Shown here one piece after another: positions 1 through 64,000 of a stretch of DNA of 64,000 nucleotides (the stretch's first letter is position 1; each line of letters opens with the position of its first letter). Source of the DNA: Acanthopleura granulata (Eukaryota > Mollusca > Polyplacophora > Chitonida > Chitonidae). The notes below the pieces were generated by a model. The model saw only the letters and a program-made list of their open reading frames with translations. It ran no database searches and had not been told where the DNA came from. Position numbers and translations under genes: made by a program. The DNA lies in contig JABBOT010000080.1 in assembly GCA_016165875.1 (NCBI GenBank), forward strand, positions 933,667 through 997,666, in the 5' to 3' direction.

Positions 1-2242
1 ATTACTATTTTCCTGGGCGATATCAGTGAATGTGGCACACTTTTACTCCTTCACATATATACGTACAGTTTATGAGGTTTATAGTGGTATTAAACATGCA
101 TGCGATGAACAAATTAAATGGCAGACTCGAGTAACATTATACATATGACTATACTGACCATCTATATAGGAGAGATATATCTAATTTGACACAGAATCTA
201 CCGGGCAAGAAAACCGAATTATACTTTGATCTGTCACTCGTGAGACTAACCCCTCGGTTCGTGTTAATCTTTAATAATGATGTAATAGATTTCCCAAACT
301 AAGCAAGTCTACTATAAAAAGCAATTTCCAATCCAGTATATCCAGCTTTAAACGTGGCAAAATCACTTGGGTACTTAGTAAATATATGTAGAACGGTAGT
401 ACCAGGCTTTCCAGGTTTCAAGTCCTTGAAAATTGACACCATGGATGCATGCATGGCGTCAATGAGTCGAATATTCTGTAGTTATATGAAATGTGCAATC
501 AAACCAACTAAATACAAAAATTGAAAAAGAAAATCATCTAAGAATTGAACTCATATAATCTTGTAGCTGTTTCACATCTTATGTTCCATCTCATGCTCGT
601 CTTAACAATTTCTGATAACATGCATGGTCGGCAGTTGTTTATGAAAATTCCGTCGACCCATTAGAGGTTGGTAAATAGACAAGGGGAGGTAACCCCGTAC
701 TATTACAAAACAGTCGGAGTAGGGAGCAGCATGCAGTTACTCATAAATGAGTGGGTATATTGACTGAAAAAAAAATCGGATGTGTGTTCTTTGCCAATCA
801 TGTACAGTTAGACGAAGATTTGACTTTTTATCATTAAGAGCTGTTAAAGGTTAAACACGTTTGACTGATGGTCAATCTATTCTTAGGGTGTATAAAATAA
901 TGCTCTCTTTGTTTAACAAAAGTCATGGCTGATACAGAGCGCACGGACTACATGGTAAACACATTAAGATGAAAAGATTCGGCAAAGACATTGCCTTTGT
1001 TAACGGTGTGATAACGGTGAATTCCTTTTCCTGAGAAGGTATGCATCTCCCGGTTGGTATAATTTTTTTTAAAAATTTTTCAGTTATGTAGATCCATGAT
1101 TATGTTGCAAACGCGACATATAGATATTCTCTGTATGCATTCCATATACAACAATGTACCGACACTCAGAAACATATTTTAAACTTGGACCAGAATTACA
1201 GATTAACATCAGGCCTATGTTATAGTCTAATTCTCAGCGATCAAAGTAACTATGCATTGTTTCCGTGACACATGCAGTAAATGTGTAATAGCAATGCGTG
1301 GAAAAGGGAATGACAGCTAAAGAACATATACATATACAGCACGTTGTTTCACGTTTAATCATTGTATCACTCGATTATTAGATATAGGCCTACATGTACA
1401 TGTTTATAACCCGCTTGTGCGTGTGTTTCAATAAAAATAAACATCAGCCTATAATTAATTTTCTATCACCAAGCATAAATGGATTTATGACACAAATAAT
1501 GTAAAAAGTCTTGCAAACTTGGGGTATTTGTGCTGATTATATAAGAGACTCGCGTGGCTGACCTGTGGGTGTATAGTGTTGGCGAATATTACGTCTCCGG
1601 AGCCTATCGCTGACACCTTCGGCTCACAGGGAACGCAGCATGTATGTATACATGCATATAAGCTCATAGCTTACATTACAGGAGCCGGCGCGGGGCCGCA
1701 CACAGAAGATGCCCATAATGGCTGCTGTATAAATCGCCGTCAATCAGTATGATGCCTGCATATATGGTTCGCTCTATCAGCCTTAAGGAATCCACACAGA
1801 CAGGTCAACGCACATCGTTCATCAGTCATTACTGAATATATCATTACATATATGTAACCAAATATATCATACAATTAATTGCCAGACGCGGGAAAGTGAA
1901 CGCCCATTTTTGATTTGCGGGCATGTCTTTTTTGTGTTAAATTTTAAATATATCTGTATCCATTCACATTCAGTCATTATCTGTAAAATAAAACTAAAAA
2001 AGCTGCATTTATTGTAACCATTTTTTTGATTCCCCAACTCCATATGATTGATTGTGACGAGCTTAGAATCGTGGTTCATTATCACTTTATCGAGTACACC
2101 CCCTGCTGTGCAGTTTTATCATTCGTACAAAATGTGTAGTATAAAACTTTATACCGATCTCATGTTACGCTTCAACTGGTCCAAAACTTTCACACAACAT
2201 TTTATACTACATGTATATATGCAACTTTTTTGTTAAGTACAT
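1..2242. other. AT-rich intergenic DNA, no gene seen
   Basis: No open frame here looks like protein: the ones present are short, of biased composition and lack recognisable motifs. The stretch has A/T runs and several palindromic TACATGTA-like words, which are common in molluscan non-coding DNA. No RNA gene was recognised. Confidence 0.6.
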
Positions 2243-3170
2243 GTATACTACTGAAGTGCGGAAGGGACATAGTTTTTAGATTCTTATCTTTTGCCGGCGG
2301 AAAGAAAGAGAATGAAAATATTATTCTGCTAACGCGGGGGAAATTCATTCAGCTAACCAACAAATCAAAATGCTCATATTTGAAATGATAGTCTCTCATT
2401 GGCTATTAAGTCGGGGGAAATGAAATTGCTCCGGGTTTAGCGGATTTAGTTTCTTTATTCTCCTGTTGTCGAAGAGCCAAATAAAAAAAAGAAGAGAATT
2501 TATTTATTAAAATTGTTTTCACGGGAAAAATTATTTCCCCCTTATTAGTACTGATCCAATCAGAAATGCCGTTACTTGGAATGCAGCACGCCCATTGGTT
2601 CGCAAACTCGGGGGAAATTAGTTTACCCTAAGCTACCAGAATTATCCCCGTGTTAGTCAAGTACTTGCAATACCGATTGCTTTAGGGCCAATAATCGTTG
2701 TTATGATTCCGAATTTATAGTGGATCGTTGTTGATTGTGTCTTTGTAACACGGATTCTAGAAATACACATGAACTTCTTCATATGTAAGAGAAATAAACT
2801 GACAAAATCACTGGTATATAGTGGGATGACACTATATATATGCTCGAGTTGAATCATGTGTGAGGTATATATGTATAATAAAGGAAACATTCAGGAGCGA
2901 CTTGTGGCGACAAACAAGTCTTAAAAAAAGTTTTGTGATTGGCTGAGTAACACGGGGGAAATTCTGCTAACTCGGGGTAAACTAATTTACCCCTTGTTAG
3001 TGAACCAATGGACATGCTGAATTCCAAGTAACGACATTTCTGATTGGATCACTACTAACACGGGGAAAATAATTTCCCCCGTGAAAAAACTTAAATATTT
3101 CTCTTTTTGGACATCCCCCCCCCTAAAAAAATAAGAATTGAAATATCCCTTCCGCAGGCCCGTAGTATAC
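2243..3170. mobile_element. Palindromic (foldback) MITE-like element
   Basis: The two ends are inverted copies. The left end GTATACTACTGAAGTGCGGA matches the reverse complement of the right end, GTATACTACGGGCCTGCGGA, in most positions. Long inner arms at about 2490-2660 and 2935-3110 are also inverted copies with the same order of blocks: a run of C or G next to AAATTATTT, then GATCCAATCAGAAATG, then TTACTTGGAAT, then CCATTGGTTC. A non-repeated spacer of about 270 bp separates the arms. No protein is encoded. The structure fits a non-autonomous DNA transposon or foldback element. The superfamily is not identifiable and no target duplication is clear. Confidence 0.7.
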
Positions 3171-3361
3171 GGTAATATATTTTTCTTTTAATTCAAAACA
3201 GTAATCTTGCTCTACTGCATGTCCATGTCCTTCACAACCTCGTGTTCAACATTATCATATACTGTAGTCTGTTATAAGGCATATACATTTAAGGTATATG
3301 GTGTGTTGCGGAAAAGATATTTACCGATTAACATATACATATATAACTTCTGAATAACACT

Positions 3362-3620
3362 TATTGGTTGATTGGTTCGTGTTTTACGCCGTACTGAAGG
3401 ATGTTTCATACGACGGCGGCCAGCATTATGGTGGGAGGAAACGGACAGAGCCAGTGGGAAACCCAGGACCATCTGCAGAATGCTGGCAGTTCTTACCACG
3501 TTCGACCGAGGAGGAAACCAGCACAAGCTGGACTTGTGCGACCTCACTGGTGTTGTGAGGCCTCTGAGTCATTGTGCTGCCCTACAAGCTATAACCACTC
3601 CGGAGGCCACGGAGGGCCCT
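3362..3620 (-). repeat. tRNA-derived SINE, minus orientation
   Basis: Reverse-complement copy of the dispersed SINE whose body reads, in sense, CCAGCAACCTGCGGATGGTC, then TTTCCTCCCACCATAATGCT, then GAGTACGGCGTAAAACACCA. This copy runs from the 3' tail near 3362 to the tRNA-like head near 3600 and is close to full length but diverged. It is not a coding region, although open frames cross it. Confidence 0.75.
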
Positions 3621-4633
3621 TATTGCATAAGACGACCAAACTATACTTATACCTTATGTCACTCGTGCATCGTGTACACACAACAGGAATATATAAGCAA
3701 AGGAAGAAATAATTGTAAGAGACTTCATTGTCGCCCATATTTCTATCTTTAGCCATATATGCAGAAAAGCAGCACCTTAAATATGTGAGAGAAATTTGGA
3801 AAAATGTTTCGGTCAGCTTTGGTGACAGGAATCACAGGTCATTTAAACTTTGAATCCGTCACCCACCCAGTTTAATTACGCTAGATGATGCCCCGCGCAA
3901 TGTGGAGCTGTTAAATATTAAAGATTAAATTATAAGAGCTGATTTCGACAGGCATTTTTCTCATCCTTACTCTCTCACGCCGGCATTTTTTCGACTTATC
4001 CTTGAGATTGTGAACTGTGCTAAGGGAATTGTTAGCGATTCATTAAATTCGCTAAATGAAAATATACATTGGTTAATGCAAATAAGTCTATGCCTGTGAG
4101 GCTCATGTACATTTATGAAATGAAAACCTGCATGACGTTATGGTGCATAATCTAGGCTACATTTACATGTACTTACGATCAGTCGGTTGTAATAAATCGC
4201 TGACATGCTCAAGCACTTAGTGTAAGTGACGCAGGTAAGACTGCGAGCAGTCACTGTCCTCCGAAAATAAGGTCAACTTTGTAAGGATAATTTGGCCTAA
4301 CGGATTATAAGTTGTTTACCAACATAGGTTATGAATCATTCATGAAGTGGGCGGGCACCTGTTACTCCACGAACGGAATGCTCCCTTAGTGGAAGCCCGT
4401 TTCTTGACAGACAAAATCTGTTTAACAATTTTGTGACATTAAGTAATTTGTTTTATTAAAATGGGAATTAATGCGCGTTTTATTCACAAAAGAGAATTTT
4501 AATGTGTGATTTTTAATGTAAACTTGAAGTCAGCAGAATATTCAGTGCTGAACTTTGAACGAGGATTTTAACGTTCGTTGCCGTAATCATGGAGCAGTAA
4601 ATTTCTTTTTCCGTCAAACAGCGAGTTCTAGGG
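3621..4633. other. Intergenic DNA upstream of the RAB5IF-like gene
   Basis: No coding sequence or RNA gene recognised. The part next to 4634 should hold the promoter and 5' untranslated region of the RAB5IF-like gene, but no convincing TATA or initiator motif was found. Confidence 0.5.
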
Positions 4634-7600
4634 ATGGCATCTAAACGAAAACAAAATGGAAAAAGTGAAGTTGTCAACTCACAGACGTCTTTATGGACAC
4701 GAGCTTTCACGGCCGAGTCAGTCTGGGAAGATAAGGTACAGGAGCAACAACAACAACGTGAGGTCCCTAACATTGACTGCCAGCGAGCCATATCTTATGT
4801 GGAAATGTCCGCCTCCTCCATGATTCTCAATACTTTAATAGATTATGGAAGTATCCTTTAAAAGCATTTATTTTGTCCATTATCAGTGATGAGAATTTGA
4901 GATGTGAACACCAGCGAAATTGCTGCTGCAGGAAGCAATCTGAATCGAAGTCATTAGATTGCAAGTAACGCAAGCGTTATAAAACCACTGCGACATGCAA
5001 CCCCCTCGGCTGATCATTTCTGATTGAGGAACATACAGATTTCAAAGGCTAGGCAGTGTCTAAATACGAATAAGAAAATCCTGAAGGTCTTTCAAAAGGA
5101 CCTCCGTTAGACGTTGTATCTGCAGCATACAAGGTCTAATTCATTAGACTAAAGCGAGCATGATCTCTCGATACATCTGTAATGCTGATTCGGCTTATAT
5201 TTTAGGGATTCATAAAGTTGAGGGTGGTGAGCATGTCACTTTCTAAGTTCTATATGACGTTGTTATTTTCCCACAATCAAATAGAATTTGTGATTTTAAA
5301 AAAAAAGTGATATTGTCATGTGTTTATCACGTGGATCACACATAGGTGTATGTAGAGTTACTGTATGTGTTATGTTGAAATGTCTCAAGATAATCACTCG
5401 TTTTGAACTCCCACCACACAATAATGTTGTGTCCGTAGGCAGACATCTATACCACTACACTTCTCGATTTGGTTTAGATAGATGAATGTAGTAAGGATTC
5501 AGTGCGCATGTAATAGGGTTTCTGTCACGTGGACAACATTTGTAAAGTAGATCCTCAGTCAGTGTTGAAGGAAGCATGAAGCCTTTGGTTCGGCTCTTCG
5601 CATTTGCCACTCTTTCCAACCCCTAATACCCGCAGTTAAGTCCTCAAAATCTTGAGCAAATTTGATCCAGAGTGCAGCACCACATGAAGACGCCTTTATT
5701 TGATGACACGAAGCATTATGAATGCAATTTTGCCCTCTTCCCGATCTCAAGTGTAGTCAATTCTACGGCCTTGCCAGGTTTATTAAGTCCAAAGAGGAAT
5801 GCATTAGTTCAACCTGGTTTTCTCCACTCATTAACGTGACCCCCATCATATAAGAGAAATAATCTTGATTATGGCTGTGGAGTTAAATCTCTGATAGGCA
5901 GATATAATTTCCGAAGACTGACGGAATAAGAGTGACACAACATTAATATCATCTCTGAGCAGATGTTCAGATCTATAAGGAACAACAACATCCTGGATGT
6001 ATAAATGTAACAGTGAGCAGCTTTCTGTTTTCATACATGTATGTAGATTTATTGGCTGTTTGAAAACAACCAATGAAAAGGTTAAAGCGTTGTAAACCTT
6101 TTATGAAAGTTCTGAAAGTAAGTTTCCAGTTTTGAAAAATATGAATGGAAAGGTGGAATTGTGTAGAATTAATGAAGCAATGGCACAGCTGAAAGCTTCT
6201 ACCCTAAATACAAGTATCATATGGCGTTGGTCAGCCCATAAAACATTCTGAAAACAAATTAAATATGTGATCTACATTGTGAGTATTTATAAATTTGGTC
6301 AGTATGTGGGAAGGTCTGCCAGCAACATGTGAATGGTCATAGGTTTCCTCCTGGGCACTGCCCAGTTTCCTCCCACAGTAATGGAACGGTGTAAAAAACA
6401 CCAATCAAATAAATAAATAAGTAAATGTGACCGTGTTTGATTTCTTCACAGGATGACTTTCTTGATGTTGTATACTGGATGAGACAGGTGATTGGGCTGA
6501 TCCTGGGAGTAGTCTGGGGTGTCATTCCCCTGAAAGGACTCATGGGTCTGCTGCTGTAAGTTACAGTTCTTACTTTTGTTATTGAACCGCCTCAGTGGCT
6601 TGTTGATTGGAGCGTCCTTCCTGGGGTCGGAAGATCCTGAATCAAACCTGGGTCGGGTCATACCAAATACTTCAAAATGGTACTTGTTGCTGCTTGACTT
6701 GGTGGTCAGTAGTGAAGTGTTAGAACGAGGAAACAGGCCTGGTCTGCCAGGTGTCTGTATAATATGACTGGGTGAGGTGTCATGCCTGTTGTCTTTGGCA
6801 TGATAGTCCTGCCACAAGAAGACACAGAATATATACATTCTAAGAACTGCTCCTCCTTATATAACTAAAAAATTGTTGAGTAAAACATTACACCCAAGAA
6901 TACATATATGCATACTTTCATTATTGCTAATGGCAAAGTGTTTTTGTTTCCCTTGATTCCTGCTCATTTTCTTCCGCTTCTACACTGTTCTCACGACTGA
7001 AGTGGAAAATTCTCAGTTACAGCTTGATCGAAGCACCAATCTAATAAATTTAATGAAACAGGGAACAAGGGAATCCTGAGAAAAGTTAGCAAAACTATTG
7101 TTGTTATTCGTTTTTCCTTCCTGAAAGTGGGAAATGGGTTAGTGGTACTGGGTGAATTCTTGTCCGGCTCATTGAGCTCAGATGTGAGATGCCTGATCTT
7201 GAGCTGCCTAATTGATGTGGATGGAGGTGCTACTGCAGGCTTGGCTTGTCCTGGTTATACTATAGGGCCTTGGCATTGTCAGGCTGTTTTCCAAATGTAA
7301 CGTCTATCTGTATTCTTCATTTGAATATGTGGTAATGATTCAGTTGTAGGCATGAGAAGGAAGGAGCAGTGTGCAGGGTACATCATTTCCTTCCTGGAGC
7401 ATGGTATTCTCAGAGGTCGTACCATGTGGATAACATATTGATGAAGAAACGTAGAACCATTCTAATCCAGCCGTCTGTTATTGGTATATTTTCCTATGTT
7501 TTAATCTAATGTGTTTGATTTCTCTTTCAGATTTTTCCTGGTCAATTCTGCCATCATTTATTTTTACTATAGTTCATTCCAAAAAGTAGATGAAGAGGAG

Positions 7601-7956
7601 TATGGAGGTGCCACAGAAATTCTCAAGGAAGGTTTAATGACGTCGTTTTCAGCCTTTTTGGTAAGTGGCTGCAAGTCATGTACATGCTGGGGATCAGGGC
7701 TCATTCTGTACAAGATGTTGTTGATTTTAGTTACTTCTTTTTCACTTTAGATTTCAGATGGATTGCTGTAAGTTATTAGCTTTATGGATTGGTATTTCTC
7801 CAAGTTTGATAGTTCTCTTTGCTTGATATTTCTCTTTGATACTTCTCTTGATTTGTAGTTCTCTTGATTTTCACACAGATTTTCTCATTTGTCTTCCTCT
7901 TCCTGCAGGTATCCTGGATAATGCTCTACTCAGCTCTCTATACAGACATGACGTGA
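4634..7956 (+). CDS. RAB5IF: RAB5IF/RCAF1-like membrane protein, four coding exons
   Basis: Coding exons are 4634-4735, 6452-6555, 7531-7660 and 7909-7956. All junctions are GT..AG (AAG|GTACAG, TTCACAG|GATGAC, GCT|GTAAGT, CTTTCAG|ATTTTT, TTG|GTAAGT, CTGCAG|GTATCC). Together they give 384 nt, a 127-residue protein close to the vertebrate length. Signature blocks are WEDKDDFLDVVYWMRQ, GVVWGVIPLKG, DEEEYGG and EGLMTSF. Two hydrophobic segments lie in exons 2-3 and a third lies at the C-terminus. Family knowledge: this Rab5-interacting family (C20orf24, RCAF1) is a small membrane protein linked to respiratory supercomplex assembly and to early secretory or endosomal membranes; function here is inferred from homology. 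A SINE ends about 30 bp before exon 2. Candidate AATAAA poly(A) signals lie at 8416 and 8700. Confidence 0.93.
6297..6421 (+). repeat. SINE 3' part, in RAB5IF intron 1
   Basis: A 3' fragment of the tRNA-derived SINE, with the block GGGAAGGTCTGCCAGCAAC, then TTTCCTCCCACAGTAATGG, then AACACCAATCAAATAAATAA. It ends about 30 bp before the exon 2 splice acceptor, so its AT-rich tail lies at the edge of the branch-point and polypyrimidine region. Confidence 0.75.
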
Positions 7957-8985
7957 TGATGATGCTGCTGTGCCTAGTCGAATCCCTCAGTTATCAAGCT
8001 ACTCTGACCATTTGGAAAGATATTTTAGTGGACATTTTTCCTAGACGTGGTGGCTCATGGGTATTTCTCTGCAGTAAAAGACAAGCTATCCACTTTCAGT
8101 TCCCTGAACTCAACTGACATTTTGAGCTGTATCCAAATGATTGTGAATGACAAAAGGCAATATGTCCATACTGATTTTATTAACCTAGAGATCTTCTGAA
8201 AATATCCGTTTTATTTTATGGACCATCCATGAGAATTATGGACCACTTGTGTTCTGGAATGGGATGAAGAGAATTGTGAGATGTGTAACTGCACTGGGAT
8301 ACATGTATAGGAGGTGCAGGATGCCAGAATCTTTGATCTCATGCCTGTATAGTCTGAATCAATCCTGTTACTAAAGCAGTCTGTACAACATCAGTATTAT
8401 GCTGCACTGTTGCTGAATAAATTCTGCGTTGGCGAATCCTAGCTAGGCGCAAGGGAAATGACAAATTGAAATATCAAATACAGTGTAAGGGGAAAGAATG
8501 CATGTGTGTGAAAAGGAGTTACGTCCCCTGTCGTAGGGCCAGACGGCCATCTAAACCTTAAAACATAACTTTCTGTGTTACAATTATTAAGCACGTCCTA
8601 GTTTCTTGGGTGTTGAAGTGATATTTCTCAAGAGCTATTAATGCCTTACAATCTCCATATTTCTTGACAAAAGAATTTTTAGGTTTAATTTGTATACACA
8701 ATAAAATATCTTTTAACTGGTCAGATTGGCTTTTCTCGTCTCACTACCACACTACCACACTGCGCGTGCAAATAAAATGCCCCTTATTCTCTAATGACTA
8801 ATCAAAGTGTTGACCACAAGTCATGATGACATCATTAACACAGTCACATTGCCAGCAAAGAAAATAATACTTTTTATTTCAATGATTGCTGAATAACATG
8901 AGCTGATACATGTAACAACAGGCAGCTCTATTGGTCGGTATGGTTGACACTTCCAGTATGAATGGGCAGTTACTTCAGATACTCT
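7957..8985. other. 3' untranslated region of RAB5IF-like gene and downstream DNA
   Basis: Follows the TGA at 7954-7956. Two AATAAA signals (8416-8421 and 8700-8705) could end the transcript. Nothing else is recognised. Confidence 0.5.
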
Positions 8986-9145
8986 TGCAGTTGGTACGTG
9001 GGAAGGTTTGCCAGCAACCTGCGGATGGTCGTGGCTTTCCTCCCGCCTCCGCCTGGTTTCCTCCCACCATAATGCTGGCCATCGTTGTATAAGTGAAATA
9101 TTGTTGAGTACGACGTAAAACCCCAATCAAGTAAATAAATAAATA
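8986..9145 (+). repeat. SINE copy (3' two thirds)
   Basis: Contains GTACGTGGGAAGGTTTGCCA, CCAGCAACCTGCGGATGGTC, TTCCTCCCACCATAATGCTG and GAAATATTGTTGAGTACGAC, and ends in a (TAAA)n tail. The tRNA-like head is missing or too diverged to see. Confidence 0.8.
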
Positions 9146-10159
9146 CCCTTGAAACTTGACAAAACTTGTAACACCAGTTGCCCCTGACCAATGAGGCTGT
9201 GTGTTCAAACTCCGCATGTGTTGGCTTGACAAAACTTTTAACACAATAAGCCTCAAATCCACTGAAATCCAATATCGGCTGTTTCACTTGTAGGGAAGGA
9301 GTCTGCCAATTACTATTACTTTGCCACGTAAGGTGGTTTTCCAAAAGCTCTGTCTGATTTCGTCTTTGGTATAGTGGAAATCGCCAGCAGAAAACAAAGC
9401 AAACAACATCTCAACCGTGTGAACATACCTTTGTAGGTCTATTCAGCTTGTGTTCTCTATCCGAGACAGTCGATGTATGGCTCTGCTCCACACAACTGCT
9501 CTAGAAACATTACCAGGTACTTCAGCTGATGTGGTATGTTTGTAGTGTATTGTAAGTCCGTGAACGAGGAAGCAGGAAACTGTATACATGTTAGCATCTG
9601 TAGAAAGATCATTTAGGAGTGCATCTTAAAATACGTTTAATTTTATTTTTTCTACACTAAACCTTTTCCACACTTTAAGTTCTAATTGATATTCATGTGA
9701 ATTCTACCCATGAGTGCCTGCATATGAAAAACCAGTTTGATATTAGAACAGCTGTGCTTAGGGCAAGAAGAAAGCGGCCATGAAATCACTGCTGGGATAC
9801 ATTATCAACATTGTCAAAAGGGCCCAATGTACAATCAAAACACTGGACTAAAATCAGCGCCAAAATATCACGAATAGGTAAAGGTAGAGTTGCACACTGT
9901 TTCTGATCTATGATAAGCTGCTTGCTTTTCAATAACACACAAAAAATGGAATTGAGATTTATATATTCCGACTTACTTTGTTGTCTAAGCTGCTTCGGTG
10001 AACTACTGAGTATAGAGCGTCTGTCTCGTATGGTGTGGGGGTCCTTCCCAAACAGAGTTATACCAAAGACAGTACTTAGGGTACCATTTCACTTGGCGCT
10101 CAGCATGGAGTGGAATGGACAAAGCATGGTCGCCGTGATAAGGGTCAGGCTCCACGATG
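9146..10159. other. Intergenic DNA, nothing recognised
   Basis: No coding or RNA feature was found. Short open frames here have no recognisable motif and no supporting splice signals. Confidence 0.5.
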
Positions 10160-10369
10160 ACGAAGCTGTCTTAGACTTAAGTCAGACTTAATCGTAACTT
10201 CAAAATGGTTTACTCGGCTAAAATTTTGCCTTACTTCAAGGTTTATTTTAATACTTCCTATTGTCTTAGACGTTCATAATACAGCTGGCAATATGCATAT
10301 GCTAGTTCAAGACTAAGTTCATGAATAGCACCGTACGTTAAGACTGTCTTAAGTCCAAGACAGCTTCGT
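10160..10369. mobile_element. Short MITE with inverted ends
   Basis: The left end ACGAAGCTGTCTTAGACTTA and the reverse complement of the right end ACGAAGCTGTCTTGGACTTA differ at one position, and the match continues inward imperfectly (AAGTCAGACTTAA against AAGACAGTCTTAA). The element is about 210 bp with no coding capacity. No clear target duplication was found. Confidence 0.65.
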
Positions 10370-11194
10370 GATCCTGGGACCAAGGACTGATTCCTCAAAG
10401 CTATTTGTGACTTACGTCAATAAATTAAAGCACGATTTTAAAGCTCATTTAAGGTTCAAGAAATTCAAAGTTTTGACTACCTCGTCATTGTCAACATGCG
10501 ACAAATGTGTCAAAATTTGAATTTCCAGCATGAAAACCGGAGCATTATGACGAGGATGCAACTTTTGACATAAGTTATATATGGCTTTGTGGAATCGGCC
10601 GCTGGTGTCATGTGAGGCAGCTCTGTGAACATAGCGATGTAGGGTACAGTCTACTACAAGGAGACCCCGTCACGATATTAATAATGATAATTCAATAATG
10701 TTGAAAGCGACATTATATCCCGATCAAACAAATCAAACCAACAAACTAACTTTGTTTCCCTGGTTTTGGTGACAATAACATGGTTGGCGGTGCCCTCTTG
10801 TGTGACCTGGCTAGAAGTTCCCTTGAGGTGACATGCCCTCCATCACGATGATTTTTGTAAGTCACCCAAGATGGGTGGTATCATCTGGGCACTCCAGCCT
10901 ACCCCAGCCATGAAACAGGCCACCATCGCATAAGTAAAACCTCCCAAGGGCAATGGTAAAAACAATAATCAAACAGCGCAATGCGTTAGTGTGGGTCTCC
11001 GGATTCCTCGACCCTTGTAATGATTCAAACACCGAAAAAATGTATATATTTGATGCACTGAACAAGTCTTGTTGATCATTACTGGTGTTACAATCTAGCA
11101 ATGAGCTGTTTTACATTGGCCAGTAGAACTTACGGCGATTTTCTTCTCAAAAACAGTGTTTGTTTTCAGACGTTTAAAGTATCTTTAAAATAGG
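10370..11194. other. Intergenic DNA with a diverged SINE-like stretch
   Basis: Positions about 10860-10980 resemble the 3' part of a SINE tail (CACCATCGCATAAGTAAAAC) but are too diverged to assign firmly. A G-run begins near 11192. No gene was seen. Confidence 0.4.
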
Positions 11195-11445
11195 GGGGGG
11201 GGGGGCTCTGTGACTCAGTCGGTTAGTGCGCTCCGCAGCCCAGTGACCAAAGCGTTCGCTGTGAGTTCAGTAAGTCCAGCTCATGCTGGCTGCCTCTCCG
11301 GCCGTACGTGGCAAGCTCGGCCAGCAACCTGTGGATGGTCGTGGATTTCAGCCTGGCTCTGCCCGTTTTCCTCCCACCATCATGCTGACCACCGTCGTAT
11401 CAGCGAAATATTCTTGAGTACGGCGTAAAACACCAATCAAATGAA
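11195..11445 (+). repeat. Full-length tRNA-derived SINE
   Basis: The most complete copy in the window. The tRNA-like head has an A-box region (CTCTGTGACTCAGTCGGTTA) and a B-box-like GAGTTCAGTAAGTCCAGC. The conserved body follows (GGCCGTACGTGGCAAGCTCG, CCAGCAACCTGTGGATGGTC, TTTCCTCCCACCATCATGCT), then the 3' module GAGTACGGCGTAAAACACCA and an AT-rich tail. It is preceded by a G-run. Confidence 0.85.
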
Positions 11446-12239
11446 GAAATTTAAAATAGGTAGGCCTGATGCTGGCAGTAGCTGACATTGGCTATAGTGC
11501 TAATTCGGGCACCAGGGGAGTTAAACATTTGGCAGCATTTTTGCCATAAGTAGGCAATGGCTTCCCGAGACGTGCTCACCGTGAAACTTTTACTCATCTG
11601 ATCAGTGCACCTGCACATCTATATGAGTGAGTGGATGGAAGTAATGGCGGATAATGGACAAAGGATTGAACGGACTAGTGACCTGACGTGCAATCTTTCT
11701 TCATCAAACGGCTATTGTATTACGTGGATAAAGTTACTGGGCTTTGTTAGGTTTCCCCCCAAAAAAGAGACCTGAAGGTGGCAAATACAGGAAGGCAAAG
11801 TCCTAATTACCAAAACCCATTCTGTGTTAATATAATGGTATGTGGGCCTGTTGGGTCCAGTTTTAGATGTCTCCTATTTCAGGTTTGATTTGAATATGTA
11901 TTATTCCGTACATCTGACAATTAACATTTGTCCAACAGATAAACAGTGTTTCAACGTGGGATGAAATGAGAGGGCCGTTCAAGGTTCTGGTATGCTGGCG
12001 ACCGCATGCAATTACAAAAAAATTAATTTCTCTGGTCAAGTGACCTGGGAGATATATAGACATGAAAGCCTCGATCCATCCGCCTTCATTTCTATTGTGC
12101 ATTATGCCGACATACGGCATTGCCTGCAGGGATTGGGTTACAATCGCATGTTTAGCAATGATGCACCTGGAACTCAGTTCCATGGAATCTCAACTTAATA
12201 CCCAGAATATCTGTTACCATGGCATTAACCAGGGCAAAA
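11446..12239. other. Intergenic DNA, nothing recognised
   Basis: Open frames on both strands overlap one another and show no motif, codon pattern or splice context supporting a gene. Confidence 0.45.
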
Positions 12240-12416
12240 CATTGCAGGACTGGCTTCCTCTCTGTCCATGCGTGGAAAGGTGCCCCAACAACCTACGGAT
12301 GGTCGTGGGTTCCCCCGGGCTCTGCCCGGTTTCCTCCCACCATAATGCTGGCCGACGTCGTATAAGTGAAAAATTCTTGAGTACGGCGTAGAACACCAAT
12401 CAAATAAATAAAGGAA
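12240..12416 (+). repeat. SINE copy
   Basis: Body blocks GTGGAAAGGTGCCCCAACAA, CTACGGATGGTCGTGGG and TTTCCTCCCACCATAATGCT, plus the 3' module TTGAGTACGGCGTAGAACAC, ending AATAAATAAA. The tRNA head is degraded. Confidence 0.8.
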
Positions 12417-12654
12417 TAAACATTGTAGGATTATAAACACGTCAATGAAATGCCGGGAAAGGTGACATCCTGGCCTGGAACGCCTACACACCAAGTTATT
12501 GGCGAGGCACATATTGAGTTTCTTTGGGATGTTCTGCGCGTGTAAAGTTATTTCGGTTCAAGCCGATGTAGATCTAATACGAAAATTTTGCCACCTGGCC
12601 TCCTTTCCGAACCCATCCTTATTTCGCGTATTTTCTAAAGATGTACTCTGTTCT

Positions 12655-12785
12655 TTCATCGCCATACTCAAGCATTTTGCACTTCTATGATGTCGGTCAG
12701 TATTATGGAAGGATGAAACTCGGGAAACACCACCGACCTTTGGCAAGTAACTAACGATCTTTCCCGCTTGTGACGTACAGATGTG
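12655..12785 (-). repeat. Second SINE-like family, copy 1
   Basis: Shares blocks with positions 13041-13120 and 56205-56330: CATACTCAAGCATTTTGCAC, then TATGATGTCGGTCAGTATTA, then CACCACCGACCTTTGGCAAG. It resembles the main SINE in its 3' module but has a different body, so it is probably a related subfamily. Confidence 0.5.
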
Positions 12786-13040
12786 CACATCCTGCATGTT
12801 GGTGGAAGACAACTGGTCGTCAGGGAACATTGCACTGTGCACGTCGTCGACAGCTTACTGGCGCCAAGGCTCCAAACAGTGAAGTCTGTAGCGGTGGAAT
12901 CTACAGATTTTCCGACATTTTGCCCCATTTTTCCTATAGCTGTCTATTTTCATACATGTGCATTGTCCTGTGGCTGGCTGATATAGTAAAAGGTTGGTTC
13001 CAGCTGCATGGAGCGCACAAGGGAGAAAGGGTCGGTGATA

Positions 13041-13120
13041 TATTTATTTATATGTTTATTTATTTATGCATTTATTTAAATAAACCACCGACCTATGACA
13101 AATCACAAACGGACATTCCA
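13041..13120 (-). repeat. Second SINE-like family, short copy with AT-rich tail
   Basis: A TTTATTTATTTA tract is followed by AAACCACCGACCTATGACAA, matching the core of the copy at 12655-12785. It is a truncated relic. Confidence 0.45.
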
Positions 13121-13439
13121 TATCATACCGTGAATAGGTAAAAGTGAATGAATAAGACTGCGCCAATGGGTCAGGTATATACCAGACAAACTCTTCACTT
13201 AAAGTAGCGGATGAAAAGGCGATCCCGAAAACGTGGGAAAGAAAAAAATATAGGAAAATGAAAGACTCAAGGTGGCAGAAGTGTTGCCGTCACACAAAGT
13301 CAGGCTACACCCGAAGATGTATGAGAGTTTTACCAGCGGTAGTAATACGACAATTTCTGTACAAGTCAACCGCAGAACTTTCTTGTATACTTTCTAATTA
13401 CAAAGTGTAATGAATAAAACCTTCTATCGTGCTACCAAT

Positions 13440-13635
13440 TACTTATATTTAATCACAATACATAAACATAATACAAGGTAAAGTGGTGTTTACGATATCA
13501 TAAAACAGAGCATCAGACAGAGCATCAGTGTATAGGCAACAGAAAATCATAATACATAAACATAATATAAGGTAAAGTGGTATTTACGATATGTTAAAAC
13601 AGAGCACCAGTGTACAGGCAGAAAATCAGTCCCCA
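13440..13635. repeat. Two-copy tandem duplication with a dispersed third copy at 15500-15565
   Basis: The unit AATACATAAACATAATACAAGGTAAAGTGGTGTTTACGATAT (read in pieces; about 95 bp with flanks) occurs at about 13455 and again at about 13550. A related block (CACAATACATAACATAAAAC then AAGGTAAAGTGATATTTAGG) lies at about 15520. It lies downstream of the peptide gene, and the third copy is inside that gene's intron. No coding function is visible. Confidence 0.65.
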
Positions 13636-13721
13636 TTGACTTCAGGATGAAGCAGCGATTACCTACAACCATGACGTCACAGGGCGTCGTGGCACCGATA
13701 GGCGCAGTGCGGTGACCGATG

Positions 13722-16455
13722 TTAGAAATTCGGATCCCTGCAACCAGGCCCAGTCCAAAGTCGAGGGCAAATGCAGAAACATATCATGCTTCCGGACTGA
13801 TTCCGCTTGAGCTTCCAGAGCCTGCCGCCATTGTGACAACGCATGGAATACTGGTCACATTGGTAAGGTACGATGTGGAAGCTTGAGCGCTTCTCAGCTG
13901 AAACAAACATTGGAAATGTAATTTATATGGAATTTCGGAAACAAAATAATTTCTTTCATACATAAAATCTACTTTTGCATATTGACATACAAAACCAACC
14001 CTCTTAGCTGAAAATAAGGAGACGGACTTTAAATAAGTTTTCTGAACTTGTCGCCCTGTCCCTTGTTTTTCCTGGAACAAAAAACAAGTTTGAACTAACA
14101 GAAGATATACAATTAAAATTTTCTGGTATAATTATTTTTACTAATTTATATATACGATAAAATAAGTACGATTTTTGGCGCAATAACAATATGCTAATGT
14201 ACAAGCCATTAGATTACCGATAAACAGCCTGATACATAAAGATATTCATTTAATGGTTTGATGTGTTCCGTGATATTCCAACTGTTCGGAGTAACAGTGC
14301 ACGGGGAGGAGATTATATAAAGGAATAAAAAGGATGATTCGCAATGAGTGCAAACCTGCCATCACATCAATAAACATACGGGGTTGTACATGGGCCTGTA
14401 GTCGAAAACCTTATATGCCATTCAGAAGTCTGATTTCCGTCTGTAACTGTGGTGGCGATGTGGTCGCCCTGATACCAGTGATACATGTATGCATATCTCT
14501 GTTCTGCGAGGTCCGTTTTTATCGAGTCGTCAATAAATCATGACCCGTTGTCTCCTGCGAGGCACCTAGATCTGAGGTCCTCTAACAAGACAGAACTGCT
14601 AATGTTTGGTTTTGAAAAGGTGTGGTTCAAACTGATAAGCCCTGACTTTATAAAAATGCCACACCTCGACACATGGTTTCAGTACTAGTTCTTCTTCTGC
14701 CTAATTTATTATACTTACGCCGTATATGGTATACTAACCTGAGAAGAAGGCTGGAAATAACGGTGGCTGATATCTTACAAGGATGACCTTAATAACAACA
14801 AATCCAGTTAGTTTGCACAAGACTGCATTGTGCGCTTGTCACCTAACTACAGTGGTATAAATTCATTTTATTCACATGAAGACAGTTGTCTCTTAATGCC
14901 CCTTTTGTTCGCCTCCAGTTGCCCTAAACACACATTTTGCCCATTCTGTCTGGTTGTGGCACATTAGATCCAAGATTGTCCCCGGCAATTCCAGCAACCA
15001 CCATGCCTATAATTAGCAGCTTGAACCTCGTTGAAATATGCTGATATAGCTAGCAGATACTTGCACATACAAAGTAAGCCCGTGTTCAAGGAGTGGTGTG
15101 GTCTGCAAAGGGGAGACAACGGCTGTGACTAATGTAATTACGTGTGAATTCACGCTATCCCCATCAAGAAAGGTTGAATGGTTCACGAGATGATGAGTTC
15201 CATTGTCCACTCAGATTTCTATTCAATAACGTGGGAAATTCCGCTTTCACACTTTACAGTAATATGGCTGGATTTAAGGCTTTTGGTATTTTTTTGGTCA
15301 TTACGATCTAAGGATCTCATAAGCGAACCAAAATGAAGAAATGTATGTATGCTATAACTGGACAAAGTTTGTGCGCAACGGTCAGTCCCAAGCTCTGCCC
15401 TTTATGGAGATAGCTCTGCTATTCGAGAATTTCCGTATACGCCTTTATTGGTCAGCAGCAGAACTTTCTATATCATTAGGAATACAACCACTTATCGTGC
15501 TACTGCTTACTGATATTTAATCACAATACATAACATAAAACAAGGTAAAGTGATATTTAGGATAAATTCCCTAGCAGAAATCCCGAGTTCTGCTTTAATT
15601 TATGGATTATACTGTCACGCAAACAATATATAGGTTTGTTATGCATGCAACCAAACCCCTTACCACGCACGCGCCGCTTTCTACGCTCGCTTTATATCCT
15701 TGTAACCACCAGACAATTTTGACCACTGAAGTCCCGCGCGACACATGCGCGTCTAGGCTTATTCAGGCTTAGTCTCACCACTAATGTCCTCGCGGGGAAC
15801 GACAATGAACATTTTCCAATAAAGTTTCTTTAGATGCCCGATGTATTCATGTTGTGTATACTTTAGATAAAGAGAATACATGTATCATGTGTTAATAGAA
15901 ATAAAGGAGATTTGGTTGTTTGCGATATTTCTTCCTGCCCCATTAGTAACCCTTTATTCAAGATTTCTGTTCAAAATTTGCCATTTGTGACACTGATGTA
16001 AAGTCATTAAGTATGTGCTGTAAGGAGTATGGTCACACCCTGTTAACTTTTTTAGACCTTTCTGTCCCGTTGAATGGGCGGAATCACTCTTGTCGCATTT
16101 GAAGCTTTTGTCTTCAAACATTTTCGTGCGGTGATAAGAAATTTCACATATTAAGAAAACTTTTTCCAGCGTAAACAATCAACTATGCTAAACCCCGATT
16201 GCTGCCATAACAATTTTATGAACAATGATTTTTATATACATATCATCATGACAAAATTTTACGCCATACTCAGTCAGACTTTAAATCCCAGAGTCAGGCG
16301 CTAATACTGCCTAGGTGCTATGACGTGTGTGGGTGCGTGTGGCTAGTTGCCTTACCCGCATATGAGGAGACAGAAGCGCTCTGTCCTGTTAGCACGAGTA
16401 AAGCCAGTAATACTAACAAAGTCAGGCTGACCACGTGTAGGACGCAACGATACAT
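13722..16455 (-). CDS. Secreted cysteine-rich EGF-like peptide, two coding exons
   Basis: Coding exons are 16356-16455 (start ATG 16453-16455) and 13722-13897 (stop TAA 13722-13724). The donor is GCGG|GTAAGG and the acceptor TTTGTTTCAG|CTGAG. Joined length is 276 nt, 91 residues, with the reading frame kept across the junction. Exon 1 encodes a signal peptide: a basic start (MYRC), a long leucine/valine core and a small-residue cleavage region near TGQSASVSS. Exon 2 begins with a dibasic site (EKR), then six cysteines in the order C-x6-C-x18-C-x-C-x-C-x8-C, including CHNGG and CPRLWTGPGC, which recall an EGF-like fold although the third EGF cysteine is displaced. It could be a growth-factor-like, antimicrobial or venom-type peptide; the role cannot be decided. 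A further small exon in the 2.4-kb intron is not excluded. Confidence 0.65.
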
Positions 16456-17897
16456 CTGTCAAGAAAACAGATACAACATACATGTGCATTAATTTGTTAA
16501 AGAGAAATTTTCAAATTTCAAATTTCTGCAAATATATATCACTGAAAACTATATGCAAAACAATCTTCATTTATTTTTGTAAATTTTTTGGGGGTCCAAA
16601 CAAAATGCAGTCAAATGCTTTAGTTCTGTTTTAGCTTTATGGACCGAATAAATAATGTTGGATCTGGGTGGTTCGAATTCTAGTTTCATCTTTTAATTTC
16701 CAATTCAAGAAACTTTTTGTGACGTCACTGATGCCTATAAAGCGGTCCGAAGAGCACACCATAGAATAAAAGCATGTGGCTTTCACTGCATTTTATTCAG
16801 TGAAATATGTAATTAAAAGTATGTCGTACCTTGAGTTCAGCTATAAACCTGTTTGTTCACTCAAACAATAAACCAGAGTTGGGTAAACATTCTATGGTGC
16901 CATAGGGGTGTGTAAGTTGCTACTTCTTAACCACTTACGTGTACCGTTAGAATAAAACCCTGACAAAAGTCCGAATTTCACCGGTAACGTGTGACCATTT
17001 GCTAACTATCACACTGTTGCTCTAGTTTTATTCCCTGTGCCTTAGTCTTTTTGTTTTATGTTTACTTCACATGCATCAGCAAACCCGCACATTCTTGTGT
17101 ATTTATGTCTTAATGTGGGCTTCTCCTGTACTAAGTAAAGAAAGTCATAACAGCAGTATTGTCTGCGCCAGTCCTATTTATGCTATACACTAATCAGCTT
17201 TGCAAATTATTAGGGCATCGATGCAATTCTTTTCATTCGTGGGATTTTTTTATTGAATGGTCATCGCCCATTCTGTCACATTTCTTCTAGAGTCAGATAT
17301 ATTTGTCAGCTTGAGTTTTCTCAGAGAAAAATACAACACGATTATTTCTTTCAGTTTTTCGCAGAAAAAATACACCGGGGATTTGACTTCCATGGCTGAA
17401 TAATCTACCTCCAGGCATGCCAGGTATCAGACCTTGATGTAGATCCGTTCCTAATTAATAAAGTATAAAGGGTACAGTTACAACTGTATAGTCATGCTGT
17501 AAGACAGACTAAATCTAGACAACCATTCTAAACTTTCTCTGCATGCATGGCGGGAACGTTTTGTGTATATATGTATGTCCCCAGTAACCTTCTGAGTGCT
17601 GTGAAACTCCAGGGGTTGTAACTTGTATTCGGAGTATCCATGTATATACGTCTATACGCCTGAAATAAAGCCATTCTTATTAAATAAGTGCCATACACGT
17701 ATTTCCTAAAAGCCGTTTTGGTAATTTTGCTGAATGGCGAATATCACCAATGTGCTTGTATAGGCAGATTCAAAGACAAATGTATTTTATAATTAACCTG
17801 CTTTGATTTTTGGGTATTTGAAGTTTGGAATCTGGTTTGGACATCGTGCTCAAGTATCCGCAAGTTCTTAATGCTGTCAATAAATACTGAAGAGTGC
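16456..17897. other. Upstream region of the peptide gene, no further gene seen
   Basis: Should contain the promoter of the minus-strand peptide gene. No other feature was recognised. Several short open frames were dismissed for lack of motifs. Confidence 0.45.
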
Positions 17898-18035
17898 ATG
17901 GGGCCTCCGTGGCCGAGGTGGTTAGCGCGCTATTGAAGCTTGATGACTTCATTCCCTCTCAACAATGTGGATGCTGTGAGTTCAAGTCCAGCATAAGTCT
18001 GCCAGTAACCATCGAGTGGTCGTGGTCGTCCAAAA
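17898..18035 (+). repeat. SINE 5' (tRNA-like) part
   Basis: Head of the tRNA-derived SINE: GGGCCTCCGTGGCCGAGGTG, then GTTAGCGCGCT (A-box region), then GTGAGTTCAAGTCCAGC (B-box), followed by CTGCCAGTAACCATCGAGTG. The 3' half is absent, so the copy is truncated or broken. Confidence 0.75.
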
Positions 18036-18374
18036 CATTAAACCCATAACATCGAGCCCTGCATCAAATATTTCAAATAAAAATACTTGAATTACATAAA
18101 TAGGCCTAGATACATGTTCCCTCTCGGCTCGGTAACAATACATTTTATCGGGAAGTACAAGCTATTGTAAGTCATCTTACAATGTCTTATTTTTAATATC
18201 ATATTCGACATATATAGGAATGAGAATGCTCATTTTTCGAATGATAATTTTTCCTGAACGTGTCTCGAAGTCTGGAAAGGCCTAGTAGTTATTAGATACA
18301 TTTTATACATATCATATACATTGTCGTCGGACAACGTCTTCAACTGATTCACTGAATATCAGGCAATGGGTAAA

Positions 18375-18535
18375 ATACTATATGCCCCCTACAGAAATGC
18401 TAATACTATATGTCTCCTACAAAAGTGCCATCACTATACGTCGTGTACAGGAGTACCAATACAGCAGGACGCTACAGAAGTGTCGACTCTATTGGCCCCC
18501 TACAGAAGTGCCAACACTATTACAGAAGCGTCAAC
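18375..18535 (+). repeat. Degenerate tandem repeat (about 34 bp unit)
   Basis: Reiterated blocks of the form CCCCTACAGAAATGCTAATA, CTCCTACAAAAGTGCCATCA and CCCCTACAGAAGTGCCAACA. About four or five diverged units. Not coding. Confidence 0.6.
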
Positions 18536-19950
18536 TTCGTCACAATAGGACAACTACAGAGGTAACGTTCAGCATGTCAAGCCTGCAAAACGCGACAACA
18601 TCACATATAACGAGACATTCTCGTAAATCCTAAGATGCTTACCTTTGAGGGGAAACAAGGTAGCCTGTAGCTGTAAGACACGACCAGCAGCGCTGTTCAA
18701 CCGTCGGCAGTCAGCTTTGCTGTGAAACTCGGGCCCACACTGTCAACTACATATCGACAACTTGCCGGTCATCAGCGAGATGAACAGCGGCCAGCCCACA
18801 CCTACTTCCAGCGTCCTGCAATCGTCCACTGGTTGGTGGTAAAAGATTCCACTGACTTCTGCCTACATTGTGTTAATCAGGCAATTCTTCCAATGATTGG
18901 CGTAGTAGTGCAAAACTCTGTTGTGACAAAAGCTGTCACGTGAATCGCGTGCATATATCTGTCCTGCATGGTGCGTGCACAGGCCTCAAGGGGCGAACTG
19001 TAACCACAACGCAATACCGCCTGATAGTCAGTGTAGCTGGGCATTATAAAAGCGCCCTATGATGGCCAAACCATCGTCCATCGATCTTTGGAGATAATCG
19101 TCAATCATATTGCAGCCGTCACTGATATCTGCTAAGGTACAGAGCCATATACAACTAACTCACAACACTCAGTCGGCATTCACTAGTACACACAGTAACA
19201 GACTGATTGTTGGCACAAATAAAACATTTGTGCTTTTTACAAAGGATATTTTTACATACTTGCACATCTACAATGTAATGGAAACTTAAACACACTTATT
19301 TTAACACGCAGCTTAGGCATTTCAATATGCGAAAGATGGATTCCAGAGCCGGATCCAGTCAGGGTACACTTTGCCAATTTCTGAAATTGGGTTAAAATCC
19401 GATCACCCCTTGTTAAAATATAGCCACTTGAACTTTATTGCGTTTCTCTTTTGCACGGTATATTTATATCAATTTTAAACAGTGCCATTATCAAATTGAG
19501 CGCATTCGTATAAGTTGCCAGTCCTTAACTGAGTACTGCATGAAATAACTATCAGATAAACAATATGTTAACAGAGGGCAAACATTATTGGACGGCCGTT
19601 GGCGTGACCATTGGGATTTGGATTATTGGGTAAGGGTAGTCAGTTATATTATTCGTGCATCAGAAGGTGTGGGCAAATTGTGAAGACCAGAGCAACAGGA
19701 CACCAGTTCGGAGTAAGAAAAAATATATTCTCGTTACGTACTATATTTACAATCAAATTAAGTGTTTGAACTGAGTTACTTAGGCCGAATGTAAAAATAA
19801 CAACGCTACAGAAGGTAACGAAGTTACACTGAAAAGCTTTTTTGTTACCTAAACATTGATTTCATAGGCACCGAGTGAGTAGTGCACTTGGAGGTTTGAC
19901 GGAGATCTAAAGCGATGATGCTAATGATATATGACAGAGTACCATGCACG
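18536..19950. other. Intergenic DNA, nothing recognised
   Basis: No coding region, RNA gene or clear repeat was found. Confidence 0.45.
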
Positions 19951-19954
19951 GCAG

Positions 19955-20745
19955 GGCCCATGGCTGGGCTGTGAGTGTATGGAGAGGTGAGGTTTAGGTG
20001 GTCAGGGGGTCCATGGCTGGGCTGTGGGTGTGTGGAGAGGTGAGGTTTGGGTGGTCAGGGGGCTGGGCTGTGGGTGTATGGAGAGGTGAGGTTTGGGTTT
20101 TCAGGGGGCTGGGCTGTGGGTGTATGGAGAGTTGAGGTTTAGGTGGTCAGGTGGTCCATGGCTGGGATGTGGGTATATGGAGAGGTGAGGTTTGGGTTTT
20201 CAGGGGGCTGGGCTGTGGGTGTATGGAGAGGTGAGGTGTGGGTGGTCAGGGAGTCGACGGCTGTGCTGTGAGTGTGTGGAGAGGCGAGGTTTGCGTAGTC
20301 AAGGGGTCAATGGCTGGGCTTTGGGTGTATGAAGAGGCGAGAGTTGGGTGGCCAGGGGACCCATGGGCAACTGTGGGTGTATGGAGATGCGAGATTTGGG
20401 TAGTCAGGAGACCCATGATTGGGCAGTAGGTGTATGGAGAGGCGAGGTTTGGGTGGTCAGAGGGTCGCTGGCTGCTCTGTGGGTGTATGGTGAGGTGAGG
20501 TTTGGGTAGTCAAGGCGCAAATGGCTGAGCTGTGGGTGTACGGAGAGGCGAGATTTGGGTGGTCAGGAGGCCCATGACTGGGTTGTGGATGTATGATGAG
20601 GCAAGCTTTGGAAGGTCAGGGGGTTCATGGCCGGGGTGTGAGTGTATTGAGAGGCGAAGTTTGGGTGGTCAGGTGACACATGGCTGGGCTGTGGGTTTAT
20701 GGCGAGGCCAGGGTTGGGTGGTCAAGGGGGGCATAGCCAGGCCCA
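19955..20745 (+). repeat. G-rich minisatellite, about 50-60 bp unit
   Basis: About a dozen imperfect copies of a unit built from CCATGGCTGGGCTGTGGGTG, TATGGAGAGGTGAGG and TTTGGGTGGTCAGGGGG. The unit varies in length because some copies lack the CCATGG part. The strand is strongly G-rich and C-poor. The open frames crossing it are a by-product of the repeat. Confidence 0.9.
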
Positions 20746-21425
20746 TTTAAAAAACAAATAAATACATGTATGTTGATTTTGGCACATGTGCCTTTAGATC
20801 TGAGTTCGGTTTACCATGTTGCCAGCTTGGCTTCGGCGTTAACTGCTCAGAATCATTACATTTACAAACCTAGAAGTCGATCGCTCGAGCTGTCCCCAAG
20901 TGCCAAAGCTTTACGCAACGAAAAGAGGTTTCCCCGATATTTAAAGGTAATAAACTCATTTCACTACATTATGCGAGAATAATACAAACCATAATGCTGC
21001 GATTATCACACATGTAACAGATACACACCCTTGGAGAATATCCAAAATTTTCAAATCACGTATATTTGTTGCTACGGTGGACTCGGCTTCTCTTCCCAAA
21101 TTTTAAAATCATAAACCTTTCCTCAGTAGCCTATTCACTTACAGTTCCTTCTACCCATTATTAAAACAGAAAAATATAGTTAATACCATGTACCAAACAA
21201 GTTGTCAATGGCTTCTGGGATACTGTATACCTGCTCGGTTTCAATCTAAACTTTCAGGCCTGCCGCCTTTCCATTTCAGGTACATCCGTGTTAACTGTCA
21301 CGTTATGGTATTTATTATACTCACAAATAACTAAGTGATATGAAATCGGAATTACTTTATAGGCATAATTAAAGGAAACGTGTTTTTGTAGCGCGCACAT
21401 TTAAGTAAAGAGCTGGCAAACAGAT
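20746..21425. other. Intergenic DNA, nothing recognised
   Basis: AT-rich, with no supported feature. Confidence 0.4.
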
Positions 21426-21680
21426 AGGAGGGTCGTTTGAATCTGAGACGGTGTTTGCGTTTGACTTTGGCGGCCGACGATGCATGTGTGGTCGTTTACG
21501 CAGGCTAACAGTCGTTGAAGGCCACTCGTCTTCCAGCAGTGTGGATTTGTGCCTCTTATGGCGGACGGTTCATCAGTAACTTGCCAAGATCGGTGGTTTT
21601 CACCGGGTACACCGGTTTCTTCCAACTATAATAACGACTTCCCTCGTGAAGACGTGGCGTTAAGTGAAGCAAAACTTAAA
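21426..21680 (+). repeat. SINE-like repeat, diverged
   Basis: Has the shape of the second SINE-like family in sense: GTAACTTGCCAAGATCGGTG, then TTTCTTCCAACTATAATAAC, then GACGTGGCGTTAAGTGAAGC, ending in an A-rich tail that leads into a CAAA microsatellite. Confidence 0.5.
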
Positions 21681-21685
21681 TGAAA

Positions 21686-21790
21686 AACAAACAAGCAAAC
21701 AAACAAACAAACAAACAAACAAACAAACAAACAAAACAACTAATAATGAATAAATAGATAGATGGATAAATAAATAATTAAATAAATAAA
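21686..21790. repeat. (AAAC)n and (AAAT)n microsatellite
   Basis: A run of AAAC/CAAA units is followed by TAAATAAATAATTAAATAAA. It is probably the expanded tail of the adjacent SINE-like repeat. Confidence 0.9.
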
Positions 21791-22502
21791 AAAACAGAAT
21801 ACTGGTCTTAGGCTCTCGATCCTACCGAAAGAAGTTACTTACCTGAGTGCACCTCGGCCCACGATCCAAAAAAACCGGATTCATATATGCGTTTACAGAT
21901 CTAATGTTAATCACATATATACTCCTTCGTCCTAGCGTGAGGCGTGTTTGATTCCATCAACATACGGTTCTGTGGATGGCCACTCAAATTAATTGAGCTA
22001 CACACAGCCACGGCACGCTGCTCGCACGAGATAATGGTGGATGGATTATTGTACGTTCCAATAGACTTACTATCTAAACACATTCTGTTTAAATGGTAAA
22101 CCGTAATACATGTACTTTTCTCGTGCCACAACGAAGGGGAGAAGTATAGTTCGTCTTTCAGATGAGTCAATAACCATCTAAACAGCTGGGATGTGTCTGA
22201 AAATCCCATAGTATTCTTTTGTCTGCATAGGGCATGCGTTGTATTGTACACGTATAATGTACATTAGAATATTTATACTGAACCTAGCTGAAACCTATCA
22301 GCTATGTGTCATTAAATTGCATAATGGTATCCATGTGAAACGATAATTTATATTTGCATTTGCGAGATGCATGGTTTGTATGATAACAGATAAATAACTG
22401 CTTGAATTAGGTAATAGAACTTTCACACATCAGTCAGAATATTTATGCCTTTTATTGGATACAGCCAGTTATGTATATAAAGGCGGCTCATGTACTAAGG
22501 GG
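21791..22502. other. Host flank left of the virus-like element
   Basis: AT-rich host DNA with no gene recognised. The last five bases before the element's left terminus (22503-22507, GAGTC) are repeated after its right terminus. Confidence 0.5.
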
Positions 22503-22507
22503 GAGTC

Positions 22508-22606
22508 AGCAGCAGGGGGGGGGGCATCGGGGAAAGTTATTTGGGGCAACTAACCCTCCCATAGTTCCCGGTTCTGGGATAACCGCCCTTATTTCCTGCA
22601 ATTAAG
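22508..22606 (+). repeat. Left terminal inverted repeat of the virus-like element
   Basis: Begins AGCAGCAGGGGGGGGGGCAT and includes CGGGGAAAGTTATTTGGGGC, AACTAACCCTCCC, GTTCCCGGTTCTGGGATAAC and CGCCCTTATTTCC, ending near GCAATTAAG. It pairs with 34804-34911 in reverse complement, with a few substitutions and small gaps (different G-run length, four extra bases on the right). A partial second copy of the CCTCCC..CCATAGTTCCCG block follows at about 22607-22630. The 5-bp target duplication GAGTC lies immediately to the left. Confidence 0.93.
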
Positions 22607-22657
22607 CCTCCCGGCCATAGTTCCCGTACCGGAGCGAGTATACCGAAAAACATAGGT

Positions 22658-22705
22658 GAGAGCCCCTGGGATACAGGCCCACCCCCCTCGCCGGCCCGGG
22701 CTCTC
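22658..22705 (+). other. GC-rich inverted repeat (hairpin) near the left end
   Basis: GAGAGCCCCTGGG (22658-22670) is complementary to CCCGGGCTCTC (22695-22705) with a small bulge, enclosing a C-rich loop. It lies between the terminal repeat and the first gene, where a replication or transcription control element could sit. Function unknown. Confidence 0.55.
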
Positions 22706-22855
22706 AGCGGGAGGTTCTGGACCGTTCGCTTAAGCCTCCCAGCTGATCATAATCATCGCTATTTTGATTCAGACACGCCTCGGAATGTAGTACACGTAAT
22801 CGTAATATTCCAGTTAGACAAATAGTTCCCTTACGGTATACCCTATGACATCAAC

Positions 22856-25800
22856 ATGGCATCGCATGCAGCAAGAGCAAGACAACTTCGAGACGAGTTC
22901 AAAGCCGTCACGGGGATATGGCCCCGATACCCCCGGTCCCGCGTAGCCCTCCAAGAATATCGCGAGACCCTTGACCGCTACAAAGCGGCCATGGCTGCCC
23001 GCAAGGCCAATATCGACCGGAAAAGGTCCGACGAGGACTTCGCTGACGAGTTCTCTCGTCTGAGCAAAATCGAAGGCGACTACTTCGACCTCGACACGCC
23101 TACTAGTGCCGGGAAGCTTGAAGGGTAAGCTGGCCGGCTCCTACAGCAAGTCAAGGCCCAACATCGACGTGAGGGCGCTGCCCACGTCTTCAGCTCCTGG
23201 AGGCAGGAGTCGCCCGACCCGTACGAGCTCGGCGACGTCGTCGTGGACGACAATATCCTCATCGGTAGCGGCAACGTCATCATTGACTACACCCTGACCG
23301 CAGAAAGGGCCGCAGAGGTCCTCAATAAACTCACAGCAGGAGGAGAATACATCGTCAAGGTGAAATTCCTCCGTGAGAAGGCCCGAGGTGACTGGGTCTT
23401 TGAAGATGCCTTCGCCCCCCTGGAACAAGGACGGACCCGGGGCGGCGAGGTCCTCGGGGTTACCTCAGCAACTCAGCCCGGTGCTCTGGAAGGGATTGAC
23501 CAACTGTACTACACCAATGCCTACCCTGTCAGTGCTGTTGTCTACGGCCTCTACCCCATCCGCGAGCCCGACGAGAGGAACCTCGATCCGATGCGAGACG
23601 GGGACCTCAATTGTGTTGTCCAGAGGGTTATCAAGCACGTCGAGGGGGCAAAGAGGGGCCATGGTCTTACCCCCGCCAGGCTCCGGAAGATCGAGGAGTG
23701 GGAGGCCAAGGTCCATGACACTGGCGCCAACCTTCAAGACATTTCCGGCCTCGAGACCATCCTCGAGCGGGCAATCATCGTCCGCGACATCACGGGTGCC
23801 GACCTCTATAACTCAGGGAAGAATCGGAGTGGAGGCCATCGAATCATCGAGCTCACGCTCCACAACGGTCACGCCTGGGGGGCTGACCTCCATTTCCCCC
23901 AAGCTCGCCAAGTCGTCATCTACGAAGGCGACGTGTGGGAAGCCCTCCGGGAAGCCACGCAAGACGGGCCCACGGCCGTCTGGGTCTTCGGAGGAGGAGA
24001 AGGTAGCCGGCGCCTCATAGTCAGCCTGTTCGTCCTCGAGGGTGGGCAGACTTACCGGACGCGAGCGACCCATGAAAGTATCCTGAGGACGTGCCGCGAC
24101 CTGGCGGCGGAGGATCCTGAAGCTTTGGCTCAAAAGGTCTTCGGCGAGAACCACGCCGCCAGCGTTGTCGCAAAAGAAAACAACGGCTGGAAGCCCACGC
24201 CTGTCGACTTCCTCGACATAGTGCAAAGCGCGTGCGTGGAACACGGCCATGGAGGCCTTTGGAATGCCGCGGCCTATAACGTGAACGACGTCGTCAGCAT
24301 CGACATGAAGGCCTGCTACCCCGCCTCGTTCCTGGGTAAAGGCGAAGCACTGGATGGTATGCGTCGCAGTCAACGGGCCCCTCCCGAAGGACATCGGTAC
24401 AGGCTTTGCCCAGGTCCGCGCATGGGAGTTCGCCGCTGGGGTCCACCCCGCGATCGTGGCCTGGTTCGGGGGGCATCTCCACAAGAAACAATGGGCTCCA
24501 ACCGCGCTGCTCGCCTACATGCGAGAGACGGAACTGCTCACCCGGCTCGAAGTCGCCGAGGCCATCGTTTCATTCGACAAGTAGAAGGAGGTCTGGTTGC
24601 CGGAGAGCCGTGACCTGGCGTGTTCGGTGATAGGTAAGTTTACGCAGGGAGCCAAGGCCGACGGCAAGAGGCGTACGTGGCGGCTTGTTACGGACCAAGG
24701 TGAGTTCGACTTCCTTGTCCGAGATACTCGCCAAAGTGGGACCCTCGTTGGAGCCCCCGAGGTCTGTCCCTTGGGCTGGATCCTCACCTACCACGATGGC
24801 AGCCAACCCCAGTACGCACACCTGCGGGCCTCGATGCTCGCATACGCACACATCAACCTGCTGGAGATGCTCAGCCGGTTCACGCCAGAGGAGGTAGTAC
24901 GGGTGGCCACGGACAGCCTCTACGTCAAAAAGGCAGCGCTTCACAAGCTCTAGGGTGTCAAGGCGTACGCGGCACCTGAAGTCCATCCCGACGGATTTTG
25001 CATAGAGTCCATAACCTGCCACGATCGACCCACGCCGGGGCCACCCTGAGAGGTCGCCCCGGCCCAGTAGCGCGACAAAGGCGAAAGCATCTTTGCCTGT
25101 TCGGACCATGCGGTCTACCAGCCTGAGCCCGGTCACTGGGAGGGCACACACGAGCTGGACGACAGCGCCGCGCCGCGCTACAGCGACCCGCTGACCAAAT
25201 ACCAGCAGAGCTACTTAAACGGGGCCGGTGGCTCTGGGAAGACGACACGTGCAACCGAGCTGTTCCGCGACAGGAAACCTCTGGTCTTCACCCCGACCCA
25301 CCGCTTGGCCAAAGAGATGAGTACCAGAGGGGTTGACGCCCAGACGTACCACTCTTTCTTCCAGTGGTCTGGTCAGACGGAGTGGACGGCGGAGCGCATG
25401 GGTCAGAAGTACATCCCGCGAGTCATCGTCTGGGACGAGGTGTGCACGGTGCCACGGCCGGTGCTCGAAACGTTCCTCGACTGGCTCCATCAGAGGTGCG
25501 TCCAGGTCATCTGCTGCGGAGACCAAGGCCAACCACCCGCCAATCGCAGGGGACGAGCCACACGCGTGGCTCCGGGAAAAGGACGACTACTACCAGGAGG
25601 TTACCGTCGACTACCGGAGCCGGTGCGAGGAACTGAAACCCTTGTACAGGAATATGAGGCTCCAGCCTGACCGGGTACAGTGTCAGGAGATGCGCAGGGC
25701 CCTCCCTGTATGCCGGGGCTGGGAAGACTTCGTCCAGGCTTGGCACCCCCGAGATCTCATACTAGTTTCCCGCAAGGGGGTGCGGGACAGCGCCCTGCGC

Positions 25801-26346
25801 CTGCTCTTCGAGCACCACCGCGGTGCCTTCCCGGATGAGCCAGTCCCACTCCTATATCGCCCGAGGGACACCCGCAGACAAAACGTCAAGGCCCAGATAC
25901 CCGGCGACGGCCAGCCAGACCAGCAAGAACTGGTCCTCAACGACGTCGTCCCGGTCCCGGTCAAGACCGCGGCCGAGGTCCTTGATGGCAAATGGGGGAG
26001 GGGGGGCGACTGGACTCTGTCGTATGCTATGACCATACACTCGAGTCAGGGGCTCACGATCGAGGACCCGCAAAAAGTCTGGATCGTCGACGACTACCTA
26101 CAGTGGAGCAACTTGGCTTACCTAGCCGTGTCCCGGGTCCGCTACCTCCGTCAACTGGCGAGATGTTGCCCCCCGCCGCCTGAAGCAGACAGCCATCCCG
26201 CGCCCCCGCCTGTCTACGACGAGGCCACAGCGAGGAGGAACATAGGCTATAAGCTCCAGAGTTACAAAATAACGGACGCTGGCAAGAGTGTCAGGGGGTA
26301 CCACAAGGAGCTCCTCACGGACAAACCCCCGCGGAGGGCCGTCTAG
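22856..26346 (+). pseudogene. Family-B DNA polymerase fused to SF1 helicase, broken
   Basis: The polymerase half has motif A (SIDMKACYP, Asp codon 24302), a motif B region (SVIGKFTQG, near 24627) and motif C (ATDSLYV, Asp codon 24912). The helicase half has Walker A (GAGGSGKTT, 25221-25247), Walker B (VIVWDE, 25422), a GDQ motif (25518) and C-terminal SF1 motifs (HSSQG, 26038; AVSRVRYLRQL, near 26125). Polymerase motifs B and C and the helicase start are in one frame, hence a fusion, about 1,160 residues. Breaks: TAA 23126, frameshift near 24345, TAG 24582, TAG 24951, TGA 25047, TAG 25068, frameshift near 25540. No DxE exonuclease motif is visible in the N-terminal part. The product would have copied and unwound the element's DNA. 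The end overlaps the opposing integrase. Confidence 0.88.
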
Positions 26347-27240
26347 CAGGTAGTACAACACTGGCTCATCGGGCTTAGTAACTGAGCGCCCAAGACGGTA
26401 CACCCCTAAAGACCATACAGGGTCAGTTGCACCACGCCGGCCACCTTCCAGCTCTCCCGCCTGGTAGAGGTAGCGAACGCCCACACCAGAGGGGAGTTTT
26501 CGCTCTGAGAGACCAACCGGGCGGCCGGGAATAACCGAAGAGGGCTTTTGTGTGAGCGGCGTCTTAGCCTTGATGGCATCCTTAGGCTTCTTACCAGTCA
26601 ACCGGGTCTCCTCACCGTTCAGAGTAGCGATGACGGCGGCCAGCCGAGCAACCCACGAGGTCGATCTCTGGCCTTCAGGGAGACGCATCTCCTGGCCGTA
26701 CTGGTGCTCGGCCAGGGTCCGATTGAAGCGCTCCACAATCCCCTGGTCACGGTGGATGTCCACACGATCGCGCCTGACAGAAACCCCGTGCTTGGCGAGC
26801 AGCTGGTTCACCGAACCCATGAACTCTCTCCCAGGGTCAACTTGGAGAAGCTTGGGCCACTTCAATGGCCCCCGTCTGTAGACCCGAGACAGAGCATCGG
26901 CAACCTCTGCTGCGGTCTTGCTGGCCAGGGGCTCTGCCGCTTTGTAACGTGAAGCAACATCGACCACGGTCAAGGCGTACTTGTATGTTCGCTGTCTTAC
27001 CTTATCGTGCGGAAGGAAAACGAGGACGGCCTGGTGGACCTCGTTTGGCTCCCCAACGTCGAACTTAGGCCGTGGAATATGCCTTGGAGCAGGTAAATAA
27101 ATCTGCCAGATGGGCCGGGCCACATCTTCAGAGACTCTCACAGCCTTAACAAGCTTCTTGATGGCTGCGAGCCCCTTCCAATACCCCTTGGGGCTATAGT
27201 AAAGATTCGCCAGGCGGACAGACAATTTCCTGGCGGACAT
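26122..27240 (-). CDS. Retroviral-type (rve) integrase, catalytic Asp missing
   Basis: An open frame of 372 residues. The rve core is clear: YKYALTVVDVASRYK, LLQVDPGREF (Asp135) and GIVERFNRTL (Glu170) give a D-x34-E spacing as in retroviral and Polinton integrases. The expected first catalytic aspartate lies on the first core strand (residues about 69-76, NEVHQAVLVF). Here residue 72 is Val (codon GTC, 27025-27027), a single-base difference from Asp, so the enzyme is probably inactive although its frame is open. A C-terminal chromo-like/SH3-like region may lie around 250-310. The last 65-75 residues are antisense to conserved helicase motifs and may be read-through past a lost stop. This enzyme class inserts the element and creates 4-6 bp target duplications, consistent with GAGTC. 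Confidence 0.9.
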   Translation of the reverse strand: MSARKLSVRLANLYYSPKGYWKGLAAIKKLVKAVRVSEDVARPIWQIYLPAPRHIPRPKFDVGEPNEVHQAVLVFLPHDKVRQRTYKYALTVVDVASRYKAAEPLASKTAAEVADALSRVYRRGPLKWPKLLQVDPGREFMGSVNQLLAKHGVSVRRDRVDIHRDQGIVERFNRTLAEHQYGQEMRLPEGQRSTSWVARLAAVIATLNGEETRLTGKKPKDAIKAKTPLTQKPSSVIPGRPVGLSERKLPSGVGVRYLYQAGELEGGRRGATDPVWSLGVYRLGRSVTKPDEPVLYYLLDGPPRGFVREELLVVPPDTLASVRYFVTLELIAYVPPRCGLVVDRRGRGMAVCFRRRGATSRQLTEVADPGHG

Positions 27241-27274
27241 GGTTTGCGAGATATTCCAGAAGCCTAATCAATCT

Positions 27275-27511
27275 TCAGCATGTGGAAGCCACAGGCTCAG
27301 GAAGCTGTCCAGTTGTCAACCGGAGGTTGGTGGGACTAGCCAGCACCCCTGCGGCGAAATGCATCGCGGTCTTCTCATCCTGTCGCCAGAGCTCGAGCGA
27401 CCTTTGTGCAATATTGATCACTGTGTGGGCCAGAGGACCAGGAATCTTGTGACGGCGAGCACAGAGGCCAACCCCCAACATGGCGAAGTAAAGCTCTTCG
27501 GGAAGACCCAT
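27275..27511 (-). CDS. Small hypothetical protein of the element
   Basis: 78 residues, starting MGLPEELYFAMLGVG. It lies 34 bp upstream of the integrase start on the same strand and has a TATA-like tract just upstream (27533-27548). Helical, with no recognised domain or membrane segment. Its position, open frame and absence of overlap with another gene support it being real. Function unknown. Confidence 0.55.
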   Translation of the reverse strand: MGLPEELYFAMLGVGLCARRHKIPGPLAHTVINIAQRSLELWRQDEKTAMHFAAGVLASPTNLRLTTGQLPEPVASTC

Positions 27512-27532
27512 TGTGGTTCTATACCAGGGCGG

Positions 27533-27548
27533 TATATAATATAATAGG
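27533..27548 (-). promoter_or_regulatory. TATA-like tract upstream of the 78-residue gene
   Basis: The minus strand reads CCTATTATATTATATA, ending 22 bp before the start codon at 27511. A short leader would follow if this is a TATA box. It might also drive the integrase. Motif only. Confidence 0.4.
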
Positions 27549-27607
27549 GGAAAATTAAAGCCACCTAGGTGGTGTCGGCAATGACACGTGTCGCCCCAAT
27601 CACCGGA

Positions 27608-27979
27608 TCACTTGGCGAGCTGATAGGCCACGAGGCCGGTTGCGGCCATCCCGATAATAACGAACGCTATCTCGCGATCCTTCTGACCTTCGGATGGTGT
27701 ATAGAAATCACTTAGGACGGGCTCAGATTCGACGGGAAGAGTTTTACCCCTGATGTGTGCATACTGACGCATTGCAGCATCCACGTCGCGAAAGGTGCGC
27801 TCAGCGTGACCCTGGCGGTGAAGTTCCTCATTAATCCAGTCTAGGCGCTCTGTTCTGTTCCGAGTTTACGCTCTTCGTCGACTCCCGAGCTTCGAAGAGC
27901 TGAGAACACGAAGCTGCTACCAGAAAACGCCAGAGTATTTAGTATTGCACCTAGAACCATCATTGCAATCGAGGCCATA
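27608..27979 (-). pseudogene. Small membrane protein of the element, frameshifted
   Basis: Starts at an ATG at 27977-27979 (MASIAMMVLGAILNTLAF, hydrophobic) and runs about 46 codons to a TAG near 27840. The adjoining frame then carries a convincing continuation (ERLDWINEELHRQG ... FRDVDAAMRQY ... LSDFYTP) ending in a transmembrane segment (AFVIIGMAATGLVAYQL) and TGA at 27608. One indel near 27,850 separates the halves. Both ends are hydrophobic with a charged middle. Possible minor virion or membrane-remodelling protein; that role is only a guess from layout. Confidence 0.6.
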
Positions 27980-27994
27980 CTACTAGTATACAAT

Positions 27995-28237
27995 CTACTT
28001 CACAATATTCGGAGGAATAATCCCCTGTTTAATTAGTATATCTTTTGTGAACATGGCGAGGTCAATGTCAAGGATGACCAAGCCTAGATCACGAGGGGGC
28101 GTGTAGTCAAGCTTTGGGACGGCGCCTCCGTTGACCATCTGACCTAGTCGAGAGTAGCCGATGGCAAGACCACCGACAACAGCACTATGATACGCCGCGT
28201 TGGCGAGCATCTTTCCGTCAGTTGTTGGAGTTGACAT
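27995..28237 (-). CDS. Small membrane-type protein of the element
   Basis: 80 residues, intact, starting MSTPTTDGKMLANAAYHSA. It has a weak hydrophobic stretch (AVVGGLAIGYSRLG, residues about 19-32) and an acidic, hydrophobic C-terminal half (LGLVILDIDLAMF). It lies 15 bp upstream of the frameshifted small gene on the same strand. No known family was recognised. Its position in a run of small genes beside the capsid module suggests a virion or assembly role. Confidence 0.6.
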   Translation of the reverse strand: MSTPTTDGKMLANAAYHSAVVGGLAIGYSRLGQMVNGGAVPKLDYTPPRDLGLVILDIDLAMFTKDILIKQGIIPPNIVK

Positions 28238-28268
28238 AATTATTCACCTCATATCATGAGGATCCCTC

Positions 28269-28820
28269 CTAATATCTAATATGTCTGGATATCCAATCTG
28301 TTGTGGTGGATCGGGCCTTTGTTCCACAGGTACTACGCGGATATACTAACGCCGGATGCTGGCGTAACAACCACCAAACAAGACCAAGACTGGCTGCAAC
28401 GCCTCCAACAATCAAAAGAGTAGTAGAGACCTCTGGCCATTTTGGTGTAGACTCCTGAGGGTCTTTGTTGGCCTGAGGGTCTTTGGGAGCTGGACTGGGG
28501 TCTTCTCTACTCGGTGGCGCTCGGATCGTAGTATCAGCTTGCTGCTTGACCTTTTGGAGTTGTTCCTGCTTGGTTTTCTTCCTTGCAGCTGCTCCAGCCT
28601 TCCCCGCAGCAACTTTTTGGGGATCTTTAGTTTTAGTTATCCGTAAAGGTTCGGGGGTATCCGGACTTTGATCAACTTGAGTCGAACTGTCTAGCTTCGT
28701 CTCCTCCGGTGGTGTCATTTTCTGCTTCGTCTCCTCCGGTGGTGTCATTTTCTGCTCCGTCATCATTATCGTATGTAGTTCTCGGGCATGCATGTCCAAA
28801 TTGCCAGCATGCATATCCAA
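28269..28820 (-). CDS. Hypothetical protein with tandem repeat and one membrane segment
   Basis: 183 residues as an open frame. An inner start at MMTEQKM (residue 19) is as likely as the first ATG. Two tandem copies of QKMTPPEETK come from an exact 30-bp duplication (28695-28724 and 28725-28754). A Lys/Ala/Gln-rich, probably helical middle and a Pro/Asp-rich linker precede one transmembrane helix (TLLIVGGVAASLGLVWWLL) and a basic tail. The domain order (disordered, basic, membrane anchor) is like a structural or DNA-contacting virion protein, but no family is recognised. The start overlaps the end of the upstream gene. Confidence 0.55.
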   Translation of the reverse strand: MDMHAGNLDMHARELHTIMMTEQKMTPPEETKQKMTPPEETKLDSSTQVDQSPDTPEPLRITKTKDPQKVAAGKAGAAARKKTKQEQLQKVKQQADTTIRAPPSREDPSPAPKDPQANKDPQESTPKWPEVSTTLLIVGGVAASLGLVWWLLRQHPALVYPRSTCGTKARSTTTDWISRHIRY

Positions 28821-29324
28821 ATTGACAGTGCTTCAAAGTTGTCAAAGCTGCTGTGAAGGGAGCTAGAAACATACCATAGCGATGATACAGTTCGCATGTA
28901 GCAGTGCGAAGCGCATGACCCACAAATGGACCAGTGCCCAGGTCAGCAGCCAGCTTGGCTGATTTTCTGGAGGAATCGGCAGGAACAGTGACGCTAACCC
29001 AGAGTACATGGTCACCGCGGTTTGTCCGAGAGTCTTGGTCATAGCTGCACCAAGTTGTAGCTCATAACGAGCATACAGCTTTTCAATTTCTTTATCGCTC
29101 ATAGATTCGATCTGTTCGAGTGCAAGGGCTCTTCCGAGATACTGTTTACTCTGCCCACCAGCAACAATTGCTTCTAGGCGGTCTCGTTTTTGCATGCCAC
29201 TTCCCATTCCTCTCCTCTGTTGTTCCGATGATTCGTTGTGGCTGGATTCTGCCGGCCCCTGGGGTTGGTGTCCAGTGTCACCATCATCCTGCAGGAGCCC
29301 GTCGATAAATTCATCAAAATCCAT
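28672..29324 (-). pseudogene. Conserved-looking element protein, frameshifted
   Basis: The best start is MDFDEFIDGLLQDDG (ATG 29322-29324), not the upstream in-frame ATG at 29357. The N-terminal half is acidic, Gln/Ser-rich and helical (SMSDKEIEKLYARYE). Near 28945 the coding sense moves to the next frame, where KLAADLGTGPFVGHALRTA and CELYHRYGMFLAPFTAALTT continue a plausible helical protein to a stop at 28672. The alternative continuation in the first frame is short and of odd composition. The end overlaps the next gene. Function unknown. Confidence 0.55.
28695..28754 (-). repeat. Exact 30-bp tandem duplication within a coding region
   Basis: Two identical 30-bp units (plus-strand start CTTCGTCTCCTCCGGTGGTG) keep the frame and add ten residues to the hypothetical protein. 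Perfect identity implies a recent event. Confidence 0.95.
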
Positions 29325-29481
29325 GGTAGCAAATATAGTTCGAAATCTTATCACCAAATACTCTTAAAGTCTAATATACTGCCAGGCAAACCACCCGAAG
29401 AGAGATAAAATCAGAATTTGGGAACAAACTAAAGGCAGCAGAGCGCCGCAGGTGATCTGTTCACTCATGTGCTTAAGCAAG

Positions 29482-29525
29482 ATGCTAATGTGCTATAAGC
29501 AGAATGCTAATGTGCTATAAGCAGA
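29482..29525. repeat. Exact 22-bp tandem duplication at the ATPase 3' end
   Basis: ATGCTAATGTGCTATAAGCAGA occurs twice back to back (29482-29503 and 29504-29525; the unit is 22 bp). It covers the shifted-frame stop of the ATPase. Confidence 0.9.
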
Positions 29526-30158
29526 CAACATATTCAGCGGGCTGGTCAGTCTCTAACAGAAGCTTGGCATGTTTCGTCTTTGCGAGGCGTTGACGAACCT
29601 CCATTCTTTCTTCGTGATTGCCGATCACATCATTTCTTCTAGGCAATAATTAAATGAGTTTCTGTCTTTGCAGTGGAAGAGGTCAGTGCAACGCGTCTGT
29701 TCTCGCAGATCCTTGAGGACAGAGTTATACTTCTGGGTGAGCACCAAGACGCTTTGTTCTGCGTGTCGGCCTGAGAAAGCCAGCTGATAAAGCATGTCCT
29801 TCTTTTTTGTCAGCGTCCTTGTGACTGAGCAGTCGTCAATGATGTATAGGGTGGGCTCACCTTTAAAGAGCGAGGATAGAGCTCGAAGGCAGTCATGCAA
29901 CCTCTCACCCGGGTTGAGGACGTAGATCTCAGGTTCGTCCCAGATCCATCTACGCGTTTGGTAAGTTTTGTTGTACCGTATCGTGGGACATAGAATCACA
30001 ATATGTTCGAAGGTCCCGCGGAAGTGGCTCTCAAGCAGATCGAGAGTGAACACCGTTTTCCCACACCCTGTCTGCCCGCAGATGATGGCTGAGTGAGGGT
30101 CTTTTGGGAGAAAGTGGTAATGGTTAGTAGATTGCGTTGACAAACCTGCCATTTTCAA
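29515..30158 (-). pseudogene. Packaging ATPase (FtsK/HerA, A32-like), 3' frameshift
   Basis: An open frame of 177 residues from 30158, stopping at 29625. Walker A is GQTGCGKT (residues about 28-35), Walker B is LYIIDDCS and a sensor-like strand is SVLVLTQKYN. These fit the A32-like/FtsK-HerA genome-packaging ATPases of Polintons, adenovirus-like and large DNA viruses, which pump DNA into the capsid. After the early stop the neighbouring frame carries NHEERMEVRQRLAKTKHAKL and ends at TAG 29515-29517, so a one-base change near 29632 has cut off about 38 residues. The start overlaps the capsid gene end by 35 bp, as expected for coupled late genes. Confidence 0.85.
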
Positions 30159-31409
30159 TGTTAAGCTGCGCGTCCATGACCATGTAGAGGTATATATTCA
30201 ATGGAGCATGTTCCTCAGCCTCCTTTGTAATCTGGATCGTAACTCCTTCGCTTGCATTTTGCACCCGACGCCCGCTGCCGTGCAGCCTGTCATCGTCCGT
30301 GCTTCTAAAGTCGAGCCACAGGGCATACTTCGTCGTGAGATACTCACCAAACGAGACGTCTGCGAGTCCGGCATCTTTGATAACTTCTGCCACTTCTGCA
30401 GGCCGCTTAAGGCCACCGGCGAAATTCTTTCTAGCCTCTTCCCACTGCTGGTAAGGACGCATGCCTTGACTATAAAGCTGGTTCGGAATTCCCTCAATGG
30501 TTGCCTCAACCTTGGTGATTTTCGGGTTGCAGAAGTGTTCGGTGTTTCTATTCCAGGCCGATCCTGTGGGTTCCTCGAACAGCATAAGGACGCCTTTCAT
30601 ACTGCGTGCGGGGACGTTGATGTTGATATTCCAAAGGGTGTCGTTTTTGTCGTACGAGATTTTGCGGTGGCGCAGGATCCTGTCGTACAGGATCGCTAGG
30701 CGGCCGTGGTACTGATTGCGGACAATGCGGGCCAGCTCAGCATCGGTGACCATCTCGTACTCCAGGGATATGTTATCGATCGTGTATTTCGCTTCAGTGT
30801 CATCGGTAGCCTTTACAACCCTGCTATAGTCGTTGAAGGTTAGCTCATACTCAAGGCGGTCTCCCAGTGCAGCTTGGTAGAAAGACATGTGAGACTCCAG
30901 AAGCTCGAAATCGAGTGGAATGTAGAACCGGTTCCCATACGCATGTGCGATGGCTTTGTCAACCTTCTTGTTGGCGTTGAAATCAGCTGCTCCGACTCTG
31001 GCTTTCGTGACGTTCTGATCTCGGCTGGTGTCGATCGCCTGGTACTGAGCGTTGTTGCGTTCCAGCGCAGTCTTCCATAAGTCACCATAACAGTGGTAGA
31101 CGTCGGAGTCGTCAATGCTCATGACCTCATTCCCACTAATCTTGATTGTTGTCTTTTTAACCACAGCGCGCCCTATGTTCTGGACACTAGTTCGGTTTTC
31201 ATCTGTTGAATCTAGGGAGATTGTGAAGGCCAGACGTGCTGTTCCAGGAACGATTACATCGTGGTCATCGAGATTGGGAAACCTGACCAGTAGCTGCTGA
31301 TTCTGGTCAATTCTGCTTGGGTTGTTGGTTATCACAACCGAATGCCAGATGCCCTTGACACCGAAGGCATCCCGCAGTCTGCGATGAGGGTTAAGTATTG
31401 TTCAGCCAT
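30124..31409 (-). pseudogene. Probable major capsid protein (F54H12.2-like), 5' frameshift
   Basis: Open from 31335 to 30124 (403 residues). The likely true start is MAEQYLTL at 31409, with one indel near 31385, after which HRRLRDAFGVKGIWHS joins the long frame, giving about 428 residues. Blocks include LLVRFPNLDDHDVIVPGTAR, SGNEVMSIDDSDVYHC, IPLDFELLESHMSFY and EGIPNQLYSQGMRPYQ. It is beta-rich with a conserved-looking pattern seen in the animal family often labelled F54H12.2-like; these proteins occupy the major-capsid position next to the packaging ATPase in Polinton-type elements. The double jelly-roll assignment is inferred from size, neighbours and pattern, and structure prediction could test it. 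Confidence 0.75.
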
Positions 31410-31472
31410 GTGAGCTATATACTACTGTTGAAGTCTTATATAGATATAGGCGTGGAGTCTAACTGATAAAAA
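31410..31472. promoter_or_regulatory. Divergent intergenic region with TATA-like motifs on both strands
   Basis: 63 bp between the capsid start (minus) and the coiled-coil gene start (plus). The minus strand has TATATAAG (31434-31441), about 25 bp before the capsid ATG. The plus strand has TTATATAG (31437-31444), about 30 bp before the ATG at 31473. One AT-rich core could serve both genes. Confidence 0.5.
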
Positions 31473-32774
31473 ATGGATGTTGATCCGCAAAGCTTCGACA
31501 TTGATGACCCAAACGTCGGAGATGATGATGTTGAGATTCGCCAGGCCTCGACACCCCATCACCTACGGGGGCATCCAGTCGACCGGAGGAATCTAGAAAC
31601 TTACAGCCGCTGCAACGGGAGCTTTTGGAAGCTGCTGTCAACGATTATTACGAGGCACTAAAGGAAGAAAACGGAGAGATACCGAGTTTGGGTATGGACT
31701 ACAACAAGTTCATAATTAAAGATGACGGCTCGCTGCGCCTTGAGGCTCATCCAAATATTGTTTTATACAACAGTCGTGGAAAAAAAACCCGCTCGCACTG
31801 TCAACAATATCTGGAAGAATTGGACTTGGGGGGACCAACGCCATCCGAGACGAGCTAGGATTTGTTGACTGGCCAAGACAAAAGAAAAATATATCTTCCG
31901 AAGCTGCTGCAGCTACCAAACTGGTGACAAAAATCTAGGTGAGGTCGCAGCTAAGGTATATAGTGTGGAACTGAAAGATCTTGGGCAAGTGGCACAGGAC
32001 GCATCAAATGTGGTTCAAACAATGGAAACCTCCTTGACTGACGATGACATAAACGCGGCTCTTGAAACATATGGTGATCCACCTTTGACACCTTTCACTC
32101 CTCGCGAGATTAGAGGACAAGACAAGGCTCTGCGGACTATTTCGTAGGGAACTCACAAACAACCTTGCCAAGCTGTCTGCACTGGACGACCACATTGCTT
32201 TGGAAAAAAGAAAGTTAACTGAGGCGGGTGATGATGAGGAATCTAAACAGCGTGTTAGGAATCGCCTGTCAGACCTTGAGGATGAGAGGGCAGCTCGTCT
32301 TGAAGCCGCATCGGCATGCCGCGATTCTCTGCGCTCGCAAATCAATCGGGTGCGGGGGACAATCAAGCGCGTCCTTTACTCAGACACCACACTCGCTGAG
32401 CGCCTCCGTACTTTGTTTCGCGAACAAGGTATCACTATAGCCAGTATCCTTACTGCGTTGGGTTTCATCGCATCAACATTGGTACTTGCTCTTACCGGTG
32501 GTGGTGGTGGGACAGCTCCACCCGCGCCTCCAACTCCACCTGACAGCGGAGGCGGCGTAAAGGAGGGGATTAAAATTAACACTTGAAATCTTTGGGCTCG
32601 CTGTTAGCAAAGCTCGCTGGTAAAGCCGCGTCTTCTCTCCCAGGCATAAAAGGAAGTATCGTCTCTTGGCTCCTCGGTTTCTTAGGCAAGGCCGTGAGCT
32701 GGCTTGCTGAAAATACCTGGACTCTTGTTCTCGCCGCTGGTGGTATTATTACGCAGCTGTTCGAGCGCATCTAG
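31473..32774 (+). pseudogene. Coiled-coil/membrane virion-type protein, multiple frameshifts
   Basis: One gene appears spread over three frames. Segments that read as protein: MDVDPQSFDIDDPNVGDDDV (31473 on), RELLEAAVNDYYEALKEENG (near 31620), GGTNAIRDELGFVDW (near 31830), LKDLGQVAQDASNVVQ (31965 on), FRRELTNNLAKLSALDDHIA (near 32145), then a long charged coiled coil and GITIASILTALGFIASTLVL (to 32586) with a Gly/Pro-rich linker, and a last segment with two hydrophobic amphipathic helices (PGIKGSIVSWLLGFLGKAVS) ending at 32774. At least five frame changes. The acidic N-terminus, coiled coil and hydrophobic C-terminus suggest a membrane-active minor virion protein, but no family is named with confidence. 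Ends against the opposing gene. Confidence 0.6.
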
Positions 32775-34048
32775 CGTAGCCAAATAAATGCAAGCCCAAT
32801 GGCGACTCCAATCAAAACCACGGCAGTTTTATTTTCATCATGGGTGGATTTTTCCGGTCTCGATAGCAAGGATGAAGAATCTGTAGCTGGTACAGGTACT
32901 GCAGGTTGAGCCGGCACAGGCACCGAAGCAGGGTGTGGTTTTACTTTTAGCTCCTCAGTTGGCACTGAAGGCATGGGTATAGAGTTTATCTCATCATTTA
33001 CCCCGAGACTCTGACTCGTAGTTGCTATGACAATCTTGTTGTTGTAGCCACTGATTTTTCCAATGCGGAGATCCATATCACTTGGCGCCATGTACAGACC
33101 AATGCCAAACACATAATCAATTTTGGAACAAGCATAACGCAAGACATCCTGGTACCGCTTTATAGCTGAGGGGAGGTCGACAGGGCGACTAATGGCGTCC
33201 TCAACATTAGCTATGTACTGTTTCTGGGCGTCAAATGCAGAACCCGTTCCTAAAATACTAGCGCGGGTCTGCGCCTGTGCTCCTAGAATCGCCCACACAT
33301 AGGTTCTGATACTATCGTTCACACGTTCTACGCCAGCTTCAGTGAACCCTTCCGATTTGTCAAGCATGAAGGCTTCCCAGCCGTGGTCGGTTTCCTTGCC
33401 TTGCGCAATAAAGTCAATATGTAACTTACTTGTTTTCGCTCGACTGAAGGACATGCTGCTTGGGTCGTAGAGGCCTCGTGATGTTTGCATATAACCAGCC
33501 CTTGTTGCGTAATAGTAAGCCTCACCCAGCCCGTCATTCGCGCTCTTGTTTTGGCGCCAGTTAGTGTTCGGAGAAACCCCCAACTCTCCGCAGATCTGCT
33601 CATATGCCCTCTGGTCGTACGGGTTGTTCGTCGCACTCCAGGCTTTGTCTTGTGGTAGAGCTGCCTTAATCTCTTCCAGAATACGACGCACTTGGTAGTA
33701 CACATGGAAGTGGAACATAGAGCCAGAAAGACCACCAGACGAAAGATGGTCTTGCTTCGAAATCCCGCAGCCTGTAGTGGCACACCACACAGCGAAATTG
33801 AGTTGGTTCTGCCACCACATCATTGGTTGTGTGTGCCATTTTTGGACTAGACGGTCGTCAGAGATCTTTGGCAGGGTATAGCGTTCAAACACCTTTTGGA
33901 AGGTGACGTTGAAATCCCATGCGGTGCGGTTTTTACTGGGATCTATAACCACGATTTCACTCGGCTCCTGCACCGCACCGGGTACAGAAAACACCCCGCC
34001 TGTGCGGTACTTTGCATCCTTATTGAATATGTATGCTTTATTATCCAT
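32771..34048 (-). CDS. Large conserved-looking protein of unknown role, intact
   Basis: Open for 438 codons. The first ATG (MDNKAYIFNKD) is at 34048, giving 425 residues; the extra upstream codons would need a TTG start. Features: a Trp-rich block (WHTQPMMWWQNQLNFAVW), a mostly helical mixed body (YQVRRILEEIKAALPQ, YEQICGELGVS, YYYATRAGYMQTSRG), a Pro/Val-rich linker (about 370-400) and a C-terminal transmembrane helix (AVVLIGVAIGLAFIWL) ending in Arg. No frameshift or stop is seen, unlike most neighbours. It starts 12 bp from the divergent penton-candidate gene. Placement suggests a structural or entry-related membrane-anchored virion protein; no homology is claimed. Confidence 0.75.
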   Translation of the reverse strand: MDNKAYIFNKDAKYRTGGVFSVPGAVQEPSEIVVIDPSKNRTAWDFNVTFQKVFERYTLPKISDDRLVQKWHTQPMMWWQNQLNFAVWCATTGCGISKQDHLSSGGLSGSMFHFHVYYQVRRILEEIKAALPQDKAWSATNNPYDQRAYEQICGELGVSPNTNWRQNKSANDGLGEAYYYATRAGYMQTSRGLYDPSSMSFSRAKTSKLHIDFIAQGKETDHGWEAFMLDKSEGFTEAGVERVNDSIRTYVWAILGAQAQTRASILGTGSAFDAQKQYIANVEDAISRPVDLPSAIKRYQDVLRYACSKIDYVFGIGLYMAPSDMDLRIGKISGYNNKIVIATTSQSLGVNDEINSIPMPSVPTEELKVKPHPASVPVPAQPAVPVPATDSSSLLSRPEKSTHDENKTAVVLIGVAIGLAFIWLR

Positions 34049-34060
34049 AGCTTTATAACT

Positions 34061-34729
34061 ATGTACGTTATACTCAGTGATGTTCAAAACGGCGGAAGTG
34101 TTATTCTACCGTCATGCCTGGATAATCAGAATCGTCAGTATGAGGTTGCTCTACTCGAAATTACATTATATCCCCTTTGGCTGAACATTGGCCCTGATGC
34201 AAAGTTCACCCTGAACGGCGAGTTAATGTACGTTCCAAGCAGCTACTACAACGTGTGCACCCTGAACAAGGAAGTGTTCCGGCCCAAGGGTGTGGCATTA
34301 AGACTGAATGAGGCTACAGGGCATCTGCAGCCGAAAACCGGTGATAATAAAATCGGACTACTCAATCTGGCAAAGGCACTGGGGTTCCCCAACGCATTAG
34401 ATCTCCTGACCGGCACAATTGAGGGGGACGAACTGCCAGAACTGGTACCTTTGAAGGAAATTTTGGTTCACCTGGACGAGGTGAGCACTTCGGAGAATCT
34501 TAATTCAGTGAATGGCAGTAGAGCTCGTGGCTCTACTCTTCTGAGAGCAGTCCCAGTTACTAATGAGGGCATTAACTGCGGCAAAACCGTCTCATTCCCT
34601 AACCCTCAGTATAAAATTATGCAGTCGGGGTTCGTATCAGAACTAACTATGAAAGTATTAGACGCACATAGTCGACCTATAAATATATCATACCTAAGCG
34701 CGACTTTACATATTCGGCCTACAAGCTAG
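34061..34729 (+). CDS. Probable penton/minor capsid protein, intact
   Basis: 222 residues from ATG 34061 (MYVILSDVQNGG) to TAG 34727-34729. An upstream in-frame extension exists but overlaps the opposing gene and is not favoured. Beta-rich: YEVALLEITLYPLWLNI, then a helical insertion (GLLNLAKALGFPNALDLL), then LKEILVHLDEVSTSENL, and a C-terminal strand set (ELTMKVLDAHSRPINISYLS then ATLHIRP). This ending, a strand pair followed by T-L-H-I/F-R, is typical of penton/minor capsid jelly-roll proteins in Polinton-type elements. It is the last gene before the right terminal repeat. Assignment is by pattern and place, not by a search. Confidence 0.6.
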   Translation: MYVILSDVQNGGSVILPSCLDNQNRQYEVALLEITLYPLWLNIGPDAKFTLNGELMYVPSSYYNVCTLNKEVFRPKGVALRLNEATGHLQPKTGDNKIGLLNLAKALGFPNALDLLTGTIEGDELPELVPLKEILVHLDEVSTSENLNSVNGSRARGSTLLRAVPVTNEGINCGKTVSFPNPQYKIMQSGFVSELTMKVLDAHSRPINISYLSATLHIRPTS

Positions 34730-34803
34730 GATAGAAAATGACTGATTCAGGTGGACCTGCTGGTTCCTCTATCAACCCCACCTGCACAACAAACCTCACT
34801 GAT

Positions 34804-34911
34804 CTTAATTGCTGGAAATAAGGGCGGCTATCCCAGAACCGGGAACAATGGCTGGGAGGGTTAGTTGCCCGAAATAACTTTCCCCGATGCCCCCCCCTCC
34901 CCCCCGCTGCT
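34804..34911 (-). repeat. Right terminal inverted repeat of the virus-like element
   Basis: Reverse complement of the left repeat (22508-22606), with small differences such as AGCCATTG for ATAG and a longer interrupted G-run. Ends GCTGCT at 34911, followed directly by the second copy of GAGTC (34912-34916). About 75 bp separate it from the penton-candidate stop. Confidence 0.93.
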
Positions 34912-34916
34912 GAGTC

Positions 34917-37135
34917 TGAATACGTCACCATTAAAAATAATTTGTAATTGTCAAGCAGTGACATGTAGCAACTGTGGGATGACTATCTCCGATCAGTCAT
35001 GGGGATTACGGGCCAGGTTGCCATCCAGAAAACACACCATGCAAGCTCAACATGAAGGGATACAACGTGGGTTCACTGTCTTTATAATGGCAGTCAAGAA
35101 CTTGACTCACAAACTGAACTGCCCAAATACACACAGAGGAACATTATCGTTTTACTCAGAAGCCATTATACAATTTAACAATACCTTACAAATACATTTT
35201 AGCTACCTTCAATACAACTGTTTAATGTACGTCATATGTGCAAGACAGGCCTACGCATGGCAGTCAATAAAAACACATTAAGTCTCTAAGGCCTGTCCAG
35301 CGAAGCGAAAGGTCGTTCCTTGCATGGAAGGCTTACAAGTACTGCAGTGTACTTCCCAGAAAAACAAAAACGACACTTGCATCCTGTTGTTTCTGACTGT
35401 GATTAACTGCTGCTCCCCAGGCTACTGTCATTGTCCCCATTACTGGTTATCATAGGACCGACAGAGACGGACTATGTATGGTGAATAGGTACACACTGCA
35501 TGAAGCTGTATAATTCACAGAAACATGACCTGTGCAAAACACCCGATTGTCTACTTACCACGGCGATTTACTAAATAGCCTTCTTTAAATTTTTCCATGA
35601 AACAATAAGGTATAGGGCAAAACAGAGGTGTCAGTTCTGGATCGCTTATGTGGAACACATCAGAGAGTTTGCATCGAATATTATAACAAAACTTAACAAA
35701 AATTATTCCACATTTTGAAGCAAAAGTTGCCAGACTGATAATGGGTGATGGTGTGTTACAACGCGATTTCAACTCCCTTAACATTCATTAAATATACACG
35801 TATTACAAAATTTGTGCTGTAACAAGTTGTGTTTCAGATATTAACGCATTTTGTAATAGCGCAATTCACAACAAATATGTTTCTGAAAGTGGTTACCGTC
35901 ATAAAGCAGGTTGTAGGTCGACTTGCGATCGTAAGCAACTAGGACCAACTCGACACAGCGACCTACGCCTAACGCTTATGTCGAAAGGTTTGACAAAACC
36001 TTGGGATCGTGAGCAACTAGTGTCTCAGTTTCAGTTTCGGTGGGCGTACGTCGACTACGGCTGGCGGCAAGTGAGTGCAGATACTTAGCATGCAACGTGA
36101 CTGTCATATAACCTGTTAATTGTAGCAACGCCTATGTTCACGGTGCGTGGATGTAACTGATATAATGCCTTCATACCTTTAAATTGTCTGACAAATTTAA
36201 AAACTAAATCAAACTTTTTACAATAAAACAACTCCGGGCGTTGCAAATTGTAATAAGTTTTACAAAGCTTCACTCTCGGGTTTGCAGTTTATAATAATGT
36301 ATTTTGTATCTTACCACCATTATAGGAAGACAAAATGGTTTGAATATGGAGTTCAGTGGGTTTTTTGGTCAGTTTCTATTTAGAAATTCAATTTGAACAA
36401 ATCACAAAACTCAATATTTTTGCATCACCAATGTATCCAAACAACGTAACTATGAAAATTTATTTCTTGAAAACTCGTTTAAAATTCAATTTTCCGATAT
36501 TTGTCGTTGTGTTGACCAGAATGAGAAAGTGGCTAGAAAAACCTCTGCGATTTATCCTAGAATGTGACTGTTAACTCATAATTCGTATCGAATTTTAGTG
36601 GTTTAGGGAGAGTCCGATGTGAATGCACTAATAATGTGCAAACTATGTAAACTATGTCCACTGACTCGTGACTTGTCTTTCAATCAATAGGACGCACGCA
36701 GTGTGGCTTTGAAAGTAGGGCTTTGTTCAGTAGAATAACTAAGTCCGCTCAGCCTATCTTACATGGCTACATGGAGCATACAATAGACAGAACAAACAAT
36801 ATCAGATGTTTCCCAGTCATTTTTTTTAGTGATTATGTCGAAAAGCTATCCAGTGTCATTCATCCTATTCCTATATAAATGTCTCAGCCATATCTGTTTT
36901 CATTCCATGGCGAAAGTGAAAACAACTTTTTTTTTTCCACGAAGCTTGAACCCGGCTTACGTGCCAGTGTTTTTAGAACATACATGTAGACATTTTTCAG
37001 GTAAAATAATAACCGAGGACAGCTACAGTTACGTATTACTTCACTGGGACTTGCTTAGCGCTGTTACACTTATGGACTTCGCTTATATGCGACGGCAGTC
37101 AGGTTGATGTGAGAAAAACCGGAGAACCAAGAGCG
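34917..37135. other. Host DNA right of the element, no gene seen
   Basis: AT-rich, with scattered short open frames that have no motif support. No RNA gene or clear repeat was recognised. Confidence 0.45.
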
Positions 37136-37139
37136 CGAT

Positions 37140-37645
37140 CGGTTGCTGGCGACCTCACAGTACCAGGGCAATCATTTGCAGGCGACATCACTGTGCCAGG
37201 GCGATCCGCGTTGCAGGCGAGTTCATTTTACCATTGCGATCATTTGCAGGCGACCTCACTGTGCAATGGCGATCAGTTGCAGGCGATCTCACTGTGCCTG
37301 GGCGATCAGTTACAAGCGGCTTCACTGTGTCAGGGCGATGACATACAGGCATCCTCCATGGTCAGGGCTATCAGCTACAAGCGGCTTCACTGAGCCAGGG
37401 CGATTCGCTGCAGGTTACCTCACGGTGTCTGACCGATTAGTTGCAAGCGACCTCACTGTGTTAGGGCGATCAGTTCCATAAGGCCTCACTGAGCAAGGGC
37501 GATCTGTTGCAAGCGACCTCACTGTGTTAGGGCGATCATTTCCATATGGCCTCAGTGTGCCAAGGCGATCAGTTGCAAGCGACCTCACTGTGTTAGGGCG
37601 ATCAGTTCCATACGGCCACACTGTGCGGGGGCAATAAGTTATATG
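37140..37645 (+). repeat. Minisatellite, about 33-bp unit
   Basis: About fifteen imperfect units of the type GGCGATCAGTTGCAAGCGAC then CTCACTGTGTTAG. Later copies alternate with a variant carrying TTCCATAC/ATATGGCC in place of TTGCAAGCGACC, hinting at a higher-order unit. Open frames over it are a repeat artefact. Confidence 0.9.
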
Positions 37646-39258
37646 CGGTCACGTGCACAGTGCCAAGCGTTCTTTTTCGCCCCAGAGTGCAGGAGGTTCC
37701 TTTGTCGCCCACTAGTTCGACCACAACACAGTCTTCATTTTATTACGTCAGACTTTGCCCATAGCAATGTTAAGGAGTGATATAAAAGCATAGTGCGATA
37801 GTTTAAAGTGTCTGACTTGATTTAACGAACATTCCCAGTTACAGGGTACAAATCTGTCTGCACATATTTTCTCATTGAGTGCTGTTATTACATGGACGTT
37901 GCGAGGTCATGCCTTGCGCACCTGAGATTGGCACTATGCTTGGCCACAACAACCCCTTTGCTTTGGCACGCACTTCAGTGGTTGAAAATGGTGGTAAATG
38001 TATTTGAATTGAAATCGAATAACCCACCAAAGATGCGCGTATGGTGAGAATCTGGTGGGATCAGGGCTGAGGTAGCCAGTCCCTCGGTATATAGTACTCA
38101 ATGATTCTCGCGACGGCTCTGTAGCACAATACTGTCTGAGCAATTTCACCTAAATGTATGTGACACCAGGCAGTATGAAAAACAAGCAGAACCGATGTAA
38201 GGTCCCCTGGGGTGGCGTGAAAACAAACGAATGGGCGATAAGATTACATCTGCAGTTGTTCCTTGAGGGAATGGAGATCGAGACATACCATCACCGTCAT
38301 GCTTTTTATTCCAAGTGGAAACTGCAGTAACTCTCCTGGAGATAATAAAATTTTTATCGGAGTGACGGGTGTTATATTGAAGATACACACGGTGACTTAC
38401 TACTCTGCCTTTCCCTCTGGCGTCAAACCATCAATTGTAAAATTATCAAGCTTTATGCTATAAGGCAACGCATTTACTTTCTGGAACAAATCAGTTTAAC
38501 TGAGCATAGGGCAAGTTTAACCACTCCAAAACGTTAAAAAAGCATTCCCCAAGAAATTCGTGATACTGCTTCAAATCCAGCACTTAAATGCAGCGACGAC
38601 AGTGAGATAGGTGACAAATAGCCACACATAACCGTATTCTAGTCAACAAACCTAGGTTAAAGGTCTTTTCTAATCGTTCATGTAAACGTCTAAAAAGTGT
38701 ATGCGTACCTTGTATATTTCTACTAACATAATCCGTTTACAAATGTATTCTATTTGTGTGTTTTAAGTGGAATTGATCATTTTAGGTATTCGTGGCAGCT
38801 GACTGGGCTTTCTTGCAGCGTCGCCCAGCCCTTGAAATCTGCCCGACCTCAACGTCGCGTTGTAAGGGACATTCTAAAAACGTTGTTAGTTACGGTACCA
38901 CAGTGATTACTTGAGGGTTTAAAACTGCTCTGACTGACTTAAGGCCGCACGCTGCGGTATGACAAATACTCGTCAGGAATGATGGCAAGTTCACTGCAAG
39001 GAAACGCAGTTACAAACCAGGATAAATAAACAGTTACTTGAGTAGGCTACGAACATGCAACATTTACAACATGGAAGTTATTTATACGCTGGTATGTTGC
39101 CTCAATGAAGGCCTCCTCCTCCCTGGAAAACGATCAGGGTATACTAGTACGCATAAAGAGCGTCTTTGCCAGCTTCAGCTAACAACTCAAGCTGAGCCAC
39201 TGAGAAGCCACTGAACACGCGACAAATTTAAAATTAAACAAATGACCCCTAACTACAT
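37646..39258. other. Intergenic DNA, nothing recognised
   Basis: No supported coding region or RNA gene. Confidence 0.45.
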
Positions 39259-39259
39259 A

Positions 39260-39440
39260 ACATATTTATTCATTTATCTGATCGGTGTTTTGCGCCGTAC
39301 TCAAGAATATTTCACTTGTACAACGGCGGCAAGCATTATGGTGCGGGAAAACCGGGTAGGCCGGGGGAAGCCCACGACCATCCGCAGGTTGCGGACAGAC
39401 TTCCCACGTACAGCTGGAGAAGAAGCCAGCTTCCTACAAA
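39260..39440 (-). repeat. SINE copy, minus orientation
   Basis: Reverse complement of the main SINE: TGTTTTGCGCCGTACTCAAG, AGCATTATGGTGCGGGAAAA, CCACGACCATCCGCAGGTTG, then TTCCCACGTACAGCTGGAGA. The tRNA-like head is lost. Confidence 0.8.
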
Positions 39441-42400
39441 AATGTACCACGACCACGTGTAGAGTATCACATACACTGGACATGGCAACTAAACTCCACC
39501 AAGCGACGAGTCTGACGTTATGCTGGGGCCAGAATGACTGGAGCCGATATGATCACACGGCGACTGCGTATATCAAGTCATGACAAACACAATCTGTGTA
39601 GAGCAAAAACCCGAGATATCCAAATAACCGTACCATGTGCTAACTGAAAACGAAATCGCTTACGTTATACTTCTGTCCATACATTAAAGATATTTTAATG
39701 TCAGTTCTGACAACACCGTCGCAAAGCCTGACCCTGCATGAATCAAATTCACCATGCGTAAACATCTTTTTTTCTTTCAAATATCACACCCATTTATCTT
39801 AACTACTGTAGTTTACCTGAAGTTTAGCACTTTGCAAGTGGCACACTTTGCTTGATTCTGTTTAATTCATTAATTATGACAAAAACTTAGGTGTTGGCAT
39901 CAAAAGTATCATTTTAAGCCCTTAATGTGCATTTTACATGCTAAACTTTGGGTGAAAAAAAAATACAATAATTACAAGCTGGAAACTCGTGAATTATTGC
40001 GTGAAGAATATTCAGGGTACATGTGTGTTTGTCAAGGGAAAACTGGGAACAGTATAGGCATTTCATCCATCTGCCAAGATGCATCGATATACAAACGAAA
40101 CGCAATCCCTAGAGGAACAAATCACATATCTGTTTATTATGACTGAAAATGCTGCACATACCAATGTAAGGTCCAGAAGGAGAACGACTTGGGCTTATCA
40201 CTTCCTGTTCTATACATGCCATAACTTAATAACAATCAAGTCCTTAACGAACCCTAAATGTGATTAGATGATTATCTTTTGTAACTAACATTGTGCTTAA
40301 GCAATACCACTGGATATTAATTACCCAGAAATATCGGTGAATTTGCGCAAATATATCTGTCAACTGCACATCAAGAGATGGTAATGCAAATTTCCACGCA
40401 ATGAAATGGCACTGGACATGCCAAGTCTTCAAGACACGACAGAAAATCATTCTGAATTCATTGCGCCCTGCATATTTTTTCTTGGAACCTTGCAGATAAC
40501 AATACATGAAAAAGCATATATACCTAACCTGCTAGAACATGCATATTCATCTCAACTTGAGGATATTGATCAAAACAAAATTGTCTAAAATTGATTTGGT
40601 AGTTAAAAATTTCCATGTACATGTTTAATATTGGACAATTTTAGGGTCCAGCACTCTTTTGTGACAAGAAATTTATTATGGTATAACATTCTTTATAATT
40701 ACTTCCATTAAACTATAAATAAAGGTCTATGAACATCAAGGTAGGACAATTTGATTAAACTACTATGAAGATACTGTGTGTTAAAATCGACTTACATCAA
40801 CACTAAATTCACTAAACGTATAAAACAAAACTGCCACGCTATTTACAAGCTAATTTATTGGCATTGGCAAAATGCACAATAACTTCCATACATGAACTAC
40901 TGGGTTACTATTTCAGTGTTACCCATAAAACATAGTACCAAACTTTGGCGATGAAATCTCTAAGTGAAAGCATTGGTGTCACAAGTACGGTGTATGTACT
41001 TATGAGAGACGGTATTGATGGTTTTTATCTATTACTTTTGACCCTTGACTAGCAATTTATCTATACACATGTGAGAATAGCTACTGTATCCTGCTCATAC
41101 CACACGCTGCCATCCAAAAATAAAATTTGACTCCCTCAAATGGAAACACAACGTGAGATACAGATAACATGCCAAAATGACAACAACATAATGAACCCAA
41201 ATGCAAAAAGGAAAGAACATGCAGGACAATATTCTGGTAGTCATACAGGTCTTCTCGGCAGGGATTCCTTAACACTGGATACACCACAACCATGCGCTGT
41301 TTATGCAGCCAAATATATCTTTGTTTCAATATGAATGAAAATAATCTTTACTGACGACGGATAAATGAATTAAAGTACAGAAACCAACACAAAAACAAAA
41401 CTGCATTTCAAAATCTGTGACTTTACTAAACCTTTCAGAAAACACTTGAGTATGAACTTAAGATTTTTAACAACCCCACAAGTTAAGACAAAAATACAAA
41501 GACATTAAAATATACTAGTGATTTCACAGAATTGGATCGTTTAAAAACGATTTGAAAAGATTTACAATACAAGATGGTTCCAAAATATGTCTAGTGTTTT
41601 ATCAGGGCGATGTTTTGACCCATTTCAAGAGAATGATTTTTTCCTATCTGAAAAAATGGATATTAAATCAAGTTTCACCCATTACTAGAAATGCACAAAG
41701 TATTCATTCATGGTCCTATGAATACAATCCATCACAAGGCAATTTTAATGAGAAATACATTGTCTGACCAACTATGGCAGCAAGCAATTAGAGCAAAGGT
41801 CAAAACCATGAAGCTCTTCTATCTTCTGTCTTTTTTTTTCCTTTTTGAAAACATAAAACAATTTCATTCAGTTTTTGAAAATGTTTAAATGTTTTGCGTA
41901 CACATAACTTAACATACAACAATTTTCTTTTCGTGATTATGAGGACAATATGAAAAGAATTAAAATAGTAATAATACAACATACCTATGTACAAATATAT
42001 TAAAACTTTAAAAACCAATAAATGTATCTATCTTATGCAACAACATAATAAATGATATCTTCTGTACAAAATACTAGATTGAATTACCTCCTTTAAGATG
42101 GAATTAGCGCAACAAACATCAATGTAAAGAAGATTTATAAGAAAAATAACCCAAAACAGTGCGTAATAATAACAAGAGACCTGGACAGGCATGATTCTGA
42201 GGATCTGTGAAGTGATCAACTGAGTATGCTTAAAGTGGTTTGCTGAGAAAGGCAGATCTGGCAAATTACAGGAGGCAGAGATACCTGTAAAATAAGGAAG
42301 ATGCCTGAAATGGTTCTTCAGAAATATCACTGATTAACCTTCATGACACACATGTAGGGTGTAGATGTGCTGTGACTAAACTATAATCTTTTAGTACACT

Positions 42401-44670
42401 TGTACAACTCACTGCAAAAACCACATCATACACAACTGATCACTTCTAACATTTTCAAGTCACACATCGGTCAAACTTAAAAAGTCTATGTTTAACAATA
42501 TCAATATTTTAGATGATTTACCCAGAAAGACACATATATCTACATGGGCTGATTAAAAGACAAACATGTCGACTGGCAAGTCTTACAGCACATGCTAAAG
42601 ATATCTGAGGCATGTTTATAAATGAATAAAATCAATATCAATGTTTGAAAATGACTTTAAAATCTGCTGTTTAGATAGATCACAACAATCAACAGAATAC
42701 TGTGACTAAGACATTGGTTGAGTCTTTAATGCTGTATATTAACGCATGTCAAAGCATTACATGTCTGATTTGATCTCATTCTGTAGCCCCATAATGCACT
42801 ATGATGATGTTGGCATCACTGCCGGCTTGCGAGGGCTGGTAGTGAACAATGAGTGCACTGATGAGAACACATACCACGTGCATGTAGATGGTCCATGTAA
42901 AACCACATGCATAACATGCACCAATAAAATATGTTACATCTTAACTTTGACATTCAATTTATAAGTGGCAATATGTACAGAACTATGAAAACTTTTTGCT
43001 AAGGGCGGCAAGATTGATACTTGTAACAAACCTGCAATGGCTGTATTACCATGATCTATGCAAATACACATGTAGCTCTCCTACATGTACCATGTCTACA
43101 GCATTCACGCATTACCACAATATCTCTGCCCAAACATGGATATGACATTATTAACAGGCTAATTATAAATCAACTTTTATTTTTTATTTTTACTTGCATG
43201 TGCTCAAGTGTGATTCATATGGATTTCAAATACCATGTAAATGAGATAAATGTATTTATACTTTGTATTTTAAGTCTGTATTTTGATATATTGCTAAAGA
43301 TATTTAAAACTTTTAGAGTGATGAACTGTAATTCTATATTAAAAACCCACATGACCTGACACGTACTGTACAGTAAGACGTGATTCCTTGATCAGCCTTC
43401 TGAAATAATATCATGCCCCATAGTCTAAGACCAAATGCATCGTTTTGACTGCTTCTAATCACTGTTTTGTCATAATTCTAAAATGTACATATAACATATC
43501 CCTATCATAGTGATTTCAAGCTGCAATAAAATCTTTGTTAACAAATCTGTAAAATTTACAGATACTTTATGATAACCTCATCAAAGGCACTTCATAACCT
43601 CCAAATTAAGACAAGTAAAACTGATCTCACCCATGACTTTGTGACAAGGTTCCCCTGAGCGAACCATGTGTACACATCAGCATTACATCCTGAACATCTT
43701 CAAGTTGTTACAACATCAACAGTGGTCTCTAACTAGTACAACGCAAACTGATCATGGCTTGTGAACATGTTACCAGTAAAGATGTAGCATTAGAATGAGA
43801 AATGTTTACTGCCAGTGATGCAGTATGCTCTGTGCACCAGGGTGCCCTACAAACAGGGTGTAAGTTATGTCAAACGTTATTGCATGCCGACATATACTGT
43901 AGAGATACGTTGCCACAGTAGTTACATTTAACAAAACTTCACACCTTGTTCATAACAGGACCCCCTGAAGCACAGTAGAGCTATGAACCATCATGAACAC
44001 CTCAGACTATAAGCCATTAGAGGGCTTGTCTGCTCTAGGACACACACGGACATTAACACAGGATATACAGATGCTTACAGGTACATGTAGGTCTGTTGCA
44101 CATATACAGGTTAACACATTCATTGCACACAGAAATATCAAGTTGTATGGTCTGTACATGATCAGTTAAACGTCTGACGAGGAGCCCATGACACAGGTGA
44201 CACTGTAGTCCATTTCAGTGCCAGTCACTCACTGGAGAAACATTACACAGGCCAGACAAGATGTGAACATACACTTCATTCCTCCCTGCCTCTACTCTCC
44301 CAGAACTACTTAGTGGGACAACTCTAGTGGACTATCCCTCTAGACTAGCACTGGCATCAACAAGCCAATATGATCTCTGCTTGATGTGAAGTGCATTAGG
44401 AACCCGCACTTCTGGGCCTTGATCTGTGCTGACCTGCGTCTATGTATGGTGTATGACGTATACAGAACATGGTCTACATGCAGATCCTCATAGCTATGCA
44501 AAGTTGTTGAGACAGTACATATAACCAGTAAATGTACACACATACATTTGCTAGTCACTGATCATAAGCCATATAATGATGTGCTTCAACACATGATCTG
44601 CTGGAATTTCTCTCCTTTATTGTAGACGGTCTAGCAGCCTAACTACTGGATTGTTTATTCACATCACACT
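39441..44670. other. Long AT-rich stretch downstream of PCIF1, no gene seen
   Basis: Over 5 kb with only short, motif-free open frames. Part near 45 kb is presumably the PCIF1 3' untranslated region on the minus strand. Nothing else was identified. Confidence 0.5.
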
Positions 44671-45016
44671 GACCACTGATCTATAGAAGTTAGTGAGCCA
44701 CATCACACTGACCAATGGAAGTCAGTTAGCAGCTTCACAATGACCACTTGACAACAGAGGTCAGTGAGCCACACCACAATGACCACTGGTCTGCAGAGGT
44801 CAGCTGGCTGCTTCACAAGGACCACTGGTCTGTAGAGGTCAGTTAGCAGTAGAGGTCAGTTAGCAGCTTCACAGTCACCATTGGTCAGCAGAAGTCAGTT
44901 AGCAACTTCATGCTGACCACTGGTTTGTAGAGTCAGTCAGTCACTTCACACTGACCACTAGTCTACAGAAGTCAGTTAGCCACAAAACGCTGACCACTGG
45001 TCTGTAGAGGTCAGTT
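44671..45016. repeat. 39-bp tandem repeat in the PCIF1 3' region
   Basis: About nine units of GACCACTGGTCTGTAGAGGT then CAGTTAGCAGCTTCACAAT (39 bp), with 10-25% divergence and one partial internal duplication. Begins only 14 bp past the PCIF1 stop codon, so it is likely transcribed in the 3' untranslated region. Confidence 0.85.
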
Positions 45017-45029
45017 TACTTTCAATTAC

Positions 45030-48000
45030 TCACACTGAATCCTTGGGCCGACATGACAGGAGAAGCTCCTGTATTCTCTCTGATGTTGGACCCCATCGCA
45101 CATAACCAGCTTCATTTTGCAAGAATACCACCAAGGTACCATGAGAGGATTTCACATTCATTTCTTGTCTACAAAACAGAACAAAAACAACAGTGAGTCA
45201 AATGATATATATCGGAAACATAAAACATTGGGTCTTCATTTCTTCATAATAACATGCAGAGTTGAATGTGTTCTATAACACAAAAGTACAAAAAGCGCTT
45301 CTCAGCTTTCTTCTTGGGGTGTCAAAAGGACTTCAGACTAGAGTTTTCCTATGGATGGAAAATAAAACCTAGGTGCTGTTATATAAATAGAGTTATAGAG
45401 ATATAAAATATAACTTTTTTTTGGGTGTATCTTTCTTCCGTTGTCTTGAAACCAAAATCTTCAGGTTTAGAGTATGTTTTTATGCATGTATATCCTTTAA
45501 GAAAACATACGCATACATGTAGAGGAGAAGATTTCAATTTGGGATATCGTCAACACAACCTGATTTCCTCAGAATGTCTGCCCTGAGCATTACAAGTATA
45601 AACAGGTATTTTACTTAACAACATGCAGCTCAATTTGTGTCTTACTGAGATCTGATTTTCAAAACACATCATTCAATAAGTATCGGTACTGTCAATGTAT
45701 GTGAATTTCCAGAGTGTCCTCTTAAAAAGAATCAGATGTAACAACTTGAATACAAAAACATGCGAATTCCCATATTTATAAAGGACCTTGTAGTATTGTG
45801 AGATCTAGCAAAGGCAGAAAGGCAGAGATTTTGGGCCATGACGCCTTCTTGTATTTCAATCTCGATACTTAATTTCAAAATTAAGCTGATGCTTACTTTG
45901 GACACAAATGTTGGAAGCCATGTCTGTATTCATGTTCATACGCTGGCATCACAACCTGTTTTTTCTTGAACCTAGAAGAGGGAAATGTACATCATTACAA
46001 TCAACTTGAACGCAGTCATCCCAGTTTAATTAGTCACTGACTGGCACAGTACACTGCATCTCACCTGGCAAACTATTACAAATAATTTTTGACTACCAAT
46101 GAAGTCATTTTTTATTTCTTAATACACATGTTTTGTTAACGCATTCTAAAGCAATCAGGGTAGGCAAATGACAAATGGAATGTTTTATAACAATCTGACA
46201 AGTAACAGTATCGGCCTTTGGTTCCAGGGATTCATGCTAAATGATCACCCAGTCTCAGGTGTCTTGTGTCACTTTGGCTGTGAACTTACACAAACAATGG
46301 TTTCACTGTTCAGCAACTGTCAGTTCTTTTTAAGGAATCACCGTATGAAGTTATAGGATGGAAAGTGTCTTAAAATATACCTAAATACAAACCTATTTAT
46401 GTAAATGTGTAAAACTATAGATTACACAGAGTTTAATAAATTTTGGGATATAATGTTATAAACTGACGCTTTTATGTTGTCACAGTGACGACAGAGTGAA
46501 AATGTGTGAGTATTTCCTTGCAGCAGTCAAACTGAGCTATAGCTAGGCATGACACTGATGTGGTTTAATATGCAGCTCTTTCTGTGTTATTCATCAGAGT
46601 CATATTGCAGGTTTCAAGGGCTAACATGGTTAAGCATGGGGCTTGATCTGTGACATAGAGTGTGTCTTGTGGTATTCCTTGCACTAGCAGTAGCTAGAGA
46701 GGGCTTCCCCATAGCTCAGCTGGTACAGATTTAAGTAACAGATGTCTGAGTTGACCCACAGAGGCAATGTTTACATGAAACAGCCCAGGTTAGTATTAAA
46801 GTTGACCAGGTAGACCTGCTATCATGTCCATTGCATATCTGGTGTAGACACAATCTACCTGTAACTTGGGCTCATGGGAGCTGTAAGCAACAACTTTCCT
46901 TCCTCAAGATTTTCATAGCTTCCTCAAGAGTTTCACACAAATAACTTAATTTCCCACGTTAACATTAATTCTCTGTGTTGCACATAATAAGAACTCAAAT
47001 CAGTTGTGTGACTAACCTTACAAGCTAAGGAGGCCAATCAAGGTGAGAGAAAGAAAATCAGCTTTCCTCAACAAGAAAGCTCACTTCTTTTTCCACCTTA
47101 ACACCAAAACTGAGGGCTTGAGTTTTCTGACTGTGGTGCACTGGGTCACCCAGGAACAAAACCTTCAGATATGCATAAGGCGACTTTCAGGATATGTTTT
47201 GTCCAGCTCTCACAAATTGAAATTTCATGAATTCCCATAACAATTCCATGCTTGCAACACAGAAATGTTCCTGTCCCTAAAGACCTACCTGCTGGACTCT
47301 AATCTGATAAGGGCCTCTGTGGGTGGGTCCCTCCACTCTGGTATGAAAACAATGAAAGACAGTGGCTCCAACGTCTCACTCAGTAAGCTCTACAATACCA
47401 ACATTCCCATAAAATATCACAAAAAATACACATACTAAAATGTTTTAAAAACAAAATGACAGTACATGTAGCAAGCCTTATTTGCCGTCTGAAAGCAGGG
47501 CACCTCACATATACACAGACTGATCCACTGGAGGTTGTGTAGAACCTACACGAATGGCTTTCCTCTCCCTGTTTGTGGGGCCTTCGTGACACTAAATGTT
47601 GGATGAACTTCACGTGGTAGTTTACACCACTTGTCTTCCACCAATATGACATGAGTAGCTCATGCCACATATGTGGTTAATAACTTGTCAGAGATCAGTA
47701 GTTTACCAAAGGCATTTCGGTAAACCTGTGAAACTTTCCATCATAGCCGTTTTAATAATTCTTAAGAAAGGCAATTTGCCAACCCAGGGCAGACAGAACA
47801 TCAGACTTACTGAAAAATAATCTTCTTCACATCTTAAGAGTATTAAAACCACTATTGCACTGACTTTGTTCAATGATTCATTTATATATTTCATTGGTGT
47901 TTTACGCCCTACTCAAGAATATTTCATTTATATGACGGCGGCCAGTAGTATGGTGGAGGGATATCCACTGCCATCCGCAAGTTGCTGGTGGACCTTCCCA

Positions 48001-51000
48001 TGTAGGACATGAGAGTTTTGTTTCAATGAATCCGACTGACAAAGTATATTATTAATGCTAAAGTACACAACTAAAAAGTAAAAATTTTGGGGTGTAACAC
48101 TTGCAGCCTGCCCCAGCCTAATTCACAGTCTAGTGGTAACTGTACAACAATGAAAATGCACTGTGAGGTTTATCATAACATTATTTAAAGAAGACAAAGA
48201 AGACACTTCCAAAAATTACCTCGAAGTGGTCCACCATTGCTTCCATAAGCTCTTCACAGAAGGGAGGGTTAGCCTCAAAGGAGCCACTGATTGGATGGAA
48301 GTCCAGGATCGGTCTGTCAATCAAGTTTATTGCAGCAGATGAATTATGCTGTCAGATTAAGGATATGGAACACATTTTCATTTGCTAATGCTGACCTTAG
48401 ATCCTTTAGGAATCCTTACTCCTTATGACTTTACTTCAACAATCATGTCAGCTCTACTGAATCGCACACTAAATAATATTTTGTAATAATAAATTGTAAA
48501 AATATAAAAAAAACCAAACAAATGAGAAACTCAAAATAAACAATCAAAATAAATAAACAAACAAACAATGTACAAATCCTACAGATCTCGAGAGCACCAA
48601 GTTGGTTCTTACTTAATGCTGGTTTATGCTTGAGATGTTACATCGGATTTGCTATTTAACTCCTTCTTTTCAGGTAAGGTGTACCTGACCACCTGTTCAA
48701 ACTGTTCCAGACAGAACAATGTCACATTAGTACTGAGCCAGTGGCCACACAGTCACATCTGACAGAATACAAGTGACTTGTGCAGAAGGCTTACCCTCTT
48801 GATCCAAAGTAGCAGTCCGTGTCTGGGAAAGCAGAGCAGTACTGCTTGAAGAAACAGTTAAGAGGTGAGGCGAAACACTCAAATGTGACCCCAAACACCC
48901 GATGGAGACACTCGAACACCTGGATAGGCAGAGCACCCTGCAGACTGATCCCTTCATTGTTCTTAACACCAAAGTATGTCTGAGGAAACAAAGAGAAAGC
49001 AGGCTTTTTGTGCAAATTACCTACTTTTTACACCCTTGCATCATTATATACATCGCGGTATGAAGTCATCAGATTGCCAGGATTCCAGATAGGTGGTGAT
49101 TATGGTGGTTACTCCTGTTAACTGGGCCAAAAATTTCCAGGTTTGACATCAGATGACTGTTGTTGTTAATCCAGTACATGTAAGTACTAAGTACATTGTA
49201 TCTAGAGCGTTCAGGGTCCAATAAGGGAGGGATATATGAATTACCTTGTATCTCCTTAGAAGACAGAACACCCTTGCAAGAAAATTGTCAAATTTGGGGT
49301 CATCCCGAGTGAAAATTCTGTATAACTGTTCCTACAAAACAGAGAAATCACGCTTCAGGTGTGTATGTTGCTTTCTGGTGAAGACTTATGTGAAATTTAA
49401 GGTGACTGTAGAGAAGTAATTATTTATTGTTTAATTTCAAACCTTCAACTTGTCGTCTCTGCACTTTTTTGGCTTACATTTCTCCTTGCCTTGTCTTGGC
49501 CTTTTAGCCAACGAGAAGTCACAAAATTATTCACAAGGTGAAATTTTTAACAATATTAATTAAGTATATATTCATGTATCCTAAAAACACACAAAAATCA
49601 CCACAAATGGATCTACTGCAGAGTTCTACTTAACGACCTAAAATTTCTTTCGTGACAAAGTTGCTAATTTTTCCTGATTCTGAGAGTTCTGTTGATTGTA
49701 GAAAGGTGATATGAGATATATATTTGGATGCTACTCTAATTCCTTAACCTTTTTGCATATGAACGAGCAACTTTCAGTGCAATTTTTAATTTGATTTAAG
49801 AGACAAAACTACATTGGTTGCATTCACCAGTTTTCAGGGCTTCACAAAAAGTATAACTTTATCAGTCAATACAGAATAATGCCTTCAGATTATGCTTGAA
49901 TAAACACCTTGCAAACATGTGAAAAGATTGAAGTAGTACAGTAGGGTGAAGATGCTAGCGGAAAGATCTATGTTTCAGCTCCACAAGTAATAGCTTAAGG
50001 TATTTCTTTGCCTCTAAATATGTACATTTTTAGACAAAATTTTAGATCATTTACAGTCTATAATTCCAACAATGTCTTTATTAAACAAAGAGAACAGAGG
50101 AGGTACAATGTGTATATATATTACCAGTTTGTGTAGATGTGATGTGTTGATTTTGAGTATCTCACTGCCATAGGTGAGCTGGGTTGTCTCCTGGTCTGTC
50201 TGGTGCTGTATGATGGGCAGCCGTGGACAGGGAACCATGGTCTGGATGGGGTAACACATCACCTTCCTCTTCGTGGTCAACTCTGGGGGGGGCTCAGGCT
50301 CTGTCAACACACAACACACCTTACTTAGCCAGCCACTAGGTGTACCATACTCCAGATGACAATTCTAGAGATTTTTATACTACATTTAATGCAACACAGA
50401 TCATGAGATGGCTCTACAAATAAAAACATCCCACATAATTCAGTATATGCATGTGTTAAAGATTGCCAACCTTCAATATTGTTCTCCTTGAGAATCTCTA
50501 GATGCTTCTCTCGGACTTTCCGCGCGGAGTCACATGATAAGGTGTACATCTTTGCACAGATTCCTTCCACAGAAGTCTTGGCTGCCTCAGTGAGATGGGG
50601 CTGACACTGTCGCTTTAGGTGGGCCAATCTTTCCTGTAAAGAACAAACTCTGCTGATAAAATCATGAATCTCACAAGTAACATGAGGAAAACTCATATAT
50701 TCTGATGGGAGTTAAATCCACAGATTACTGCTGTGCCTTATAAAAAAATAACAACAATACCACTGATAATAATGTCTTATTTTCTAATGGTAATACAACT
50801 CAGTAAATATATTACCGATCTTAATTAAGGCCCTCCACTAAGACACATTTATAAACACTGACACAATATACCAGTTGAACTAAAATGAAAACTGAATGAA
50901 ATACAAAAGATATAATACTTAAAGGAATATATGTTAAAATGGGCTAACAGAAAGCCTTTTCACTAAAATGATTACTCCACTGGAAACTCCACTGGAAGTT

Positions 51001-54000
51001 AAATGAATGAACATTTAGGGTTTAATTTCACACGTGAACAGCTGAGGTGGGGTACTCATACCATTCACAACCAAAAGAGCTCTAAAGACAAACTTGCTGG
51101 TGACACCTCACATTTGTTCAGTTTTTAACATGTGCTACACATTAACACCAGTACACTGGAACATGTCTTTCTTATGGATATACAACTTCTTGGTTTATTA
51201 TCACGACGTTTCGATGTAGATACTAACATCGTTATCAAGTGAGTAAAATCAAGACATCAACACTCTTAAATATAGCAAGTGGGGATACAAGTGTCAACAT
51301 GTAGAACAATATTCAGGGGGGTTAGGCTCGGTGGGGTTCCAGGTCAGTTTGGAGGATTAGTAGGTCATAAGCTGAGGGAAGGTAAATCCCTTGATCTCTG
51401 TTGAGGCTAGGCTTTAATCTCTTTATCTGAATGGCTTCTTGTAGTTTACGCTTTTTCCAGTTGGGTTGATTAGAGTTTAGTGTTCTGATTGTGTTCCATT
51501 TGATGTTGTGTTGTGGGTTTTCTTGGATGTGGTCACTAATGGCGGATTTAGAATCAGATTTTTCCACAGATGACTTGTGTTCTTTAATTCGGGTTCCTAA
51601 AGGTCTTCCCGTTTCTCCGATGTAGGTTGCGTTGCAGTTGCATTTTATTTGGTATACAACTCCTTTGGGTGGTGAGGGCTTAGTGGCTTTCCTCTTCCCT
51701 GTGGCATGGAGGAGTGATTTGAGTGTAGTCTGGTTTTTAAAGAGGGTTTCTATTCCTGTGGATTGTTTTAATAGGCGGGCAATTTTGTGGCTGGTTGGAC
51801 CGATATATGGGAGGCTTATTCGGATTCCAGGGCCTTCATCTCTGACTCTAGTCAGTTGGTTGGGTGGCGGGTGTATAATTTTCTGGATTGCTTTGTTGAC
51901 TTTGTTTGCTGGGTATCCATTGTGTTGGGTGAAGACCGCTCGCAGGTGAGTTATCTCCTCATCTAGCTTGTTGGTGCAGATGTGCGTGGCTCTCCTAGTG
52001 AGGGTTGAAATGATGTCAGTCTTAATCTTGGGTGGGTGGTTGGACTTGTAGTGGATGTACTGGTCAGAGTGGGTTGCTTTGCGGTAGACTGTGGTTTGTA
52101 GGCCATCTGTGGTTCTCTTTACTTGGACATCTAGGAAAGGTATTTCACGGTCTGTTTCTGTTTCCATTGTAAATTTCATGCGTTGGTGTTGAGAGTTCAG
52201 GTGGTCTAGTAGTACGGTCGGATCATCGTTCTGGTGTAGAGCTACAAAAGTGTCGTCGACTTTACGCATCCAGCAAATGGGTTGGATAGGTGATGTCGAC
52301 AAGGCTTTGTTCTCCAGTTCTGTCAGGTAGATCTCTGAGACTATCGGGGAGAGTGGGGATCCCATGGGGAGGCCATGAATCTGCTCGTAGATAGTATCAC
52401 CCCATGTGAAGTATGTGGACGATAAGCAGTGCTCTAGCAGGCGTACGATGCTTCCTGGGGATAGCGGGGTGACGGGTGGGTTGTCTGTTATTTTTTGTCT
52501 GATCAGATCGAGAGCTAGGTTAGTGGGGACATTAGTGAAAAGGTCGACAACATCATAGCTCACGAGTTGGCATGGTTCTTTTATCTGTCTGATTTTGTTG
52601 CAAAATTCTGCCGAGTGGTTTATGAAGGAGTTAGCTGCTTTGGACCATGGTGCTAGGATTTTGGTAAGGAACTGGGCAGTGTTGTAGAAGACTGTCCCTC
52701 TTGAGGGATCTGACTGTTAGATTCAGTGACCACAGGTGTCAAATGGGTATAGACAAGCGTATATACCAAATAGTCTTCATAGGAAGCACTGTGCCTGCTC
52801 CTTAACCAAGTCAAAGTTTCTTCCACATTCCACTTGACATTCTTACGACTGGCCGAGGAAGCATTCCTGGATCAAAGAAATATGACATAGACATTACAGA
52901 TCAGTATTCCAAATGTGTATCGAGGCCCACTGGAATGTAGCTAATTCTCACAGCAGACTCAACAGTGACAAGTATTTTGGAAATACTGAGCAATCAGAGC
53001 ACAAGCGACATGTATGTCAAAAAGCAGGATATACACTGTACATAGCTCTAATCTTGTTGAAAGTTAACAAACAGCATGAAACTGAAGCTTGATATATGTC
53101 ACTTTTTCTGCTGAAGCCACTTAAGATTCAATTCAATATTGATATATGATAATTCATTTTGATGAAAGAATATGTAATTTTTGTGCCCTAATTTTGTTGA
53201 CAACAGCCAAGACTAAAACACAACCTGTACATCATCATAGTGAATCTGTACACGCTGAACAATTCGAAAGAAAATGTCTGGGAAACTGTTATGTGACATG
53301 CAATTAAGGAACAGGTCTACAAAAATGTTACAGAAATACTTGTACACATTACTTACACCTCATACGTAAATTACAATTCACCCCACTCATCTTCTTCATA
53401 CATACTTTCATTCATCTTACAGTTTTGGGAAACAGCTGTATTATAATGTGGGGGCCTCTGTGGTTCAGTCGGCTAGCGAGCTAGCGCAGCGCAATTACCC
53501 AGAAGCCTCCAACAATGTGGTTGCTGTGAGCTCATGCTGGCTTTTTCTCCCGCTGTATGTGGGAAGGCCTGCCAGCAACCTGCAGATGGTCATGGATTTC
53601 CCCAAGGAAGTCCAAGGTCATCTGCCACACCACATTCTGATCAGTTCACAGAGGTCAACTAGTGAATTTATGTATGAAGTTATACAGAATTTGGAGATAG
53701 AGCCTAGCAAGTCATAAATAAACTCTGACCTGAGAAAGAAGGTCAAGGTGAAGAGTGATGCATACTTAATTATATCTTAAGGTGGTGTTTCATTGAAATT
53801 GGCTACCTGGTTTTGATGTAAAGCTTAACAATTCATTAATGAATTCAGAAAAGAGGACAAAGGTTATTTGAGCCATGTACATTTTAATTCCCTCAGGGTG
53901 GCCAACTAGTTAATCCATGTATGAGCTTTCACTTGATTTGGCTCTGTTGTTCTGGGCACGCTTTCACAACACTGCGGAAGTCAACTTCTCTCACAAATCA

Positions 54001-56091
54001 CGTCTCTTAATGGTGCCATAATCTAGGCTATGCCTTTTACAAGAAAAATTACCAAAAAGTGACTTATGATGTTTTGTGAAAGTGGTCCCTGGAGATTTAA
54101 CTATAACTGATTTCTGGCCTGATATTTCAGCTGTAGCATTATCTGACAGAGCAGAACCAAGAGACACATCTCAAATCAGTGTCAAATCTAACTACAGTCA
54201 TCTTCAGGATTCTCAATTTTCCTCCCACTATCATTCAGCATATTCAGCTGTGGACTGAGCAAAAAAACAACCTGGCCAAGTGACTTACCGATACTCAATC
54301 ATTCTGCGGGCAGCCTCTGCGTAGCTTAACAACTGCTTGCGGATATCCTGAATGTATCTGGCTTTAATGAGTTTGAAGGGAATGTCATTCATGACCTCAC
54401 GGTACATGGACGGGGATATAACTGGGTTACAATCAGAGGGCAATAGCCAGTCCGCTCCCTTGTTTATCACCTGTCTCTCCAGCAGCCAGCGATTGAAGGA
54501 CTCTACTGGGGCATCAATACCTGCAGCAAAACCGTGCAACAAAATCACAGCTTCTTCATCAGGAGAGGAGTAGAGGAGTTAAATAAATGGGACAGGCACT
54601 TTGGTCATCCAGCATGGACATGTATAATCATTTGAGCCAGGTCTTCCTGTCATTTAAGCCACACCTGTCTTGTCACAATTCCATGCCCAACTTTACAATA
54701 AGTTTTACCTACATTTTTTTAACACTGCAATATTGTCAGAATTCTGAGAGACGCATCGGTTCCCATGCATCTCCCTGCAACCACTCCTCCAAAATAAATA
54801 AAAAATAATACAAAGAAAAAAAGGACAAGGCTAAGTGTAAACATAATGCTTTCACAAATGCTAGCTACCATATAAATGCCAGCTTCACATCCAGATCTTG
54901 GAAATTGTCTGCTTTTGAATTAAAAGCAGAGCTGATGTTTATAACAAATACAAGTACTTGATATCTGCATTCAAAAGTATACTGGAGAATTATCTCACCT
55001 TCCCTGCTTTGACAGAGCTCCTGGTAAGTCTGCCTCAGTTTGGTCAGCGACTGAGCCCTTAACATCTCCACATCAGGGTGGGGAGGCAGAATCTTCCTGG
55101 GGGATCGCTCATAAATGATCACATTGCTGGGCAGATCAAAGTTCCAAAACGGACTAAAACAGAGATGCATATTAGCACAAAAACAATCAGCACAGGTACC
55201 TAAAAAGGCTTCTTTTATAGCAAAGGCAAACCAACTCCTTGTGTAGCAGGTCTTCTGTGCCAAAAATTACTAAAAAAATTGCACACCATCCAATCGGATC
55301 CAAAAGTTTCTGAGGGTTACATTACCCCACGACAGGTCTGAAAACATACACAAGAAGCACTCATACCTGTAGTTGAACATGGGGCGCTTAGGTGGGCTGC
55401 TCATAAGCTCCCCACTTGCCCTTCTCTTAGGGTTCATAACCGTGGGGGTGTCTGTACTTGCTCGGCTCATCCGGATGTCACTTGGGGACATGTTTATACC
55501 TAGAGGGTCACTCAAAAGGTCGGGCTAATAACAGAAGAATCAACAAAACATCTGACCAACATGGATGAAAAGCACAAAATGCCAGCCACAAAGGTTGTAA
55601 AAAAGACAGATGAAAATAACATTTAATTTTGATGATGTTTCAAGGATGTGATTTTTGTACAAAAACACCAAGTATACCAGCAACATGAAAGCTCAAATAC
55701 ATGTACACAGTTTTGGTAAAGCACGACGCTAAACAGTATACATGTGTGTGTACGTGAAATTTTGACTTACCCCACTATCTACTGGGGGCATTTCCCAGAG
55801 AGATTCATTTGTGTTTTTGTTGAAAAAGTATGGTCGTTTTTCTCGTTTACTCCAAAACTTTCTCCAGCCAGCCTGGAAGAGTGCAGGAGATAGATCGTGA
55901 ATGGGGTCAGGTGACCAGGACTGAGGGGAGCCAGCGGAGCCCAGCGAGTCCTGGTGCTGCAGGGCATGGTGATTGGTTGCATCCCCTCCTCCATTCCCAT
56001 CTGCTGCAGGCTGCAGTCGTGTCATAGTCAAGGAAGAGCCTTCAGGTGTTGTCATGATGTTGTTTTGCAGGTCACTTTCTGGTTTGGACAT
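45030..56091 (-). CDS. PCIF1: PCIF1, cap-specific m6Am methyltransferase, 13 coding exons
   Basis: Coding exons: 55771-56091, 55367-55524, 54999-55153, 54289-54520, 52767-52866, 50471-50633, 50125-50300, 49245-49331, 48795-48979, 48220-48313, 47289-47389, 45897-45971, 45030-45168. They total 1,986 nt, 661 residues plus stop, with every junction GT..AG and the frame kept, against about 704 in human. The WW domain is in exon 1 (residues 70-103, with W76, W99 and P102; [13 protein letters not shown]). The catalytic NPPF motif is in exon 10 ([13 protein letters not shown], residue about 540). Other family blocks: [54 protein letters not shown]. Family knowledge: it binds phosphorylated RNA polymerase II tails and N6-methylates the first cap-adjacent adenosine of mRNA, using S-adenosylmethionine, in the nucleus. 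An acceptor near 56134 suggests a separate 5' untranslated exon. Confidence 0.96.
46700..46760 (+). repeat. tRNA-like SINE head relic in a PCIF1 intron
   Basis: CCCCATAGCTCAGCTGGTAC looks like a tRNA A-box region, followed by a poor B-box (GAGTTGACCC). No cloverleaf can be folded, so this is at most a SINE relic. Confidence 0.35.
47885..48010 (-). repeat. SINE copy in a PCIF1 intron
   Basis: Reverse complement of the SINE 3' two thirds: TTGGTGTTTTACGCCCTACT, CAAGAATATTTCATTTATAT, GACGGCGGCCAGTAGTATGG, CCATCCGCAAGTTGCTGG. It lies between exons 10 and 11. Confidence 0.8.
51175..52722 (-). mobile_element. Penelope-like element, 5'-truncated, in PCIF1 intron 5
   Basis: On the same strand as PCIF1, lying between exon 5 (52767) and exon 6 (50633). 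It carries an uninterrupted reverse transcriptase-endonuclease frame. The far edge near 51187-51240 has GAAACGTCGTGATAATAAA and GATGTTAGTATCTACATC, terminal-type sequence common in Penelope-like elements. The 5' end is lost at about 52722, only about 45 bp from the exon 5 donor. An unbroken frame suggests a fairly recent insertion. Confidence 0.85.
51322..52713 (-). CDS. Penelope-like reverse transcriptase with GIY-YIG endonuclease (N-terminally truncated)
   Basis: Open from about 52713 (no start codon; in-frame sense before the first inner ATG-like codon includes [20 protein letters not shown]) to 51322. RT motifs in order: [12 protein letters not shown] (motif A), [17 protein letters not shown] (B), [11 protein letters not shown] (C; VDD in place of the usual YADD-type box), [11 protein letters not shown] and a thumb. 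After a spacer comes a GIY-YIG-type nuclease ([20 protein letters not shown], then RIKEH), which identifies an endonuclease-bearing Penelope-like element. These enzymes nick target DNA and reverse-transcribe the element RNA. The finger and N-terminal parts are missing. Confidence 0.9.
   Translation of the reverse strand, partial: SDPSRGTVFYNTAQFLTKILAPWSKAANSFINHSAEFCNKIRQIKEPCQLVSYDVVDLFTNVPTNLALDLIRQKITDNPPVTPLSPGSIVRLLEHCLSSTYFTWGDTIYEQIHGLPMGSPLSPIVSEIYLTELENKALSTSPIQPICWMRKVDDTFVALHQNDDPTVLLDHLNSQHQRMKFTMETETDREIPFLDVQVKRTTDGLQTTVYRKATHSDQYIHYKSNHPPKIKTDIISTLTRRATHICTNKLDEEITHLRAVFTQHNGYPANKVNKAIQKIIHPPPNQLTRVRDEGPGIRISLPYIGPTSHKIARLLKQSTGIETLFKNQTTLKSLLHATGKRKATKPSPPKGVVYQIKCNCNATYIGETGRPLGTRIKEHKSSVEKSDSKSAISDHIQENPQHNIKWNTIRTLNSNQPNWKKRKLQEAIQIKRLKPSLNRDQGIYLPSAYDLLILQTDLEPHRA
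53452..53612 (+). repeat. SINE 5' two thirds in PCIF1 intron 4
   Basis: tRNA-like head (GGGGCCTCTGTGGTTCAGTC, GGCTAGCGAGCT), then AACAATGTGGTTGCTGTGAG, then GGGAAGGCCTGCCAGCAACC and TGCAGATGGTCATGGATTTC. The 3' module is missing. Confidence 0.8.
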
Positions 56092-56204
56092 TTTATGAAT
56101 GCTGACAACAGGGAGAACACATGTCCTTGAGTCCTTTGAAAAAAAAACAAAACGCAAGACAGATGAAGATCATATACATGTATTCATTGTATTTGATTGT
56201 TGTT

Positions 56205-56330
56205 TAATGGCATACTCAAAAATTTTGCACTTCTTTGATGGCTGGAAATTTCATGGGTGGATAAAACAGGAGGGCCTGATGTAAACCACTGCCATTTGGC
56301 AAGTTACTGGCAAACATTCCCACTTGCAAT
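56205..56330 (-). repeat. Second SINE-like family, copy near PCIF1 5' end
   Basis: GGCATACTCAAAAATTTTGC, then ACTTCTTTGATGGCTGGAAA, then CCACTGCCATTTGGCAAGTT. Matches the copy at 12655-12785. It lies about 70 bp beyond the presumed 5' untranslated exon edge. Confidence 0.5.
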
Positions 56331-56544
56331 ATATCATATATATACACCATCCTGGTAGAAGGCACTGTTCACTGTCACCAATTAATGGACCTTGAAAACT
56401 GGGGGTGGGGAGGGGGAGTAGTAAATGCACAAAATCCCTGTCCAAGCCAGGATTAAGGTCTCAAACTATGTGAGACGTATAACTGTTGTCATGACAACGT
56501 CTGGTAAGGACAGAATTAATCAATCAAAAAGGTTTATGTTTGTT

Positions 56545-56725
56545 TTTTTTTTGCATTGGCGTTTTATGGCGTATTCAAGAATACTGCATTTATACCACAC
56601 CAGCCAGCATTATGGTGGGAGGAAGCCAGGCAAAGTCAGGTGTTAAACCGCTGGCCATCCACAAGTTGCTGACAGACAGAAAGGAAGCCAGTGTGAGCTG
56701 GATTTGAACTCATGGTGACAACAAA
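56545..56725 (-). repeat. SINE copy upstream of PCIF1
   Basis: Reverse complement: CATTGGCGTTTTATGGCGTA, TTCAAGAATACTGCATTTAT, CCAGCATTATGGTGGGAGGA, then AGTGTGAGCTGGATTTGAAC (B-box side of the tRNA-like head). Confidence 0.8.
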
Positions 56726-57858
56726 AAGGTATAAGCCACAGCAATAAATATGTATGGTAAATGAAAATTGAAAGGACAAGGTTTTTGTATTCAGAAACTA
56801 TTTCACCTAAATGATTCACAGGGTGACAATAAGATATTAAATTATACTTTCCTAATACTCTTGGTACTTGGTTATAAAATTTCAACAATTATAGCTAACT
56901 CATATTCAATTTATAAAATTGTACCATTCCCACTTTCGACAATGTGGGCACATTCACAGTGCAGATAAATAATTATAAACATTACCATTGTACAATTATA
57001 CACAACAGAAGGCATGCCAGTAATCCTAAATGTGAACTGGAAACATGGGGCAGAATTTTTTTATGTGTGACATGGACCTGTTAATTCCGCATTTCATAAT
57101 TTAAACATAATTTAAAGAATAGGACTAAAACCCATGAAAAGCCACTCATCTGAAGTGAGGCCTGACAACCACGTAATTACATAACATATATCATTTTGGC
57201 CTACTAGCAGCATTTTCATTGCAAATCTTATGCCTTGCCATATATCATATCACATTATTCAGGCAAAAGAGTAAAAAAAAATATATCTGCATTATCATCT
57301 TGAAGTGTACATATTCAGAATTTTAATTTTTGAATTCAGCTTGGCCTTGAATAAACGCCGAATCGAATCTAGTCAGATGTAGGCTTACTTGTTTGTGTAT
57401 TTTTGATTGTACATGTATTTGTAAATACAGATAACAGTTACTGCTGCTGTCGGGATGTTTCCGCTCATTTATCAAACTCTTCGAAACTATTTTTTGGACT
57501 GCCATTACAAAAATCAAAAGTTTATTTTCTCTCAAAGGAGTAGTCATCTTCTAAAGAGACACGAATGCTCCAGCGTGGATCTGTTTAAGACGCATTTGAG
57601 AAGTGGGTTGGGCCCGCCAGTGCTGTCGCTTGTTGTGAATCTCGAAATACGGCACACATGCTCGCTATAAATCGAGGTTTCTGTGCATTTTTCACGCATG
57701 TAACCATTACAGCATGATATTTGAATCTTTTCTGCACTTTGATCAGCACTTACTTTCAGTTTTCAATCCCTCGATGACTCACAATCGAGTGACTGAATAC
57801 AGTGCAAACCATTAAAGTAACGCCTTCCTTCCATTTTAGAAAGGCAGAACTGACTCCT
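56726..57858. other. Region upstream of PCIF1, no gene seen
   Basis: AT-rich, with only short unsupported open frames. The PCIF1 promoter and first untranslated exon should lie here or slightly beyond but cannot be pinned down. Confidence 0.4.
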
Positions 57859-57875
57859 CCACCAGGTGGCGCTCT
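57859..57875 (+). promoter_or_regulatory. CTCF-type motif
   Basis: CCACCAGGTGGCGCTCT fits the bilaterian CTCF core (CCAnnAGGTGGCGC-type) at essentially every informative position. It lies between PCIF1 and the tRNA-Leu gene. A motif match only; occupancy is unknown. Confidence 0.5.
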
Positions 57876-58440
57876 CCAAATTTTGTATAAAATGCATATT
57901 ATCTCCCCTTGAATTATGCCCACTTTGGAGATTAACTAAACTATCTCAGTCAACGTCCTCTCGAGTCCTCTGTAAAATCGGGGCACAACTTTTGTTGCAG
58001 AAGCATGGTCATGATAGTTTATTTAGTGTGCGACAGATGAAATTTAATCTTCATCTTCAATGTGATCGGTCAAATGATCTCAAACCACGTAGGCCGGCCA
58101 CAGTATCTACCTGTGGTTTTGGTGATGATATTGCTTACTGGACAAAAGCATATCCGTCTTAAATACGTTCAGATATATAATGTAGTAGTTACTGGTAGTT
58201 AGCAGTTCACCCAACCCTAATCCTTCCAGAGCTAAAAACTTTGTGCCGTACACTTCCAAGGGCAGATAACTCTGTCGCTTGTAATACAACGTTTGTCGTC
58301 TTGTTTAAGATACCAATCTAATTCAGTTCTTTTCAAATGTAGAAGTCACTATGGATAACGCATTAAAGCACATTAATCACTCTGCAGGAAGGAATGTGAA
58401 TTGCTATACAGAAGATTACAGCACGAAATTGAGACGCTAA

Positions 58441-58524
58441 GTCAGGATGGCCGAGCGGTCTAAGGCGCTGCGTTCAGGTCGCAGTCTGGTTCTCCAGGCG
58501 TGGGTTCGAATCCCACTTCTGACA
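58441..58524 (+). tRNA. tRNA-Leu(CAG): tRNA-Leu (anticodon CAG)
   Basis: 84 nt with a complete cloverleaf. Acceptor GTCAGGA pairs with TTCTGAC (one G-T), the A box is TGGCCGAGCGGTCTAAGG, the anticodon loop TTCAGGT carries CAG, a long variable arm is typical of leucine tRNAs, the B box is GGTTCGAATCC and the discriminator base is A. There is no intron. A short T-run (GTTTTTA, from 58528) follows as a polymerase III terminator. Confidence 0.97.
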
Positions 58525-60855
58525 TGTCGTTTTTACGAGCATAATTATTTATCTGGAACATCTTTTTCCTATTGTAACTGAATACATTGTACCAAAGCAG
58601 TGATAAAGAGTGGCTTTGTGGAACATTTCATGGACTTACTCCATTTCTGCCATAAGTATTTGCTAATATTGTATGCTTTATGTGCTGCATGTGTAATGTT
58701 TGTGGCTGGACTTTGAACGTAGTGTGTTTGTTAGCACCTCAAATATATCTATGTATAGACCATTAGAGGATCACAATCAGCACAAAGGGGCTTTTATGAT
58801 GAAGTACTTACAATATAAACTTGTAGTAAAAGTTTAGTGGAGTAGGTCTTCGTGTTATGTGAGGTTGGTCAAACAGTTTGGAAATGGGATATTCTTGAGT
58901 ATAAGCACAAGTTGACTGGACCATTGAGAGACATTGGTTTAATGAAGTCACAGTGTTGTAGGCTTCGTATTTACATTTTCAAGCTGTGGGGATCATGCAA
59001 GCGTGAGCTCTGGAATCTTCCATAAAATGCCTCAAGTAGGAGGCTGTTGTTATTGTACATAGACCTAGGAAGTCTCCAAAAAGTTGGGGAGCACAAAGGC
59101 TGTTCGACTATCAGAGCAAATTGTGCGATAGTCCCTGCGGGCCCAGGAAGTAGGCCACGCAGAAGTAAAGGCAGTAAAGCACAAAGTATATTGGGTCGTA
59201 TTCATAACGGTATTTCAAGCTGGATTTAGTCTAAAGTTAGCAGAACGCCGTGAAATTAATCTTGACGTCTGACACTTCAAACGGTAATGTAGCACTGACA
59301 CTGATCGAATTCAACAACAATTCTTAAATAACACCTATTTTATGTATTCTATGTGAACGCATAGCAATACATTGTGTAGTCATGACAATTTCCCAGCTCG
59401 CAGAACGGAAGTTGTTGACCAAAGTACAACCAATATCAAATTAAAAAAAAGTAAAAAAAATTTTTAAGTGACTTATTGTCATTTTGATTCTTTTAAGAGT
59501 GTTAGAGGTGTGGTCGCTTTGGTGTTTTTATTTTTTTTTGTGCTGCTTTCGATCTTCACAGGCCCGACGCCTTCTTGATATTCGGCCACCATCTTGTAAT
59601 ATCGATAATCATCAAAGGCCATGTGTAAGTGCCATAGTCAATAAAAATTGCTTCACTTACTGAATATAGAAGATTAATAGCAGTCGAACAGTAGTGGATT
59701 TGGATCAATGCTTTTTGCGATTTTGCCGAATACCCTGACCCGATCTCAGATCAGCAATCTGGAGATCAGGCCGCGCGGCTTTTATACCAGCCCTACCTCG
59801 AGGAATGCCAGTGGTTATGTCAAGTGACTTAAAGTAAGGAATGGTACAGATCCATACCCATGTGTATCTGCTATAAACAATTCAGATCTAAAAGTAAGTT
59901 TAGGTTTAATCTTGTTTTAAATGTGTCAGAAGTCACAAGTCGATGATAACGAAAACTGAGTATTTTATAATGTATCAAGTTTCGTTGTTGACGTAATGCT
60001 TCAACATTATGTACGGCATGCCAAGAGCAAATTTATAAACTCAGCATATCTTATTTCATGAGTGTTATGAAGTTTATTTGGGTCATCTGAAATGAAATGG
60101 GATAATTTAAATGAGGTTAACGTGTCCGATCACAAGCAGCATGAATTTATAACTGCTCTGTGTATAAGCTACTATGACTCACCCGAAGCATAGTTTGTAT
60201 GAAAAGTACAGAAACTATATGTTGGCTGGATATCAATGAAATTCTCCCCGGTCCCTTCGTTAGGGAGACATCTATATATATATGCTGCTTAAAATGTTAA
60301 AGAGTTAAACTATGCAAATTATGGTACATGTATATCAGTTAATTAGGCCTGTATAAAGATTTTCTCTTAGTGGGGAAAAAAGTGTTTTTCATAATTTTCT
60401 TTCATGCAGCCGATTTTGTATTTCTTGATGGTCATGTTGGTTCCTATGAACGTGAAACACAGAACCGAAGGGTTGTCGCTTAGGCCAGTAAGGGTGAAAT
60501 TCCCAGCCTGCAGGAAACAATTTGAATGTTTACCACCAGTTTCCTCATAAAGCGATTCTCAGAACTCACAGCTTGCACAACAAACAGTTGATGGATAAAA
60601 GGCTGAAATTATGATAGATTTACTTTAGTGTCTTAATCACAAACAAAGGCCAGGCATCAGAATTATCTACATACAAGAAACCTGAGCATTCATTATAGAA
60701 TACATTTCAGTGCTTTAAAAGAAAAGAACACATTTATACAACCTATACCTTAAGAGAAAGGGCCTTACTTGCGGTTAAGTAAAAAATCTCAGTTTTCAGG
60801 CGGAAGTGCTTGTTATTTGAGTATTTAATAGTTAAACATCCAAGACTGAGAAGCC
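58525..60855. other. Intergenic DNA, nothing recognised
   Basis: No supported coding or RNA feature beyond the tRNA terminator. Confidence 0.45.
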
Positions 60856-61400
60856 TTTTTAGGCCGCCATTTTAACAGATTGCTTACGTCATCGTGCTTA
60901 GCTTTGCAAAGTAGCATGTAGATAACGTAATGGAGGGCTTCAGTGGGGACCCCAGCTCTAGTTCTGATGAAAGTGAATGTAACTTCGGCTTATAAGGCTA
61001 CCAGTTTGAATCACAGAGGAGTGAGGCTGAGAGCAGTAGTTCGATCGACCACGCATCAAGTTGAAGTGAGTGGCTTTGACAGGGGCAATCTGTGAAAGGA
61101 CAGGTTGCACTCTTTGCCTTCGGGACATCGCTATTCCGACATATTTTGGCAGCCTACAGCCACGCATGTAGGCATGATGTGGCCCTCTAGTATATCTCAA
61201 ATTCTTCCTTTTGAGAGTTGGCTTTAACTTAAAATCCACGATCATCACGATGTACGAACATATTTAGCTGAGACTGGAAATGCACGTTAATTAAATGGCA
61301 GGAGTAAAACCTTAAGCACAGTGACGTCACAATGAATATTCAAGAGGAGGAAAGGCGGATTTTCATTGTGCAAGCCTAAAAGATGGCGGGACTTTCTATG
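60856..61400. other. Possible relic of a mobile element
   Basis: A short plus-strand start (MEGFSGDPSSSSDESE, from about 60931) ends in a stop after 21 codons, with a further acidic/serine-rich run (ESQRSEAESSSSID) after it. The composition recalls N-termini of repeated transposon-borne proteins, but nothing can be named. Confidence 0.25.
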
Positions 61401-61609
61401 TGCCCCGAATAGGTGGATTTTGTAAACAATGACGATGTTTAAAATAGTTTGTCTCTTTTACGGAACCTTTAAAAAATGTAAAAAAAAATAGTATTCCACA
61501 CAGTTTGTATAGCCCTTTCATTTAAGGTGCAGGTTGTATAAATGTGTTCTTTTTTTTTAAGCTCGAGTTATGAATGAATGTGAAAACTCAGTATGCACGT
61601 AAAGATCTG

Positions 61610-61690
61610 TGGTTTCCCATATCCATTATAATGCTGGCCGTGATCGTAGACGTGAAAAAGTCTTGAGTGTGGCATTAAAACAACATCCAA
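61610..61690 (+). repeat. Degraded SINE 3' module
   Basis: TTTCCCATATCCATTATAAT, GCTGGCCGTGATCGTAGACG, then GTCTTGAGTGTGGCATTAAA. An old copy. Confidence 0.6.
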
Positions 61691-62173
61691 AAGACAATGA
61701 ATAATATACGTATGTGTTTTAGTCTATTGGTTAATCTATTACATCAGTCAATAGCTGAGAAAACTATAAACACAAAACTCTAAATGTTAAAGGATCGTAT
61801 TATTAACGATGTTTTCACCTCGGCCGCCGTCTTTTGCAAAGAGGTAACATTGATTTTATTCATATACTGGTTAATGTATTAAAGACAAGTCCTCTTTAAC
61901 AAAAGACAGAAGTATATTTTGCGATATACATCACATTTTTCGAAGCCCTTCATAACGAAACAAGATGACAAAAATCTCTATTATTACTCTCGTAAATATT
62001 TATTTTTTCTCACAATACATATATCCATTATTTATAGTTGTGTACCTATTATTTTACAGCCGTTCATTTAGGTAACATTGGCTATATCTGGAAAAGGTTT
62101 AGATAGATTACTAAAGGCATATAATGTTTCTATTAAAATGTTCTTTACCGCATTGTAGTGGAAGCATTGTTTC
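61691..62173. other. 3' flank of the fork-head gene
   Basis: Downstream of the minus-strand stop at 62174; presumably contains the 3' untranslated region. No other feature was recognised. Confidence 0.45.
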
Positions 62174-63378
62174 TTAAATGAGAATCTCAGGTCCGTAATG
62201 TTCGAGGTATCCTGTAGAATCAAATAAAGACTGGACAGAGTGCCGCACATCATGAGGAGTGTAATGATTTATTGCATCCGGATTCAACATGGCGGCATTC
62301 GTGGTGCTCTGAGTCCTAGCTTTCCTCATAATATCGTACTTACTGTTGACAAGAGGGTAGATACATGACTTGTTCGTGTGATAGTGTCCAGTGGCAGCAG
62401 GCGGGGTGTCAATGGATGCCTGGTAATGGTTTAAGGATGGTTGGAGGGCCTCGCTGAACTCTTGGTATGACGGAAAAATTGGTATTGTTTCAAAACCAGC
62501 ATCATTGATGCAGTCTTTGAGGAAAGGGATGTGCTCTCCGGAGGAGAATTTTGAATTCAGTTCATGTCTTTCAAATCTTTCCTTGTCGAATGATGGGTAA
62601 TGGGAGCATCTGCTGGACATGAGAATGACCGGCTTTTCCGACGAGACCTGTTCGTTTTCCGGAGAGATCTGCCGTGTGGAGTGTGAATCAGTCCAACTTG
62701 AACCTCTGCCTCCCTTAAGCTTCCTAACATTATTGATTTTCTCGTTGATGTGGGATCTAAGTTTTAGTATACTGGAAATGCTGAATGAAAAGGTCTTTTG
62801 TCGCTTGGGACGGGATCTCGGTTCACAATCCTCGGTGTGGTCGCTCATGGTCTTTCTCTTGCCCAAAGCCGGGCACATGGGAGAACTTGTTCTGATTTGT
62901 TCAGAATCTGCTATACACTGTAACCGCTGACGCTGTCCCTTAGATATCACCGCCTTAGCGGGTGAGTCCAGCACTACAGGGTCAAGCCCCACCTGCTGGT
63001 GCAACTCCTGCGCCCAGTCACATATCTTATCCGCCTTCACACTGTCTTGCCGGAGGAACACATTCGGTGATACCAATTTTAAATTCACCGTCCAGTAATT
63101 CCCCTTGCCGTTCACTCGTCTGGGATCCTTTAAGACCTTACAGAAGCACTTGTTTTGCGACAGATTGTGGCGCACAGAGTCTTTCCAGCCGGTGTAACTG
63201 GAGTCTCGGAAGAAGGGAAACATACTGGCCAGAGCTTGATGTATCTGTGAAAGAGTTAGGCGCTTATCGGGCGAGTTCTGGATGGCCAGTATGATCATCC
63301 CAGCGTAGGAGTATGGAGGTTTGGGGTACCTCTGATACGTGACCCTCCCTAGGTGTGCTGTGTCCATCAGGGGTATTC
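62174..63378 (-). CDS. foxh: Fork-head transcription factor, FoxH-like, last exon
   Basis: Begins at a strong acceptor (GTTTATTTCTCAG|GAATACC, exon edge 63378). Earlier exon(s) lie outside the window or were not recognised; an inner ATG (MDTAHLGRV) could also serve as start. The fork-head domain is complete: [55 protein letters not shown] and [13 protein letters not shown]. The [11 protein letters not shown] and CF.KVLKDP features fit FoxH better than other classes. A basic KRKTMSD..RPKRQK region and FSISSIL (an EH1-like Groucho-binding motif) follow; the C-terminus is Ser/Pro-rich. Family knowledge: FoxH proteins partner Smads in Nodal/Activin signalling; the EH1-like motif suggests repression is also possible. 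Confidence 0.8.
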
Positions 63379-64000
63379 CTGAGAAATAAACATTTCGTTT
63401 GATTAAAGTATTTGTTGTTTTAAATGGAGATTGGAATATGACATGGTTGCTTGTTTGGCCCTTCAAATGGCTGATGTTACGTCCACCATTATTAAGTGGC
63501 ATTGAACATATTTTGGCAAGTAGCGGTTATAAAATGTCTACTTAATCGCATTTATATCACTTTTTTTAAACAACTAGCCCTATTTCAAGCCACCAAGACT
63601 GTTTCCAGTGTATGGGCCCTTCTAAAATTTGACTTCCGGTAGATCGACGAGGTCACATGCTCCACTCAACAGGTTGGTCACACAGGCTCCTGGATGTCGA
63701 GGTGCAGTGATTATGATACCTAGACAGCATGCACAAATCTGATCGCCTTGGAATGGGTACACCGTATTGAACACCACCCAAAACAAATGTGCATAATACA
63801 TGTCAAACCTGTGTGCATAAATGGGTGCGCGTGGAAATTTTCCCTATGTATTCTGTTGACTCACGAAAGATTTATGAGCTTGGTTGATACTTTCACACTT
63901 TACTCTAATTTTGTGACCGTGATCATTAATTATGGTGTCTCAAACTGGGTTTCATCCATGGATAAGCCAATCCACCTTCGTCTTAATGAAGTTTGCTATT
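63379..64000. other. Intron or upstream region of the fork-head gene
   Basis: No further exon could be recognised. The reading frame continues a little past the acceptor, but without coding character. Confidence 0.5.

Follow-up and report, generated by a model that had tools for sequence, protein, structure and literature searches.

A block with inverted termini in a contig of the chiton Acanthopleura granulata raises the question of which lineage of integrating DNA viruses it belongs to. The window, the whole stretch of 64,000 nucleotides that was analysed, had been described in an initial annotation as carrying an integrated Polinton/Maverick-like virus whose combination of features defines the Maverick/Polinton class. 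The exact ends and the gene set support an integrated virus of this general kind. The assignment to Maverick/Polinton proper is not supported, since the target site duplication is 5 instead of 6 bp and the enzyme for replication belongs to the Tlr1/polinton-like-virus type. Very probably, what remains here is the decayed provirus of an integrating DNA virus from the polinton-like supergroup, belonging to a multi-copy, Tlr1-like lineage, where the likeness to Tlr1 is drawn from the description of that element.

Ends of the element and copies in the host genome

The element spans positions 22508–34911 (12,404 bp) and its boundaries are exact to the base. Scanning starts at 22505–22524 against ends at 34900–34919 gave only one pair with both a repeat and a terminal match of at least 4 bp, namely a 5-bp repeat with the terminus AGCAGC. 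The perfect GAGTC noticed earlier on both flanks is indeed an exact 5-bp target site duplication (22503–22507 and 34912–34916), and the element has the AG...CT termini in the form AGCAGC...GCTGCT. The left terminal inverted repeat (22508–22606, forward strand) starts with (AGC)2 followed by a G-run and the right one (34804–34911, reverse strand) ends with (GCT)2. They had been annotated as imperfect repeats of about 100 bp, which agrees with the alignment, where 86 of 94 columns are identical (22517–22606 versus 34804–34897). The alignment score was 149, versus a maximum of 38 for 300 random window pairs, and a 36-base repeat core is present two times in the window but in none of 100 shuffles.

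The initial annotation had tied its reading to further copies with the same ends, and these were found in the chiton's own 606-Mb genome, which contains many relatives of the element that differ in age. Duplications were counted for the copies with both ends found (n = 8, the window copy included); copies with one end or none were left out (C49, C32, C29, C25, C83:421432, C6 and C10:12162954). Seven of the eight have duplications of exactly 5 bp, with seven different sequences, and one has no duplication; the copies with 5-bp duplications measure 12.4–15.2 kb. The 5-bp duplication is thus a trait of the lineage, as had been suggested. Taken by itself, the window copy could carry a 6-bp duplication that has one substitution, together with unequal termini, but this is unlikely because seven copies (the window and six others) carry exactly 5 bp. 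Judged by eye, AGCAG is present at the junction in 13 of 14 end stretches, the exception being L022. In a set of 14 larger stretches, six were without an end repeat (L024, L026, L030, L033, L036 and L037), two contained repeat pieces without the end motif (L029 and L035) and one had an end without a partner (L034). The genome contains at least 124 capsid matches, many with stops (99 of 995 candidates scored). Of 40 polymerase-helicase loci, 18 have a capsid match no more than 10 kb away, with none listed at 22. Two of the eight paired-end copies (C1a and C11b) had no listed polymerase-helicase match (40 of 955 candidates scored).

Gene content

Most of the long relatives of the replication gene run as one open frame through vOTU-like motifs and the palm of a protein-primed PolB to a Pif1/RecD-type helicase and an HNH-like end; the motif counts given here cover the 44 listed relatives of at least 1000 aa. 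The helicase fusion that had been noted from the window is real, with palm motif A in 39/44 and Walker A in 39/44 of these relatives. Palm and C-terminal SF1 helicase are found in a single protein in P0221, P0122, P0136, P0242 and others, and in the fold of P0257. A reading artefact of neighbouring genes is ruled out, as the relatives have single open frames.

The window copy is dead: its fusion gene lies on the forward strand in three frames with in-frame stops. Block 1 (22838–24367) encodes the N-terminal part, with the vOTU-like Cys (23609–23620) and His (23861–23878) motifs and palm motif A (24302–24325). Block 2, in another frame (24345–25538), contains palm motifs B (24636–24650) and C (ATDS, 24906–24917), Walker A (25230–25244) and Walker B (25431–25442), and block 3, in the third frame (25537–26295), the C-terminal half of the SF1 helicase. 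All blocks were located by tblastn with four full-length relatives (51–72% identity in block 1) and by their motifs, and the helicase matched AAA_30 in Pfam (2.2e-10). The HNH-like domain was not found downstream of block 3 in tblastn with the four relatives. Elsewhere in the genome, matches to P0257 extend to its residues 1161–1162 in copies C8, C1b and C11a. A self-made HNH-like pattern is present in 36 of the 44 relatives and the Pfam HNH match in P0171 is marginal (0.058).

The first Asp of the DTD palm motif C is altered in the window copy and in the listed relatives (ATDS in 41, TTDS in 1 and AIDS in 1 of 44). The candidate vOTU motifs are NCV (40/44) and HNxHA (36/44); their vOTU identity is a motif reading, and no vOTU match occurred among the 50 listed fold-search rows for P0257. 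As regards a possible exonuclease part, the gap between the vOTU-like His and palm motif A is 126–169 residues (34 rows), while the alignment to phi29 starts at phi29 residue 55. Both the vOTU and the terminal-protein parts of the fusion are putative and rest on motifs. No Pfam polymerase match was obtained in the window pieces or in ten relatives, so that annotation which relies on polymerase models of Pfam can miss this lineage.

The remaining genes include a retroviral-type rve integrase frame on the reverse strand (26122–27267; PF00665, 3.2e-8, 34.2 bits, cut-off 32.6), which had no match to solved structures at E 0.01. An A32-like genome-packaging ATPase (29625–30197, reverse) matched Pox_A32 (PF04665, 1.1e-10, 41.9 bits, cut-off 22.8). 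The adjoining open frame (30124–31401, reverse) was assigned to a double-jelly-roll capsid protein by 2417 relatives, alignment and folds, and is without the N-terminal residues of its relatives. It matched Capsid_N at 0.0012, under the Pfam cut-off; Capsid_N was found in 12 of 16 capsid family members. In an alignment with 15 relatives from other sources, identity along the protein is 66–76%. Its predicted model is of low confidence (pLDDT 51.7), fold matches with rmsd 3–6 cover only about residues 8–239 while rows spanning both halves have rmsd 14–16, and the capsid profile gave only poor matches to solved structures (best E 0.21). Together, a double-jelly-roll major capsid protein, with its low-confidence model, and an A32-like packaging ATPase are both present. 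The replication, integration, packaging and capsid-type genes of the initial annotation were thus recovered, by Pfam (AAA_30, rve and Pox_A32) and, for polymerase and capsid, by relatives and folds.

A conserved small virus gene (28672–29363, reverse) is broken over two frames and matched L001 in tblastn in two pieces (54% and 71%). L001 is a 4602-bp contig in a MAG labelled Diapherotrites; the small gene also adjoins capsid and ATPase genes there, and its capsid reaches 68% to that of the window in the best segment. The block had been called complete-ended with a full gene set: both ends are complete, but the polymerase-helicase and the small gene are broken. No function was assigned to the reverse-strand frames at 27275–27607 (no Pfam match) and 28269–28832 (no Pfam match above its cut-off). 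At 31535–32586 (forward), three open frames that adjoin or overlap one another, with a hydrophobic stretch near the end, are possibly one broken gene. A 444-aa frame (32771–34105, reverse) is a candidate virion gene and a 292-aa frame (33851–34729, forward) a candidate minor capsid gene; neither had a Pfam match, and like the preceding three they were called as open reading frames only. Among the 17 window frames scanned with Pfam there was no Ulp1-type protease match.

Among the named relatives are those from sea slugs and a coral, along with a shark entry and others from mycorrhizal fungi. Those nearest to the polymerase piece are from Elysia sea slugs, in keeping with a molluscan host. A viral contig collection, scanned with few exact patterns, gave no relative and a scan of genome contigs only a single fragment.

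Proposed cycle and alternative explanations

In the most likely cycle, replication of a linear dsDNA genome would fall to a protein-primed polymerase that carries a fused Pif1/RecD-type helicase. Its primer may be an N-terminal part of the same polypeptide, freed by the vOTU-like protease, as suggested by the literature on Tlr1-type enzymes and the motifs. Copying would begin at the (AGC)2 termini, whose tandem triplet could permit jump-back repair of the ends, a process that occurs in adenovirus and phi29. Insertion of this linear DNA by the rve integrase would involve a 5-bp stagger and so produce the observed duplications. Capsid protein and A32-like ATPase, known here from genes alone, would build and fill particles.

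Several other explanations were considered. The element could be a typical animal Polinton/Maverick (Eupolintoviridae, formerly Adintoviridae) whose scar is somewhat unusual: both have an rve integrase, an A32-like ATPase and a double-jelly-roll capsid as well as AG...CT termini, and the short terminal tandem repeats resemble the end motifs (AG)3 and (AGT)2 described for vertebrate Mavericks (PMC8097293). This is improbable, as a 5-bp instead of a 6-bp duplication in seven of eight copies and a polymerase-helicase fusion with altered motif C both weaken it. A chimera, in which a Tlr1-type replication gene has displaced the ordinary Polinton polymerase of an element that otherwise keeps a Polinton-like capsid and integrase, in swaps that would recur, is a tentative but substantial possibility. 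In L001 the same capsid, ATPase and small gene lie beside a different frame on the opposite strand (1698–2774), which we take to be polymerase-like, and third-position GC is 0.70–0.76 in the fusion gene versus 0.44–0.64 in the other genes. Sea-anemone Polintons with a polinton-like-virus capsid were likewise suggested to be chimeric (PMC4642659). However, L001 is one short contig whose polymerase-like frame has no Pfam match at E 0.1, and the linkage of fusion and capsid type at 18 of 40 loci indicates that their pairing is not a one-off.

Spread solely as an intracellular transposon, with capsid genes that are relics or serve no particle, would fit the high copy number, the many capsid matches with stops and the lack of relatives in the viral contig collection. 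It seems unlikely, since the capsid is conserved over its length across 15 relatives and the occurrence in both animals and fungi fits movement between hosts; moreover, the viral-collection result depends on few exact patterns. An assembly join or contamination has its sole support in the caution of the initial annotation and can be dismissed for practical purposes: contig C83 measures 50.9 Mb, and the end repeats, the duplications and the two marker genes are seen again at other, independent loci.

Our preferred reading remains a decayed provirus from a Tlr1-like lineage. Chances are about even that these elements form a high-copy integrating double-jelly-roll lineage in animals (sea slugs, coral, the chiton itself and perhaps a shark) and mycorrhizal fungi, with a Tlr1-type polymerase-helicase, a fixed 5-bp stagger and a protein-primed start at (AGC)2. 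If so, the lineage would merit a separate family that lies outside the Polintoviricetes and would place the polinton-like-virus replication module firmly in animals. Members of this supergroup in animals are commonly classed as Polintons/Mavericks, which have a polymerase of their own and leave a 6-bp scar. A second lineage in animals, whose polymerase is fused to a helicase and which leaves a 5-bp scar and reaches many copies per genome, would offer material on the exchange of replication modules among DNA viruses. It lets one ask whether the integrase lineage sets scar length, and whether a polymerase without the first Asp of motif C still copies genomes.

Comparison with known systems

Polintons/Mavericks (Polintoviricetes, Eupolintoviridae, adintoviruses) share the rve integrase, A32-like ATPase, double-jelly-roll capsid and AG...CT inverted repeats with the window lineage. 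They differ in scar length, as published vertebrate Mavericks have 6-bp duplications (PMC8097293), and in the polymerase, since the Polinton pPolB with its exonuclease is unfused whereas in the window lineage single open frames join the polymerase to an SF1 helicase. The Nematostella Polintons with a polinton-like-virus capsid are likewise animal elements with a capsid outside the main Maverick cluster (PMC10120064; PMC4642659), and according to one survey cnidarian capsids are the only metazoan ones outside it (PMC10120064). Unlike the window lineage, and compared by description, these elements have a Polinton pPolB next to their rve integrase (PMC4642659). Transpovirons carry a fused helicase of the same type, as far as described in the literature. 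They are not known to have a capsid or an rve integrase. In OmPLV of Oxyrrhis, too, a single protein contains an SF1 helicase together with pPolB, but the description of this virus gives the reverse domain order, a full exonuclease, a tyrosine recombinase and no target duplication (PMC12721341).

The closest likeness is to Tlr1 of Tetrahymena and the pPolB-S1H polinton-like viruses (Aquintoviricetes), which share the N-terminal region, candidate vOTU-like motifs, the palm with its changed motif C, the C-terminal SF1 helicase and, with the relatives of the window element, a C-terminal nuclease-like domain. The pPolB-S1H fusion has been named the 'Tlr1-like helicase', and Tlr1 is described as also carrying an rve integrase (PMC11071308). 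By description, Tlr1 ends in a GIY-YIG domain, whereas the relatives of the window element have an HNH-like end, and unlike Tlr1 the window lineage is found in animals and mycorrhizal fungi.

Element ends and target-site duplications

The initial annotation had placed a Polinton-like element with a 5-bp target duplication at 22508-34911, and this placement was borne out. GAGTC stands at 22503-22507 and again at 34912-34916, and the 12,404 bp between the two copies start with AGCAGC and end with GCTGCT. The inverted repeats (99 and 108 bp) are identical in 86 of 94 aligned columns and their alignment scored 149, compared with at most 38 in random pairs (n=300). GC content is 0.48-0.62 in 2-kb windows lying entirely within the element and 0.41 and 0.39 in the 10-kb flanks on either side.

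The host genome (606.5 Mb, 87 contigs; the window belongs to contig C83) contains at least 22 matches to the end repeat, two of which are the window's own. Among the eight copies with both ends located, seven carry exact 5-bp duplications, each of a distinct sequence and none longer. Besides GAGTC these are AAAGC (copy C1a, 46794728-46807138), ATTGA (C5:8454504-8467686), CTTTT (C1b, 44934639-44949034), CTCTA (C83:104890-120046), CAGTA (C11b, 19146844-19162034) and ACAGT (C8:5269118-5282706). Copy C11a has no duplication (18586312-18601683, coordinates of the repeat matches). Since the left and right end repeats diverge within each of these eight by 0.007 to 0.072 substitutions per aligned pair, the copies are probably of differing age. 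Within the C8 copy, about 300 bp in from its left end, lies a second end motif (L031, G000:C8:5265500-5270500), possibly a nested insertion or an internal repeat.

Elsewhere in the window, a 464-aa reverse transcriptase frame on the minus strand (51322-52716; RVT_1 1.8e-6, slightly below the cut-off) looks Penelope-like by eye, with a GIY-YIG-like tail. The same strand encodes a Forkhead transcription-factor gene (62174-63526; PF00250 5.5e-29), which we take to be FoxH-like, and a WW-domain frame (WW 2.2e-9) with a second frame that presumably resembles PCIF1 (54865-56169). SINE-like dispersed short repeats, 60-84% alike and in both orientations, occur at 8968-12418, 39263-39359, 47876-47961, 53529-53600 and 56179-56649, and minisatellite arrays at 19954-20730 (53-bp unit), 37135-37640 (33-bp unit) and 44674-45016 (~39-bp unit).

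A decayed provirus with a fused polymerase-helicase in its relatives

Pfam matches in the element comprised an SF1 helicase, an rve integrase, an A32-like ATPase and, under its cut-off, an NCLDV-type capsid N-terminus; the polymerase gave no Pfam match. The 494-aa frame upstream of the helicase had 137 relatives in the search, and the 120 listed include Elysia crispata, E. marginata, the coral Desmophyllum, Gigaspora, Cetraspora and one Scyliorhinus entry. MAGs of Thiodiazotropha were also listed; because Thiodiazotropha is a clam symbiont, these are probably host DNA. The shark protein P0212 (Scyliorhinus torazame; 56% identity across 44% of the 494-aa query) adjoins rows from invertebrates and clam-symbiont MAGs in a tree of relatives and represents either a vertebrate insertion or contamination.

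With residues 250-863 of the related protein P0122 as query, 159 proteins were found. Many of the 120 listed exceed 1000 aa and combine palm and helicase within a single open frame; motif counts were based on 44 listed proteins of 1005-1367 aa. Mycorrhizal fungi with polymerase-helicase members, among the matches listed, are Diversispora, Gigaspora, Racocetra, Cetraspora and Ambispora; P0293, P0308, P0290, P0314 and P0309 come from several such fungi.

The window provirus is dead in its present form. Its fusion gene is split over three frames with in-frame stops, and matches stop short of the HNH-like part. A conserved small gene is split, and the usual start is missing from the capsid frame. 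The integrase has an open frame, with its first acidic residue not confidently placed.

Such elements probably replicate by protein priming and self-cleavage of the fusion protein, as its Tlr1-type layout suggests. Adenovirus and phi29 start replication by jumping back, and by analogy the triplet ends could permit the same. The rve enzyme would then integrate the element with a 5-bp stagger, and the genome would be packaged into a double-jelly-roll capsid.

Copies and kinship

All counts in the host genome are lower bounds. The capsid has at least 124 matches (99 of 995 candidates scored); we counted 25 rows with an identity of 85% or more, spread over 21 loci including that of the window, and the remainder show 48-79%. 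Capsid match pairs with identical scores (G000:C1:23792464 and C81:343575; C83:429663 and C83:451518; C3:967635 and C80:138176) represent duplicated or haplotypic assembly sequence. The polymerase-helicase has at least 82 matches (40 of 955 candidates scored), and a listed capsid match lies within 10 kb at 18 of these 40 loci and at none of the other 22.

A quick tree was built from 52 rows picked from listed relatives, all of the element's own family, with a stop-free window piece. The window grouped in a 17-row set containing six Elysia rows (SH-aLRT 99), a position that holds within this family only. The seven Elysia rows are split between two places, and ten fungal rows form one side of a branch with support 100.

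Comparison with known elements

Among the papers listed in the literature searches, titles and abstract openings described neither this helicase-polymerase fusion in molluscs nor a 5-bp Polinton scar, which does not prove absence. One paper reportedly concerns a coral polintovirus. Another names Hydra in the species list for its two trees of Tlr1 proteins, a hint at a possible earlier sighting of a member in animals (PMC3671162). Vertebrate Mavericks have 6-bp duplications and the end motif (AG)3 or (AGT)2 (PMC8097293), whereas here these are 5 bp and (AGC)2.

Capsid and enzymes may have been exchanged as modules. L001, a 4602-bp contig from a Diapherotrites-labelled MAG and probably eukaryotic contamination, matches the window element in its capsid, its ATPase and the small gene; the virus-like capsid module (1-4602) contains in-frame stops. 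It is followed by an opposite-strand frame with no Pfam match, which seems to resemble an ordinary Polinton polymerase. According to Bellas and colleagues, the sole metazoan capsids outside the main Maverick cluster are cnidarian (PMC10120064). Yutin and colleagues suggested that in two sea-anemone Polintons the enzymes might be those of Polintons and the capsid that of a polinton-like virus (PMC4642659). The window lineage could parallel these cases, its polymerase being of the Tlr1 type.
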